Source: Anaeramoeba flamelloides
Taxonomy: Eukaryota > Metamonada > Anaeramoebidae
Length of the DNA: 64,000 nt
Assembly (NCBI GenBank): GCA_027625915.1
Contig: JANTQA010000036.1
Location: 5,911,001-5,975,000 of the forward strand
Direction: 5' to 3'
A model generated the notes under the pieces. The model saw only the letters and a list, made by a program, of their open reading frames with translations. It made no database searches and was not told the origin of the DNA. This document shows, one piece after another, positions 1 through 64,000 of this stretch (the stretch's first letter is position 1; each line of letters begins with the position of its first letter). The position numbers were made by a program, and so were the translations under genes.

Positions 1-876
1 AAATTTTTAATAATTGATCAATCTCAGAAAAACATTTACCAAAAAGATTTGTCTTAAAAAAAACTGTTATAATGTTGAATCCTCCATTTTTTCTTTAATC
101 ATTTTTATATTCTTTTGTTCAATGATCTTACTTTGAATTTTTAAGGTTCTAGTAATGTTCCCAATTAAAAACCGTGTTTCACTTTTTTTCTAGAACCTTA
201 AATAGTATTTGTCTGAAAATTATTCTCAATTTTTCGGACATTATTTTGATTTATTTTTTTTTAGATTAATTAACATTTTCTCAAAAATTTAATCTCTATT
301 TTTTGAAATAAATTTTCTAATTCGATCCTTTTTTTTTAGAATTTCTTTACAATTAATAAAGTTTTAGAAATAAATATCATATTTACTCACGGTTTATTGT
401 CTATTTACTCTAATGAGTTAATGTATAGATTATATAGAAATAGGAAATGAGTTTATAACTTGAACCACAAGTTGGCCAACAATTCCAACTTGTTTTAACA
501 ATAGGATAACCAATGGCAATTTTAGGGTACATGCTTGAATCAAACTACACTTCATAAAATAATACCAAATTTAAAATCAAAATGTTTAGTACCCTGGAAC
601 ATAAAATGTAATAAATATTGTTCATAATATTGATTTCTTTTAAAAAATAAAAATAATTTTTTCATTCATTTGTCTTTTTTTTCTAATCCTGAGAACATTA
701 ATTTCAAAAAAGTTAATTTCATTTATTATTTCCAATTTTCACAAATTTTACCAAGTTTCTTAGTATATCATCAAAAAAAAAAAAAAACAATTCCATCTTG
801 TTCTTTTTTAAAAGTTGAGTAAAAAATAAAATTAAAAAATGCAATGTAATTTACTAGTCATGTACAACCGATTTAC

Positions 877-1275
877 CCTAAACTCAATTAGTGAATTAGA
901 CCAAAAATTATATTTTGAAATTGAATTTTTTTGGTTGTAAAATGAAAATGACAAAAAAAATACTGTTTAAAAGAGTCGGTATGGGAAAAAATAAAAATAA
1001 GTACAATAATGTTTCGTTAATTCTCAATTTCAAAAAATACAAATTTTTGGTACACAAATATAAACCAAATATCATAATAAATGGACGACATTTTTTTTTT
1101 TTTACTTTTTTTTATTTCTTTATTAAATAAAATACAAATATTTCTAGTGTTTAGAATTGAATATTAAAAGAGTAATTTTTTTATTTTAATAGATAACTTT
1201 AATTTATAAAAATATTAATTTTCAAAATTTGATTTTTAATGGATCAATTATTTTGAAATAGAGTTTACCATAAAA
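877..1275 (+). repeat. MITE-like repeat, 500-bp family, shortened copy
   Basis: Shares its right half (about 1090-1275) with 61200-61370, and begins with the same AAACTCAATT end as 60853. The middle is shorter than in the other copies. It is not coding. Confidence 0.55.
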
Positions 1276-1379
1276 AGAATCTATCAAATACTCTCAAAAT
1301 ATTCTGCAATTAGCATCAAAAAATATTTATTTGTAATGTTTTTAAGGGAGTAAGTTCATTTTACAAATTTTGAGTCTCA

Positions 1380-2430
1380 CCATTTATCTGAAACTGAATG
1401 ATTCAAATCATTTCTTTAACCAAACACATTACTATTTTAGTAAATACTAGAGCGTATTATATCCTAATATAATAAATTTAAAATCTAACTATTTAAAAAA
1501 TGGAATTTAAAAAATGGAAAGATTGATCAAAATAAAAATAGATAAAAATCATTTATTTCTTGATCTTGTCTAGAACATTTAATCAATTATTTCTTCGCTA
1601 CTTGGTTATATTTTTAAGACTTAATAGAAAAATTTTCGTTTGTTAAATTTATGAGAAACATCAATTTGATATTTCAAAATAATTACCAAAATGAATTTAA
1701 AAATCATATTTTTCTTTAATTTATCGAATTCTTGTTTTGGTTCAGAATAATGGATATTTTTTGAATTATTCTTCAGAAATTTAGATTTATTAAATATCTT
1801 TACTTGATTTGTAAAAAAAAAAATTTTGATTAATTTTAAAACTCTAAATAATTCTGAATAATACTTTCGATTTTTTCTGATTTTTTTTTTATTATTTTGG
1901 GTACAATCTTTTGAAGTTGTTTTTGGTTTTGATAATTCAGTTCCTTTAACTTAATCTTTCAAATTATATTCTTTATTTTGACTTTGTTATATAAAAATAT
2001 TTGAAAATTGAATTTTGAAAAAGAAAATTTGCAAAACAGGTTTTGTAAAATAATAAAAAATAGTAATGGGGGTGAGAAATTCAAGATAATAAATTCTTTG
2101 AGTTCATATCGAGAAGAAAAAGAAAAAGAAAACAAATCTTCCAAAATAGGCTTTGATCAATTTTTTTTTTTTTTTTCATTCATTGATTTTAATAAATTAA
2201 TCTGAAAAGGTGATTTTTTGTGTTTGGCCTTCAAAACGAGAATATTTTTTTCAAAGACACATCTTTTCGGGTAGATTTATTTGGTTTACTGTTTGATTAA
2301 TTTCACTCATTCATATAAACATATTTCTAGATCCAAAACTAAATTTAATAAAACAAAAAATTTAATCAAAAAAAATGTTCAACAAAAATTGAAAAATTCA
2401 ATTCTGGTATTCTTTAGATTTTTTCACATA
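1380..2430 (+). repeat. Diverged duplicate of the 56.0-58.4 kb region
   Basis: Colinear similarity is visible in blocks: about 1380-1420 with 56033-56080, 1500-1740 with 56655-56905, 1840-1900 with 57490-57555, and 2030-2370 with 58085-58415. The right-hand copy is longer because it also carries two MITEs, at 56127-56639 and 56991-57481. Neither copy holds a gene. Confidence 0.6.
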
Positions 2431-2816
2431 CATTAAGCTGTGAATGGAATTTTTGTTTAAAAGTTTCAAGATCTCATGAAACTCAAAAAAACAAATTTCA
2501 AGTAATTTTCACACCATTATAACCATCAAAAATCGTCAAATCTACCTACTTCATTAACAAAAAATGAACCAAAAATTTTGAGAAATATAAACTCGAACAG
2601 CCTGACTATGGAATATAAAAAAAACCAAAATAAATACTTAAAGTCTCTTTTTGATAACTATAACAGAATTGTGACTTTAAAAAATTAACTATTTTCCAAA
2701 ATAATTTTGAACAATTCTCAGAAAAACAAATGAAAATATTGTTAAATTTATTTAGAAAAAGATTGTCATTATAGAGTTTTTGTTGATTTGTTTAAAAAAA
2801 AAAAAAAACTAACAAT

Positions 2817-4988
2817 TTAATTAATATCATCTTCAATTAATTTTTCTTTCAATTGATTGTTGACATCTACAAGATTATTCTTCTTCTTTGACCTTTTTTT
2901 AATGCCCCAGACTGAAACCAAAACTAGAATAATAGCTAACAGACCACCGAAAACGCAAGAAAGTATTAAAGTTAGATGAGATTTTTTTTGTTCATCATCC
3001 ACAAAAGACATTTGGAAAGATGCTTTGCAAGACTCTCCCCAGGAATTTTTAGCTATGACAAGAATTTCTAAAGACTCTTTTGATGTTTTGACAGTTCCTT
3101 GAAATTGTCTGGACGTAGGTTCAAAGGTTAACCAATCTGGAAGGGGCGATTTTTTTTTATCATTTAAATATGATTTATATGTCAAGGGTAAATTTTGAGG
3201 GTCTACAAAGAAATTTTTTGAGAATTGATAATCAATTCGGTATCCATAATGAAAAACAGAGCTTTTAAGGTTTGAGGTATAATAAGGCTCTTGTGCCTTC
3301 ACTTGAAATTGAAATTTAACATTTTGCTGCAAATTACAGTTATTTGTCGCAACTAAATCGATCATGATTGTTTTGTTTTGGACATTATCCAAAGTCGGCT
3401 TACTATCGAAATGTAAGTTAGTATTATTGAAATTTATCCAAGCAGGTAAAGTTCCATTGATTCGATAATTTAAATCTTGGGGTATTAGTTCCAAAAATGT
3501 ATTATTTGGTAGTACGTTTAAATTTTCTTGATCGATATACACAATTTGATCTTGTGTTTGGATATTTAGGATAGGCTTTTTCGGGTATTGAATTTTTTTA
3601 CCATACAAAAGGTTTGTGTTCTGGTATTGTTGTTGCCAAGTAAGAAAAATGGTGTTCTGATCGTAAATTGCCGTATATGCTTTTTTTACAAGTGTATTTA
3701 ATTTATCTGAGATCACAATTGGATCAAATAAGGGTTTCAATTCAATAAAGGCATTGTTTGTATTATTGTTCATGGATTTTAAGTAGAGGAATTGTCCATA
3801 ATAAATTTGATAAAAAGTGAGAGTGTTTTCAATATATTTACAGTGGAAAGTTATTGAGAACATGGATTCAGTCAAATACCAAACAGAGGGTCTTTGTGAA
3901 ACACATAAAGGTGGTGTTGAAATTTGAAAAATGGAGCCTATTTGAAGGCACGAACTGGCATTCTGTTGATCTCTTGGAATGTAATTATTCCCTTCCTGTT
4001 TCAGAACATTGCTACAATCATAAAAAACACCACTCAACCCAGGAGTTGGCAAAGCGGATTCCCAAACTACAATGATCAATGAGCCATTCATTTTTTCAAT
4101 CCAGATATCACCTTGACTGTTACTCTCTGGATCAATTTGCCAAGATAGTGTACTGTTCTCTGGTTTGAATTTTTCTTCGCTATTGATTTGGAAGATTTGA
4201 ACGTTGTTTTGTCCATTTTTGCTTAGCCAGGAGACGATGAAATAATTGCTTAGGTATTTGCTTAGAAATATGCTTAAAGGTGCTTCAAGATCCGAATTAA
4301 ATTCAGTACTGCTTGCAACCCCCCACAAATCGACCTTTGACTTTCCATCCCATTCATAAGTTTGTAATTCAAGAACACTTTTGGTAACATTATTCACCAT
4401 TTTTGTGTCAACCCAAGCAACAACAAACAGCTGTGAGTCGGTTATTGATTTGCAAACCGACAAGATTATAGGTGCGACTGTTTGTGAAAAAGCTGGTTTT
4501 ATTAAATAGTCGCGATCTAAAAGATGCTCTCCATCATTATTGTAGATGGATATATAAGTTTGTAAGGATTCATTGAAACACTTCTGCTGAAGGATAATAG
4601 CAAACTGGCACAGGTTGTTACCATTATCCTTGTTATCGGTGTTAAGATCATCAAAGCTTGTGATCCAATAATGTGTCAAGTCACATGTATACATTCTATT
4701 CAAAAGAAATTTCGGTTTAATGAGCTCGTAAGTATCGCTATTGTAAATCTTCGCAAAGAGAAGATTGTTTTGAAAAGCAGAGTCAAATTCAGTCCAAATA
4801 GTTAAAGTTTTATTATCACCCAAATATAAGGGTTTGACATCAGTTGTGGTTAGATGATTAGATAGTGTCAACGGAGCTATTGGTTGATCAATATTGCAAG
4901 TTCCATCATTTTCTTCGAGTGAATGGATACTTGTCAAATTTAAAAGTAGTATAATGACAAAGACGAAAGAATAATTTTGAAAGATCAT
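2817..4988 (-). CDS. Single-pass surface protein with cadherin-like modules
   Basis: An intronless 723-residue protein of unknown function, probably on the cell surface. I start it at the ATG at 4988 because a clean signal peptide (MIFQNYSFVFVIILLLNLTS) follows. The frame is open 44 codons further up to 5120, but that extension is basic and would bury the signal. Residues about 30-470 carry spaced strands such as LFVVAWVD, YFIVSWLS, LIIVVWES and TIFLTWQQ, which suggest a beta-propeller or beta-sandwich array. Residues about 480-665 hold two dystroglycan-type cadherin-like/putative Ig (He_PIG-like) modules with the typical LPAWINF and LPDWLTFEP motifs. A membrane span at about 670-695 is followed by a short Lys-rich cytoplasmic tail ending DDIN. 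It shares a 1.5-kb upstream gap with the divergent gene at 6531. A role in adhesion is inferred from the modules only. Confidence 0.85.
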   Translation of the reverse strand: MIFQNYSFVFVIILLLNLTSIHSLEENDGTCNIDQPIAPLTLSNHLTTTDVKPLYLGDNKTLTIWTEFDSAFQNNLLFAKIYNSDTYELIKPKFLLNRMYTCDLTHYWITSFDDLNTDNKDNGNNLCQFAIILQQKCFNESLQTYISIYNNDGEHLLDRDYLIKPAFSQTVAPIILSVCKSITDSQLFVVAWVDTKMVNNVTKSVLELQTYEWDGKSKVDLWGVASSTEFNSDLEAPLSIFLSKYLSNYFIVSWLSKNGQNNVQIFQINSEEKFKPENSTLSWQIDPESNSQGDIWIEKMNGSLIIVVWESALPTPGLSGVFYDCSNVLKQEGNNYIPRDQQNASSCLQIGSIFQISTPPLCVSQRPSVWYLTESMFSITFHCKYIENTLTFYQIYYGQFLYLKSMNNNTNNAFIELKPLFDPIVISDKLNTLVKKAYTAIYDQNTIFLTWQQQYQNTNLLYGKKIQYPKKPILNIQTQDQIVYIDQENLNVLPNNTFLELIPQDLNYRINGTLPAWINFNNTNLHFDSKPTLDNVQNKTIMIDLVATNNCNLQQNVKFQFQVKAQEPYYTSNLKSSVFHYGYRIDYQFSKNFFVDPQNLPLTYKSYLNDKKKSPLPDWLTFEPTSRQFQGTVKTSKESLEILVIAKNSWGESCKASFQMSFVDDEQKKSHLTLILSCVFGGLLAIILVLVSVWGIKKRSKKKNNLVDVNNQLKEKLIEDDIN

Positions 4989-6530
4989 TTTCAAATGTTT
5001 AAATAAATAAATACTTCTAAGAAAAAATGAACCAACTTGAAAATGTTTTCCTCTTTTACCCTTTGAATCTTGATAAAAAGAAACAAGTCTATTTAGAGTT
5101 CCTGAATTTTTCACCGTCATAAGGCAATGTCAATTGTTAATTTTTTTTTCAAAGTAAAAAGATCATTTTTGAAAAATTCTATCGTTCAGGTTTTTGGTTT
5201 GAAACTCGTAGTTCTTAGTGTTTGTAGATGAAATCGTTTTTTTTTTTATTTCTTATCATTGTATTTTAAATTTTTTTGATTATTTTTTTTTTTTTCCAAA
5301 ATATTGCAAAGATATTGAGTTAATTGAATAAATGGTCTTTAAACGAAAGTTATTTCTTTTGGGATGAAAATTGAGAGACGAACAAATCTTTTGAAAAAAC
5401 AAGTAAAGAAATGTAAAAATTAGAATATTTGGTATTCTAAAATTTTCCAATAAATCAACAAAAGCACCTCAGACAATTTTTCTTTCAATTGTGAAAGAGT
5501 GAAATCAATTTTTATGTTTGATGAAACGAAAAGAAAAATTTTTCTTTAAAATTTCTACAAAAACTTAAATATTTCAAGACATGTTTTTTGAAAATTTGAA
5601 CCACACTAAAGAGTAATTCAAAATTAAATGAATTTTTGTTTTTATGAAATGGGGATAAATTAAGAAAATTATCAAAAAATTGACAAATGGAAATCATTTT
5701 TTGTAAATTTGAGTTTAATGCAAAAATAAAATATTTCGTTTCAGGTTTTAAAAAATCAGAGATTTAATGGTTTTTTTTCTAGAAGAATCTCGAATAACAT
5801 TTTCCTTTTTTTTTTTTATATTTTTTTGACAGATATAGTCAGACGAATTTTTTTAAAATTAATTCTAAGCTTTGATTACACAGCGTTTACAAGAATTAAA
5901 TCACGAATTTATTGTTTTATTTTGGTTGTTTTTTTTTTCTTGTAGAGTTGAAAAAACTTTTTTTAAATAAAGATTTTTTAACAACAATAATTTTTATCTC
6001 TTTTTTGGACAATTGGGAAGTCAGCAACTTGGAAAATAAAGTTATTAATTCACTCATCATTTTAAGATTTTTTATTTTTTACTAAAATCGAGAACAAGTG
6101 TATCAATAATTTGTCAAATAATTGACAAGATCTGAAAAATTTATTTAATATTACCAGAAAATTGGGAATTTTTATCAAGAAAAAGAGAAAATGAGAATGA
6201 TTATAGTATTCTAAAGATGGGTTGTGATTAAATTGAGTCAAATATTTTCTTGTGGTTTTTAATAATTTTGTAATAAAAGTTCAAAAAATCAACAAGTTCC
6301 TGACGAAAAACAAAGAAGTAAACCTTTCTTTTGAATGAGTTTTTCAAATTTGATCGTCACAAACACAAAAATTTTTAGTCGTAAAAGAAAAAAAACAAAA
6401 AAAAATCTCTTGAAAAAATTGTTTCTTTGCTTAATTTTCATTTTTTTTTATATTTTGATTTTTCTTTATAAATTAATTTTTAATCTTTAAATTTTTTTTT
6501 AATCTAACTAAACATAGTCTAATTCAACTT
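4989..6530. promoter_or_regulatory. Shared upstream region of two divergent genes
   Basis: This 1.5-kb AT-rich gap separates the 5' ends of the genes at 4988 (-) and 6531 (+), so it must hold both promoters. I see poly-T and poly-A tracts but no motif I can defend as a promoter element, and no repeat shared with the rest of the window. Confidence 0.45.
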
Positions 6531-9500
6531 ATGGCCTTTCGGACAATAAAAAGTGAAATAGCAATTCTTATAATTCTCTTTTGTACAGGCTTTCTATCTC
6601 TGTCAGAGGAAACAAGCGCAATAAGTGGTAACTTTCGTCCGGAAGATTTACCACCGATCCCACCTGGAAAGAACTGTATCGATCATAATGATGGGAATAT
6701 GATTATATTGAACTGCGATCAGACCGTTTTTTATTTAGCAGACAGCTTTGCATTAAAAGGTGAGCCTGAATTTTATGATCCGTACAAAGGCTTGGTCATT
6801 CATACAACAGAATTGACGATCAATGGAGATTTTCAGATGCCCTCGCAAAACATTTTCCTCATTACCGAAACGTTGCAATTGAGTGGCCATGTGACATTCA
6901 ATTTGAGTGGTGAAGTGGGGCCCTATGATTGCCAGGGGTGTACTCCACCTGGTATCCCGACCTCTGAGGGAACGAATGGTGTGAGTGGATATGATGGATC
7001 ACGTGGAGGGAACGGCGGAGATTTCGTCTTGGTGCTTGCGACAGATCAAATCACCTGTGATGTGGAGCCATGCTTGACGATCGTCACGAACGGAGCGAGG
7101 GGTGGCAACGGTCAAGGCGGCGGCGATGGCAGTGTGGGGACCCAAGGGCAAGCGGGTTCCTTCGGCCAAAATGGTGGCGATGGAGGGCAGGGTGGTGACG
7201 GGGGGAAACCCGGAAGCGGCGGTGATGGGGGCAACGGTGGTGAGATCTATATCTACACAGACAATCCCAAGTCGAACAAATGGATCAATTTTACATCGCT
7301 TGCAGGCGACGTCGGCAGGGCAGGGACCGGGGGGCAGCCAGGTAAGGGCGGGCTTGGAGGAGGAGGCGGGAGTTATCGTCACTGTCACCGCTGTTGGGGT
7401 GTTGCGCATTGCTGCAAAAATAAATGCTGCAAACCCTCGGGGCACACCGGGCCAGTTGGAAACCCTGCGCCCTTTCCCGATGAGAACCCTGTGCCGGGAA
7501 CACCGGGCACGATTACGGTTGGGAACGTCAATACAACAATCTTGAACAAATATGTCACCGACGAGCAATTGGAGCTCTCCTTGACCTTCGCGGAAGATCT
7601 CTATCTGAATAACAATTTCAAGGCATCTAGAGACCATCTGATGTGGATCATCTACATCATCAACGGGCACAATATCAGTCTGAGCCATCCCTGTGAGAAC
7701 GCCGAGGAAGACAGCCAATGTCTAAATACATACCACAATAATTCACTAAGGTACAGCATTGCCAATTTGGCGAGTTCCTATTTGACAAATATGAAGCAGG
7801 GGAGAAACCTGAATGGCGAATTCTTCAACGACTGTCCGGCCATGAACACGTTTTATTATTACGACAAGTCGAAGTTTGACATCGAGTCTACAAAGAAGAT
7901 CGAAGACGAATACCGTTTATTCATCTCTGAAAACAACACGATGACCGTCAAGCTAAACGCGGTTACAGCGGGCCTGGTGCACACCAAGCTGCTCATGGCG
8001 GACTTGGACAACCAAATCAAAAAGAATGATCAGCAGGTGCTCAGCGAGTCTCAGATCATAAACAAGTTGTCGATCCAAAGCCAGAATCTGCAGCTCAAGG
8101 TAACCACAGAAGAGGGCAAATGCATTGAAGCCATTGAAAAGAAGATGGAGCACGATCTCCTGGGCATGGTCTTCGGAGATCTCTTCAAATTGGCCCAGAC
8201 CGTTTTAGACTTTGCCACGATGAGCAAATCGGCCTTCACGGATTTGAAAACGTTGCTCAAGTCATTCAAAAGCCTCAAAGATGGCTTCAAAGATTTGGAC
8301 ACCCTGATCAAGGACATGCACACAATCGCTGATGATGTGGGTTCCGAAATCAAAGACATCAAGAATTTGGTCAACAAGTACAAGGACATCAAAAGCCAAA
8401 TCGATGCGATCGGGAAGCAGGATTCGCAAAAGATCGCGCTCAACATCCAGAACTTTGACAACTTCATCAAGAAGTACCTCGACATCTCAGAATGCGCACA
8501 CCTGAAAGACTTGTTCCACCAGTTGCTGACGGTCATCCACTCCAGAAACGATCATGTCTTGACACACGACAAGAGTGTCTTGACGACGTACTCGCTGACA
8601 TCGAAAAAAAAGCTCTTGCAGGTGCAGTACCAAAAGGCACAGTCCCAGCTCGTCGACACATACAACCCGTACACCGCAGAGATGTCCAGCTACATGAAGA
8701 AGATCTTGAAAACAATGATGCGCAATAGTATCAGAACGCTGTCAAACTACAACCAGGCTCTCAAGTGCCATTATTACGTGCCATCAGAGATCGCCCTCAG
8801 CGCCAAGAATACGGCCACGCTGTACTTTGCCCTCGACTCGATCTCGACTTCAGAGACAAAGGCCATCGAGCAGGCCAGCTTCAACACAAACTCGTTCCAT
8901 TACCATCAGGTATCAGTGCACTTAAACAACGACACGCACCCTCACCAATTGCAAAGTTTCCACCAGACCAAGCACTTCAATTTCAGTTTGCCCATCACGC
9001 ACGATTCCTTTGCCGGGTTTGCGAACGTCAAGGTTAACCAATTTTCAGTCTGTGTGTACCCCGTACAGAGCTTCCCGGTCAAACTGATCTTGAGCCACCC
9101 CGGTACACAAGTCGGCGTCACACCCAGAGGCACATATTTAAATTTCAATTTCAGACACCGCACATATATGTTCATCGTCGATGCCAATTCTTGCCAAAAC
9201 GGTTCCGTTCCTGAAATGAAACTGCAATCAGACTACGAAAAAGAATTGAAAAAAAATATCGCGCCGATCTCTCCCTTTTCGCTGTGGAATATCGAAATCC
9301 CTCAAAATTTGAACCCACAGCTCAACCATTCGAAGATTACAGGTTTCGAGATTTTCTTCCAGGGCACATACCAACCATTGGCTTACCCACAAAAGGCGCC
9401 CTATGTTTTTGGTGGCAAATATAACTCAGATACTCAAGAAAGTATCCACGAAACCAAGGAAGAATCGAATACAATCGACAAAAGGGCCTTCTATGCCTAC

Positions 9501-9782
9501 CTAATTGTCTTGCCCATTGGAGGATTGTTTAGTATCATTTTATTCGCTCTCGGTTTGGTTAAATTTGTAAAGAATAAAAGAAAGGCAAGGCGACAGCTCA
9601 ATCTTGATTTGATATCACATGAAATTGGAGGTAACAATATCCACGAAAAAATACTAAATAGTACTGATACGCAGGAGCAAAATTCAGATTCAGATATTGG
9701 TTCAAAGACTAGTAATGAATTGGATGAAGTTATTAATAATAATAGTATTTTAGATTCCAGTACTACCAGCCAGTCAGATTAA
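6531..9782 (+). CDS. Gly-rich, coiled-coil surface protein, one TM span
   Basis: A 1083-residue intronless protein that I do not recognise as a named family. Order of parts: a signal peptide (residues 1-30); a domain to about 150 with short beta-type strands; a Gly-rich, collagen- or PGRS-like stretch at about 150-335 (repeated GGNGG, GGDGG, GKPGSGGDGG) containing a Cys/His knot at about 281-303 (CHRCWGVAHCC, CKNKCC); a long helical, coiled-coil-prone middle at about 450-720 (FKDLDTLIKDMHTIADD); a C-terminal extracellular domain; a TM span at about 987-1010; and a charged tail rich in Ser, Asn and Asp. About 6900-9400 is far richer in G+C than anything else here, including third codon positions, while the first 100 and last 100 codons return to AT-rich use. 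That may reflect very high expression or foreign ancestry. A structural coat or adhesion role is inference. Confidence 0.85.
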   Translation: MAFRTIKSEIAILIILFCTGFLSLSEETSAISGNFRPEDLPPIPPGKNCIDHNDGNMIILNCDQTVFYLADSFALKGEPEFYDPYKGLVIHTTELTINGDFQMPSQNIFLITETLQLSGHVTFNLSGEVGPYDCQGCTPPGIPTSEGTNGVSGYDGSRGGNGGDFVLVLATDQITCDVEPCLTIVTNGARGGNGQGGGDGSVGTQGQAGSFGQNGGDGGQGGDGGKPGSGGDGGNGGEIYIYTDNPKSNKWINFTSLAGDVGRAGTGGQPGKGGLGGGGGSYRHCHRCWGVAHCCKNKCCKPSGHTGPVGNPAPFPDENPVPGTPGTITVGNVNTTILNKYVTDEQLELSLTFAEDLYLNNNFKASRDHLMWIIYIINGHNISLSHPCENAEEDSQCLNTYHNNSLRYSIANLASSYLTNMKQGRNLNGEFFNDCPAMNTFYYYDKSKFDIESTKKIEDEYRLFISENNTMTVKLNAVTAGLVHTKLLMADLDNQIKKNDQQVLSESQIINKLSIQSQNLQLKVTTEEGKCIEAIEKKMEHDLLGMVFGDLFKLAQTVLDFATMSKSAFTDLKTLLKSFKSLKDGFKDLDTLIKDMHTIADDVGSEIKDIKNLVNKYKDIKSQIDAIGKQDSQKIALNIQNFDNFIKKYLDISECAHLKDLFHQLLTVIHSRNDHVLTHDKSVLTTYSLTSKKKLLQVQYQKAQSQLVDTYNPYTAEMSSYMKKILKTMMRNSIRTLSNYNQALKCHYYVPSEIALSAKNTATLYFALDSISTSETKAIEQASFNTNSFHYHQVSVHLNNDTHPHQLQSFHQTKHFNFSLPITHDSFAGFANVKVNQFSVCVYPVQSFPVKLILSHPGTQVGVTPRGTYLNFNFRHRTYMFIVDANSCQNGSVPEMKLQSDYEKELKKNIAPISPFSLWNIEIPQNLNPQLNHSKITGFEIFFQGTYQPLAYPQKAPYVFGGKYNSDTQESIHETKEESNTIDKRAFYAYLIVLPIGGLFSIILFALGLVKFVKNKRKARRQLNLDLISHEIGGNNIHEKILNSTDTQEQNSDSDIGSKTSNELDEVINNNSILDSSTTSQSD

Positions 9783-12700
9783 TGAAAAATAACTTATCAC
9801 AAGATTTTTTTTTTTGTTTTTTTACTCTTACTTTAATTATTCAGAAACAACAGATTTTCTCATTTGTGTTTTCACAAAGTAATAAATAATTTAAATTTTT
9901 CATTCTCTTCGAAAATTATTATTTAACACCAATTGATCAATAAATATTAAAATTATTATATTTTTTCTTTATTTACATTTTGGATTTACTGAGGTTATTT
10001 TTTATATTGCTTTTTATATTTTTTTTTTTTGAGAAAGCGTCTACAAACAAAAAAATGAAATTGCTTTTTTGTGGGTTTTTTTTTTATTTTTTTTATGAAA
10101 ACAATGATTTATATTTTCTTCATAAGCTAATTGGAGATATCTACCATTCTCTTTATCCTTTCATATATCTAGATTTGATTTTTTTTTAGAGAAATTTTAA
10201 ATCGAAATTTTATTCTTTAACTTGATTCAAACTTAAAAACGAGACTCAGAAAATTAGTATTATTATTAAGTTGTTGTATCATCGATTTTTTGAACTTTAA
10301 CACAAATAATAAAAAAAAATTATTGTTAAGTATTTCTTGAACATATTTACTTTGATTTTAAAAAAAATATTAAACATTCAAAAGTATGTTTAAAAATCTT
10401 TATAACACAGCTTTTATATAACAAAAATCAATAAAAAAGAATAATTTTATTTATAATTAAGCTAACTCTTAAATATGGTTTATCGCTGTTTTTTTGTTTT
10501 ATGCCCGAAAGTGATGATTTTTAAAATGAAAATATAATTTTTAATACAATTTTTAATATTGAAAATTACAATTGAAATCTGGGCAAGTAAAACTAAAAAA
10601 AAAAATTAAAGATCAATGTATAAATCTAAATATGATAGACATTTAATTGAATTTTATTATTGATATTTAGATCTCATAATAAACACCATTTCAAAAATTA
10701 TAACTCACCTGAAATAATAAATTGAAATATATATATACATCCTTTGGTATTCAAGAACAAAAAATAATTAAATCTAATGGGTAATTCACTTTAAAATCAT
10801 TCTAAATATTTAAAAACATAATATTTTAAAAATTAAAAAAAAATAATTCCAAAAAAGAAAAAAAAGTGAGTAACAATTTTTGAAAAGTACATTAAGGATT
10901 GTTTATTACTGAACTTTCACAAAAAAAAATTTAAAAACAAATTTTTTTAGAAATAATAAAATTCATTTTCAAAGACATTGCATTGTATCCGTTTGTAATT
11001 GTGTTTATTTGTTTTTGTGAATATCTTTTTTTTTTTTAAAAGGATCGTTTGCAAAAAAAAAGTAACAAAAAAAACAAAAAGAAATTGAAAACAATAAAAA
11101 TAAAAATAAAAATAAAAAAAAAAGAAAACTAAAAATAAAATAAAAAATTTTCAAAATTAGAAAAAATGATTCTGATCCAAAAATTTGAAATTATTTTTTT
11201 GATAAGAATTCTAGATAAACCCATAAAAAACTTTTATTAACATAATAAAGTGAGTCAGAATTTTTTAAAAATAGTTCGTTAAAAATAATTTTTATACGTT
11301 TTACAGAGATTTTTAAGATCAATAAATTTTTAAAAATTATTTACTCAAAAAATAATATCACAAAGTTATGTTATCTGATTTAATATTTCTATTTGTGGCA
11401 AAAAGTTATAAAAAACATAAAATTGCAATTTCTTTTCGATTTATCAATACCACAGGATAGTGAATTATTTTTGTTGAAATCAATATATATATATAAATTA
11501 ATTCATATTTATACAACATCTGGTAGATATTTGATTAGATTTTTTTGAAAAATTGAATGATTTTTTGAATTTTCAATTTTCTCGAAGACCTTTTACAAAT
11601 AAAAAATGAATTTAAAAATTTGAAATATTTTAGAATCAGAATTCTGCTATTTATATTTTTCTACACATAAACTTTTACTTTGTGAAATTTCAAGTAAATA
11701 ATTTTTGATAACTACAGATTAGAAAGAGATTATCTCCCTTAAAAGTTTAAGATTAGTATTGTAGTTGCTGGAAAGATTTTTAGAATTCTTTGTATAATTA
11801 AGCAAAGTTTTAAAATTTTCTGTTCTTCTTATTTTCAATTCTAACAAAGTAAAATAATATTTATTTTTCGTTATTAAGATGATATTACTCTTTATTCTTC
11901 CAATTAGACAAAAACAATTTATATCACTTTGAAGATTCTCTTTTTTTTCGTTCTTAGTGTCCAAACTCAGATTATAGCTTGTTGATTGATGTCAAAAAAA
12001 AAAAGTAAAAAGACAGTAATTATATTTTTTGTTTATTAATCAACCAATATAAACATTATTTTTCTGATCAAAATGTGATTTAATTGTGATTAAAATTATT
12101 TTTTTATTAGGGTTTACTATTAAAATGTATCAAATTTGCTCTAGTATGGTCTATTTTCCAGTAAGTAATACATCCAAAGTTTTAAAAAAAATTTTTATGA
12201 AAAATTGAAAATTAAAATTATTTTGAGAGACGAAAAAGTTTTCAAATTTTTTGGTATTTGATAGTTCGGAAACAATTTTTATAAGGTTATGAAAAATGGT
12301 ATAAGATGATCAGTATTGTCTTTAATATTTTAATCTGTTTTATAATGAAAATATGTTTAATAATGTTAATACACGAAATTTAAAGATAATTAATTTTAAA
12401 TTTTTTGGGATTATCCAAAACAAATAAAAATGGAGTGAGACAATTATGAAGATTTTAAGAAAAGGAAAATAAAATATAAGAATTTAATATTGGGATTCAG
12501 TCATAAGAATTGTTAGCCCACATCCAATTTATCAAAGAAGTAACCAAAAAAATATAAATAAGGAGCAAAAATAAAATCAAAAAGGAACTCATCAAGATTG
12601 TTTAAAAACACAAATTCTTATTTTTGATCTGAATCGCTTTTCTAAAAAAAAAATATTTTTGTTCTAAACCCAAGGCTAACAGAGGTGAAAGTGGTTGTAA

Positions 12701-13789
12701 TTGAGCAAAAAATTGGGAGAATCCTACTCAGTGAACATAAATGTTACTCACGTTTTTTTCCCGAGTTGGATAAGAGGAATATAAAAAGAAACGTACAGTA
12801 TTGGTTCTGATTTAAATTGACTTTTGAGGATTGATCTTGGAATTAATGTAAATGGTTCAGAATTAATAAATGCTTTTGTTCTCAAAATTTTGTTCTATTT
12901 TATAATTTTGTGGGATAAATTGATTTTTCTGTTAAAATTTCAAAAAATCAACTAGTAATTAATTTTTTCAAACACAAATATAAACTAATCTTTCTATATG
13001 TTCTTAGTTTGGATTTAAATTTTATTCAAAGAACCCTTCTTCTGGTTGCTGTTGTTATTGATTGACAATTTAAAAATTTTCTTTTTTCTTGAGAAAAGTA
13101 AGCGAAAATTTTGAGCTTATCATTAATTGTTGAAAACAGATAATGTTAAAATCATGGGACATGTTCACGTCTGTTGTTTAATTCAAATAACTTTGGTTTA
13201 TACTGGTTTTTTAATTATAAAGGGGGAAATTTTTTTACTTAATTTTACAATTTCGTTTTTTTGATAGAAATTGAAACCACAAACAACATACCACTTTTTC
13301 AAGAATGGAATTTCGAAAAGAAAAATATGGAAAAGGGAAATGAAAAGTTTTTCCAGTTTCTCATCCAAAAACTACTGTGCTAATTATTTTTCTTTACTTT
13401 AACTTCTAGTTCGATAATGAATAGATTTATCAAGAGTCTACTGTTATTTAGTGCCTTCAATAATTTGAAAATTCTGATCGTTAAAAATTGATTTCTTTGA
13501 TATTTTCAAAATATGTACGAATTTTGAAAAAAAGTAAAATCCCATTTAATCCTTTTAAAAAACAAAAATTGAGTAAAATTTCCATTATTTTTAAAAAAAG
13601 AATCGATTAAAAATTCGTGTTTTGAATGTCTAATAACGTTTTGATGTTTTTGAATAATAGGTAAAATTTAATTTTTGTTGAAAATCAAATGATTTATATT
13701 GCCCCTAATCAGCATTTTGCAAAATTGTTGAACTTTCTCAAAAATTTTCACTATTTTGGTTCGAAAACCAAATTTGAATATATAGATAC

Positions 13790-14720
13790 TCTTTATCAAA
13801 ATTTCGGATTTTTATCTAGATCCTTTTACGAATTGCTAATCGAACAATTCAATTTATTTTTCTAATTTAAATGATTAATCAAAACTGTTTTAATGATTGT
13901 GTAAATGCTTGGAAAATTGACTCTTTGATCATTAATTCAAAGGGTTTTTGTCAACTATAACTGGGAAAATATTCAAAAATAATTTTGTAAACATTTTATA
14001 GAGAAATTATTTTTTTCGATGGAATACTTTTTTCAAATCTAAAATTTAAATAACCTCATCCAAAAACAAAATACGAATGGCAAACAAACCTAACAAAAAC
14101 ACGACTTATGATTCAACATTTTGAAATCAACCAATGAATAGTGTATTCTGATCACCGAACATAAATCTTTCGAAAATTCTAACAAAAAACCTCATCATTG
14201 CCAATAGTTTTCTGAAAAAATGATCCAAAAATCATTCTGATTTAGGAATTATCATTTACAGATAAAAAAACAACACAAATTACAGACCAATTAAAATTTC
14301 AACTTGGTTAAAAGGTTAAGCATTTTTCCTATCGTTAAGATTGTAATCAAAAGTCATTATTTGAGGTTGAATAAATAAAGATTTTTATTTTGTTTCAATT
14401 TTGTTTTTTAGAGAATCTAGAAATTCGTTTTAAGGTTGGTTTCCTTTCTGTATTTTGTTTTTGGATGAGGTTATTTAAATTTTCGATTTGAAAAAAATAT
14501 TCGATAGAAAAAAATAATTTCCCCCTAATATGTTAACAAATTTATATTTGAATATTTTCTCAGTAATAGTTGACAAAAACCCTTTGAAAATATGATCAAA
14601 GAGTCAATTTTTCAAGCATTTACAGAATCAAAAAAACGGTTTTGAGAAATTATTTAAAACAAGTAAAGTGAATTGATATTTTCGTTTAGGAATTTATAAA
14701 AGATCTTTAGATATAAAACT
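13790..14720. repeat. Foldback element with about 270-bp inverted arms
   Basis: The left arm (about 13800-14080) and the right arm (about 14450-14715) are inverted copies. The block GGATGAGGTTATTTAAAT at about 14463 pairs with ATTTAAATAACCTCATCC near 14045, and the GACTCTTTGATCAT block at 13920 pairs with ATGATCAAAGAGTC at 14592. The unpaired centre (about 14090-14445) is not coding. Such arms are typical of foldback transposons. Confidence 0.75.
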
Positions 14721-14968
14721 TTGAGAAATGGAACACGGATCTTTGTTGTTTGAAGTGTTCTTCAATAACTCGTTTTATCAAAGATATTCTTGAAAAAAAT
14801 TTTATGAAGTAAACATATTTAATATTTTTTGAAATCCAATGAGTATTTCTTGAATTTAATTCACTGTGAGGTCTTTGTACACTAAAACTTTGATAATTCC
14901 AATTTAATTCAGTTTACTTTAAATAATTTTGAGTTTTATAATTTTGGAAAATAAGGGAAATATAGTTT

Positions 14969-16082
14969 TTAAGGGAGTAGTCGTTTTTGAAAAAAAAATG
15001 AAATCTTGTCTAGATCTTGAAAATTTTTTTTTTTGTAATTTGTGTTTAGACTTATGAAATGGATGAGTTAGCCTCATTTAAACAATTTATTAATTTGAGT
15101 CTCCTTTTTGAAATTCAAAATTTGCATCTTTCCAATATAAAACGAAAAAAAGAAACCTATTATTTTGTTTAAGAATTAAGTTAATTCATGAAAATGGGAA
15201 AAAATATTTTTTGTTTTATGTTGGAAAGTATTAATTTCGAAAGCAAATTTTTTATTTGGTTTCTTTTTCTTTGATTAATATTCCAATTCAAATCTTAGCC
15301 ATTAAAACTATTTGTGGTTTAGGTGATTTAATAAATGAATATTTGGTAGAAGCTTAACTTCAGTTTATCAATTAAATTGAGATCTATTAAACAAAAAAAA
15401 AAATTTTCTTTAAGGTTTTGAAAAAGTTGTTTTCTTATTTTCAAACAATGAAAAAATATTACAAAAAAATTTTTTTAACAAATTGTTTGGCCTTATTCAC
15501 AAGAATCCTTATAACAATTCAAACCATTTTTAGCAGAAAAAAAATAATTTTGAATTTTGAGGATAAAATTAACTAATTCCAAAAGATCTTCAAGAAAATT
15601 TTATTTTGAAAAATCGAATTTCATCTTAAAACAAAAACAAAATTTCTAAGTAAAATATTTAAATGACCACAAAAATTTGATTATTATAACTACAATTCTT
15701 AAAAAAATACAATTATTTTTTAATCTGTTAAATATATCAATTTTTTTGGTTAACCAAAAGTTTTATCTCAAAGAAGAACAAAAATCTTTATATTAATATT
15801 ACTGGTAACAGAGAAATTTTATAGTAATATAATGATCAAAATGACAATAAAAGTGGTAAAAACTTGTTAAATTGTGAGAAATAAAATGAATTTAATAGTT
15901 TTCTTTTTCGGAAAAAAAGGAAAAAAAAAATTGATCTCACTAAACTAATTTTCTTTTATGGCTTTCTTAGTAGATCAGAATTTTTTGACACATGGGATCT
16001 ACAAAATACGAAAGTAGAAAATAACACCAATAACATATTTTAAAATTTTGCCTTGTTGTCGTAGAAGACTAGTCCCTTAATT
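14969..16082. mobile_element. TIR-bounded non-autonomous element, TTAAGGGAGTAG family
   Basis: The left end reads TTAAGGGAGTAGTC (from about 14969). The right end at 16063-16082 reads as its inverse, GACTAGTCCCTTAA. Nothing inside codes for a transposase. The same terminal motif bounds 54221-55604 and appears singly at 1342, 19786, 23403 and 42466. Confidence 0.5.
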
Positions 16083-17524
16083 GAGATTACTTTTTAAGAA
16101 AATGCGATCTGAAATTAATAACTAATAGAAAAAATAAATTATTTATGATAAAATGGGGGACGAATCACTATAAATGAAGTTTTAAAACTGTTAATTGCAA
16201 AATCTATTGAACAAAATTTTCATTCCACTTTCCAAAATTAAAGGACTTTTAAAATATAATCCACTAAATCAATTACCGAAATTTTAAAAATAAAACCAAG
16301 TTCTAGGACATTCTTTTAAATGATTACAAAGCTTAAAATTTGGATTTGTGGTTTTCAAAATAATTTTTGGATAGTTGAATAAAAAATCTGTTCTATTTTT
16401 AGAACAATTCAGAAAATTGACTTGTTGATGGGATTTTACATTTGGTTGATCAACTATATAAAATTTTTTGAAAAAATTAACTATTTTTGTGATCTCCCAA
16501 AACTTATGATTTTGATAATCAAGTAGATTTAAATTGTTTAAATTGATTTGGGTAAATATAAATTAAAGGATTATATATTAATGTTAATTTGTTTCTTTTT
16601 TTAATTGATTTTACAAATCGATCTGAGATTCTATTTTAGCTCCCCAATTCAAAATTGTGTTGAAATTTTTTTCACTGTTTCACCAACAGTTATAGGATAT
16701 TCGAAAATGAGATTTTTACTCTTAGAAATCACAAAAAATCTGGGTAAAAAACATTTTTTAAGAACGTTCTTAATCATATTTATACTCTTTAAAAAAAAAA
16801 AATTGTTAAAACAAGTAAATTTTGCACTTTATCGGTTTTTAACTTTATTTTTAATAAAGTTTAATTTGGGTCAAATCAAGAAAAATTGAATTAAATCTAA
16901 TTTTCAAAGTAATCAATTCAATCATGAACATACCTAATTCCTCTTTACAGTCTTAAAAAAATAAAAATCATCTCTGAGGATTGATAGTCAATTATTCTGT
17001 ATCTGTTGATAAATTTGGAATGATAAGATATGAATCAAATAGTGTTTCCACCTTTTGGCTTTCAGAGTTCTTCTGGTTTCAATTCTTTTTGTATTTAATA
17101 TTTTTAGGAAAGTTTCAAGAAATTTTTCGATTTTAGAAATTTATAATTAAGGATTGTTGAAATTATATTGAATTGTAAGTTGATAAACTGTCAGGGATCT
17201 GAATTATTGGTTTTGAGTTGCCATTCGCAAAAAAAAATAAAAATAAGAAAAAGAAAAGGGGAAAAGTTTTGTATAATTTTTTTTAAAATTTTGGATAAAT
17301 TTTTAACAAGCAAGTGAATGAGTGTGTAGGTTTGGTTTGTGTTGATTTGTTTAATTCTTGATTCGCTTTCGAAAAAAAAGGTAAAAATAACACATTCGTA
17401 AAGTTCTTGCTCTTCAAGGAAGACTTCAAAGAGGGGTTCTCAAAAATGCTGAAATTTCATTTTTCAAATTTTGTTTCGAATAAATAGGAATTTTCTAATG
17501 TATCAAATGAATTTTTGACAATTA

Positions 17525-17996
17525 GAGCAGTGAAAAAAATCCCGTACATGAAAAAAAATCCCGGACAAGATTTTTAATTGTGAATATTAGTAAAATTATT
17601 GTGTAATTTTAGCTATTTACAATCAAATTCCTTTTTTTAAGAATCGAACTTTTTCAATTATAACCCCCCCACTTATTAGAATGATGATTGATGAAATCAC
17701 ACTTGTTCAAAACACCATTCAACCAATCAAAAAACAAGAAGAAAAATTATCATTTTCCAAACTCTAGTAAACCTCAATAAAACTCGATTGTTTTTCAAAA
17801 AAAGTTGATCAACATTAGGCTATCAAACAATTACTCAAGTATTCTAGAGACACCTTACTTTGATGAACTTTAGGTAGGTTTATTACTAATTTCATAAAAA
17901 AATTGGTTATTTATAATAAGGATTTCATTGAAATTAGACAAAAATTTTACTAATATTCACAATTAAAAATCTTTTACGGGATTTTTTTCCCTACTA
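17525..17996 (+). mobile_element. 472-bp MITE, CAGTGAAAAAAATCCCG family, copy 1
   Basis: The ends are GAGCAGTGAAAAAAATCCCG and, inverted, TAGTAGGGAAAAAAATCCCG, each flanked by TA (17523-17524 and 17997-17998). The interior matches 56127-56639 throughout. There is no coding capacity. TA duplication and CAGT-like ends suggest a Tc1/mariner parent. Confidence 0.75.
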
Positions 17997-18308
17997 TACA
18001 CAAAAACTTTTTTTTCGAAGGGAACAAAAAACAAAACGAAGAAGGTTCAAATCAATTTAATTGTCAAAAAACAAAGTTGATTTAGTCACTCATTCGAAAA
18101 ATTTTCTATTTTGTCAATCAAAGTTAATTTTCACTCTCCAAAAGTCAACAAAACTTTTTCAACTTTAGCCAATAAGTGTACCAAATTATTGTTGCTTTGA
18201 TCGCAAAAAATTCTTAATATTTCCGAATTGAGAAAATGGTCAATGATTTTCAAACTTTTTATGAGACACGAAGTTGCTACTCGACCTTTTCATTTCAAAT
18301 GAGATTAT

Positions 18309-18315
18309 TATAAAA
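18309..18315 (+). promoter_or_regulatory. TATA-like box
   Basis: TATAAAA lies 47 bases before the ATG of the metallophosphoesterase gene, and a T-rich initiator-like tract follows at 18343. In DNA this AT-rich the match could be chance. Confidence 0.3.
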
Positions 18316-18361
18316 GGTGAAATCGACCTATTGAAAAGACATTTTTTTTTCTTTCTTCAAA

Positions 18362-19438
18362 ATGATTTACAAATTAACAATTTTACTATTCTGCTTAGCC
18401 ACCTTTGCCAACTGTTGGCGATTTACATTTGATGCTGATCCACGAGATACACATCCAGAAGAATACGAACAAACATGGCAAGCTGCAAAAAAGCTCTTTG
18501 GAGATGAAGGAGAGTTCTTGATCACCGCAGGTGATGCCGAGATTACTGAAGATCGACTTGGTGATTTGCAAAATGTCTTTGGAGATGACATTAGATGGTT
18601 TCCTGTTTGGGGTAATCACGAAGTAGAAGACATGAACGAGGAACAATTAGAATATTCAAGAGAATTACTTAAAAAGTCTGCCGGTGATGAGCTTGTGAAC
18701 AAAGGGCCAGCCGGATCTGAGAGAACAACATTCTCATGGGATCACAAAAATGTCCATTTTGTTGCACTTAATCAATATTTCGATGGTGAGTCTGATTCCG
18801 GAGACAACACTTGTACATACAAAGAAGACAATGTTACCAAAGACGATTGCCCAGGTAACATGATTGATCCTATCTATGAATGGCTCAAAGACGACTTAGA
18901 AGATAACGACAAGCCTTTCATCTTTGTCATTGGTCACGAACCTGCATTTCCCGTCTTTAGACATCTTGAAGATTCCCTCAATAGATACGCAGACAACCGT
19001 AATAGATTTTGGGCATTATTAGTTGAACACAAGGTCAATTTTTATATTTGTGGACACACCCATTATTATTCCCGAGTTGTATCCGGTCTATCGAACCCTC
19101 CAGTTTACCAAATAGATGCTGGCGAATCCAAATGGGGTGATTATGGACAACCTTCTCTCTTTGGTAATGTTGAAATCTTAGATGATGACTGTGGTATTCA
19201 TTTAACTATGTGGGCAAGCGCAACAGAAGACGATCCTTTTACTCTCTCTGATACAGTTGAATATTTCAATTCACATCTTTCAGAAACAGAGCTCGATGAA
19301 TGTAAAAAAAAATTCTATGTTCCATCCGATCATAACGATGACGACAATGATGACACAGTGAGTTCCTCTGATGTTTTCAATTCATCAAAGATTCTCTTAC
19401 TCGCAGCCATCCTTTTGGTTTCTTTATTATTTTTCTAA
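18362..19438 (+). CDS. Secreted calcineurin-like metallophosphoesterase
   Basis: A 358-residue intronless protein that hydrolyses phosphate esters at a two-metal centre; the substrate is unknown. A signal peptide (residues 1-18, ending ANC) leads into the phosphoesterase fold. The visible family motifs are AGDAE (about 57), GNHE (84-87), GHEP (about 190) and GHTH (about 232), all expected metal or phosphate ligands. The first motif, normally D-x-H near the N-terminus, reads DADPRDTH, so the exact first ligand is uncertain. The C-terminus has an acidic Asp-rich linker, Ser residues and a final hydrophobic stretch with no charged tail, which is the pattern of a GPI-anchor signal. The protein is therefore probably outside the cell or in endo-lysosomes. 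It is the most evenly coding, moderately GC-richer gene of the AT-rich part, and its start follows AAA in a good context. Confidence 0.92.
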   Translation: MIYKLTILLFCLATFANCWRFTFDADPRDTHPEEYEQTWQAAKKLFGDEGEFLITAGDAEITEDRLGDLQNVFGDDIRWFPVWGNHEVEDMNEEQLEYSRELLKKSAGDELVNKGPAGSERTTFSWDHKNVHFVALNQYFDGESDSGDNTCTYKEDNVTKDDCPGNMIDPIYEWLKDDLEDNDKPFIFVIGHEPAFPVFRHLEDSLNRYADNRNRFWALLVEHKVNFYICGHTHYYSRVVSGLSNPPVYQIDAGESKWGDYGQPSLFGNVEILDDDCGIHLTMWASATEDDPFTLSDTVEYFNSHLSETELDECKKKFYVPSDHNDDDNDDTVSSSDVFNSSKILLLAAILLVSLLFF

Positions 19439-20520
19439 GTTAAATAAATGTGAACAAAAATACAAACAATAGTAAAAGTCAAGTACAACTTTCCTATTTG
19501 ATTGTTTGTAGTTAATTGTGCACGTTTATTTTCACCAGATGAGAAACTTTGAATTTGGTGAGAACGATTTTCTTTGATTTTTTTAATAAAAAGATCTCTT
19601 ATGAAAAATATTTTTACTTGTTTTTGCTTTTTGGTCCATTCCTGGAGTATTATCAATCTATCATAAGAACAAGAATGATAGTTATGTAACTAATTGTTTT
19701 TCGTGTTGAGTATTGTGTACCTTTAATACATTAGCCCCAATGGGCCTGTCTCTAACAATAGAGTTTTTTTTATAAAAACCCTCTTGTTAAGGGATTAGCT
19801 TTGAAAAAGGAGAAGTCTATGATTACAGTATGATAGTAATCGGGTAAAAATCACATTAGTGTGACATGGTTCCAATGTCTCTAAAAAATCGATAAATAAA
19901 AGTAATAAAAGTTGTGGATTCAATCAATTAAAAAAGATCCTTGTATTAGTAAAAAAACTAAAAGAATATCAGAATAAAATATGAAATTTAGAGGCAAATT
20001 TAAAGGTTGAATTATCAATATTTCTGACTCCAATGCTACAAAATATATATCTTAAATTTGTCGAGAAACGTAAAAATAAAATCCTATAATTTTCCACACA
20101 AATTATTTAAAAAGATATTCATATATTTATGAGAAGAATAAAATAAAAACAAAATCTTTGAGTTTATAAAAAAAAAACCATAACTAAGAAATAGGTGAAG
20201 ATATTGATCATATCTTATAGAATTGCCCTTTAGATGAAAAAAATCGAAATTTTTGGAATAATAGAATTAATCCAAATGAGCAATTATAATTACATGTATA
20301 TCTTGGATATTATTCAAAATAAAGACACATAATTTATTTCTTTTACTGGTTAATGATAAAGTAAATAATGATTCTTTATTGAAATTTCTCAACAAAAATT
20401 TAGAAATTTTGGAAACTTGACTGTCTAGAGAGTCGTCAAGTGCTGTAGAATACTGGCATATGCCTTTTAGTGCCTGAGTTTTCTTGAGGTTTTCTATTTT
20501 ATCTGGACAATCTATTCATT

Positions 20521-20604
20521 TTCGTTAGGTTTTTTTTACTTTAGAAATAAACCGAAAATTTTAATAAATTTTCTGTTTATTTCTAAAGTAAAAAAAACCG
20601 AGAA
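20521..20604. repeat. 84-bp palindrome, CGTTAGGTTTTTTTT family, copy 1
   Basis: The left arm runs from CGTTAGG through TTTACTTTAGAAATAAACCG. The right arm mirrors it (TTTATTTCTAAAGTAAA, then AACCGAG), around the centre ATTTTAATAAATTTT. Other copies lie at 43250, 46529 and 46707, each in the same arrangement with compensating arm changes. It would fold into a long hairpin as single-stranded DNA or RNA. Confidence 0.85.
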
Positions 20605-20849
20605 CACCTCAGAAATAATCAGAAATCTCAAGAAAACCTAATAGTGTTTTATTTTTTGACTTTAAGGAATTAAAAGACAATTTTTTCAATTTACTTTTTA
20701 TTTCTTAAAAAGCTAACTGTGATTTTTTTTTTTATTTCAAAGAATATCGTTAAATATAAGATTTTACTCAATTCTTTTTAATTCTGGAACACCTAAAGGC
20801 TGTAAGAGGAAAGTAATTTCCTCACTTCAAAATAAAAAAAAAAAAAAAA

Positions 20850-21372
20850 TCCCAAAATTTAATCACAGCTCAAACAGTTCAAAGAACCATAATAATAAAA
20901 TTTCATTCAAAATGGAAATACTTTTGATTCGGAAAATATGAAAATCATTTTTTCCTCTTTTAGTTTTTTTTTTATTTTTATTTTTGAATTTTGTACCCTA
21001 TATAGTTATATAAATATTTTTCGAACAATTGATATTAAGTTAAAGTCAAGTTCTTCAAAATAGGAGAATCCAAACAAAATTATTTGGAAGTATCTAACTT
21101 TTGGTATATCAATATTTTTAAATAGAATTTAACCACATTAACTATATACAGTTTTTTTGTTCTGCTCTCTCCAAAATTTTTAACGACGGTAATTTATTAG
21201 TATTGATAATTATTCATTTTTTGTTGGGTAAGCATAACAAAATCTAAATAATTGTTACCATTCTAAAGAGTGAGTGGTTTTATTTTGGTATTTCTACTAA
21301 AATTGATTAAATCATTTTTTTTTTTTTCAAAAATTGAATTTTAGGTGGGTTAAAATTTTTGAATTGGGGTTT
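20850..21372 (-). mobile_element. 520-bp MITE, CCAATTCAAAAATTTTAAC family, copy 1
   Basis: Resembles about 35620-36165 over its length, for example the shared block GAAAATCATTTTTTC and the motif GCTCTCTCCAAAATTTTTAA near the right end. The ends are imperfect inverted repeats. There is no intact frame. Confidence 0.6.
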
Positions 21373-23792
21373 ATTTGATAACAATTTTTAGAATCACTTT
21401 AACTAATTTTTCTAATTGAAAAACAATCTTAAAAAGAGAATCTAATTATTGTTGTTTCAGTATTCTCAGGGTTTTAAATATTTTGGGTTTTATTTATCTG
21501 ATTAAGTGTAAAAGATCGGTTGAGACTTTGATCATACAGTAAATTAGACATTTTTAACTAAACCTTGTAAAGAGATCCAAAATATTATTTTTATCAAGTG
21601 AGATATCTGTTTTTATTCATCACTATGGAGGAAATATGTATATTATTTTTACTTTTAGATCGAAAATTAGAGATATTATCTTATTAACAAGAGAGAAATA
21701 TGAATCTTGATGAGATCTTTAGCTTGAATAAAAGATTCCGAATTCTCGATAGAAAAAAAAAAAATATCTCCAATTTTGGATATTGAGTGGGGATAAAATT
21801 ATGGAAAGATTGGAGAAGCAATAAAGTGATGAATAGAATAAGTTATTTTATTAAATTCAATAAAAAAATGTGACAAAAAAGAAATAACAAGTAACCAAAA
21901 AAGAAAAATCCAGAATTATTATTTTTTTTTATTTTTTTGTATAAAATTAAAAAAATAGAAAATAAAAAGTTTTTTTCAAATATTCTGGAAAAGAGTTGAC
22001 CATTGTTAGTTGAACGGTTTTCTGAAATCTTTGTAAAAGCATTTTTTGGTTGCTGCATTTTTAATTTCTTTTTCGATTTTAGCTCTCTTTTTGACATTTT
22101 TTTACCGATCATCTTTTTGGACAATTTTTATTTTTACTTCATTGAAAATTATCTTCTAATTTATTTCACCTAAGGTTCTTTAAAAATTTCTATTTTTAAT
22201 TTAAGAATTTCAGTACACAAGAGGGGTTAATATTTCCTCCCTTAAAAAATAAAAAAAAAATTTTTAATTTAAGATCTTTAAACAAAAATACAAACAAACA
22301 AGTGTAAGTAATTATTAAAAAAATGAATCAATCTCCCATCGATTAAAATTTTCGATTCAGTTTTCCGATGTTGGAAAATATTTGTTATTTTTGTTAAAAC
22401 TCAAATGTTTGTCTGAGTTTCTTTCTCTCTAATGTGTTGATCACAAAAGTATAAACTTTTTTTTAAAGTTAAACAAAGTTATTGTCTCATTTTCATTTTT
22501 TAGTGTTTCTTCATTCAGTTATAATTCTACTGATCTTTGAAATATTTCAAAACTAACCTAATATCTAAAGAAGTGTATTTTTTAGTTTCTGTTGATTATA
22601 TGAGATTTGGAGATTCTATTTATTGTCTCTCTTTGAAAATTTAGTTTCTTTGGATTTTTTTATTTGTCGACAATTATTTTTGATTTTTAGAAAAGTTTTT
22701 TAATTTTGACCAATAAAATTTAAAAATTGAATTTTAGTTAAATAATATACTCAAAATGAATCTATTTTTGATGAAATTGACTTGGTATATAAAAAAGAAT
22801 TATTTAATATATCCAAGAATAAAAATTATGGGATGTTTTTTGAGATTGGAGATTGGGATAATTTTATACAATAGATCCCTTATAATTAATATTTTGAAGA
22901 ACTGGTAGTCCTTACATTTTTATTCTTATAATTCTAGTAGTATTCGGGATGAAAAAATCAAATATCAAAATTTATCAAAATAGGTTCATTATTAAAGAAT
23001 TTCCAAAAAAATCAAGGTTGGTCCAATTGGAAAGGAAACTAAGATATTTTTAAAGGATATCTTATGAAATCAAAATTTAATAGCGAATACTTTGGAACAC
23101 AGAACAAAGCCCTATTATATTTTTTTTGAGAATTAGAAAAAGTCAAAATAAAAATAGTTGATATTTTTTTTTACATTTAAAAAAATAATGTTATTAATAC
23201 TCCATCAGAAGTAAGTACTATCATTGTACTAATTTATAGAGAGAGAAAAATTAAATGAATATTTTTTTTCTTGTCTGAGCAAAAAATATTACTTTTTTTT
23301 TTTAAGGAATAAATAACCGTATTCAGATCATCTATCATAAAAATGTTGTAGGTATTTTCTCAAATTTGAACAAATAAGTAAACATTTTTAGAAAAAAATT
23401 TAAAACCTTAAGGGGTTAGCGTCACCATAGATTTCTCTATAATCAACATATGTTGTAATTGGGTGTAAATGGTATTTGTACTCCAGTGTTCAAATAGTTC
23501 TAAAAAAATCTATTTTTAATCTTATTAAACAATATATTATTACATTTTTTACTAATGCTTACCATTAAAAATTTTCATTTTGTTAATTTTTTTTTTAATT
23601 CCTTTTCCAAATCTAAAAATAGAAGTTCAAATAATGGTATTCTGGTATTTAAAAATTCATATTTAGAACTTTCAAAAGTAACTATTTTTATAATTTTTTA
23701 GATTTCAAAGATTAACTCGATAATCGTCAACATAAAAAATCCAAATTAAGGTACTTTTTTTGGAATTTTTTTATACAATAACCTTTTTATAC

Positions 23793-24325
23793 TCCCATTC
23801 CAAAAATTTGGACACATACGCAAAATCAAAAATGGGCAAAAAAAAACTCAATTTATTAAATTTTTCCTAATGTAATATAAAGCAACATTTAAGTAATCAA
23901 CTATTAATGTTTTCATAAGTAATCATTTTAATCCAAATAAAAGAAAAAAATCTAAAACTCAAAAATATAAATTAGTCTGTCCAAAATAAGGAAAGGAGTT
24001 TGTACAAAAAATGGATTGGTAGATTTGTTAAAATTTCACCAACAATGGTTGATCGATCAAATGATAAGATATATTGGAATAATTGTATGTATATTTTTCA
24101 ATTTAAGAAACTCAACAGTAACCATCTATCAACCATCATTAAAAAATTTTCAGATCATACAAAAAATGATTAAGTAACTGAAAAATTGAAATGAAAACAA
24201 AACAAAAAAGAAAAAAAAATGAAATAGTTTGGAAAATCAGTATTCTTTCGAAATTGAATTTAAAGTATAGTATAGTTATTCTTTCAATTATACAAACCGT
24301 GTCCAAAATTTTAGAATTTACTTTA
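23793..24325 (+). mobile_element. 530-bp MITE, TTCCAAAAATTTGGACAC family
   Basis: The left end CATTCCAAAAATTTGGACAC mirrors the right end GTGTCCAAAATTTTAGAA. The interior matches about 54430-54990 in the opposite orientation, including GGTTGATCGATCAAATGAT. Ends of this type are common in Tc1-like elements. No transposase can be read. Confidence 0.65.
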
Positions 24326-24440
24326 TTACTCATTTTCAATTTTTTTAAAAATCAATATCAACATCAAAATTTAATATTGAAAAAATTTCAAGGTAGCTTG
24401 GTACAGCTGTAATTACATTATTATGTATTCTAAACTTATA

Positions 24441-24662
24441 AGCTTAATTTCAAAAATAGAGGCAGATTTTTCATCAGAAAAAAATTAGCTTATTGTATTT
24501 TTTTTTTTTGAAAAATAATATATTTTACAACCGTTTTTTAGAGACAATAACGAATATTGATTAAAAAATAAAAATATAGTGTAATCATTGCATTTTTTAA
24601 AAAAAAATGAAAAAACAAAAAAATAATAATAAAAAATTTGCCACTAATTTTGAAATTTGGCT
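24441..24662 (+). mobile_element. 222-bp MITE, AGCTTAATTTCAAAA family, copy 1
   Basis: The termini AGCTTAATTTCAAAAATAG and (inverted) AGCCAAATTTCAAAATTAG are flanked by TA on both sides. Copy 2 is at 45466-45686, in the large intron, also flanked by TA. Non-coding. Confidence 0.8.
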
Positions 24663-25283
24663 TATATGGAAAATTATATTAAATAAATAAATAAAAAAGA
24701 TCTTTTAAAATTCAAGTTATTTTACAGCCTTTCCAAATTTTTGTGAATCATTCACACATTTATTCACAAAAATTTGAAAATAAAAAAAACTTGATCAATT
24801 AAAAAAAAAAACAAATTTTTTTTTAGTTCAACTATTATAACAGCATGAGAAAAAAAAATTATTTTTATTTCAGTTTAGATCGCCCATATCATCATATTTA
24901 ATGAGATCTCCTTTTTTTGATTCAGAAAATCGGGTCACAGTTTGAAGTGTGAATCTTATATACAATAAATAAATTGTGAACAATTTTTCTTTTGACCACC
25001 GATTCCAATCCAACTTTCAGAGAGCATTTCATGCAATCTAAAATTTTCTTTTTCATTGAGATTTTCACAATTTTATTTATAACTTTATTCACATTAGTAA
25101 TATTATTGGTAACAATATTCACAAACAAAAAAAAAAAATTCAAAACATAATTGAAAGTGGTTAATTTTTTTATTGTTCAAAACTAAGTAACAAATCAATT
25201 TTTATATTTTTTATTTTTTTGAATTAACAATTCAAAATGTTATTGTTTTTGTGAAAAATAAAAATTAAAATGAGAATATTGTG

Positions 25284-28200
25284 TTAAAAAATTAGTTTTA
25301 ATAAAAATTGATTTTTTGAATTTAATAGAAAATAATCGATTGTACTTTCAATAATATCAATTATCTCGTTGGTTAATAAACTTTTCTCAATATTGATAGA
25401 ATATAAATGTTTTATTATAATTTCCATCGAATCAAAAGTTTGTCCAGAATAATCATTAATTTGTTTCTCAGACATGTTCTCATTTATTGATAAAAACATC
25501 TTTCTATATAATTCACTTCTTGCTTGTAAAACTATTTTATGCACTTTAATTGGCTTATTTTCAACAATAATTAAATAATCTTTGGATTTTTCATCATTAT
25601 AAAGTTTTGATAAGGTTGTTTTTAAAGTATTATTTTTCAGATCTTGAACATTTATACCTAATGCTTCAAATATTTCTATTAATGGGTGTTTTAAAAAAAA
25701 TGATGATTCAGACGAAGAAGATGAATAAGATGATCCAAAGGAGGAAGAAGAAGAAGAAGAAGTCTTCTTTATTTCCTTTGGCAATTCATCAGTATAAACC
25801 CAATTTAAGAATTCATTTATATTTTTTTGTGAAAAATTTTTTTTCTTATTTTCAAGAATTGTTTTAATTTTTTCAAATGGCAAACCAATGCGAGTTTCAA
25901 TTAATAATTTATTACATTTAATTTCCATTATTGTGCCATTTGTAAATTCTTTTCTTACCCAGTAATTTTTAAAATCCAAAGATAATTGTTGAAAGTTAAT
26001 TTTTGAAAAAGCAAACTTGATTAAAAATTGATTATCATTGAGATAATAATTCTCCAATAATATATCACTTACGGAATGAAATTCCTTTTCAATTTCTTCT
26101 CTATCTGAAAAAGAGAATTGTTGTATAACGTAATAATAAAATTTAAATTGAGTTTTTGCACCATATTTTAACAAGAGATAAACTAAATGGAAAATATTAA
26201 TATGTGTTGATAAATTATCTATTAATATACAAAGTGGGGTTTGTAAAGATTTATTTTGGCTATTAACATTTGCACCATTTGTTAATAATGTTTCTAATAA
26301 TTGTGGGGTTATTAATGAATTGTCACAAAGTAAATGAAGTGCAGTGTTATGACCTTGATCTTTTGAATTGATATCAAATTCACCAATTTGAATAGCATCC
26401 ATCAGCAATTCATTACTTATAAATTTATAATTACTACAAATGATATGCAGTAGTGTCGTCGCATTACCAGTCGATTTTGATGTTGATATTTTATTTATGT
26501 ATTTTGTTTGATTTTCATGATTCAAAGTAATATTTATAATATATCTTAATAAATTGACAAATTGTTCATTTTGATCTTTTAACTGTTTAGAATTGTTCAA
26601 AAAATATATAAAAGGTAAATTGCCAAATTTGTCTTTTATATTAAACTTGGCTCCATTTTTTGCAAACAATTGGAATAATTTAATGTTCATGGAACAAAAG
26701 GTGTTTTGACATAACGAATGAAGTGGTGTTTGGTCATATTGATTAAGAGAGTTTACATTAGCACCTTGGCGAAAAAATATTTGAATTAATTCTGGTGTTA
26801 AATCAGAGGAATGCCCACAAATGAAATAAAGAGCAGTTGAAATGCTTGCCTTATTTTGGCAATTGATCAATAAGTCTTTATGTTCATTTTGAATCTTAAA
26901 AAACATTTTTAGCAAATCGCTATTTGTATTCTTATTTTTGCAAATTAGGTGAAGAAGGTTTTCTTGGAAATTATTTTCATTGATGGATTTGCCATTAAAA
27001 TACATTTCAAGTAAATCTCGAGAAAGACTGTTATTTTGACAAAGATAAACAATTGGGGTTGATTTATTTTTATTTAAAAAGTTTACATTTGCACCCTTAT
27101 TGATCATGATCTTTAATAGTGCTTGTGTTATTTTCTCATTTTTACATAAAAAATGAAGTGGCGTTTCATTTTTGTAATTTGGAATATTAACACTGGCGCC
27201 CATGTTAATCAAAATGTTGAGTAATTCTGGTGTGATTTTTGGATTTTGACAAAGAAAATGAAGTGCTGTTTCTTTCTCAAAAGTCTTGGTATTTTGATAG
27301 TTTAGATCAACTTCATTAGATTCCACAAATAATTGTAGCCCCTTAATTGTTATATATCTACTTGTACAATATGTTAACAGAAATTGGTTTGATAAATTTG
27401 ATGATGATGATATTACTTTTTTTGGTTTTAATATATTATCAGACTTATTATTAACATTATTAAATTTATAATTTGTTTTATTTTTCTCATTATTCTTATT
27501 ATTGTTATTCTTATTATTTCCATTATAAAGAAACACTTTTATTGATTTGGTATTTATCTTGGGGTTGTTAATCAAATACCAAAAGGGTGTATAACAATTT
27601 TGATTTTGGTTATAAACTTGTGCCCCCTTTGTAATTAACGTTGATATTAATTCACGAATATTATTCAAATGGTGGTTTTTGCATATAAAATGCATCGCAT
27701 TCATTCCAGAACTATTTTGATAATTAATATCAACCCCATTATTAATCAAAATATTCAGTAATTCTGGTGTTATTTGTGGGTTTTGACATAGGCTATGAAG
27801 AGCTTCTTCTTGAATGAAATTATCATTCAAAGATTTAAAGTTATTATCGTGACAACCCTTATGGATGAAGATCTTTAGTAAATCTGGGGATATTGATGTG
27901 TTTTTACATAAAAAATGAAGTGGTGTTTCATTTTTGTAATTGGGGATATTAACATTGGCACCATTATTAATCAAAATGTTGAGTAATTCTGGTGTTATTT
28001 GCGGGTTTTGACATAGGCAATGAAGTGCTGTTTTGTTGTACGGATCAAGATATTTCACTTGACAGCCATTGTTAATCAAAACAATAACTGCTTTGGGGGT
28101 GATTTTTTCATTCAAACATAAGAAAGGGAGGGCTGACTGGATACTGTCTGTTGAAAACTTCACAGTCATCCCAGCGCTATGGTTGAAATAAATCTTGAGT

Positions 28201-29267
28201 AATTCTGATGTAATTTTTGGATTTTCACATAATACATCAAGTGCACGTTTCCCAAGAGTGTCAATATAATTCAGATCGAATCCTTGCAATTTGGAATATT
28301 CGAGAAACATTTCCAATAAATCTGGAGTTATACTTGTATTTCGACAAAGATAATAAAGTGAATTACCATCTTTTTTCTTTGTGGTACGGTTTTTTGTTCT
28401 TTTGTTCTTTAGGTCTACTTTCCGTGAAGCACTACTTAGCAAAATTTTTAATAATTGGGTCGTAATTTTCGGATTTTTGCATAATAAATGTAATGGTGTA
28501 TCACCATAAAAGTCTGCAGATTCAAGCACACATGTCTGGTAATTATTCGTTTGATCTATCAGCATCTTGAGTGACTTTGGTGATAGACTTTCATTTTGGC
28601 ATAGTAAATGAATACACGTTTCCTGATTGGAATTGGCAATGAGAGGATCTGCCCCATTCTCGAGCAAAACCTTGAGCAAATCTGGTCTTGTTTTTCTGTT
28701 TTTGCAAAGGAAGTGAAGAGGTGTTGATCCATTCAACTTCTCTTTTATATGAAGCTCATATTTCGTTTTTGAATAATCCAAGACAAGTTCCAAGATTTCT
28801 TTCGTTACATTTTCATTTTGACAAAGTAAATGTATGGCTTTGTTCCCGCCAAAGGGATCAAAAAACGCATTCACAATCTTCCTTTTGTTTTCATTTTCAT
28901 TCTCACCCTTGTTGCCTACTCTTCCTTCTATGCTTGCGAAATTCAAACCAATTTTTTTTTTGATCATTAATTCCAAGAGATCTTGACTTAAATTTCGATT
29001 CAAATAAAGCTTTGCTATTGGCGAAGAGTGTATGCCCTTACTGTATAGATCAGCACCTTTGTCAACCAGAATTTCAAGGATTTCACAAGTAATGTTTTCA
29101 TTCTGGCAAACTAAAAGTGGTAGATTTGTTTTGTGAGTTATGCCCTTGTAGTTGATATTGTCAATCTCTTTTACAAACTGTTTTAATTGATCTTCATCTA
29201 GAGATTCAATTTTATCATATTTTTGGACAAGTAACGTTGTTTTTAAACTTTCGAGAAAAATATTCAT
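25284..29267 (-). CDS. Ankyrin-repeat protein with C-terminal BTB tail
   Basis: A 1327-residue cytoplasmic protein. I begin it at the ATG at 29267 (MNIFLESLKTTLLVQKYDKI); the frame is open to an ATG at 29381, but that extra N-terminus is low-quality sequence. From about residue 25 to 1010 there are some 25-30 ankyrin repeats, many of the form TPLHFLCQNPKITPELLNIL followed by INNGANVN, with degenerate units and an Asn/Lys-rich insert near 27450-27530. The tail has a first BTB-like half (RIGLPFEKIKTILENKKKNF, then FLNWVYTDELP), a poly-Ser linker, and a clear BTB domain (KPIKVHKIVLQARSELYRKM, then DYSGQTFDSMEIIIKHLYS). BTB domains pair proteins and often recruit cullin-3 ligases, and ankyrin repeats bind partners; an adaptor role is inferred. 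The neighbouring LRR gene at 31862 carries a related tail. Some ankyrin units are nearly identical in DNA, so the array is probably still expanding. Confidence 0.9.
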   Translation of the reverse strand: MNIFLESLKTTLLVQKYDKIESLDEDQLKQFVKEIDNINYKGITHKTNLPLLVCQNENITCEILEILVDKGADLYSKGIHSSPIAKLYLNRNLSQDLLELMIKKKIGLNFASIEGRVGNKGENENENKRKIVNAFFDPFGGNKAIHLLCQNENVTKEILELVLDYSKTKYELHIKEKLNGSTPLHFLCKNRKTRPDLLKVLLENGADPLIANSNQETCIHLLCQNESLSPKSLKMLIDQTNNYQTCVLESADFYGDTPLHLLCKNPKITTQLLKILLSSASRKVDLKNKRTKNRTTKKKDGNSLYYLCRNTSITPDLLEMFLEYSKLQGFDLNYIDTLGKRALDVLCENPKITSELLKIYFNHSAGMTVKFSTDSIQSALPFLCLNEKITPKAVIVLINNGCQVKYLDPYNKTALHCLCQNPQITPELLNILINNGANVNIPNYKNETPLHFLCKNTSISPDLLKIFIHKGCHDNNFKSLNDNFIQEEALHSLCQNPQITPELLNILINNGVDINYQNSSGMNAMHFICKNHHLNNIRELISTLITKGAQVYNQNQNCYTPFWYLINNPKINTKSIKVFLYNGNNKNNNNKNNEKNKTNYKFNNVNNKSDNILKPKKVISSSSNLSNQFLLTYCTSRYITIKGLQLFVESNEVDLNYQNTKTFEKETALHFLCQNPKITPELLNILINMGASVNIPNYKNETPLHFLCKNEKITQALLKIMINKGANVNFLNKNKSTPIVYLCQNNSLSRDLLEMYFNGKSINENNFQENLLHLICKNKNTNSDLLKMFFKIQNEHKDLLINCQNKASISTALYFICGHSSDLTPELIQIFFRQGANVNSLNQYDQTPLHSLCQNTFCSMNIKLFQLFAKNGAKFNIKDKFGNLPFIYFLNNSKQLKDQNEQFVNLLRYIINITLNHENQTKYINKISTSKSTGNATTLLHIICSNYKFISNELLMDAIQIGEFDINSKDQGHNTALHLLCDNSLITPQLLETLLTNGANVNSQNKSLQTPLCILIDNLSTHINIFHLVYLLLKYGAKTQFKFYYYVIQQFSFSDREEIEKEFHSVSDILLENYYLNDNQFLIKFAFSKINFQQLSLDFKNYWVRKEFTNGTIMEIKCNKLLIETRIGLPFEKIKTILENKKKNFSQKNINEFLNWVYTDELPKEIKKTSSSSSSSFGSSYSSSSSESSFFLKHPLIEIFEALGINVQDLKNNTLKTTLSKLYNDEKSKDYLIIVENKPIKVHKIVLQARSELYRKMFLSINENMSEKQINDYSGQTFDSMEIIIKHLYSINIEKSLLTNEIIDIIESTIDYFLLNSKNQFLLKLIF

Positions 29268-31861
29268 CTTTATTTTGACTGGAGAGTTTTTTGAAAAAAA
29301 TAAAAAAAGACTTTTTTTTTCTTTTCTTGAAAAATAAAAAAATGAAATATTCCAATTTTCACAACTCCAACAACCGATCATAAAGTGGAATGATTAATTT
29401 TTTTAGTGATCTTATTTATTTTGAGCATTTGTTGATTAGAGTACAGGAAGTAGACCCTTTTTAATTTTTTCGAAAAATTTTTAATTGTTACACTTTAACT
29501 GAAAAAAGATTTGTTGAATGCCAGATGAAATTGAATCTTTGAAACCAAAATACCATTTGCTGCTCTATTTATGATTAGAGCCCAGACAAATTAGAATTGA
29601 ATCTTTTAATTTCCAATTTTTTTGAAAATTTTTTTTAACATTTTTCCTAAATTTGCTTTTGTTTTGGATCTCGAAATTTGTTGTTGGAAATTCTTGGAAT
29701 TAAACCATAGAATAAAACAGTAAAAGTAGACCTGAGGAGGTTTGTATTTCAAATGAAACTTTTCTTTTTTGAGGGCCAAATAACGCAAATGTCAATCAAC
29801 AGAAACTTTTTCAGTTAAGATTTGAGAAAAAAAAATAATTCAAATAAAAAATATTTTGCATAAACTAAGATTTTTTTGTTTTCTTTATCTTCTTCGTTTG
29901 TAAAAATCCAAACAATTAATTACCTTGAGGGTGCCCTGCCCTTTAACAATTTATTATTATTTTACATTCACTATTTTTTTAACAAAAGTGCTTTCACAAT
30001 TCTTTTTTCAAATACTTTTATCAAACGAATTTAAAAGAAAGAATAATCTACAGCCGTTTCAACTCAGGTGTGAATCGCACTCATTTGTTGAATGGTCGAG
30101 AAACATTTTAAATTGACTTTGAAGGTTTCCAAACCATTCAATGAATGAGTGCGATTCACACCTGAGTTGAAACAGCTGTCTAAAAGATTTGATAAAATAA
30201 TAGTATTATAATATTGAAATCAAAAAATATACCCTAAATATTCAAACTCAAAGAAATAGTAAATGCTGTTGTCAAAATAAAATGTACAGAAAAGTTTAAT
30301 CAGTGTTTCAAAATAAAAAGCATGTTTTTTTGTAAAAGAAGACCTATTCCTCAACCGATCCTAGTAACATGATAACAAACCCAAAATAAAAATGGTATTG
30401 GTTTTTCAAGGTTCTAATATTCAAATATAAATTATAAAAATGAAGGATCAAATTGGAAAATTTATCTTAGAAAATAGAGTAAATTTTTGGATTAAAATTT
30501 TATTATCAAAAATCAAAAATTTCAAAAAAATTGAGGATTTATTGAAAAAATTTCAATTTCTTACATTCCTAATTTAAATTTTACTAAAAATATCAAGGAT
30601 TTTAGTTTCAAAATTTATTTGAAATTTGGTATACTATTGGGTGGTGAATTGTATTTTGAGTTGGGACAACAAGAAAAAAAGCAGGGATTTTATTTTATGA
30701 AATAGAGATTATATTTGCTGTATATGTATTATTTTGATAACTGTAGGGTTAAAAAAAAATGCTGAAAATATTCAGAATTATTTGGAACTTTTTATAATTT
30801 TTTTGTGAAATAAATTGTCTTTAACCACAAGAATCCATTATAAAAATCGATTTTTTCCAAGAATAATTTAAAAAATATCCTATTTTCTTTAACAATTAGA
30901 ATCCATACCTGAATTTAAAATTGGAATTTAAAATTCATTTTGTTTATTCCTTATAAATAAAAGTTAATTTATTTTTCAAAAATTTAGAGAATTTCTCTCT
31001 TCAAATTCAAAATTAACAATAAAAATACAGAAAGTAAAAATTAATTTTATGAAATATTACAAAAATAAGAATATAAATGTAAAATTATTTTATTATTTTT
31101 ATCAGGTTAATTTTTTTATTTTTTTGATAAATTGATGATACTAAGAGATATTCATGACCATAATAATGTAAATATTTATTTTTTTTTGTGTAAAGAAATC
31201 AATTTGAATAATTCATTATTGTTCAGACTCTTGCACTTAAAAATTTAAAGAATGTATGAAACCCCTTTTAAGAAAAAACAAAAATTTTCATTAAAAAAAC
31301 CAATAAATATTTATACCAATTGTATAAATAATTTACAACTTACTGAAAATATCCAAGTCGTTACCTCCAAAATTGATTTGACCTTTGATATAAAATGGAT
31401 TCATTTATTTTTTTGTGTACTAAACCACAAGAGGAAACTGGTAAAGCTTTAATTTATAAAATTGATTTTTTGACTGTGTTATTCAAAAAAAATTCATTAT
31501 TTTCTCTTATTTAATATTATCAAAAATTCGGAAAATGTCCTTATTTCCTTTATTTAAAAAAACATTTTACCTAAAAATGCGTATTTTAATTATTAATCAA
31601 AAATGTAACAAAAATTTCAGAAAACGATTATTTTCATTTTTTACAATTCTCCATCTTTTTTTTTTTCTTTCATTTTTCTTCATTTTATTTCATTTCGAGA
31701 ATTTCAAATCTTTGTTTTAAAAAAATCAAAAAACTTGAAACACACCAAATCAAAAAGATTTCGAAAAACAAAAATATAAAAAAGAAAAAAAGAAAAAAAG
31801 AAAAAAAGAAAAAAAAAAGTTGTATTTTTTTTTGTAAAGTTTCTTTTTTAAGAAATTATTA
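29268..31861. other. Intergenic region between divergent ANK and LRR genes
   Basis: This 2.6-kb AT-rich gap must hold both promoters. It contains one 128-bp foldback MITE at 30051-30178 and an A-rich tract with spaced G residues at about 31775-31820, just before the LRR start. I see no other feature. Confidence 0.5.
30051..30178 (+). mobile_element. 128-bp foldback MITE, copy 1
   Basis: The arms of about 38 bases are near-perfect inverses: CAGCCGTTTCAACTCAGGTG at the left and CACCTGAGTTGAAACAGCTG at the right. The other copy, 54080-54206, is inserted the other way round (their interiors are reverse complements) and is flanked by TA on both sides. TA precedes this copy too. It is non-coding, and the close identity points to recent movement. 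Confidence 0.9.
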
Positions 31862-34800
31862 ATGAACCAAATGGACCTAAAAACAAGATTGTTTTGCAAT
31901 TTTAAAAGGTTTAAATCCAGTGAACAACCAGTTACCCACCTGAACATTCCGAAGAATTTAATTGGAAAATATGGAATGAAATATCTTAGTGAGGCCCTTC
32001 AAAGAAACCAAACAGTTACCCACTTGAATCTCAAATACAGCCAAATTAGAGACGAGGAAATGAAAGCTTTATGCAAATTACTCAATAGCTACCAAATCCT
32101 TACTGAATTGAATCTTTCTTGTAATGAAATTGGAGTCGAGGGAATAGAACTTTTAAGTGGTGTCCTTCAAACAAACCAAACTCTTACCGACTTGGATCTA
32201 TATGGTAATCGAATTGGAGCCGAGGGAATTAAATACCTTAGTTTAGCACTCAAGACAAACAAAGCACTTGCAAAATTGGGTCTTGGGAAAAATCAAATTA
32301 GGGACGAAGGAATGAAATCTCTAAGCGAAGCCCTAAAGACAAACCAAACCATTACCCACTTAAATTTATATAGTAATCAAATTGGAACCGAGGGAATGAA
32401 AGCACTCTTTGAAGCCTTAAAAGTCAATCAAACCCTTACCGACTTGAAAATTTCTGGTAATACCCTTGGAAAAGGGATAAGATCCTTAGGTCGATCCCTC
32501 ATAGTCAACCAAACCCAAACCGACTTGAATCTTAATGAAAAATCAATATGTGTAAATGAAGCAATTAAATCTTTAATTGAGGCCCTAAAGGCAAACCAAG
32601 CACTTACTGTATTGTATCTAGATGATAATCAAATTAGGGACGAAGGAATGAAATACTTAAGTGAGGCCCTAAAGACAAACCAAACACTTACCAAATTGGA
32701 TCTTGGTAGGAACCTAATTATGGACGAAGGAATTAAATCTTTGAGTGAGGCACTGAAAGTAAACCAAACCCTTACCAAATTGAATCTTTTTGCGAATCGA
32801 ATCCTCGCCAAAGTAATGAAATCTTTGAGTGAGGCACTAAAAGTCAATCAAACACTTACCCAATTAGGTCTTGGTGGGAACAAAATAGGGGCCCAGGCAA
32901 TGGAGTCTTTAAGCGAAGCGCTAAAAGTAAACCAAACCCTTACCGACTTGAATCTTTCTAATAATCAAATTAGAGCCGAAGCAATGGAATCTCTTATTGA
33001 GGCCCTAAAAGTAAACCAAACGGTTACTAACTTGAATCTTTGTCGGAATCGAATAGGAACCAGGGCAACCAAAGCTTTAGGTGAAGCGCTAAAAGTCAAC
33101 CAAACAGTTACCCACTTGAATTTATATAGTAATAAAATCGGAACCGAGGGAATGCAAAACTTAAGTGATTCTTTAAAAGTAAACCAAGCACTTACTAAAC
33201 TGAGTATTGGTAGGAACCAAATAGGGACCCAGGCAATGGAGTCTTTAAGCGAAGCGCTAAAAGTCAACCAAACCCTTATGGACTTGAATCTTTCTGAGAA
33301 TGAAATTGGATCTGAAGGAATCAAATATCTAAGTGAAGCACTAAATGAAAACAATTCAATTACCCAATTGGATCTTTCTTTTATTTATAATCAGTTATCT
33401 TATGGATATAAACAAGATCAAGAAATTGCTTTTCAAAAATTTATACCATCCTTAGAAATTAATACATCTATTATCAAATTATCTCTTGTGGGAAATATTA
33501 TTAATGAAAAAGATAAAATCAAAATGCAAAATTTAATTGAAAGAAATCTAAATTTTCAAAAAAAGTTAACTAAATCAGTCAAAGATGGAAATTTACAATT
33601 ATTCCAAGAATTAATTCAAATTGAGAAAATACCCTTAATATGCCAATCACCTTCTTCATATGGAATAGATAGCCCAAATAAACAAGAAGAAAACACAATT
33701 TTCCATACGGCTATTTCTCAGAATCAAACAGAATTTCTATTTTATTTGTTATTTGCAAATAATGAAAAAACAGATCAAGAAATTATTGAAAAAAGAAATC
33801 TTTTATTGAATTTCAAAAATCCAACAACAAAAAAAAGTGCAATTGATTTGTTAAATCCAAATGAAATTTTAATCCATGATTTTAAAAATTATTATAATCA
33901 ATTTATTTCAATTTCTTCTTCATCTTCATCATCTGTATCTTCTTCGTCATGTTTCAATAATACTAAATTATCAAATAATTTCCCAAATAAATTAATTGCA
34001 GAAGAAGAAATAATCTTGATGAGAATTGGGAAAGAATGGGAAACAATTAAAAATGAATTCAAAAATAAATTAACTCAAAAGCAAAAACAATTATTTTTAA
34101 AATGGTTATATATCCCTGTTTCTTTTAATTTTAAAGAAAAGCAAATAATTCTTGAAATTTTCAAATTCTTATATCTTTTTCAATTTGAGAAAAAGGAAAA
34201 GAACTCCTATAAGATTCAAAAAACAAATCAAATAATAATAATAAACAGCTTTCAGAATAAAGAAAATGGTGAGAAAAAAGAAGAAAAAGAAATAGAGAAA
34301 GAAGAAAAAGAAGAAAAACAAAAAGAAAAAGAAACGGGAATAACAGAAATCACCAAAACAGAAAATAAAACAGAGAACGAAAATGAAAATCAAGATAAGG
34401 AAGAAAAAAAAGAAACAGAAACAGAAACAGAAAAAGAAAAGGAAATTAAAAAAGGAAAATCTAATGATCTTAAAAATAATAATTATCAGAAAAATGATGA
34501 TCAGGAAAATGAAAAAGAAAAGGATAAAGTTAATCGAAAAAAAGAACAAGAAAAAAAAAAAGAAACTCAAATCAGGAAATATTTATTTTCAAATGAAAAA
34601 TTATTAAATGATTTCCAAAATTATATCAAAAAATATGAAAATTCTGAAAAAAAAGCTTTTCAAATCAACCTAAAAAAAAGAAAGAAGAAGAATGAAAATA
34701 AAAATAATTATTTTAAAATCAAATCAATTCAAATTAATAAATTTATTCTTTGTTTAAGATCAAATTTATTTCGAGATCTGATTTTAAACAGTTCTCCTTT

Positions 34801-34930
34801 ACAATTAGAAAAAGAAAAAGAAATCGAAAAAAAAAAAAAAAAAAAGGAAAAGGAAATGAAAAAAAAAAAAAAAAAAAGAAAAAGAAAAAGGAAAGGAAAA
34901 GGAAAAGGAAAAGGAAAGGAAAAGGGATGA
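31862..34930 (+). CDS. Leucine-rich-repeat protein, frame closes inside BTB-like tail
   Basis: An intronless frame of 1022 residues. Residues about 22-505 form some 17 leucine-rich repeats of 28 residues of the ribonuclease-inhibitor (RI) type, LxxLxLxxNxIxxEGMKxLSEALKxNQTLT, which bind proteins. About 540-660 is helical and ankyrin-like (NTIFHTAISQNQTEFLFYLL). A first BTB-like half follows (RIGKEWETIKNEFKNKLTQK, then FLKWLY), then a long Lys/Glu tract, then the start of a second BTB-like fold (IKSIQINKFILCLRSNLFRD). The frame then enters a run of A and G and stops at TGA 34928-34930. In the next frame the protein continues (see 34932-35528), so the real gene probably reaches 35528. The tail parallels that of the ankyrin protein at 25284. 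Adaptor function is inferred. The N-terminal start at 31862 follows a T-rich leader. Confidence 0.85.
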   Translation: MNQMDLKTRLFCNFKRFKSSEQPVTHLNIPKNLIGKYGMKYLSEALQRNQTVTHLNLKYSQIRDEEMKALCKLLNSYQILTELNLSCNEIGVEGIELLSGVLQTNQTLTDLDLYGNRIGAEGIKYLSLALKTNKALAKLGLGKNQIRDEGMKSLSEALKTNQTITHLNLYSNQIGTEGMKALFEALKVNQTLTDLKISGNTLGKGIRSLGRSLIVNQTQTDLNLNEKSICVNEAIKSLIEALKANQALTVLYLDDNQIRDEGMKYLSEALKTNQTLTKLDLGRNLIMDEGIKSLSEALKVNQTLTKLNLFANRILAKVMKSLSEALKVNQTLTQLGLGGNKIGAQAMESLSEALKVNQTLTDLNLSNNQIRAEAMESLIEALKVNQTVTNLNLCRNRIGTRATKALGEALKVNQTVTHLNLYSNKIGTEGMQNLSDSLKVNQALTKLSIGRNQIGTQAMESLSEALKVNQTLMDLNLSENEIGSEGIKYLSEALNENNSITQLDLSFIYNQLSYGYKQDQEIAFQKFIPSLEINTSIIKLSLVGNIINEKDKIKMQNLIERNLNFQKKLTKSVKDGNLQLFQELIQIEKIPLICQSPSSYGIDSPNKQEENTIFHTAISQNQTEFLFYLLFANNEKTDQEIIEKRNLLLNFKNPTTKKSAIDLLNPNEILIHDFKNYYNQFISISSSSSSSVSSSSCFNNTKLSNNFPNKLIAEEEIILMRIGKEWETIKNEFKNKLTQKQKQLFLKWLYIPVSFNFKEKQIILEIFKFLYLFQFEKKEKNSYKIQKTNQIIIINSFQNKENGEKKEEKEIEKEEKEEKQKEKETGITEITKTENKTENENENQDKEEKKETETETEKEKEIKKGKSNDLKNNNYQKNDDQENEKEKDKVNRKKEQEKKKETQIRKYLFSNEKLLNDFQNYIKKYENSEKKAFQINLKKRKKKNENKNNYFKIKSIQINKFILCLRSNLFRDLILNSSPLQLEKEKEIEKKKKKKEKEMKKKKKKRKRKRKGKGKGKGKEKG

Positions 34931-34975
34931 GGAAAAAGAAAAAGAAAAAGAAAAAGAAAAAGAAAAAAGAAAAAG
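34825..34975 (+). repeat. Purine-only microsatellite inside the LRR gene
   Basis: About 150 bases almost wholly of A and G (AAAAAG and GGAAAA units with homopolymers up to about 18 A) coding for Lys/Glu/Gly/Arg. Length changes here would shift the frame, and the flanking frames do differ by one base. Confidence 0.8.
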
Positions 34976-35528
34976 AAATCGATCAATTGACCAAGTTACT
35001 GATTATTTCTCTTCAATTTCTGAATTTTATCCATTTTTTCTCTCAGAATTTTATAATTTAAATTTATCATCATTTACTTTTACTTTTGATTTTGAGAACA
35101 AAAACTCAAATACCAACAATAACAATAACAACAAGAACAATATCCAAAAAATCAAAAGCGTTACAAGCAATACTGTCAATAAGAATAACAACCAGAAAAA
35201 TACTAATACTAACAATAACAAAAGGAAAAACAATAATGATATCAAAAAAATCAAAAAAAATAATAGTGGTAGTAATAGTGGTAATAATAATGATGATGAT
35301 ATTAATAATAATAAATCAACAACAAAATATACTTTTCTAAAATCAACAGAGAAATTAATCCTAACAACTGCAAAAGCAAAAACTATTTTAAAAACTTTTA
35401 ATCAGAATAATTTAAAAAATTTAATCAATTTCTTTTCAGCAAACGATGTTTCAGGTTTCTACCAAACAAATCCTCTCTTATTCTTTTATAATTTATTTAA
35501 TTTCTCAAAAAAAATATCAAAATTATAA
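34932..35528 (+). CDS. Probable C-terminal continuation of the LRR/BTB gene, +1 frame
   Basis: No ATG begins this frame, but it is open from the purine run to TAA at 35526-35528 (about 199 codons). It starts with Glu/Lys repeats and reaches VTDYFSSISEFYPFFLSEFY, which matches the second half of a BTB domain (compare NDYSGQTFDSMEIIIKHLYS in the ankyrin gene). An Asn/Lys-rich insert follows, and then a tail (KLILTTAKAKTILKTFNQNN). The first half of this BTB fold ends just before the purine run in the preceding frame. The frame change lies in homopolymer-rich sequence at about 34820-34925. It may be an assembly error, a real indel or, less likely, a small intron. Confidence 0.65.
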   Translation, partial: EKEKEKEKEKEKRKRNRSIDQVTDYFSSISEFYPFFLSEFYNLNLSSFTFTFDFENKNSNTNNNNNNKNNIQKIKSVTSNTVNKNNNQKNTNTNNNKRKNNNDIKKIKKNNSGSNSGNNNDDDINNNKSTTKYTFLKSTEKLILTTAKAKTILKTFNQNNLKNLINFFSANDVSGFYQTNPLLFFYNLFNFSKKISKL

Positions 35529-35619
35529 ATTATAGCAAATTTTAAAAGAAAAGAAAAGGAAAGGAAAGGAAAGGAAACAAAAGAAAAGATGAAGTTAATA
35601 TTAATAAACCAATGATAAT

Positions 35620-36165
35620 TAAACTAAAATTCAAAATTTTTCACCCAGCTAAAACGTTCCAAACAATCAAAACAATACAATTTCATTGAAATTGGAGATA
35701 ATTTTGATTTTTGAAAAATATGAAAATCATTTTTTCATCTTTTTAGTTTTTGTTTTCATTTCATTGTTTGAATTACGTAATTGGCTTCGTTGGATCAAAA
35801 ATTTTTATCAACAAGGTTTATATTATGTTAAAGTTGAAAGTTGTTCCAAATAGAAGAACTCAAATAAAATTAGTTGGTAGTATCTAACCTTTTGATCGAT
35901 CAATATTCCTAATAGAATTTAAACAGATTTACTAATGTATTTTTTTGTTTTGCTCTCTCCAAAATTTTTAACACACCCATGATTTATTTGTATTGATAAT
36001 TATTTATTTTTTTGTTTTGTGAGTATTGTAATTTATAAAAAGGTGTTAACATTTTAATTGGTGAATGGTTCTAATTTGGTAAATCTTCGAGAAGTGATTA
36101 AATAAGTTTTTTTCTTCACAAATCGAATTTTGGTGTGTTAAAAATTTTGAATTGGGGTTTATTTG
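35620..36165 (-). mobile_element. 540-bp MITE, CCAATTCAAAAATTTTAAC family, copy 2
   Basis: Similar along its length to 20850-21372. Left end AATTCAAAATTTTTCACCCA, right end (inverted) AATTCAAAATTTTTAACACA. The interior includes GATCGATCAATATT, recalling the 23793 family. There is no coding frame. Confidence 0.6.
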
Positions 36166-36301
36166 AAACAATAATTTTATTTCAATTCTCATTTATATAT
36201 TTAAGATTACTTATTTGACTTAATTCATAATGTGTGTTCAAATTGGTTTCTCATTACTTTACAAATTAGAAGAATAATATTTTTCAATTTCTTCTAATTT
36301 T

Positions 36302-36428
36302 ATTTTTTATACTTTTTACCTTTTCCAAATTTCCGTTCTTAAGTTGCTTGGGTTCCTTAGGTTCCTTAGGTTCCTTCTCTTTTTGTTTTTTTAGGTGTTT
36401 GGGAAAGGTAAAAAGTATAAAAAATCAT
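36302..36428. repeat. Foldback with a three-unit TTAGGTTCC core
   Basis: The arm TTTTTTATACTTTTTACC at about 36302-36327 is mirrored by GGTAAAAAGTATAAAAAATC at 36406-36425. Between them lies a short tandem array (GGTTCCTTA, three units, 36350-36376). Confidence 0.75.
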
Positions 36429-36439
36429 TATAAGAATTG

Positions 36440-36660
36440 GTTGACCTGGTCGTGACTAACCCAACCAAACTTGTTCATGATCAGATCTTCGACGAGGACT
36501 TATGCAACTGAACTGAATCCAACGAATGCGATCTGAAACCAAACCAAAGTGAACCGAATTGAACTTTCGGTACTATCTGTCGAGTCGTTGCTTGGACTGG
36601 GTTTTTGCTGTCGAGTCGGTATCTTGTACTGGGATTTTGCGAAAACAAGATTTGGGAAAC
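36440..36660. other. Unexplained GC-richer patch with a 33-base direct repeat
   Basis: About 220 bases stand out from the AT-rich surroundings by balanced base use. They include two near-copies of a unit starting TGTCGAGTCG (about 36578 and 36611) and ending in ACTGGG then TTTTGC, and many short AACTGAA/AACCGAA words. A minus-strand frame of 76 codons exists but looks like no protein. It could be a non-coding RNA gene or the remains of a foreign insert. I cannot assign it. Confidence 0.4.
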
Positions 36661-37173
36661 TTGCAAACTTGTAAAAAAAAAATAAAATAAAAAAAAAAAA
36701 AATAACACCAAAAAAAAATTAAAAAAGAAAAAGCAAAATGTGAAAAAATGTGAAAAAAAAAATTTAAAAATTAATTTTTTCTTTTAAAATCCATTCAAAG
36801 TCTTTAAAAGAATGCAAATTAACCCAATCATAAATGTGGTACCTTTGACTGGAAAATAGTTTATTTAAATTTTTTTTTTCAAAAAGTTTAATAATTATGA
36901 TCTTAATTTTAATTCTTTTTTATTGATTTATTTTTTTTTTTTTTGATTCTTCATTAATTATTTATTTACTTTGATTCATACTTTATTTTCTTTTTTACTT
37001 AGAGATATTAAATCAAAGGTGTTTTTTTATAGAATTAAATGAAAAATTATCATATTTGTTTATATAAAATCAATTTGTGGAAATTAATTAAACAAGATTT
37101 ATTGAAACAATTAGAGATCTTGATATTGATTTTTTTAAAAAGAATTTAATCATGTAAAATTGTTAATTTGACT

Positions 37174-40100
37174 TTACATTTGGTCTACATACACTAGACC
37201 CACTGGAGAGTTAATTAAAATGTGTTTTTTAGTGTTTATAGTTTTTTGGGGAATTTTGGATTTTGGGGAATTTTCGGGAATATTTGATAGATTCTTTTTT
37301 TTTTGATTATTTTGAGGATTTTGTATGATAAACATAATATACCGATTTAATAAACGAGAAAATGATATTTTTTGAATAAATGTTGCTTTGGTTGTATACC
37401 ATCTAAGTAAAATAGTTGATAAATTGTTAATCCAAATGTTTTTATAACTGTTGATTACATTTTGGTTTTTGATTTTATATTTTTCATTATTTGATTGGTG
37501 ATTTACGGTAAATTGTTTAATATAATTGAAAAAGTTGAATAACTTTTTAGTATTGTTAATTGAACTACAATATTTTAAAATAATTAAAAAATTTGATTTA
37601 TTTTGAATTACTTTAATAAATTTTTTTTCATTATTTGAAAGATTTTTTTTTTTAATAACTCTCTTCTTCTTCTTATTATTATTACGATTGCCTTTAATAT
37701 TATCACCTGATGATAAAGATAATTTATTTTTTAGTTTCAATTTATTTCTGGCTTTAATTGTTGATTTAATTTCTATAATTACAATGACAAGCCACAAAAA
37801 TATACTTAGAGTCAAGAAAAAAATGATCAAATTTGCAACTATATCTTTTGTTTTCTCAGAACTATTTTTGAATTCCTCTGAAACAAAATAAAGCCCACAG
37901 AACAAAATAAATTCTGTAATTACCAGTAGAGAAAATTCCAAAAAGTTTCTAGGCGATGTGTTAAAGGGGTTACAATAGGATTGTATCAGAATTAAAAACA
38001 AGAAGAGTATAATAAAGATAATAATTTGGATATTTGGTGAATTTGACAGATAAAGAACAATGACCACAACAGTTATTTTTCGAAATGTAAGAACAAATTC
38101 CCAAAAGAACCATTCCTTTCTAAATTTGCTAGTTAATAAACCAAATCTTTGATTAAAGGTGTTTTCATCAACTTTTCTGGAATGGTAATATAAAGACCAC
38201 CCAAGAAATACTGGTATTCCGATAATATATAAGATTCCAAAAATAATTACAAATGGAAGCATTTTATACCACCATCCATCATAACAATTGTATTTTAGAT
38301 TGGCTTTCAAAGAATAAGAATAATTTTGAGAATTTGAATTCGAAATTTTGGCACAATCAAAAATTTCGAAAATTTTTAAACATAAAATCAAATACATTAA
38401 AAATATAAAGGCAACAAATGAATTTATACAATTATTCATAAAAACCTTCAAATCATTTTTATCCATCCCATTAACCCAAAATGAAAAATGATAATATTTT
38501 AAATATGTAAAGGGTTTTAAAAATTTGTTTTGTTGGTTTTTACTTGGTTTGATAAATAAATTAGGGAATTTATTCAGAAATTTTGGTCCAATTTTTTTGA
38601 CGATTTTGCTATGTAATAATATTAAATAATAAAAGCAAACAAAAAGCAATATTATAACAATTGGTAGTAGCATGATCAAAAACCATTTTTCTGTATAGCT
38701 TAAATTGAAAGAGCATTCCAAAGCAAGCATATCAATATTTAAATTGAAGAATGTGAAATTTTTAAAGAAATTTTGGATTTTGAATGGCCAATTAAAATAC
38801 ATTTTTGGGAATAAGACAATAATTTGGAAAAAGGACACCAAGATTGTTAGTGAACCAAAATAATTTTCACCTTTTTTGGCAATAAATATTAAGGCCAAAA
38901 CAAATATCAATAATAAAACGAAGGCAATGAACAATCGAGCCCAATTATTATCTGGGCAAATTAAGCATTGTTCTTCAAATTTATAAAACCCTTCCATGCA
39001 TTCCTCACATTTGATTCCTGTATACCCTAATTCATCATTGCACTTTTCAATTTCATTGCCAGGGCATGCGTCTTCAATTTTGCATTTAATTAAATCAAGT
39101 GGCGCTATTTTTGAACTCCAATATCCCTCTTTGGGGTTTGGATATTGTTGATTTAACTGATCGCAAATCCCGTTTTCGGGGCATTTTTCACAATTTTGCC
39201 CCGCTTCTCCATAATACCCCACTATACAAAAGCATTCCTTGGGATTAATGGTGTTCGTTGTTAGCGTTATGCTATGCATTGAACAATAATTGCACTCGCT
39301 AGACCGAGTTGTGGATTGCCAGGTATTGAATGGGCATGGCTGACATGTCATCGTCCCCGCTTGATCTTGATATTCTCCAGCGAGGCAATGTTTACAAAAG
39401 GTTTGCCCCTCGCGATTAGAATAGCTCCCCGCTTGGCAATCTAGACAAGTAGTTGAATTGCGATTATTATTATACTGGCCTTGGCTGCATAATTTACAAC
39501 TACTTGCTCCCTCTTGATCTGAATATGTACCAATTTCGCATTGAATACAATCGTTCTCAGAAGTTGATCCAAGTTTTGAATTATAAGATCCCGATAAACA
39601 TTTGTTACAGAAATTTTGCCCTTTATGATCTTGATATTCTCCCTTATCGCATTTTTGACATCCGGATTGACCCGTTTGATTAGTATAAGAACCAGTTTCA
39701 CATTCATGGCAACTATATTGTCTAGTTTGATCTTGATAATGGCCCACTAGACATTCTTGGCATTTGGGCTGATTTTCGTTGGAATTATAAAATCCTTTTT
39801 GGCAAGATAAGCAATCACCCATCGATGTTGCTCCTGGTTTATTGTTATACGTTCCTTTGGGGCAACCAAGACAATCGCTTTTTGATTTTGAACCCAGCTT
39901 TTCATTATAAGAGCCCTTCTCACATTTTTCACAAAAGCTTTGCCCTTTATGATCTTGATATTCTCCCTTATCGCATTTTTGACATTCAGATTGCCCTCTT
40001 TCGTCTGTATAAGAGCCGGTTTCACATTCACGGCAACTAGATTCTGCTGTTTCATTTTGATAATGGCCCACTTCACATGTTTGGCATTGGGATTGTCCCT

Positions 40101-43100
40101 CTGATTTTGCATAAGAACCCTTTTTGCAATCTGTGCATGTAGATAATCCTTTTTCATCTACATAATAGCCAATCTTGCATTTAAGGCATTCAGATTGACC
40201 TTTTTTATCTGCATAATATCCAGCTCCACATTTTTGGCAATAACTTTGTGCCGTTTCATTTTGGTAATTGCCCACTTCACATTCTTTACATCCGGATTGC
40301 CCCGGTTGTGATTGATAAAAACCTAAATCACATTCATGGCATTCCAATTGTCTAGTTTGATTTGCATAAGTCCCAGTTTCACATTCTAGGCATTTAGATT
40401 GATTTTCGTTGGAATTATAAAATCCTTTTTGGCAAGATAAGCAATCACCCATCGATGTTGCTCCTGGTTTATTGTTATACGTTCCTTTGGGGCAACCAAG
40501 ACAATCGCTTTTTGATTTTGAACCCAACATTTCATTATAAGAGCCCTTCTCACATTTTTCACAAAAGCTTTGCCCTTTATGATCTTGATATTCTCCCTTA
40601 TCGCATTTTTGACATTCAGATTGCCCCGTTTGATTTTGATAATGACCAGTTTCACATTCACGGCAACTAGATTGTGCTGTTTCATTTGCATAATGACCTA
40701 CTTCACATTCAAGGCAATCAGACTCCCCTGTTTGATTTTGATAATAACCTAAGCCACAATCAGAACATTCTGTGAGCCCACTTTTAGTATTAAATTCTCC
40801 AACATCACAAGTACTGCAAATATTGCTATTAACCTCTGTAGAATATTGCCCAGGTTGGCAGAATTCGCAAGAAGGTAACGAAGATCCAGGTAAGCAATCA
40901 CAATCTCCTGTTGCAAGGTTACAATTACCACCTTTATTACATTCATCACAATTCATTAAATTCATTCCATTCGCAAGAACACAAGATGGCCCGTCTGACT
41001 CGCTACCAGTGATTTCATTATTGACTATGTTATCGTATGTGGGTGCATTATTATTACTAATAATTAAATTTGAATATGTGATTTCTGGTTTGTCCGGACC
41101 TGGCCTTGTACATAGCAACCCAGATGATTTCAAAGTTGCATTATTGTTTTGAATTGTGACATTCTCAAAATATAAATTGCATCCAGAATTATAAATTGTT
41201 CCTATTTCGGCTACATTATTTGTAATATTACAATTAATAAATTGAACAAGTTTTGGATCATCATTTCTCTCACAGTCTAGATAAAATGGAATACCTTTTA
41301 TTTCATTGAAATATTTAACAAATAAATAAATATAAATATTATTATTATTATTATTATTATTATTGAACAAGTGTAAAATTATACTATTTATTTTTTCCTT
41401 AATAATACACACACTAAAAAGAAATAAAAGTACAAAAACATATATTAAGAATTATTGGTTCAGGGAAATAATTTCAAATTCTCTTTGGTTAATAAACAAT
41501 TGATTATTAACATTTTATTTGTTTTTTCTTTAATTTTGGGATATTGCAGCAATTTTAAACCTGGTGTACAAGAGTTTATAAATACAAAATTTTTGATTTA
41601 TAATCAAACTTTATTTAAAGATATGTAAATGAAAATATATGTTAAAGTAGTTTTAAAGTTCCAAAACCAATATTGTAAATAAATTCAAAAAAAAAAAACA
41701 AAAAAAAAAAAATTCAAAAACAAAAAATCGACTTTAGATACACTTAAAAAGGGAAAGGAAAGTAACTTTTGTTATTTATCCAGGATGATACTATGAAAGG
41801 TGGTGAGAAAATGACAAATAAGTTAAAATTTTTCCTATAAAAATTGATTAGCCAAACCAGATCATTTACAAAAATTAAAAAAAAAAACCTAAATTTGATA
41901 AATGAAGAAGATATGGTCACGAATCTCTCAGCTCAGCCCGATTTGGAGTTTATAAATATGTTATTCGACTCATTGTTTCAAAAATGAGAAAGATATTTTT
42001 CTTGATAGGGTGATATTTATATCACGGTATCAAGAAAAATATAATACTTATTTTCTCAAATTCATTTAAATAACCACAGCTAATTTTTTTTTTTTTGTTA
42101 GCAAAGCTATAAAAAATGACATAAAAATTACCCATTTCCAAGTAATATTTTATTGGTTATTTTTTGTCATTATTTTTCCTTATAGATCCTCACCACTTCA
42201 ACTATAAAATAATTCATGTTATTAGTACTAAAAGAAATATGAACTGTACATAAATTTTGGATCGAACTTAATTTTGGAATTAAAAAACTTTTTTTTTAAG
42301 TGACTAATCTCTATTAAATTTTTTTACCTAAATTTAATAGAGATTGAGAAAATTTTTTTCCAATTACTTAGATTTGAAAAACACCTGTTTATTTTCAATA
42401 TTAAACATATTTCTAGATAATAAATCCTTATTTAGAAATTGGTCAAAAATAAAAAAATAATAGAGACTAGTCCCTTAAAAAATCAAATTTTTATTTCTTA
42501 ATTGAAAAAAGGAAAAGAATTATTTCAAGGTGTTAAAATGTTTACAGATGACTTAATTTTAATAATGGCAGGATCAATGTTTGAAATAAATTATCAATTA
42601 CAAAAAATATATAAAATAATAAAAGATTTTGAAATGAATCCAAATGATGATAAAACAAAAAAAAAACCTAATACCAAAAGAAATTTTATATCTTGGTATT
42701 TGGTTAGACAAAAAAACTCATCTAAAATTTAACTTTGAAAAGGTCAATAATAATTTTGAAAAAGTCCTCCATATTTTTAAAGAAAGGAATTTTTCTAATG
42801 GGTTAAAAATTCAATTCTTTAAAGCCGTTTTACATAGTCAACTATTATATGGGTTGGAGATATTTGACTCTACAGAATCCGATTTCAAAAAAATTGATAT
42901 TGGGATTAATAAGAAAATCACAGAATCGCTTTTAATAAACCCACATTCCCCAAGACTTATCTATAAAACTGAAGCAAAAATTGATTTGGCAAGAATCACA
43001 ATTTACAAAAAGAAAATTCAAATTAATTCAAAAAATTAAAAATTTTGGGATTTGATAAATTAATAAATCTTCTCCCCCTTCAGAGAAAAAAGAAACAGAA

Positions 43101-46100
43101 AACATTAATTGGAAAGTTCGAAATTTAAAAGAATTAGAATCTGAACTCGAAGTTTACAGAATTAATCAATTAAAAAAATAGTCCAAGTTGGAGTACAAAA
43201 TTATTTGAAAATAATTTTGATACAGGGAAATATTAACAAACAGTCGTGTCTCGGTTTTTTTAATTTAAGAAATAAACCGAAAATTTATTAAAATTTTCTG
43301 TTTATTTCTTAAATTAAAAAAAACCTAACGACAAAAATATTTAAAATGGAAGGGTTCAACTTCTATTCTAAAGTTAAGAAATTATACAAATTATCTTAAT
43401 AGATATTCTTATTTTATGAACAAAAATAAATCACAATTTTGTCAATTGTGTAAAATAAATAAAGATTTGGATATCATTGAAGATTTGGATCATTTTCTCT
43501 GGAACTACCAAGCCTATGAAAATAATCGGAAAATCTGGATTTCTGAATTAGAAAAAAACAATTTTTCACTTATTTTAAATAATAATAATATTTATAATAT
43601 TATTAATAAACAAGATTCAATATCTTTATTAGCTCTAGTAGATAATAAGACTATGTTTGAATCTATTATACGATTTCTATATTCAAGTTTAGGAATTCGG
43701 GCAAACAAGAGGAATTCTAAACTCCTCCCTTAAATTACAATAAAAAAAAAATTCTTGATTTTAAAAATATATCACAAATTTTAACATTTTCAAAAAAAGA
43801 TAGAATGTAAATATTAACTATGAAATAGAAAACTTAAATTATGAGATATAAATCTAAATCAATTTGGGGGAAAGTAATAATACATATTTCTGGATGAAAA
43901 GGTAAAGAATCTTCTAAGGTTATTAGATATAATAATAATATAATCAATAGGTTTTTTTATAATGACATTTATATGATGGTTATTAAATATATTTTTTTAA
44001 TTAGGGTTTTGTAATTTTTTTTTTAGATAATCCTTAGTAAAAACTTTCAAATTTTTGAAATTTGAAATAAAATTAAAAGAATATTGGGAACTCAAATCTT
44101 TCATAATGGTAGTTTGAAATTTTGAAAATTTTTTTAATGCTCTTCACAATTTTTGTGATATTCTTGGCTCGATGGGGATTTTGATGAATTTGATCCAACA
44201 TCAAATACCTTTTCTTGCCTTTATCAAATTATATCCAGTATGAAAATGACAAAGAACAATTCCTCAATTATTTTTGATTGTTCTCACCCGTTTTCACCTT
44301 TGAGGAGTACATTTAAAAGTTATATCTCAAATCAAAAATAGAATCATAAAAAAATCACAGCAATGTCCCAGCGTTTTCAATTTTCACATAAGAAGAAATT
44401 TTCTCAAAAAGTAGATTTTTTCAGATCCTCTTTTCCCTTCTGTTGAGAAATCCAATTTTTCGGAAAATCTTTCATTTCTTCCTTCTTAGATATAACTAAA
44501 TAATTAGTTGTTGGGTTTAGCATCAAAGAATCCCTTGATTAAAATATCGTACATATTAAATTTGTATTACAAAAGTTGCCATTAAATGGCTGTAATATTC
44601 CAAAAATGAAAATCAATTAGATTGCAATTTAGTAATATTCTTTATGTTTACAAATGTAAACTATCATTCAAAATAATTGGCCCATCAAAAATCAAAATTT
44701 AAAGAAAAATATTTTTAATACTTGTAGTTATCTATTATAATATCAAAATTTTTATTTTAGTATTTGGTTCACTACTCAGGGGTATTTGTTTTTCTTCAAA
44801 AAATAAAATAAAAAAGTTAAAAAAAAAATTTAAAAAAAATTGGGACATTTATTTTGAATGAAGCATTACATGAAAAAAAATTTTTTTAAAAATTAATAAA
44901 ACCCATTTATCGATTCTCCTTCCCTTTGAATAACTAAATCTAATCTCTTTGTCATATTTGAAACCAATTTTTCCATTAATTCATCTGTTACTTCTTTCAA
45001 ATTTTTCATTTTCATTTTCCATTTTAACAAAACACTTTTGAAAAAATAAAAAAGAGAAAAAATGATTTATTTACAAACTTTTCATTGTGAGAGAAAAAAC
45101 TTAAAAACGATACAAAAGCAATTCAAAATTGAAATATAAGGTGGGCCATTTATTTTGAATTTTAGTTTATTTAGAAATTGGTTTGATTTGTTTCTGGGAT
45201 TTCTGGAAATAGAAAAAAAAAAAATTCGAATAGCGATTTGGAAAAAAAACGTGAAACATGATTTTTAATTGGTAAACTTAATAGAATCACAGAAATCACA
45301 GAAATCACAGAAATCACAGAAATCACAGAAACCTGAAAACGGAAAATTAAACCAATAAAAAGAAGAAATAAATTAATTTTTAAGAAATAATTCGATAGAT
45401 TATTCTTAACTGGGTCAAGAAACTCAATTTAGATCTACTTTTTTATTGGGAATTCAATTACAGTAAGCTTAATTTCAAAAATTGTGCAGATTTTTCATCA
45501 GAAAAAAATTAGTTTAATTGTGTTTTTTTTTGAATAATAAGGTATTTTATAATTTTTTTAGAGAGACAATAGTCAATATAGATTAATAAATAAAAATGTT
45601 GTATAATCATTGTATTTTTTGAAAGACAAATGAAAAAAGAAAAAAATAATAACAACAAAGTTTGCCCCTAATTTTGAAATTTGGCTTATATACAATAGCG
45701 CATGTTTTTTATTATTTAAAGGATTTGTATATTGTTTTGGAAAATTTGGAGACATATTTGTTGTTTTTTTGGATTTTGATTTGTGTGTGTTTGAAATAAT
45801 TGTGGGATTTTTTAAGATTCAAGTTCTTCTATACTTAAATGGTAATGTTTGAATTTTACTTTTTCGTGGGTGTTTTATATTATCAAAAGGGGATTTTTTT
45901 GAAATCAGAGAAGTTCTTAGATTGATAAAAAGGAAATTCTACAAAAATAATTGTTTTCTTTTTTATTTGGATTGTTTTTTTGAAATTTTTTAACAGATTT
46001 TTTTATAAAAGTTCATTTTTCAAAATAACGTTTCACCAATATGTGTGTTCAATTTTTTGATAAAATACAAAATAGGCAATTATTACAATACTTTAGAGTA

Positions 46101-49100
46101 AAAAAAAAATAAATGTTTACTATTGTTAAAATAATAATGCACGTATTTTTAATACCTAACGATAATTAAAAAATTTTTTTATAAAAAAAAATAAAGATTT
46201 GCTCATTTACCACTTTTTGATAACTTCACTTGTAATAAACAATAATGTTGGTTAATAAAAGATCTTGGATCAAAAATTATTTTTTTGAGATATTTAATAA
46301 TTTAAGTTGGACAATACCATTTTCCAGGTTCTATTAAGATTGTTTTCAAATTTAAGAGTAAAAAATTTGAATAATTTTTTTTCAGAGTTATGGAGTGTAA
46401 TATTATATTTTTATAAGAATTTTAAATTTAATAAATATCTTTCAAATGGATAATCACTTATTTGGGCTATTAAAGAATTATTTATTCTTTTAAATTGAAA
46501 AAAAAAATTTTTTTTTGATTTTCTGTCTGTTTTTTTTTAATTTATGTAAGAAACAGAAAATTTCATAAATTTTTGGTTTATTCTAAAAAGTAAAAAAAAA
46601 ATCGCCTTTAGCTTTCCAAAACTTAGAAGAAAATTTCAAAAATTTTATTTTTATTTTCCAGAGTTAAAAAAAGGTTTCCGTTAGGTTTTCTGTTTATTTG
46701 TGAAGTGTTATAGGTTTTTTTTACTTTTTGAAATAAACAGAAAATTTTAATAAATTTTCGGTTTATTTCAAAAAGTAAAAAAAACCTAACGAAAATAAAT
46801 AGATTTTCCAAATAAAATAGAAAACTTCAAAAAAACCTAGAAAACCTAGAAAACTTAACAAATAAAACAGAAAACCTCAAGAAAACCTAGACACTCTACG
46901 GACACTTTTCGTTAGGTTTCCCAGAATTCAAAAGAATAGAGAAAAAACAAAGATTTTACTCAATTCTTATGAATTCTGGAAAACCTAGGCACTTGACCGA
47001 CACTTTCGTTGGGTTTTTTTTTTTACTTTTTGTTTTGATTAGAAAATCAATAGATTTTCCAAACAAAAATAAAAATATAAAAAAAAAACCTAGGCACTCT
47101 ATGGAAATTACCTGACACTTACGTTTGGTTTTCCAGAATTCAAAAGAATTGAGTAAAATCAAAGAGATTTTACTTGATTTTTTTAAATCCTGGAAAACAA
47201 CCCGACACGTAATATTAATCACAAGGAATTTTTTTTATCTATTTCAGTTTTATTAGATGAGTATAGCATTTTTAAAGCTATTGGTTATTATCAATTCAAG
47301 TAAATATCTCCAAGTTGAATTAAACAAAAATTCATTGTCACATCCATTTAAAATTTTTTACCCCCAAAATAGACTTTTTTTTTCTTGGCTTGAGACTTTT
47401 TAAAGAACTTTGAACTCCTTGCAACAATAAATACAGCACCCCTCAAGATTTTTAAGTACTCGAATGTGGATTGTATTGTGGTTAAACTTTATTAACAGGA
47501 TGAAATGGTAATTGAATTAATATTTTAGTCTTTAATTATTTATTTTTTGATCTTACTTAATTTTCGTTTTCAGGTTCCTTTGGTGAATGTGATTCCAGTG
47601 GTTTTTGTGATTTCTGTGATTCTATAAAGGTTTCCAATTAAAAATGTGTATTTAACTTTTTTTTCCGTTTTACTTTTGTTGCAAATGGTATTTCTTTTTG
47701 GAATTTCTTTCAAATAATCTTGTAATTAAATTATGGAACACTTCTTTTTTAATGAGCCTAAGAGATCAACCGAAAGGTTCAACAAAATAAGATGTTTTTC
47801 GATTTGATTTTTGGGTTGAAAAAAAACGAAAAAAGTACCAACATGAAAAAAAAAAAAAAAAATAGAGAAAAAGTAAAACAAAGAGTACAAACCCCAGCTA
47901 TTTTGCATTAACACAGGATTAAAATTTTGAATTGTGAATCCATTGATAGTGAAATTGTTCTTTTGGATAGTAAAACCCCTCATTATATCACATGACTCAC
48001 CATCAATTATCGTTTCTTCTTCAGGATAAGAAGTTGCAAGCAAAGTTAAATCTTCTTGTGGTTTAATTTCTTCAGCAAAATTGTAAGTTCCTGGGCCAAC
48101 ACAGACAGTGTCTCCAGCTATAAACCAATTGAAAAGTGAAAAAAGGAAAAGTTTTTGAATTTTTGTTTTTTTTAAAAGAGTAAAAAGTTATATAATAAAC
48201 CTTTGAGAAATACTTTTTCTAAAAGTGATTGAAAAAATAAAGATCTCAATAGAATCTGGAAAAGGGATCAACAAAAAACTTTAAAACAGGAAATTTTCAT
48301 TATTAAGACTCTGAGTATATTTTGGTTTGTATTACTTTTACACATGTGCAAAAAGTGATGTCTTAATATTTTAAGTTTTTTTACTAAATTTGTCATTTTT
48401 CTCAAAAACTACAAAACTTTTCCAACTGCACCCCGGATAGTAGAGGTTTCTTTTAAAGTGTACTTGGGGATTCTAATAGCAAAAAAAACAATTTAAGGAA
48501 AGAATAAAAAAGTTTGGGGTTGTTTTTGTGTTTTGATTTCTGAAAATTATTTTCGATTTTTAAATTTCTATTTCTTCCCCAAACATTTTTGTTCTATTAT
48601 AAAATAGAATTTTTTGCTATTAGAATCCCCAAGTACACTTAAAAAAAAACCTCTTCCATGGGGACGAATTTGGAAAAGTTTAAGGGTTATCTAAAAAAAG
48701 ACCACTATTGACTTCATATGGATTAAAACATGGGCGAAATGTGTTCTTTATTTCTTGGTAACCAGAAGAAAGATCTAATTTCAAAAATTTAGGAATTGGT
48801 AATTTAGATAGATCAGTTTCTTATTCGCAAACTTATTACTGAAAACCACAACCCAACCATGATCGTTCTAACTTTCATTTTTCAGAGCTAAAAATCGATT
48901 GTAAGACAATACTTCAATTAGAACGATCATGGTTGGGTTGTGTACATTAAATTTATCGAAATGAAATTTTTTCTTTGTCATTTTAAAAAAAATTTAAAAT
49001 GAAAAGGGAAAAAGTTAGATGTGATTTGTTTTTTATTTGTCATTCATTTTCATTATTTGTTTTTCTCATTGGCTAAGAGGATTTTTTTGTTTTTTTTTCA

Positions 49101-51187
49101 TCTTTTTATTTTTTTCTTATTTTCTTATTTTTATTTTCTTTTTATTCGATAAAAGAAATATTCAAGACACTAAATTAAATCCCCAAACCAATAGCCAACA
49201 AACAATTTCAAAGAACCGCAGCAGAACGCTGTGTTAGAAAGTTTTCAAAACTGCAACCCAAAATTCCCAAAAATTACAAAACAAAAACAATCAAATGATC
49301 CACAACAAAAAAAAGTCCAGAAAAAACTCACAAGTCTCTACATTATATTCCACTAATGACTTGCACATACCTGCAAAAAACTGAACTTCCAATATTCTTA
49401 GAATGGAAGTGTACATTTATTATTAAAATTACAAAAAATACTTGGTTTTCACCCAAATACTATTCTCTAATATAGTTAAAAAAATCTTAAAGGGATTCTT
49501 TTCCTTTTTTTTATAAATAAACTTTTTTCTTTTTTTTTTTTTTACTTGTTTTCTTTTTGTTTTTTTTTTTGTAAAAAAATTTTTTATGTGTTCTTTTCGA
49601 CAAAAAAAACACCTTTTTGTTGGAAACGATGAAATCAAATATCGTCAATTTGGCTTTGAAAAGAAAAAACAATTTCTTTTTCATTTGTTTGGGGTTGCTA
49701 AAAATTAGATGCGATGAAAAAATGACAAAAGAATTTGAACATTCAAAAAATGTTTTTGTCTTTGAAATTTTGCAAAAAAATTCTGAAAAATTTTGCATTT
49801 TAGGTTTCTCGTTAATTGAAAAAGATAAAGAGTCTAAAGCTGTGATGTTTAAACCCACGTTACCCCCAAAATGGCCTTTTTTTAGATAGTCCTTAAGATT
49901 TTTTGAGAAAAATGATAAATTTAGTAAAAAAACTTAAAATATTAAGACATCACTTTTTGCATAGGTGTATTTGAATTCTAAATAGGAGAAAATTTCACTT
50001 GATTTTCCATATTTTTCTTTTATAAATTAAGTCCCCAAACGGGGTGTGTTGGTATTTGTGGTCTCTATTTGAAGAAAGAAAGGTGTTAATGAAGAAAATA
50101 TTTTCACTTTACAGTGATCAAAATAAAGCGTGCCAACAACTATAATCCGTGTTTCAAAATATAATCCGTGTTTTTTTTTATTCTTGTACCAAGGCAACAT
50201 CCAATCTACTACCAAATAGTGTACTTAAGTTCAAATCAATTTTGAAAGTAAAGGTCTGGTTATTTTCAGTAAAATTTAAATTATTCATGCAAATAGTTGA
50301 AAATTTTCCATACCATTCTCAATTTTTACGAAATATTTTGTTTTTTTTATGATTAAAATTTTCTTGAAAAATTTTCTCTATTTTTTGAGATAAATTTTAC
50401 AATTTGATCCTTCATTTTTAGAATTTATTATTAAATAATAGAACTTTAAGAAACCAATACCAAATTTAGTTAGTGTTTATTATTGGTTTCTTTGATTGGT
50501 TAATGTATAGGTCTTCTATAACAAAAAAACACGCTTTTTATTTTTAAACACGCATTAAATTTTTTTGCACGCTTTATTTTGACTACAGTATTTTCCATTT
50601 CCTTTTAAATCTTAGACTTTAAGAAATTTAGTTCTCAAAGAAGTAGTGGGTTGTAATTCGTAGTTTCTATTTGAAAAAGAAAAATGTCTGGAAATGAAAG
50701 TGAAAATTATTCCTATTTAGAATTCAAATACCAGAATTTGTTGAAAATTTTGGGAAACAAAAGAGAGTACTGATAAACTGCAATTTAAGGTAGGAAATTT
50801 TTACTTGATTTTCCTTTTTGAAATTATTCTGATCAAGCTTTGAATAAAGCATTTTATGTGGTCAAGTGTTAAGAAACTGTAAAATTAGTTGTTGTTCAAC
50901 ATATTCTTTGTTGTAGACTTTTTGATAAGAAACAGTTTGAAGATTTATAAAAATGGAAACTGAACTAAAAATTTTTTGAAATTTATTAGAATTAATCAGT
51001 ATTAATTACCTGTAGAAACACCAACAGCAAATAAAATCGTTAAGCAAGCATTTTCCGCTGTTTCACAAGATCCTTCATCTGTTCCTTCAACTTTCACATA
51101 CCTCTGACAATCCAAGAATACTTTGTTTGTTAAAACTAAGACCAAAATTAAGAAAACATAAGAACTCTTCAGGATAATAGTTTTCAT
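37174..51187 (-). CDS. Three-exon beta-helix/Cys-rich repeat/multipass membrane protein
   Basis: I join three exons: 51187-51010, 48117-47893 and 41294-37174, 4524 nt in all, 1507 residues. Both junctions keep frame with GT-AG borders and restore a continuous beta-helix (NFNPVLMQNSW then GIPFYLDC). Parts: a signal peptide (1-26); a pectin-lyase-like right-handed beta-helix (about 30-230; GFTIQKNNFTINGFTIQNF); roughly 15-20 GCC2/GCC3 (ephrin-receptor-like) Cys-rich units (about 235-850; CxxCxxGxY); a Cys-rich EGF-like knot to about 905; about nine hydrophobic spans (about 918-1313); and a Lys/Asn-rich cytoplasmic tail. The membrane block (WWYKMLPFVIIFGILYIIGI; EFVLTFRKITVVVIVLY) is the type found after such repeats in other protists and is vaguely TRP-channel-like. 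Sensing or adhesion is inferred. A 630-base internal duplication covers about 39771-40705. The 41412 ATG is not the true start; it lies in intron sequence. Confidence 0.85.
39771..40705 (-). repeat. 630-base tandem duplication within the Cys-rich coding array
   Basis: 39771-40075 and 40401-40705 are almost the same at DNA level, offset by exactly 630 bases (210 codons), so the frame is kept. Near-identity including silent sites implies a recent copy or gene conversion between units. Confidence 0.85.
41995..42040. repeat. 46-base palindrome
   Basis: ATTTTTCTTGATAGGGTGAT and its near-complement ATCACGGTATCAAGAAAAAT meet at the centre ATTTAT. It is a tight hairpin with no loop to speak of. Confidence 0.8.
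42296..42360. repeat. Short hairpin AATCTCTATTAAATTT
   Basis: AATCTCTATTAAATTT at about 42306 is mirrored by AAATTTAATAGAGATT at about 42331. It lies just before the LINE remnant. Confidence 0.7.
42490..43790 (+). mobile_element. Broken LINE-type (non-LTR) retrotransposon remnant
   Basis: Only the end of a reverse transcriptase and what follows remains, antisense to the host gene. At 42538 MFTDDLILIMAG is the catalytic Y/F-x-DD motif of non-LTR reverse transcriptases. In the next frame, from about 42680, YLGIWLDKKTHLKFNFEKV and LLYGLEIF give the thumb-region motifs that follow it. After 43416 a Cys/His motif (FCQLCKINKDLDIIEDLDHF) recalls the C-terminal zinc knuckle of LINEs, with one expected Cys replaced. 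Two frame breaks and a palindrome inserted at 43250-43331 show that it is dead. No poly-A tail or 5' part is recognised. Confidence 0.75.
43250..43331. repeat. 82-bp palindrome, CGTTAGGTTTTTTTT family, copy 2
   Basis: Arms TCGGTTTTTTTAATTTAAGA and TCTTAAATTAAAAAAAACCT surround a core with AAATAAACCGAAAATT. It sits between two LINE fragments, so it appears to have arrived by insertion. Confidence 0.85.
44663..45162 (-). mobile_element. 500-bp MITE, TTCAAAATAAATGGCC family, copy 2
   Basis: Ends: ATTCAAAATAATTGGCCCAT (left) and its inverse around 45141-45160 (GTGGGCCATTTATTTTGAAT). The whole element matches 60853-61368 in reverse orientation. There is an extra internal end-like motif at 44838. 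No coding frame. Confidence 0.75.
45286..45334. repeat. 9-base minisatellite (AAATCACAG)n
   Basis: Five to six exact units of AAATCACAG. A short inverted counterpart (TGTGATTTCTGTGATTC) occurs at 47607-47624, inside the matching opposite arm. Confidence 0.85.
45466..45686 (+). mobile_element. 221-bp MITE, AGCTTAATTTCAAAA family, copy 2
   Basis: Same termini and length as 24441-24662, flanked by TA at 45464-45465 and 45687-45688. Non-coding. Confidence 0.8.
46529..46602. repeat. Palindrome, CGTTAGGTTTTTTTT family, copy 3 (decayed)
   Basis: T-run, TAAGAAACAGAAAATTT, centre ATAAA, then GGTTTATTCTAAAAAGTAAA and an A-run. Arms are less perfect than in the other copies. Confidence 0.65.
46707..46791. 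repeat. 85-bp palindrome, CGTTAGGTTTTTTTT family, copy 4
   Basis: Arms ACTTTTTGAAATAAACAG and CGGTTTATTTCAAAAAGT, bounded by TAGG/CCTAACG, centred on ATTTTAATAAATTTT. The arm sequence differs from copies 1 and 2, yet pairing is kept. Confidence 0.85.
46914..46986. repeat. Palindrome with CAGAATTC arms, copy 1
   Basis: AGGTTTCCCAGAATTCAAAA is mirrored by TATGAATTCTGGAAAACCT. A second unit is at 47127-47202, and half units flank the 20521 palindrome. Confidence 0.75.
47127..47202. repeat. Palindrome with CAGAATTC arms, copy 2
   Basis: GGTTTTCCAGAATTCAAAAG pairs with the inverse near 47180-47202 (AAATCCTGGAAAAC). The inner part GAGTAAAATC/GATTTTACTT also pairs. Confidence 0.75.
48414..48681. 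mobile_element. 268-bp foldback inserted in the mariner-like TIR
   Basis: The arms pair over about 75 bases, for example GTGTACTTGGGGATTCTAAT with ATTAGAATCCCCAAGTACAC. The mariner-like arm continues on each side of it (CTCAAAAA before, TAAGGGTTATCTAAAAAAAG after), matching the intact right arm, so this element came later. Confidence 0.8.
48848..48941. repeat. 94-bp foldback with 23-base perfect arms
   Basis: ACAACCCAACCATGATCGTT at 48848 is mirrored by AACGATCATGGTTGGGTTGT ending at 48941, with a loop of about 48 bases. Confidence 0.9.
50112..50588 (+). mobile_element. 477-bp MITE, CAGTGATCAAAATAA family, copy 1
   Basis: Left end CAGTGATCAAAATAAAGCG, right end (inverted) CTGTAGTCAAAATAAAGCG, each flanked by TA. 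Nearly identical to 52462-52944. The AACACGCTTTTTATTTT sub-terminal block is also shared by all copies. A Tc1/mariner-type parent is inferred. Confidence 0.9.
50775..50997. repeat. Inverted-repeat arm next to exon 1, arm 1
   Basis: An inverted copy of about 53058-53280, including GACCACATAAAATGCTTTAT and CTTCAAACTGTTTCTTATCA on the opposite strand. It ends 12 bases before the donor site of exon 1. Confidence 0.7.
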
Positions 51188-52461
51188 TCTTTTTTAAAAA
51201 AAATGAAATCTAATAACTATTCTAAGAAAAATTCCGAAAAAGTTTCTGAATAAAATTTTCAAGTTGTTATATGTTGTAATGTTATTATTAAAAGAAATTT
51301 TGTGAAAATTAATTTATTACCAATTCGAATTTCGGATCAGGGTTTTGAAAATAAATCATTTCTTGAATTTGATAAAATTGAAATAACAAAGTGGAAAAAA
51401 GGAACTTTCTTTTCAAGGGGGAAGATTAGGGACTTTAAATATTTGAAAATAAATATACGTTTCGAAAAAAATTTTACAGAAATCAATTGACAAATACAAG
51501 AGAATGGTAAAAAAAATCTTTTGTTTTGAAGAAACAGATTACAATGATGAAATTGTTTGAACAAGAAGAGGCTATTCAACGTTTACCAACATTAGTCAAT
51601 TTTCGATTTACTTTTTGTCATTAAAAAAAAAGTTTAAATGTTGAAAATTTTTTATGTTTCAAATTTGGTCAAAAAAGAATGTAACTTATTGTGAAATGTT
51701 GTTTATAAAAGATCAGAAATAATCTTTTGGACAAAATTCAAAATAATTTTCCAAAACTTGCTTTTTAAGCTGTGTGTTAATTTAATCAGAAACTTTTCCA
51801 AAATTACCATCAGATTTCCTGAATCTTGAGATTTATTGCTTTTTTATTTGACCTTATGATAATTGAAACAAGATTACTTTTCAAAAGTAAACAATTAATT
51901 TTTAAAAAATTTTGTTGTGCAAAGCCTATTTCCAACAAAATATTTGCATTCGATTTCTGAAATGTGGAAAAGATGTAGGTTCTGTTAAAATAGATTTTAC
52001 AATTAATCTGCTGATTATTCTCTTTTCTCATATTTATTGAATAAAAAATGGGAAAAATATTTAAAAAGTTTTTTGGTTATTCTTTTTTTTCTGAAGAGAG
52101 ATCCGTAATAAGATTTGAATTTCTTAAAACCCAATGGTTTTGAGCTGGTCTGGAATATTTTATAATACCTATTTGTGTGTATAGGGTTTACTAATGGTAT
52201 CCTATATAAATTGAAATTTTCCAAATTTAAAAAAGATAAAAGCAAAATTTTAGTCCATAAATTCTCAAAATACTAGTAGAGAGATTCCGAAACACTAATA
52301 ACCCATAAAAGAATTGAATTTGAAATGAAAATTTATTGGAATAAAAAGTAAAGGCTATTAACCATTAGCAGGAAAAGTCGACTTTTCAAATCTTTGTGGA
52401 ATATTCAGAATACAGTGTCAAAATATACTATATTTGCTACTAAAAAATAAATTTATTTGTA

Positions 52462-52944
52462 CAGTGATCAAAATAATGAGTTCCCAACAACTATAATCCG
52501 TGTTTCAAAATATAATCCGTGTTTTTTTTTATTCTTGTACCAAGGCAACATCCAATCTACTAACAAATAGTATACACGAGCCCAAATCAATTTTGAAAGT
52601 AAAGGTCTGGTTATTTTCAGTAAAATTTAAATTATTCATGCAAATAGTTGAAAATTTTCCATACCATTCTCAATTTTTTTGAAAAATTTTTTTGTTTTTT
52701 TGATGATTAAAAATTTTCTTGTAAAAATTTACTCTATTTTTTGAGATAAATTTTGCAATTTGATCCTTTATTTTTAGAATTTCTTTTTATATAATAGAAC
52801 TTTAAGAAATCAATACCATATTTATTTAGGTTTTATTATTGGTTTCTTTGATTGGTCAATTTATAGGTCTTCTATAACAAAAAAACACGCTTTTTATTTT
52901 GAAACACGCATTAAATTTTTTTGCACGCTTTATTTTGACTACAG
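52462..52944 (+). mobile_element. 483-bp MITE, CAGTGATCAAAATAA family, copy 2
   Basis: Flanked by TA on both sides, in the same orientation as copy 1, with only scattered differences, so among the youngest insertions here. Non-coding. Confidence 0.9.
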
Positions 52945-53057
52945 TAGACCAAAAAGAGTGTTACTGTTGTAGTCAAGAATATTGTTAAAAATATAAAATT
53001 TTGGTTTTTTTTTCACAACTATTTGGTTTTGTAAGCCAATTTTGAGAAGAAGTTTGG

Positions 53058-53280
53058 TACATACTGATAAATTCTAAAAAATTTCAAAAAAATTTTTTGT
53101 ACAGTTTCCATTTTTATAAATCTTCAAACTGTTTCTTATCAAATAGTCTCTTGGCAGGAAAAAGAATATTTTGAAGAACAGCACCTTTTTTAGAGTTACT
53201 TAACATTTGACCACATAAAATGCTTTATACTAAGTTGAGAATAAAAATTTCCAAACATAAATTGCATTTTATCAATATTT
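53058..53280. repeat. Inverted-repeat arm upstream of exon 1, arm 2
   Basis: The opposite arm to 50775-50997; together they enclose exon 1 and copy 2 of the MITE. The arms differ at scattered sites, so the duplication is not very recent. Confidence 0.7.
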
Positions 53281-53556
53281 AACATCTTTGTCATTTTTAA
53301 TTGTAGTTCATTCAATAATGCTTCAAAAAATTGAATTTGTTCCCTTTTTCTTTTTCGTGTTTCGCGAACCTGTAACCTTACTTGTTGAATTTTCTTTTTT
53401 GAGAAATTTTGCTCTTGATGAGATCTTTAAATTAATAATATTTATTGTTGGTTTGTGTATTTGTTTTCTTTTTGAGAAAAATTTTTCTACTTGTCTACTC
53501 CCACATGAGGCTATGGTCATATAAAAGACACCTTTAAAATTTATATTCACTTCTGT

Positions 53557-54027
53557 AGTGATCAAAATAATGTTAGCTTAACAAATAATATCGATACTTC
53601 AAAATAAAATTTGTGTGCTTTTTTTTCTCATGTTTCCATTGGAACATCCAATCAACTTCCAAATAGTATACCTAAGTTCAAATCAATTTTGAAAGTAAAA
53701 ATCTGGATATTTAAAGTAAAATTTAGATTAGGAATGCAATCTGTTGAAAATTTTCCATAAATCTTCAATTTTTTTGAAATTTTTTGTTTTTCTGATTAAA
53801 ATTTAATCCCAAAATTTACTTTATTTTCTAAGATTAATTTTGCAATTTGATCCTTTATTTTTATATTTTCTTTTTAAATAATAGAGCTTTAAGAAACCAA
53901 TACTATTTTTGTTTGTGGTTTATTATTGAATTCTTTTCTAGATTAATCTATAGGTCTCGTAATAAAAAAAAACGCTTTATTTTGAAACATGGATTAAACT
54001 TTTCAACATGTATTCTTTTGACAACAG
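53557..54027 (+). mobile_element. 470-bp MITE, CAGTGATCAAAATAA family, copy 3
   Basis: TAGTGATCAAAATAATG at the left, GACAACAG at the right; the interior is aligned with copies 1 and 2 but clearly more diverged. Confidence 0.75.
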
Positions 54028-54079
54028 CATATTTATTTTTAGAGATAATTCTCAAAGAAAATGAACTTTAAAAGAAATA

Positions 54080-54206
54080 CAGCTGTTTCAACTCAGGTGT
54101 GAATCGCACTCATTCGTTGAATGGTTGGGAAACCTTCCAAGTCAATTTAAAATGTTTCTAAGATTTGTGTGAATGAGTGCGATTCACACCTGAGTTGAAA
54201 CGGCTG
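54080..54206 (-). mobile_element. 127-bp foldback MITE, copy 2
   Basis: Arms CAGCTGTTTCAACTCAGGTG and its inverse ending CGGCTG, flanked by TA on both sides. The interior is the reverse complement of copy 1 at 30051. Confidence 0.9.
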
Positions 54207-54220
54207 TAAAAAAAAACTAC

Positions 54221-55604
54221 TTTAAGGGAGTAGCTACACCAAAAGACATGATAAAAATTTGAGAGAGATGAGATAAGAGTTTTTTATTTTAGTGCCGTGT
54301 GATCGTAGATTCTCTAAAAATTTTTTTAAAAAAATTATTTGATATTTTTTTTTTAGTAATGTTCAACAATAAAAAAATTGAGATTATATTGATAAAATAG
54401 TTTTTTTTTTTTTATCATTTTTTTATTAAAATAAACTTAATTGAATTAATTAGGACACAGTTTAAACAGTTGGAAAAATAACAATAATACTACACTTTAC
54501 ATCCTATTGGAAATTAATTTTAATTCAACAAACTATTTCATTTTTTGTCTTTTTTGTTTTTGTTTTCATTTTCAATTTTTCAGTTACTTAATCTGTTTAG
54601 TTAGATCTGAAAATTTTTTATAGATGGTTGATAGAATGTTAGTGTTGAGTATCAAAAATTGTTAAATCCACATACAACCGGTGAATGGTATCTTATCATT
54701 TGATCGATCAACCATTGTTGGTGTAATTTTAACAAATCTAACAATATATTTTTTGTTCAAACTCTTTCATTTCAGCTCGTTTCCTTATTTTGGATAGACG
54801 TGTTTTGATTTTTTATTTTATATTGTTTTCTTATATTTGGATGAAAATGATTACTTAAAAAACCATTAATACTAGGTTATTTAAATATGGTTTTATATTA
54901 CATTTGGAAAAATATAATAAATTGAGTTTTTGTTTTCCTATTTTTGATTTTAGATGTGTCCAAATTTTTGGAATGGAGGTTTAGTTTTAATTTTAGGAGA
55001 AGATAATTTCAGATTCTTTGAATAAAACTTATGGCTATTTTGTGGTTTAAACTTTGATAACATATAATCATATTCACTTCTCCAATTCCACTAAACCCAA
55101 CTATTTAAAATCCTAATAAGTAATAATTTGACTTAATTATTCTAATTTTGGAATCCTTCTAGCTATTTAAGTCCCATTTATGTTTCCTTTTATATTCTCT
55201 CAATTGTAAGGTTGTTGTTCTTTTTAAACAAAATCCATTAATCCCAAATGCCACTAATATTAAAATATTTATAATTTCTTAATGTTGTCAGGATTAAAAA
55301 AATCTCAAAAATGATGAAAAAATAAAAAATGAAAAAATTAAATTCCACAATAGAATGTTGAGAGAAGGATAAAAGATAAGTTATTCAACATTCAAAACAC
55401 TATTTTTTGCAATTCAACTCAACATTCTATTGTGGAAATTTCTTTGAGACATTGAAAAAAAAATTTTAAAAATCTAATGAATGAAGTACTTATATATAAT
55501 AAAAATCATTGAGTTACAACCAAAGTAAAAAATGTTATTTTCTGATCCTTTTCAAAATTGCAAAAAAGTGAAAAATTTTTCAATACCGTGGCTACTCCCT
55601 TAAG
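54221..55604. mobile_element. 1.4-kb composite element, TTAAGGGAGTAGC ends
   Basis: Left end TTTAAGGGAGTAGCTACACC, right end (inverted) CTTAAGGGAGTAGCCACGGT. Within it, about 54430-54990 is a reversed relative of the 23793-24325 MITE, and 55341-55440 is a foldback. No transposase is readable. Confidence 0.65.
55341..55440. repeat. 100-bp foldback with 22-base arms
   Basis: TTCCACAATAGAATGTTGAG mirrored by CTCAACATTCTATTGTGGAA, with a loop of about 55 bases. Confidence 0.85.
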
Positions 55605-56126
55605 ACTTTTTTTATTTCGTTCTTTTAATTACTTTTTTTTGGGATCAATAAACATGCTCTATTTTTCTTTATTTTATGAGTTTTGTTTTTTTCAGTTCGT
55701 GTTGTAAATTTATTCATATTCGTGACCCGATCATCTGAAATTATAAGATTACGATTGTTAAAAATTAAGTGGTAATTTTCGGTTTTTTTAGAGATATCTA
55801 ATCATTTATGAACACACTTTTGAAATGTTATTTTATTTACTTGTTCTACAGTAGGGTAAATAATCAAGGTGACTGCCTACAACCCTTTAGAAAAATTTCA
55901 CTCTTGTTTTTTTTTTCGGAATATAGACATTTAAAGATAGAAACATACAGACTTGTTTCAGATTTAAATTGACTTTGATTGTTATTTTTTTTTATTAAGG
56001 TAGTAATTACATTATTCAAAATTTGAAAACCACCATTTATGTGAAAACTGAAATAATTTTAATCATTTCTTTCTTCAAGGGTATTGATATTTTAATACAT
56101 TTGGGAGTGGGATACATCATAAGATA

Positions 56127-56639
56127 AAGCAGTGAAAAAAATACCAGACATGAAAATAAACGCAGGAAAAGATTTTTAATGGTGGATATTAGATAAATTG
56201 TAATGTATTTTCTTTTATTTAGAACCAAACACTTTTTTTAAGAATTAAACTTTTTAATTTATCACCCATCCACTTAATAGTATGATGGTTAATGAAATTA
56301 AACTTGTTCAAAATACTATTCAATCAATCAAAAAACAAGAATAAAAATTATCTTTTTCCAAACCCTAGCAAACCCTTCTAAAATCCAATTATTTTTTCTA
56401 AAAAAGTTGATAAACCATGGCTATCAAAAAAATACACAAGTATTCGAGAGAAACTCTACTTTAATGAACTATTAGGTGGGTTTATTACTTGTTACATAAA
56501 AAAATTGGTTATTTATAAATAGGGTTTAATTGAAAATAAATGAAATTACACTTCAATTTTTCTAATATTCACAATTAAAAAACTTGTCTGGGATTATTTT
56601 CATGCCAGGTATTTTTTTTCCTACTAGAGTATATTTTTA
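56127..56639 (+). mobile_element. 513-bp MITE, CAGTGAAAAAAATCCCG family, copy 2
   Basis: AAGCAGTGAAAAAAATACC at the left and, inverted, TCTAGTAGGAAAAAAAATAC at the right, flanked by TA. The counterpart region at about 1430-1500 lacks it. Confidence 0.75.
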
Positions 56640-56990
56640 AACAAACTAAAAATTGGAAATTAAAAAAATTAAAAGATTGATTTGGGAAAAAATAAAAAAA
56701 ATCATCTATTTCCTGATCTTATTGATAAAATTTGATACAATTTCTTATTCCTAATTTGTTTTTATTATTAATTCTTCGTTTAAATAATTTTGTATATAAA
56801 AGTTTTGAGAAACAAATTACCTTTTATTTCTAAACAATTTCTAAAATGAATTTTATAATCCTATTTTCATTTAATTCATCTATTTCCTGATTGTGTTTAG
56901 AAAAGATGATATTTATTCAATTACCTTCATCAGAAATAAAGGGTTATTGTATAAATATTGTTTGATTTTATAATTATTTATTTTCCATTT

Positions 56991-57481
56991 CAGTTATCAA
57001 AATAAGGTGGCACAGCGACTATAACTCTTGTTTCATAATATGATTCATGTACTTTTCTTTCTGATTGTTCCAATGCAAAACCCAATCTACTAACAATAAA
57101 TAACCTAAGTCTAAATCAATTTTGAAAGTAAAACCCTTGATATTTTAGATACAATTTCAAATTAGGAATTGAATTTGTCTTAATTCTTTCATAATTTACT
57201 CTGTTTTCTTGAAATTTAGTGTTTTTTTTTGATTATAAAAATTTACTGAGAAAATTAACTCTATTTTTTTTTTTGATGAAAATTTTCTAATTTGATCCTT
57301 TATTTTTATAATTTCTTTTGAAATAATAGAAATTTAAGAAAAAATCAACACAGTATTTGTTTAGGGCTTATTGTTAGTTTCTTTGATCGGTTGAGATATA
57401 GGTCTTCTATATCAAAAAAAAACACACTTTTTGTTTTGAAACACGGATTAAACTTTTCGGCAATTTTTATTTTAACAACAG
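56991..57481 (+). mobile_element. 491-bp MITE, CAGTGATCAAAATAA family, copy 4
   Basis: Starts CAGTTATCAAAATAAGG and ends ACAACAG before TA. It is more diverged than copies 1 and 2. The corresponding stretch at about 1800-1850 lacks it. Confidence 0.75.
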
Positions 57482-59783
57482 TAAAATGAAAATTAAAAAT
57501 AATTCTGAATCTGATTGAAATTTTTTCTAAAATTTTCTTTTATTTTGGGTTTTATCAACAGGAAAATCCAAGAAAAATTTTAAAAAATTCAAATAATAAA
57601 ATCATTGGTTTATATCTTCCCCTTTTACTCCAATAAAGACAATATTAACCATATTGTCCCTTTTACCTCAATTTTATTTTAAAAAAATTATTAAATTGGG
57701 TAAAATGTCCACAAAATGACACCCCCTGCTTGATAATTAAGTTGTCTCCTTTTTATATTTCATTTTTTTCTCTTTCACAAAAAAAAAAATTATAAATATT
57801 AGCCATATTTTCCCTCGTCTTCGAATCTGTGAAAATATATGTTGTATTGTTCATTGGCATTTATCCTTAGAAACAATGTATAAATATTTAAATTTTTTAT
57901 TTTGTAAAAGGGAAACTATTGAAAAATAAAAAGAAGATAACCCAGACTAATCTTTTGTAACTGTTTTTTGATTCCGAGAATTCAACTTCTTTATTTTAAT
58001 TTTAGAAAGAGTTATCTTTATTTTGGCATTGGTTTGATAAAATTATTTGAAATTTAGTTTTTAGAAAACAATTTTGTAAAAACAGGTTTTGTAAAACAAT
58101 AATAAATAGTAATGGGGCGAGAAATTTAAGGTAAAAAATTGTTTGGATTCATTTAAAAAAAAAAAAAGGAAAACAAATCTTCCAAAATTGGCTTTTATCG
58201 TTTTTTTTTTTTTTTTTTATTCTTGATTTCAACAAATTTATCTGAAAAGGTGATCTTTCGTGTTTGGTCTTGTTAAAGAAAACATTTTTTTCCAACGCAC
58301 ACCTTTTCGGGTCTTTTTTTTTTTGGGTTTATTCTTTGACTAATTTCGATCATTAATATAAAAAAAATTTCTAGATCCCAAGTTTAATTTAATAAAACCT
58401 AAAATTTAATCAAAAAAAGGAAAAATTAAAGACTTAAGTTATTTAGGTTCGTTTTATTTTCACCAAATAAACAGTGAATGGTATTTTGGTCTCAAAGTTT
58501 CATTATCTGGTGACAGTCAAAAAATAATTTTTCATTAATGTTAACACAATTAAAATTTTGCAAAATATTAAAATGTGCTTACTTTGTTCAGGTTAAGTTT
58601 CAAAAATAATAATTACTTTTATTACCAAAATTTTGTCATAATTGCAAAATTTGTTAGAGTAGAATGATTTTTTAGTTTAATGACAAGGTTTCCAAGTTAA
58701 AATGACAAAAAATGTTAATAAAAAGCCCCTTGAAAGAGTTTTGTAATCTCAGCAAAATTTATACACTTAGAATTTCGTTTAGATAAAATATATGAAATTT
58801 TCAACATTTTCACTATTTTATTATTTTACATTTTTATGATCCAATCCAAAATATAATTTTTCAATTTCATAATTTCCATTTCATATCTATAAACAGAAAA
58901 CAATTTTCCGGAAGTTGTTCTAAATATTTTTTAGAGTTAATTTTACAATTTTGAAATGATTTCAAATTTGAACTTGTACTTGATAATCCCTTAAAGTTTT
59001 TTGTTTTTTAAATTTTTCAATCATAAAAATTTGTAAATAATTCTTTTTTTTTCAAATTTCTTCAAAAGGAATTTTCTTTGAGAGTAGTTAATGTAAAAGA
59101 CATAATAGCCAAACAACCATCTACCCCCAGCAGGTTGGAAACATAGTCCTTAAGTGAAATCTTTTTTTTATCAAATTAATATACTTTCCACACCAAATTC
59201 TAGATCACATTTAAAGGCTGAAATTCACTTTACTAAAATAATTAAAAGATAAAAACAGTTCAAATTCTGTCAAAATTTTATATGGACACATTACCTTCAA
59301 AGTGAAAGAAATCAAATTTTATCAAAATTCTTTGATCATAAAAACTATAAGACTCAGTACCTCGATCTAAGAATCGTATTCGACATCGTTCATACATTAT
59401 CAAGAGTTTTATTCTATAAAAGGTTGATTATTCATGATCTCTACCATTTTCGTCATAAATTAGATCTGTTTTTTATTCTTTTCGATTGAAAAGAAAAGAT
59501 TTTTTTTTATTTTCAAATTCCTCGTGTTAATTTTCTGTTTCAAAGTTTTGAAAGAATTATTTAAAATGTATTTAACTTGCGCAGAATAATAAAAAGGGAT
59601 AAACTTCAAAAAAAAATAAATAATCAAAAGGCTTGGAGAAAGCAACCCAAGATCAGAAATTAGTGACGATTTCAGTTTCTCAAACAAAACACTGAAAATT
59701 GACAATATTTTTCATTTTATTTTATTTACTTATTTATTCAATTTTATTATTATTTTTTAAATTATTTTTCAAAAGAAATCAAA

Positions 59784-60257
59784 ATGAAAACAGCAATCTT
59801 TGGAGCAGGATGTTTTTGGGGTGTAGAGGAAAGCTTTCGAGTTTTAAAAGGTGTTCTGAAAACACGTGTGGGGTATACTGGTGGCACTTTAAAAAACCCA
59901 ACCTATCGGGGAGTGTGTAAGGGTAATAGTGGGCATGCAGAAGCCGTCAAGGTTTCATTTGATCCAGAATTAGTTTCATACAAATCTTTGGTCGAACACT
60001 TTTGGGACATCCACGATCCAACAACGAAAAACCGCCAAGGTTACGACGTAGGTAGCCAGTACAGATCAGTAATATTCTACCTTGATAATTCCCAAAAAGA
60101 AATCGCAACAAAGTCAAAAAATGAACAAAACGAATCTGGAAGATTTCTAACACCAATTGTAACAGAAATCGTGAAATCGTCTATATTTTACAATGCCGAA
60201 GAATACCATCAACAGTACCTTGTAAAGCAACGCGAAAAGTACAAGAAAAAGAAATGA
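59784..60257 (+). CDS. msrA: Peptide-methionine (S)-S-oxide reductase
   Basis: A 157-residue enzyme that reduces the S epimer of methionine sulfoxide in proteins back to methionine, repairing oxidative damage. The N-terminal GCFWG motif (residues 9-13) contains the catalytic Cys10. Other family motifs are RVGYTGG, YRGVCKGNSGHAEAV, HFWDIHDPTT, QGYDVGSQYRS and YNAEEYHQQYL. It is full length for a minimal MsrA, with a Lys-rich C-terminal end and no extra resolving cysteine there; the only other Cys is in GVCKG. No signal or targeting peptide is visible, so it is probably cytosolic. No intron. The ATG follows AAA, and the preceding 80 bases are almost pure A/T. Bacterial-like brevity is normal for this family and is not by itself a sign of transfer. 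Confidence 0.97.
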   Translation: MKTAIFGAGCFWGVEESFRVLKGVLKTRVGYTGGTLKNPTYRGVCKGNSGHAEAVKVSFDPELVSYKSLVEHFWDIHDPTTKNRQGYDVGSQYRSVIFYLDNSQKEIATKSKNEQNESGRFLTPIVTEIVKSSIFYNAEEYHQQYLVKQREKYKKKK

Positions 60258-60852
60258 TCAGTAAAAATAGATCGGTCAAAAAGAAGATCGAAAAAAGAGG
60301 AAAATTATTGTGAGCAGTAGTATACCTATTGTTGTTAAAACCTGATCTCAACAAGAATGAACAATTTTGTACAAAACACAAAAGGAGGTAGTGTTTGTTT
60401 CTAGTAGAATATCTCTTTTTTTTTTTTTTTCAACATTATGTCAATGGCATTTGTTGACAGAATGTTGATCAATTGTTTTTTTATTTACAAAGTAAAATTG
60501 GATCTTTCTTTTTTTTGTTTATTGTTACTTGAAAAATCCAATTTTAATCTTATTATATTGATTTTAACAAAATTACTCATGCAATATAAATAAAATATTC
60601 CAAATTTGAGTCTTATAGGGACCATAATTGCATTTTTATTTTTTTCCGTCTTTTCATGTTATTAAAATTATTGAAAATAATATTTTTTCGGGAAGTATAT
60701 CTAGAAAATTTGAAATCAAAATATCATTAATTGGACCTTTTGTGAAACGAATAATAGTAAGCCAGAATGGTATATTTAAAATTTTCAATTATTTGAATTG
60801 TTTTTAACAATAAATGTGGTTTTTACAGTCAAACTTAAAGCTGTGAAAGTAA

Positions 60853-61368
60853 ACTCAATTTCAGAATAAATAGATCATCTTACATTTGAATTTTGAATTG
60901 TATTTGTATTGTTTTGAAGTTTTTCCCCACACAATGAAAAGTTTGCAAATAAATCATTTTTTCTCTTTTTTTATTTTTTCGATAGTATTTTGTTAAAATA
61001 GAAAATGAAAATGAAAAATTGGAAAAAAGTAAAAGATGAATTAATGAAAAATTTAGTTTCAAATATGTAAAAGAGATTAGATTTAGTTATTCAAATGGAA
61101 GGGGAAGTGATAAATGAGTTTTATTAATTTTTTAAATTTTCTATTTTTTATGTAATGCTTATTTCAAAATGAATGACCCAATTTTTTTTAATTGTTTTTT
61201 TTTTACTTTTTTTTATTTTATTTTTCCTCTAAAAATAAATACCCCTTGAATATAGAACTGAATATTAAAATTGAAGTTTTTATATTATAACAGATAACTT
61301 CAATTATTAAAAATATTTTTCTTTAAATTTTGATTTTTAATAGGCCAATGATTTTGAAAGATAGTTTA
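60853..61368 (+). mobile_element. 515-bp MITE, TTCAAAATAAATGGCC family, copy 3
   Basis: Matches 44663-45162 in the reverse direction throughout, including GAAAAGTTTGCAAATAAATC and CAAATGGAAGGGGAAGTGAT-like blocks. Ends are imperfect inverted repeats. Non-coding. Confidence 0.75.
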
Positions 61369-61594
61369 TAAAAATCCTGGAAATCAATTTTTTTAGCTCA
61401 TTTTAATTAATGATAAATATTTGAAAAATATATTCCCATTTATTTATTTATTTATTGTGAGAAAGGAGTAATCAAAGAAAATTTACTAAATAAAAAAAGA
61501 GAAGAAGAAAAATAATTAAAACATTAAAGTAAAAAAATATTATATCATTTACATGACCAAATTAAAAAAAAATATATTCCCATTTTAAAAAGTG

Positions 61595-63425
61595 GTTTTT
61601 GAAATATTCTGGAAAATAGAAAACACTCTTAAATTTTTTACCACTTAAAAAAACTTTTTGAACAACTTCTAAGAAACTCTAGTACAAATATGTATAGTTT
61701 AACAATTAAATTGGAAATTTTTTGTGAATAATTTTTAAATGGTACAAAGTATGTGTTTTGAGGTAAAATTGTTGATAAAAACTCTCTTGAAAGAATTTCA
61801 TAATCTCAGTTACATTTACAAATTGGGAATTTCTATTACAAAAAAATGTGAAATTTTCATTTTCCATCAATTGATATAATTTTATTTTTTATGGAAAATA
61901 CCCAAATTTGAATCTAGTTTTTAATAATTTATACTCAAATATAAACCCAAAACAATTAACCAAGATGACATAAATATTTTTTCGAGATAATTTTACAAGT
62001 TTAATATGTGAACAAATTTGGGTACTTATTTGTTAAACCCTTAAAGAATTTTTATTAAAAAATTATCCGTTCAGTACGGTTTGAAAAAAAGTTTTTTTTG
62101 TTCATTTTGATTTTGAACTTTGAAATTAGTAATTGTTTTATCAGCAGCCATCAAACTAATATGTGCCAAAGGATAACAATCCTTGTTTCAAAATATAATA
62201 GTTTCTTCGATTTCTCTTTTTTCAAATGTAACATCCAATTGGCTACCCAGTTATATACCTAAGTTAAACTCAATTTTGAAGTTCAACCCCTTGATGTTGA
62301 AGTAAATTTAAATTAGGAATGTAATATGTTGATTTTTGTTACATAATTTTCTCAATTGTTTAATTTTTAAAAATTGTATGTTTTTTTTTAATTATAAAAA
62401 TTTTCATCCACAATTTACTCTTTTTTTAAGAAAAATTTTACAATTTGAATTTTATTTTTAGGATCTCTTTTTAGATAAAAGAACTTTAAGAAACCAATAC
62501 CATATTTACTTAGGGTTATTTGTTGGTTTCTTGGTTCAGTTGGTATGTAGGTTTTCCATAACATAAAAACACACTTTTTATTTTGAAACACCGATTAAAA
62601 TTTTCGGAAAAATTATTTTTAGAACAGAAGTTTCTTCAAAATGTAAATCTTTATGAGAAGTGAATGTAAAATAACACATTAATTAAATACACCCCATCAT
62701 GATAAAACCGTAGTATTAAAAATATCTTTTGTAAAACTTTTAAGAAATACAAGTATTGAGAAATAAATTTATGATAAAATAGAAATTTTACTTATCACTA
62801 ATTTAATTATTTTTTAACTCATGTTCCTAAAACACCCCGAAGAGTTTTGGGAAGCTTTTGAGTTTTTTTGAGTAATTGTTGGTAAGTATTACGGTAAATG
62901 TATATGTTTGCAATTGATATTGTAAGTATTTGTGTATATTAGAAAAGGTGTGTTTGTTGTGTTGGGTTTGAGTAAATGAATTTCTCTTAACAGGGGAAAA
63001 TTAATGAATGTTTGGTTTGTATAGTCATTGGATAGGATATTGCACATCTAGGCACGATTAGATATTACTGGGCTATTTTTGGATTTAATTTAAGATTATA
63101 AAATAAATACTAATGATATACAATTGGGAATTGTCTTTACAAAGATATTTTAAATCCTTAATAAATATCATTTAGAAATGATCAGATAATCCACAGAAAT
63201 TTTAGTTACCTCTTCGTTTCATACTAAATGAATTCAATACCATTCCTTAAAATTAAAAGTTTTTGATTATTATGTTTTCCATCCAAAAAAAAAAAATGAT
63301 CTTTTATAAAAGTCCAATTTAATTATGAAACTGTGTGCGTTCATGATAGAATTTCTTAGAAGTTGTAAAAAAGTTTTTTTAAGTGGTAAAAACTTTTAGA
63401 GAATTTACCATTTTTCGAATATTTG
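61595..63425. mobile_element. 1.8-kb inverted-repeat-bounded unit
   Basis: About 61595-61685 and 63345-63425 are inverted copies (ACCACTTAAAAAAACTTTTT with AAAGTTTTTTTAAGTGGT, then ACTTCTAAGAAA with TTTCTTAGAAGT). The MITE at 62142-62627 lies inside. No transposase frame remains. Confidence 0.6.
62142..62627 (+). mobile_element. 486-bp MITE, CAGTGATCAAAATAA family, copy 5
   Basis: Left end CAGCAGCCATCAAACTAAT, right end TTTAGAACAG; the interior follows the other copies (AAGAAACCAATACCATATTT, ACACACTTTTTATTTTGAAA). It is strongly diverged, hence old. Confidence 0.7.
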
Positions 63426-63497
63426 TTAGTTCGTTCTAAGAGATAAATTATCAATTATCTATAGTCCATATAAAGTTACAGCAAATTTTTACTCTAT

Positions 63498-63790
63498 CAA
63501 ATTTTGAAGCTGATATAGATTGTTTAGAAAGCAAAAAATCAGAAAAAGACAGTTATTATTGAAAAAAATTTTTCATATGTAATCTCATATTCAAGAATTT
63601 TTTTTTAAATTCAAATAATAATTTTTGGAGAATCAAAATAACTTTGAACAACAAAAATTTGATAAGAAACTAAATACAATTTACTACTAAAACAATTTTT
63701 TGATCATATCACAAGATTATTTTTCATATGAACTTTTCGTAATATCATTTTCTACTTTTCTACAATTCTATATCAGCTTCAAAATTTGAT
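63498..63790. repeat. 293-bp foldback
   Basis: ATCAAATTTTGAAGCTGATA at 63498 is mirrored by TATCAGCTTCAAAATTTGAT ending at 63790; arms of about 33 bases. Confidence 0.85.
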
Positions 63791-64000
63791 CACAAAAAAA
63801 ATCATGGTAACCTTAGAACGTTTGTTTTAAATATTATAAATGTGATATAAATTAATTATTCTAAATATAAAAGAATTTACATTTTATAAAACCTCATATC
63901 ATTCAAATCTTCAAAATTAAATGAGAAAATAACTAAAATTGAAAAATTAAGTTTTTTTATTAAAATTTACAATCTGAATAATTTTTATCAATTAAAAAGA

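Follow-up and report, generated by a model that had tools for sequence, protein, structure and literature searches.

A receptor-like gene of Anaeramoeba flamelloides with two old introns very probably enlarged by mobile DNA

A receptor-like gene on the minus strand of the DNA analysed here very probably consists of three exons separated by old spliceosomal introns, which were enlarged by mobile DNA after this copy had separated from its paralogs. The DNA, hereafter the window, is a stretch of 64,000 nt (bases 5911001-5975000 of contig C37; 26% G+C) from an assembly of 254,072,379 bases in 76 contigs. We propose that both introns predate this gene copy and would have grown once it had parted from its relatives. 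TA-flanked inverted-repeat elements would have landed in intron 1, some adjoining or inside each other, and a 5'-truncated LINE and other repeats would have landed in intron 2, while the intron ends with their splice signals would have stayed put.

Exon structure and its conservation in paralogs

The three exons, all on the minus strand, measure 178 nt (exon 1, 51010..51187), 225 nt (exon 2, 47893..48117) and 4121 nt (exon 3, 37174..41294). Their sum, 4524 nt, is a multiple of three and encodes a 1507-aa frame with no internal stop. Exon 1 carries a start that by eye is hydrophobic and signal-peptide-like, followed by the first portion of an N-terminal part read from the sequence as beta-helix-like, and ends in phase 1. 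Exon 2 continues the beta-helix-like part, and exon 3 holds the rest of it together with Ephrin_rec_like repeats, a membrane domain and the stop codon. Intron 1 (48118..51009, minus strand; 2892 nt) and intron 2 (41295..47892, minus strand; 6598 nt) both have GT-AG borders, and splicing of the three exons restores one frame. On the window's minus strand, however, 17 of the 129 segments of the form AG-225nt-GT are also open in the needed phase, so that an open three-exon join alone is weak support.

The decisive test came from the paralogs. When the genome was searched with the first 283 aa of the joined protein, 41 scored candidates yielded 30 pieces: ten match exon 1 or exon 2, and 20 contain the exon-3 part (the window's own included). 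The pieces of the close relatives end at the same residues as the window's exons. In four paralogs, C24a, C24b, C19 and C51, exons 1, 2 and 3 follow one another along a single contig; their introns occupy both phase-1 sites of the window's gene, and their spliced N-terminal frames are open as far as they were read. The exon 1 boundary is the same in all four and the exon 2 boundaries are matched, the window's donor lying about three codons further on. Since the paralogs share both sites, the exon junctions proposed in the original prediction, with their GT-AG borders and joined length, are confirmed. For a fifth close relative, C51b, this search recovered the exon-3 piece alone.

The second junction can be followed beyond the close relatives. 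Of 18 loci, window included, 17 carry a phase-1 AG at the homologous codon, the exception being L031, which has no AG at the place tested; the second intron is common to nearly all examined family members. The remaining two of the 20 loci, C26 and C1, have neither intron and an undivided N-terminal part; further downstream, they look different by eye. Five matches to U2 snRNA in the genome exceed the gathering score. Judged by these sequence comparisons, both introns are of the ordinary spliceosomal kind, lie in phase 1 and predate this gene copy. We also noted an AATGA/CATGA-like motif about 12-24 nt before the junction-2 acceptor in the window (within 41295-41330) and in L010, L012, L013, L015 and L020, which is a possible branch-point signal.

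Conservation of the N-terminal block in relatives had been suggested as a check on the model, and the block is indeed conserved. Using our own script for the Nei-Gojobori method, we obtained dN/dS values between the window and the four paralogs of 0.42-0.54 over the first 290 aa and 0.41-0.52 over exons 1-2. The pair C24a and C24b gave 0.40 over exons 1-2 and 0.82 over the 290 aa, and family constraint is therefore not strong everywhere.

An unlikely alternative is that the gene recently turned into a pseudogene, its weak second donor having ceased to splice. The intron 2 donor of the window reads GTTTGT, by eye the sole in-phase GT at this position, as against GTAAGG, GTAAGA or GTAAAG in the paralogs, and the membrane-domain region is interrupted by stops or splits in two of the relatives (C24b and C51b). 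Yet the window's gene keeps 1507 codons with no stop, its N-terminal 290 aa show the dN/dS range given above against four paralogs, and its membrane domain is 82-83% identical to those of three paralogs that have no stops there.

Very unlikely is a second alternative, in which exons 1-2 do not belong with exon 3, the two being separate remnants or genes, and the true gene is intronless with a start near 41412. The exon 3 frame does remain open upstream to 41451, with a GTG at 41412, but this upstream stretch is a low-complexity asparagine/isoleucine run, and the frame stops within 20 residues in 15 of 18 loci, the window being one of the three exceptions. Against this alternative also speak the nearly invariant junction-2 AG, the conservation of exons 1-2 beside exon 3 in four paralogs (dN/dS <0.53) and the two intronless family members, in which the N-terminal part is in one piece. 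The three-exon structure is thus well supported on comparative grounds, and both introns would presumably be removed from RNA in cells. The other long ORFs of the window and their Pfam hits are compatible with the claim that its remaining genes lack introns.

Inserted elements in the two introns

Intron 1 can be decomposed completely. It consists of an old intron of 270 nt and three TA-flanked insertions of 230, 759 and 1627 nt, each counted with one TA (270+232+761+1629=2892). The old intron survives on the minus strand as its first 10 nt (GTAATTAATA, 51000..51009), a middle piece of 39 nt (50729..50767) and a 3' part (48118..48338), the last 183 nt of which are 82% identical to the 258-nt intron of C24b. 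Over its whole length, the residual 270 nt is 78%, 77% and 67% identical to the introns of C24b, C24a and C19, respectively. Intron 1 measures 258 nt in both C24a and C24b, 278 nt in C19 and about 7 kb in C51. The old intron differs by about 22% between the window and C24b, against 0.37 at synonymous sites; it thus seems to diverge less than synonymous sites do, which base composition or the gapped alignment could explain.

Insertion 1 (50770..50999) starts 10 nt inside the donor, has CTGAT...ATCAG ends, a terminal inverted repeat of only about 5 nt and TA on both sides; C24a preserves its empty TA site. Insertion 2 (49970..50728) is bounded by the terminal inverted repeat TTTGAATTCTAAATAGGA with TA on both sides, its arms of 55 nt matching at 80%. 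Insertion 3 (48341..49967), likewise with TA on both sides, has terminal inverted repeats of about 68 nt, the arms matching at 96% over 70 nt when the TA is included. Insertions 2 and 3 have a common TA, and therefore one landed at the other's edge. From their TA sites, all three would be Tc1/mariner-like MITEs. Two open frames inside insertion 3 gave no Pfam match.

Further elements are nested within these insertions. Insertion 2 contains an inverted-repeat element of about 0.48 kb (50110..50590) with 97-nt arms that are 73% complementary, and insertion 3 a multicopy sequence of about 1.2 kb (48679..49896) found by genome search. With the whole of intron 1 as the query and 40 of 10,385 candidates scored, so that copy numbers are lower bounds, we found at least 24 copies of the former elsewhere (87-94% identity) and at least 13 near-full copies of the latter (87-95% among those scored). 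The same search also matched DNA just upstream of the gene (G000:C37:5963444-5965033, window 52444-54033). By comparison with the paralog introns, enlargement of intron 1 by transposons is shown at the level of sequence.

Intron 2 presents a similar outline, with ends homologous to those of the paralogs and a repeat-rich middle. It measures 6598 nt in the window, 3255 nt in C24a and 1380 nt in C24b, and from coordinates about 4.9 kb in C51 and 6.8 kb in C19. Near its 5' end (47724..47872, minus strand), about 130-150 nt align with both C24 paralogs at 68-70% identity, and near its 3' end (41328..41541, minus strand) 187-217 nt align at 68-71%.

Its middle contains what is probably a 5'-truncated LINE copy (42538..43751, plus strand) that lies antisense to the gene and has an FTDD motif, identified by eye, which we take to be a reverse-transcriptase motif, and an A-rich 3' end. 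Scans of two pieces of the copy gave no Pfam reverse-transcriptase match. Among 40 scored of 18,851 candidates, the copy is mostly 96-97% identical to others, many of which have the same 3' end, and a further genome search gave at least 150 matches (150 of 4917 candidates scored). A foldback of about 90 nt (43243..43332) lies inside the copy. Of the 39 other scored copies, 13 extend across this foldback as well, and 26 lack it (L044, for example). Because those 13 share it, the foldback probably came with the LINE, as part of a subfamily to judge from the aligned copies, and a separate landing in the LINE within this gene is improbable. The transposon content originally predicted for the introns is confirmed: they hold elements with inverted repeats, foldbacks and a probable LINE fragment.

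Least likely of all is the reading in which the introns were born from transposons by introner-like gain, rather than enlarged by them: both are largely repeat and intronless relatives exist, but the element-free 270-nt intron can be aligned over its full length with three paralog introns (258, 258 and 278 nt) in which these elements are missing, the elements lie inside intron 1 and not at its borders, and junction 2 is common to distant family members. For the elements seen in intron 1, birth of the introner type is excluded by the match of the residual 270-nt intron to the paralogs.

Intron lengths in the genome and related systems

At base level, the paralog comparison bears out the reading of a receptor-like gene interrupted by two introns packed with transposons. 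The accompanying view, that introns of this kind are exceptional for a compact protist gene, did not hold: the genome, at 254 Mb, is not compact, and gaps of 1-6.6 kb are frequent in genes of two unrelated families used as controls, CCT/TCP-1 and ammonium transporter, for which we measured gaps between matched pieces as putative introns. Scoring of 82 of 152 candidates for CCT/TCP-1 gave 109 pieces and 62 neighbouring pairs, 42 of them consecutive within 8 profile positions; the 20 looser pairs were excluded from the gap counts. The 42 strict gaps range from 129 to 4588 nt (median 486), with 17 of at least 1 kb, ten of at least 2.5 kb and none of at least 6 kb, and at one junction the gap varies from 210 to 4367 nt. 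At one junction of the ammonium transporters, 26 gaps have a median of 4.2 kb, of which 22 are at least 2.5 kb and three at least 6 kb, measured with up to about 25 profile positions missing, where a small exon might be hidden. This family has 59 matching pieces in the genome, and four genes have the searched domain in one piece, as do each of nine intact copies of RPL3, of which there is also one broken copy.

Given these control-family gap lengths, the window's intron 1 is ordinary here and its intron 2 lies at the long end; intron 2, at 6598 nt, exceeds all 42 strict CCT gaps. At the two intron sites, the paralogs of this gene themselves show lengths between 258 nt and about 7 kb. A tentative generalization, which we put somewhat below an even chance, is that introns throughout the lineage have been swollen to several kb by nested TA-targeting elements and LINEs, with paralogs keeping the pre-insertion state. 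If so, intron growth could be traced insertion by insertion in this probably metamonad group, which is usually known for few, short introns. In a limited collection of literature, taken without supplements, we found no paper joining at least three of Metamonada, long introns, transposable elements and Anaeramoeba.

A parallel exists in carrot, where MITEs cause intron length polymorphism (PMC5422474). The reported carrot introns resemble those of the window in that inverted-repeat elements lie inside an older intron with exons and splice sites kept; the present case differs in concerning a protist, with several nested elements per intron and paralogs that give the empty state. Passages of a paper on Anaeramoeba nuclear genomes report more than 1100 ribosomal protein genes and an expansion of ammonium transporters (PMC11550330). 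The RPL3 and ammonium-transporter counts obtained here agree with what has been published on Anaeramoeba flamelloides. The genome examined here is likewise A+T-rich, with GT-AG introns, many ribosomal protein genes and the ammonium-transporter expansion; those passages do not treat intron length or nuclear transposons.

The gene offers a clean case of an intron of about 270 nt that would have reached 2.9 kb through insertions that can be counted, with its splice ends unmoved. Moreover, even without RNA, paralogs can lend base-level support to a long-spanning gene model in a protist genome rich in A+T, as this gene illustrates. For annotation it is also a warning, as intron limits set too short would break genes into fragments in such genomes.

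The predicted protein, its family and neighbouring sequences

The N-terminal 283 aa matched nothing above the Pfam cut-offs, the beta-helix not being recognised there. Downstream, Ephrin_rec_like (PF07699) matches 17 stretches (E 2.8e-73), cysteine repeats that the protein has in common with Ephrin_rec_like/GCC2-GCC3 proteins. It differs from them in combining a beta-helix-like N-terminus with a C-terminal multi-pass membrane domain.

The membrane domain (37753..38949, minus strand) weakly resembles Pfam TRP (PF06011), the profile match extending over much of the domain. Unlike the TRP membrane proteins, however, the window's domain scores below the cut-off (20.5 bits against 28.5; 19.3 for the whole ORF), and a PDB profile search returned two chance-level designed helical proteins and no meaningful relative. 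Among aligned family members, 8 of 11 matched Pfam TRP at E up to 1, the best at 2.4e-5. A single-sequence structure prediction of the domain reached a pLDDT of 52 and was unusable. Across the genome, scoring of 104 of 121 candidates gave 89 pieces that match the domain at E up to 0.001, with two pieces from some of the genes. Stops in the membrane domain or a split of it were seen in C51b (L065, C51:177328-178525) and C24b (L067, C24:6958236-6959433), which look broken.

Taken with its family, the gene is probably a functional member of an expanded receptor-like family, its transposon-enlarged introns being ordinary for the genome. From the domain layout, the protein would be displayed on the cell surface, where it may sense or bind something.

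Several other observations were made in the window and beyond it. No Rfam match and, with ARAGORN, no tRNA was found in the whole window. A coding stretch at 7001-9000 has 47-53% G+C, compared with 26% for the window, and belongs to a 1083-aa ORF with a glycine-rich part, for which Pfam gave no convincing match. At 34860-35525, an open frame with no Pfam match overlaps the end of an LRR gene (31862-34930) and continues in another frame across a lysine/glutamate-rich repeat; the gene may therefore extend beyond the ORF assigned to it. Finally, an arbitrary pattern of 13 specified bases matched ten times within C13:182498-642658 (L005-L008 among the matches), which suggests a clustered repeat family.
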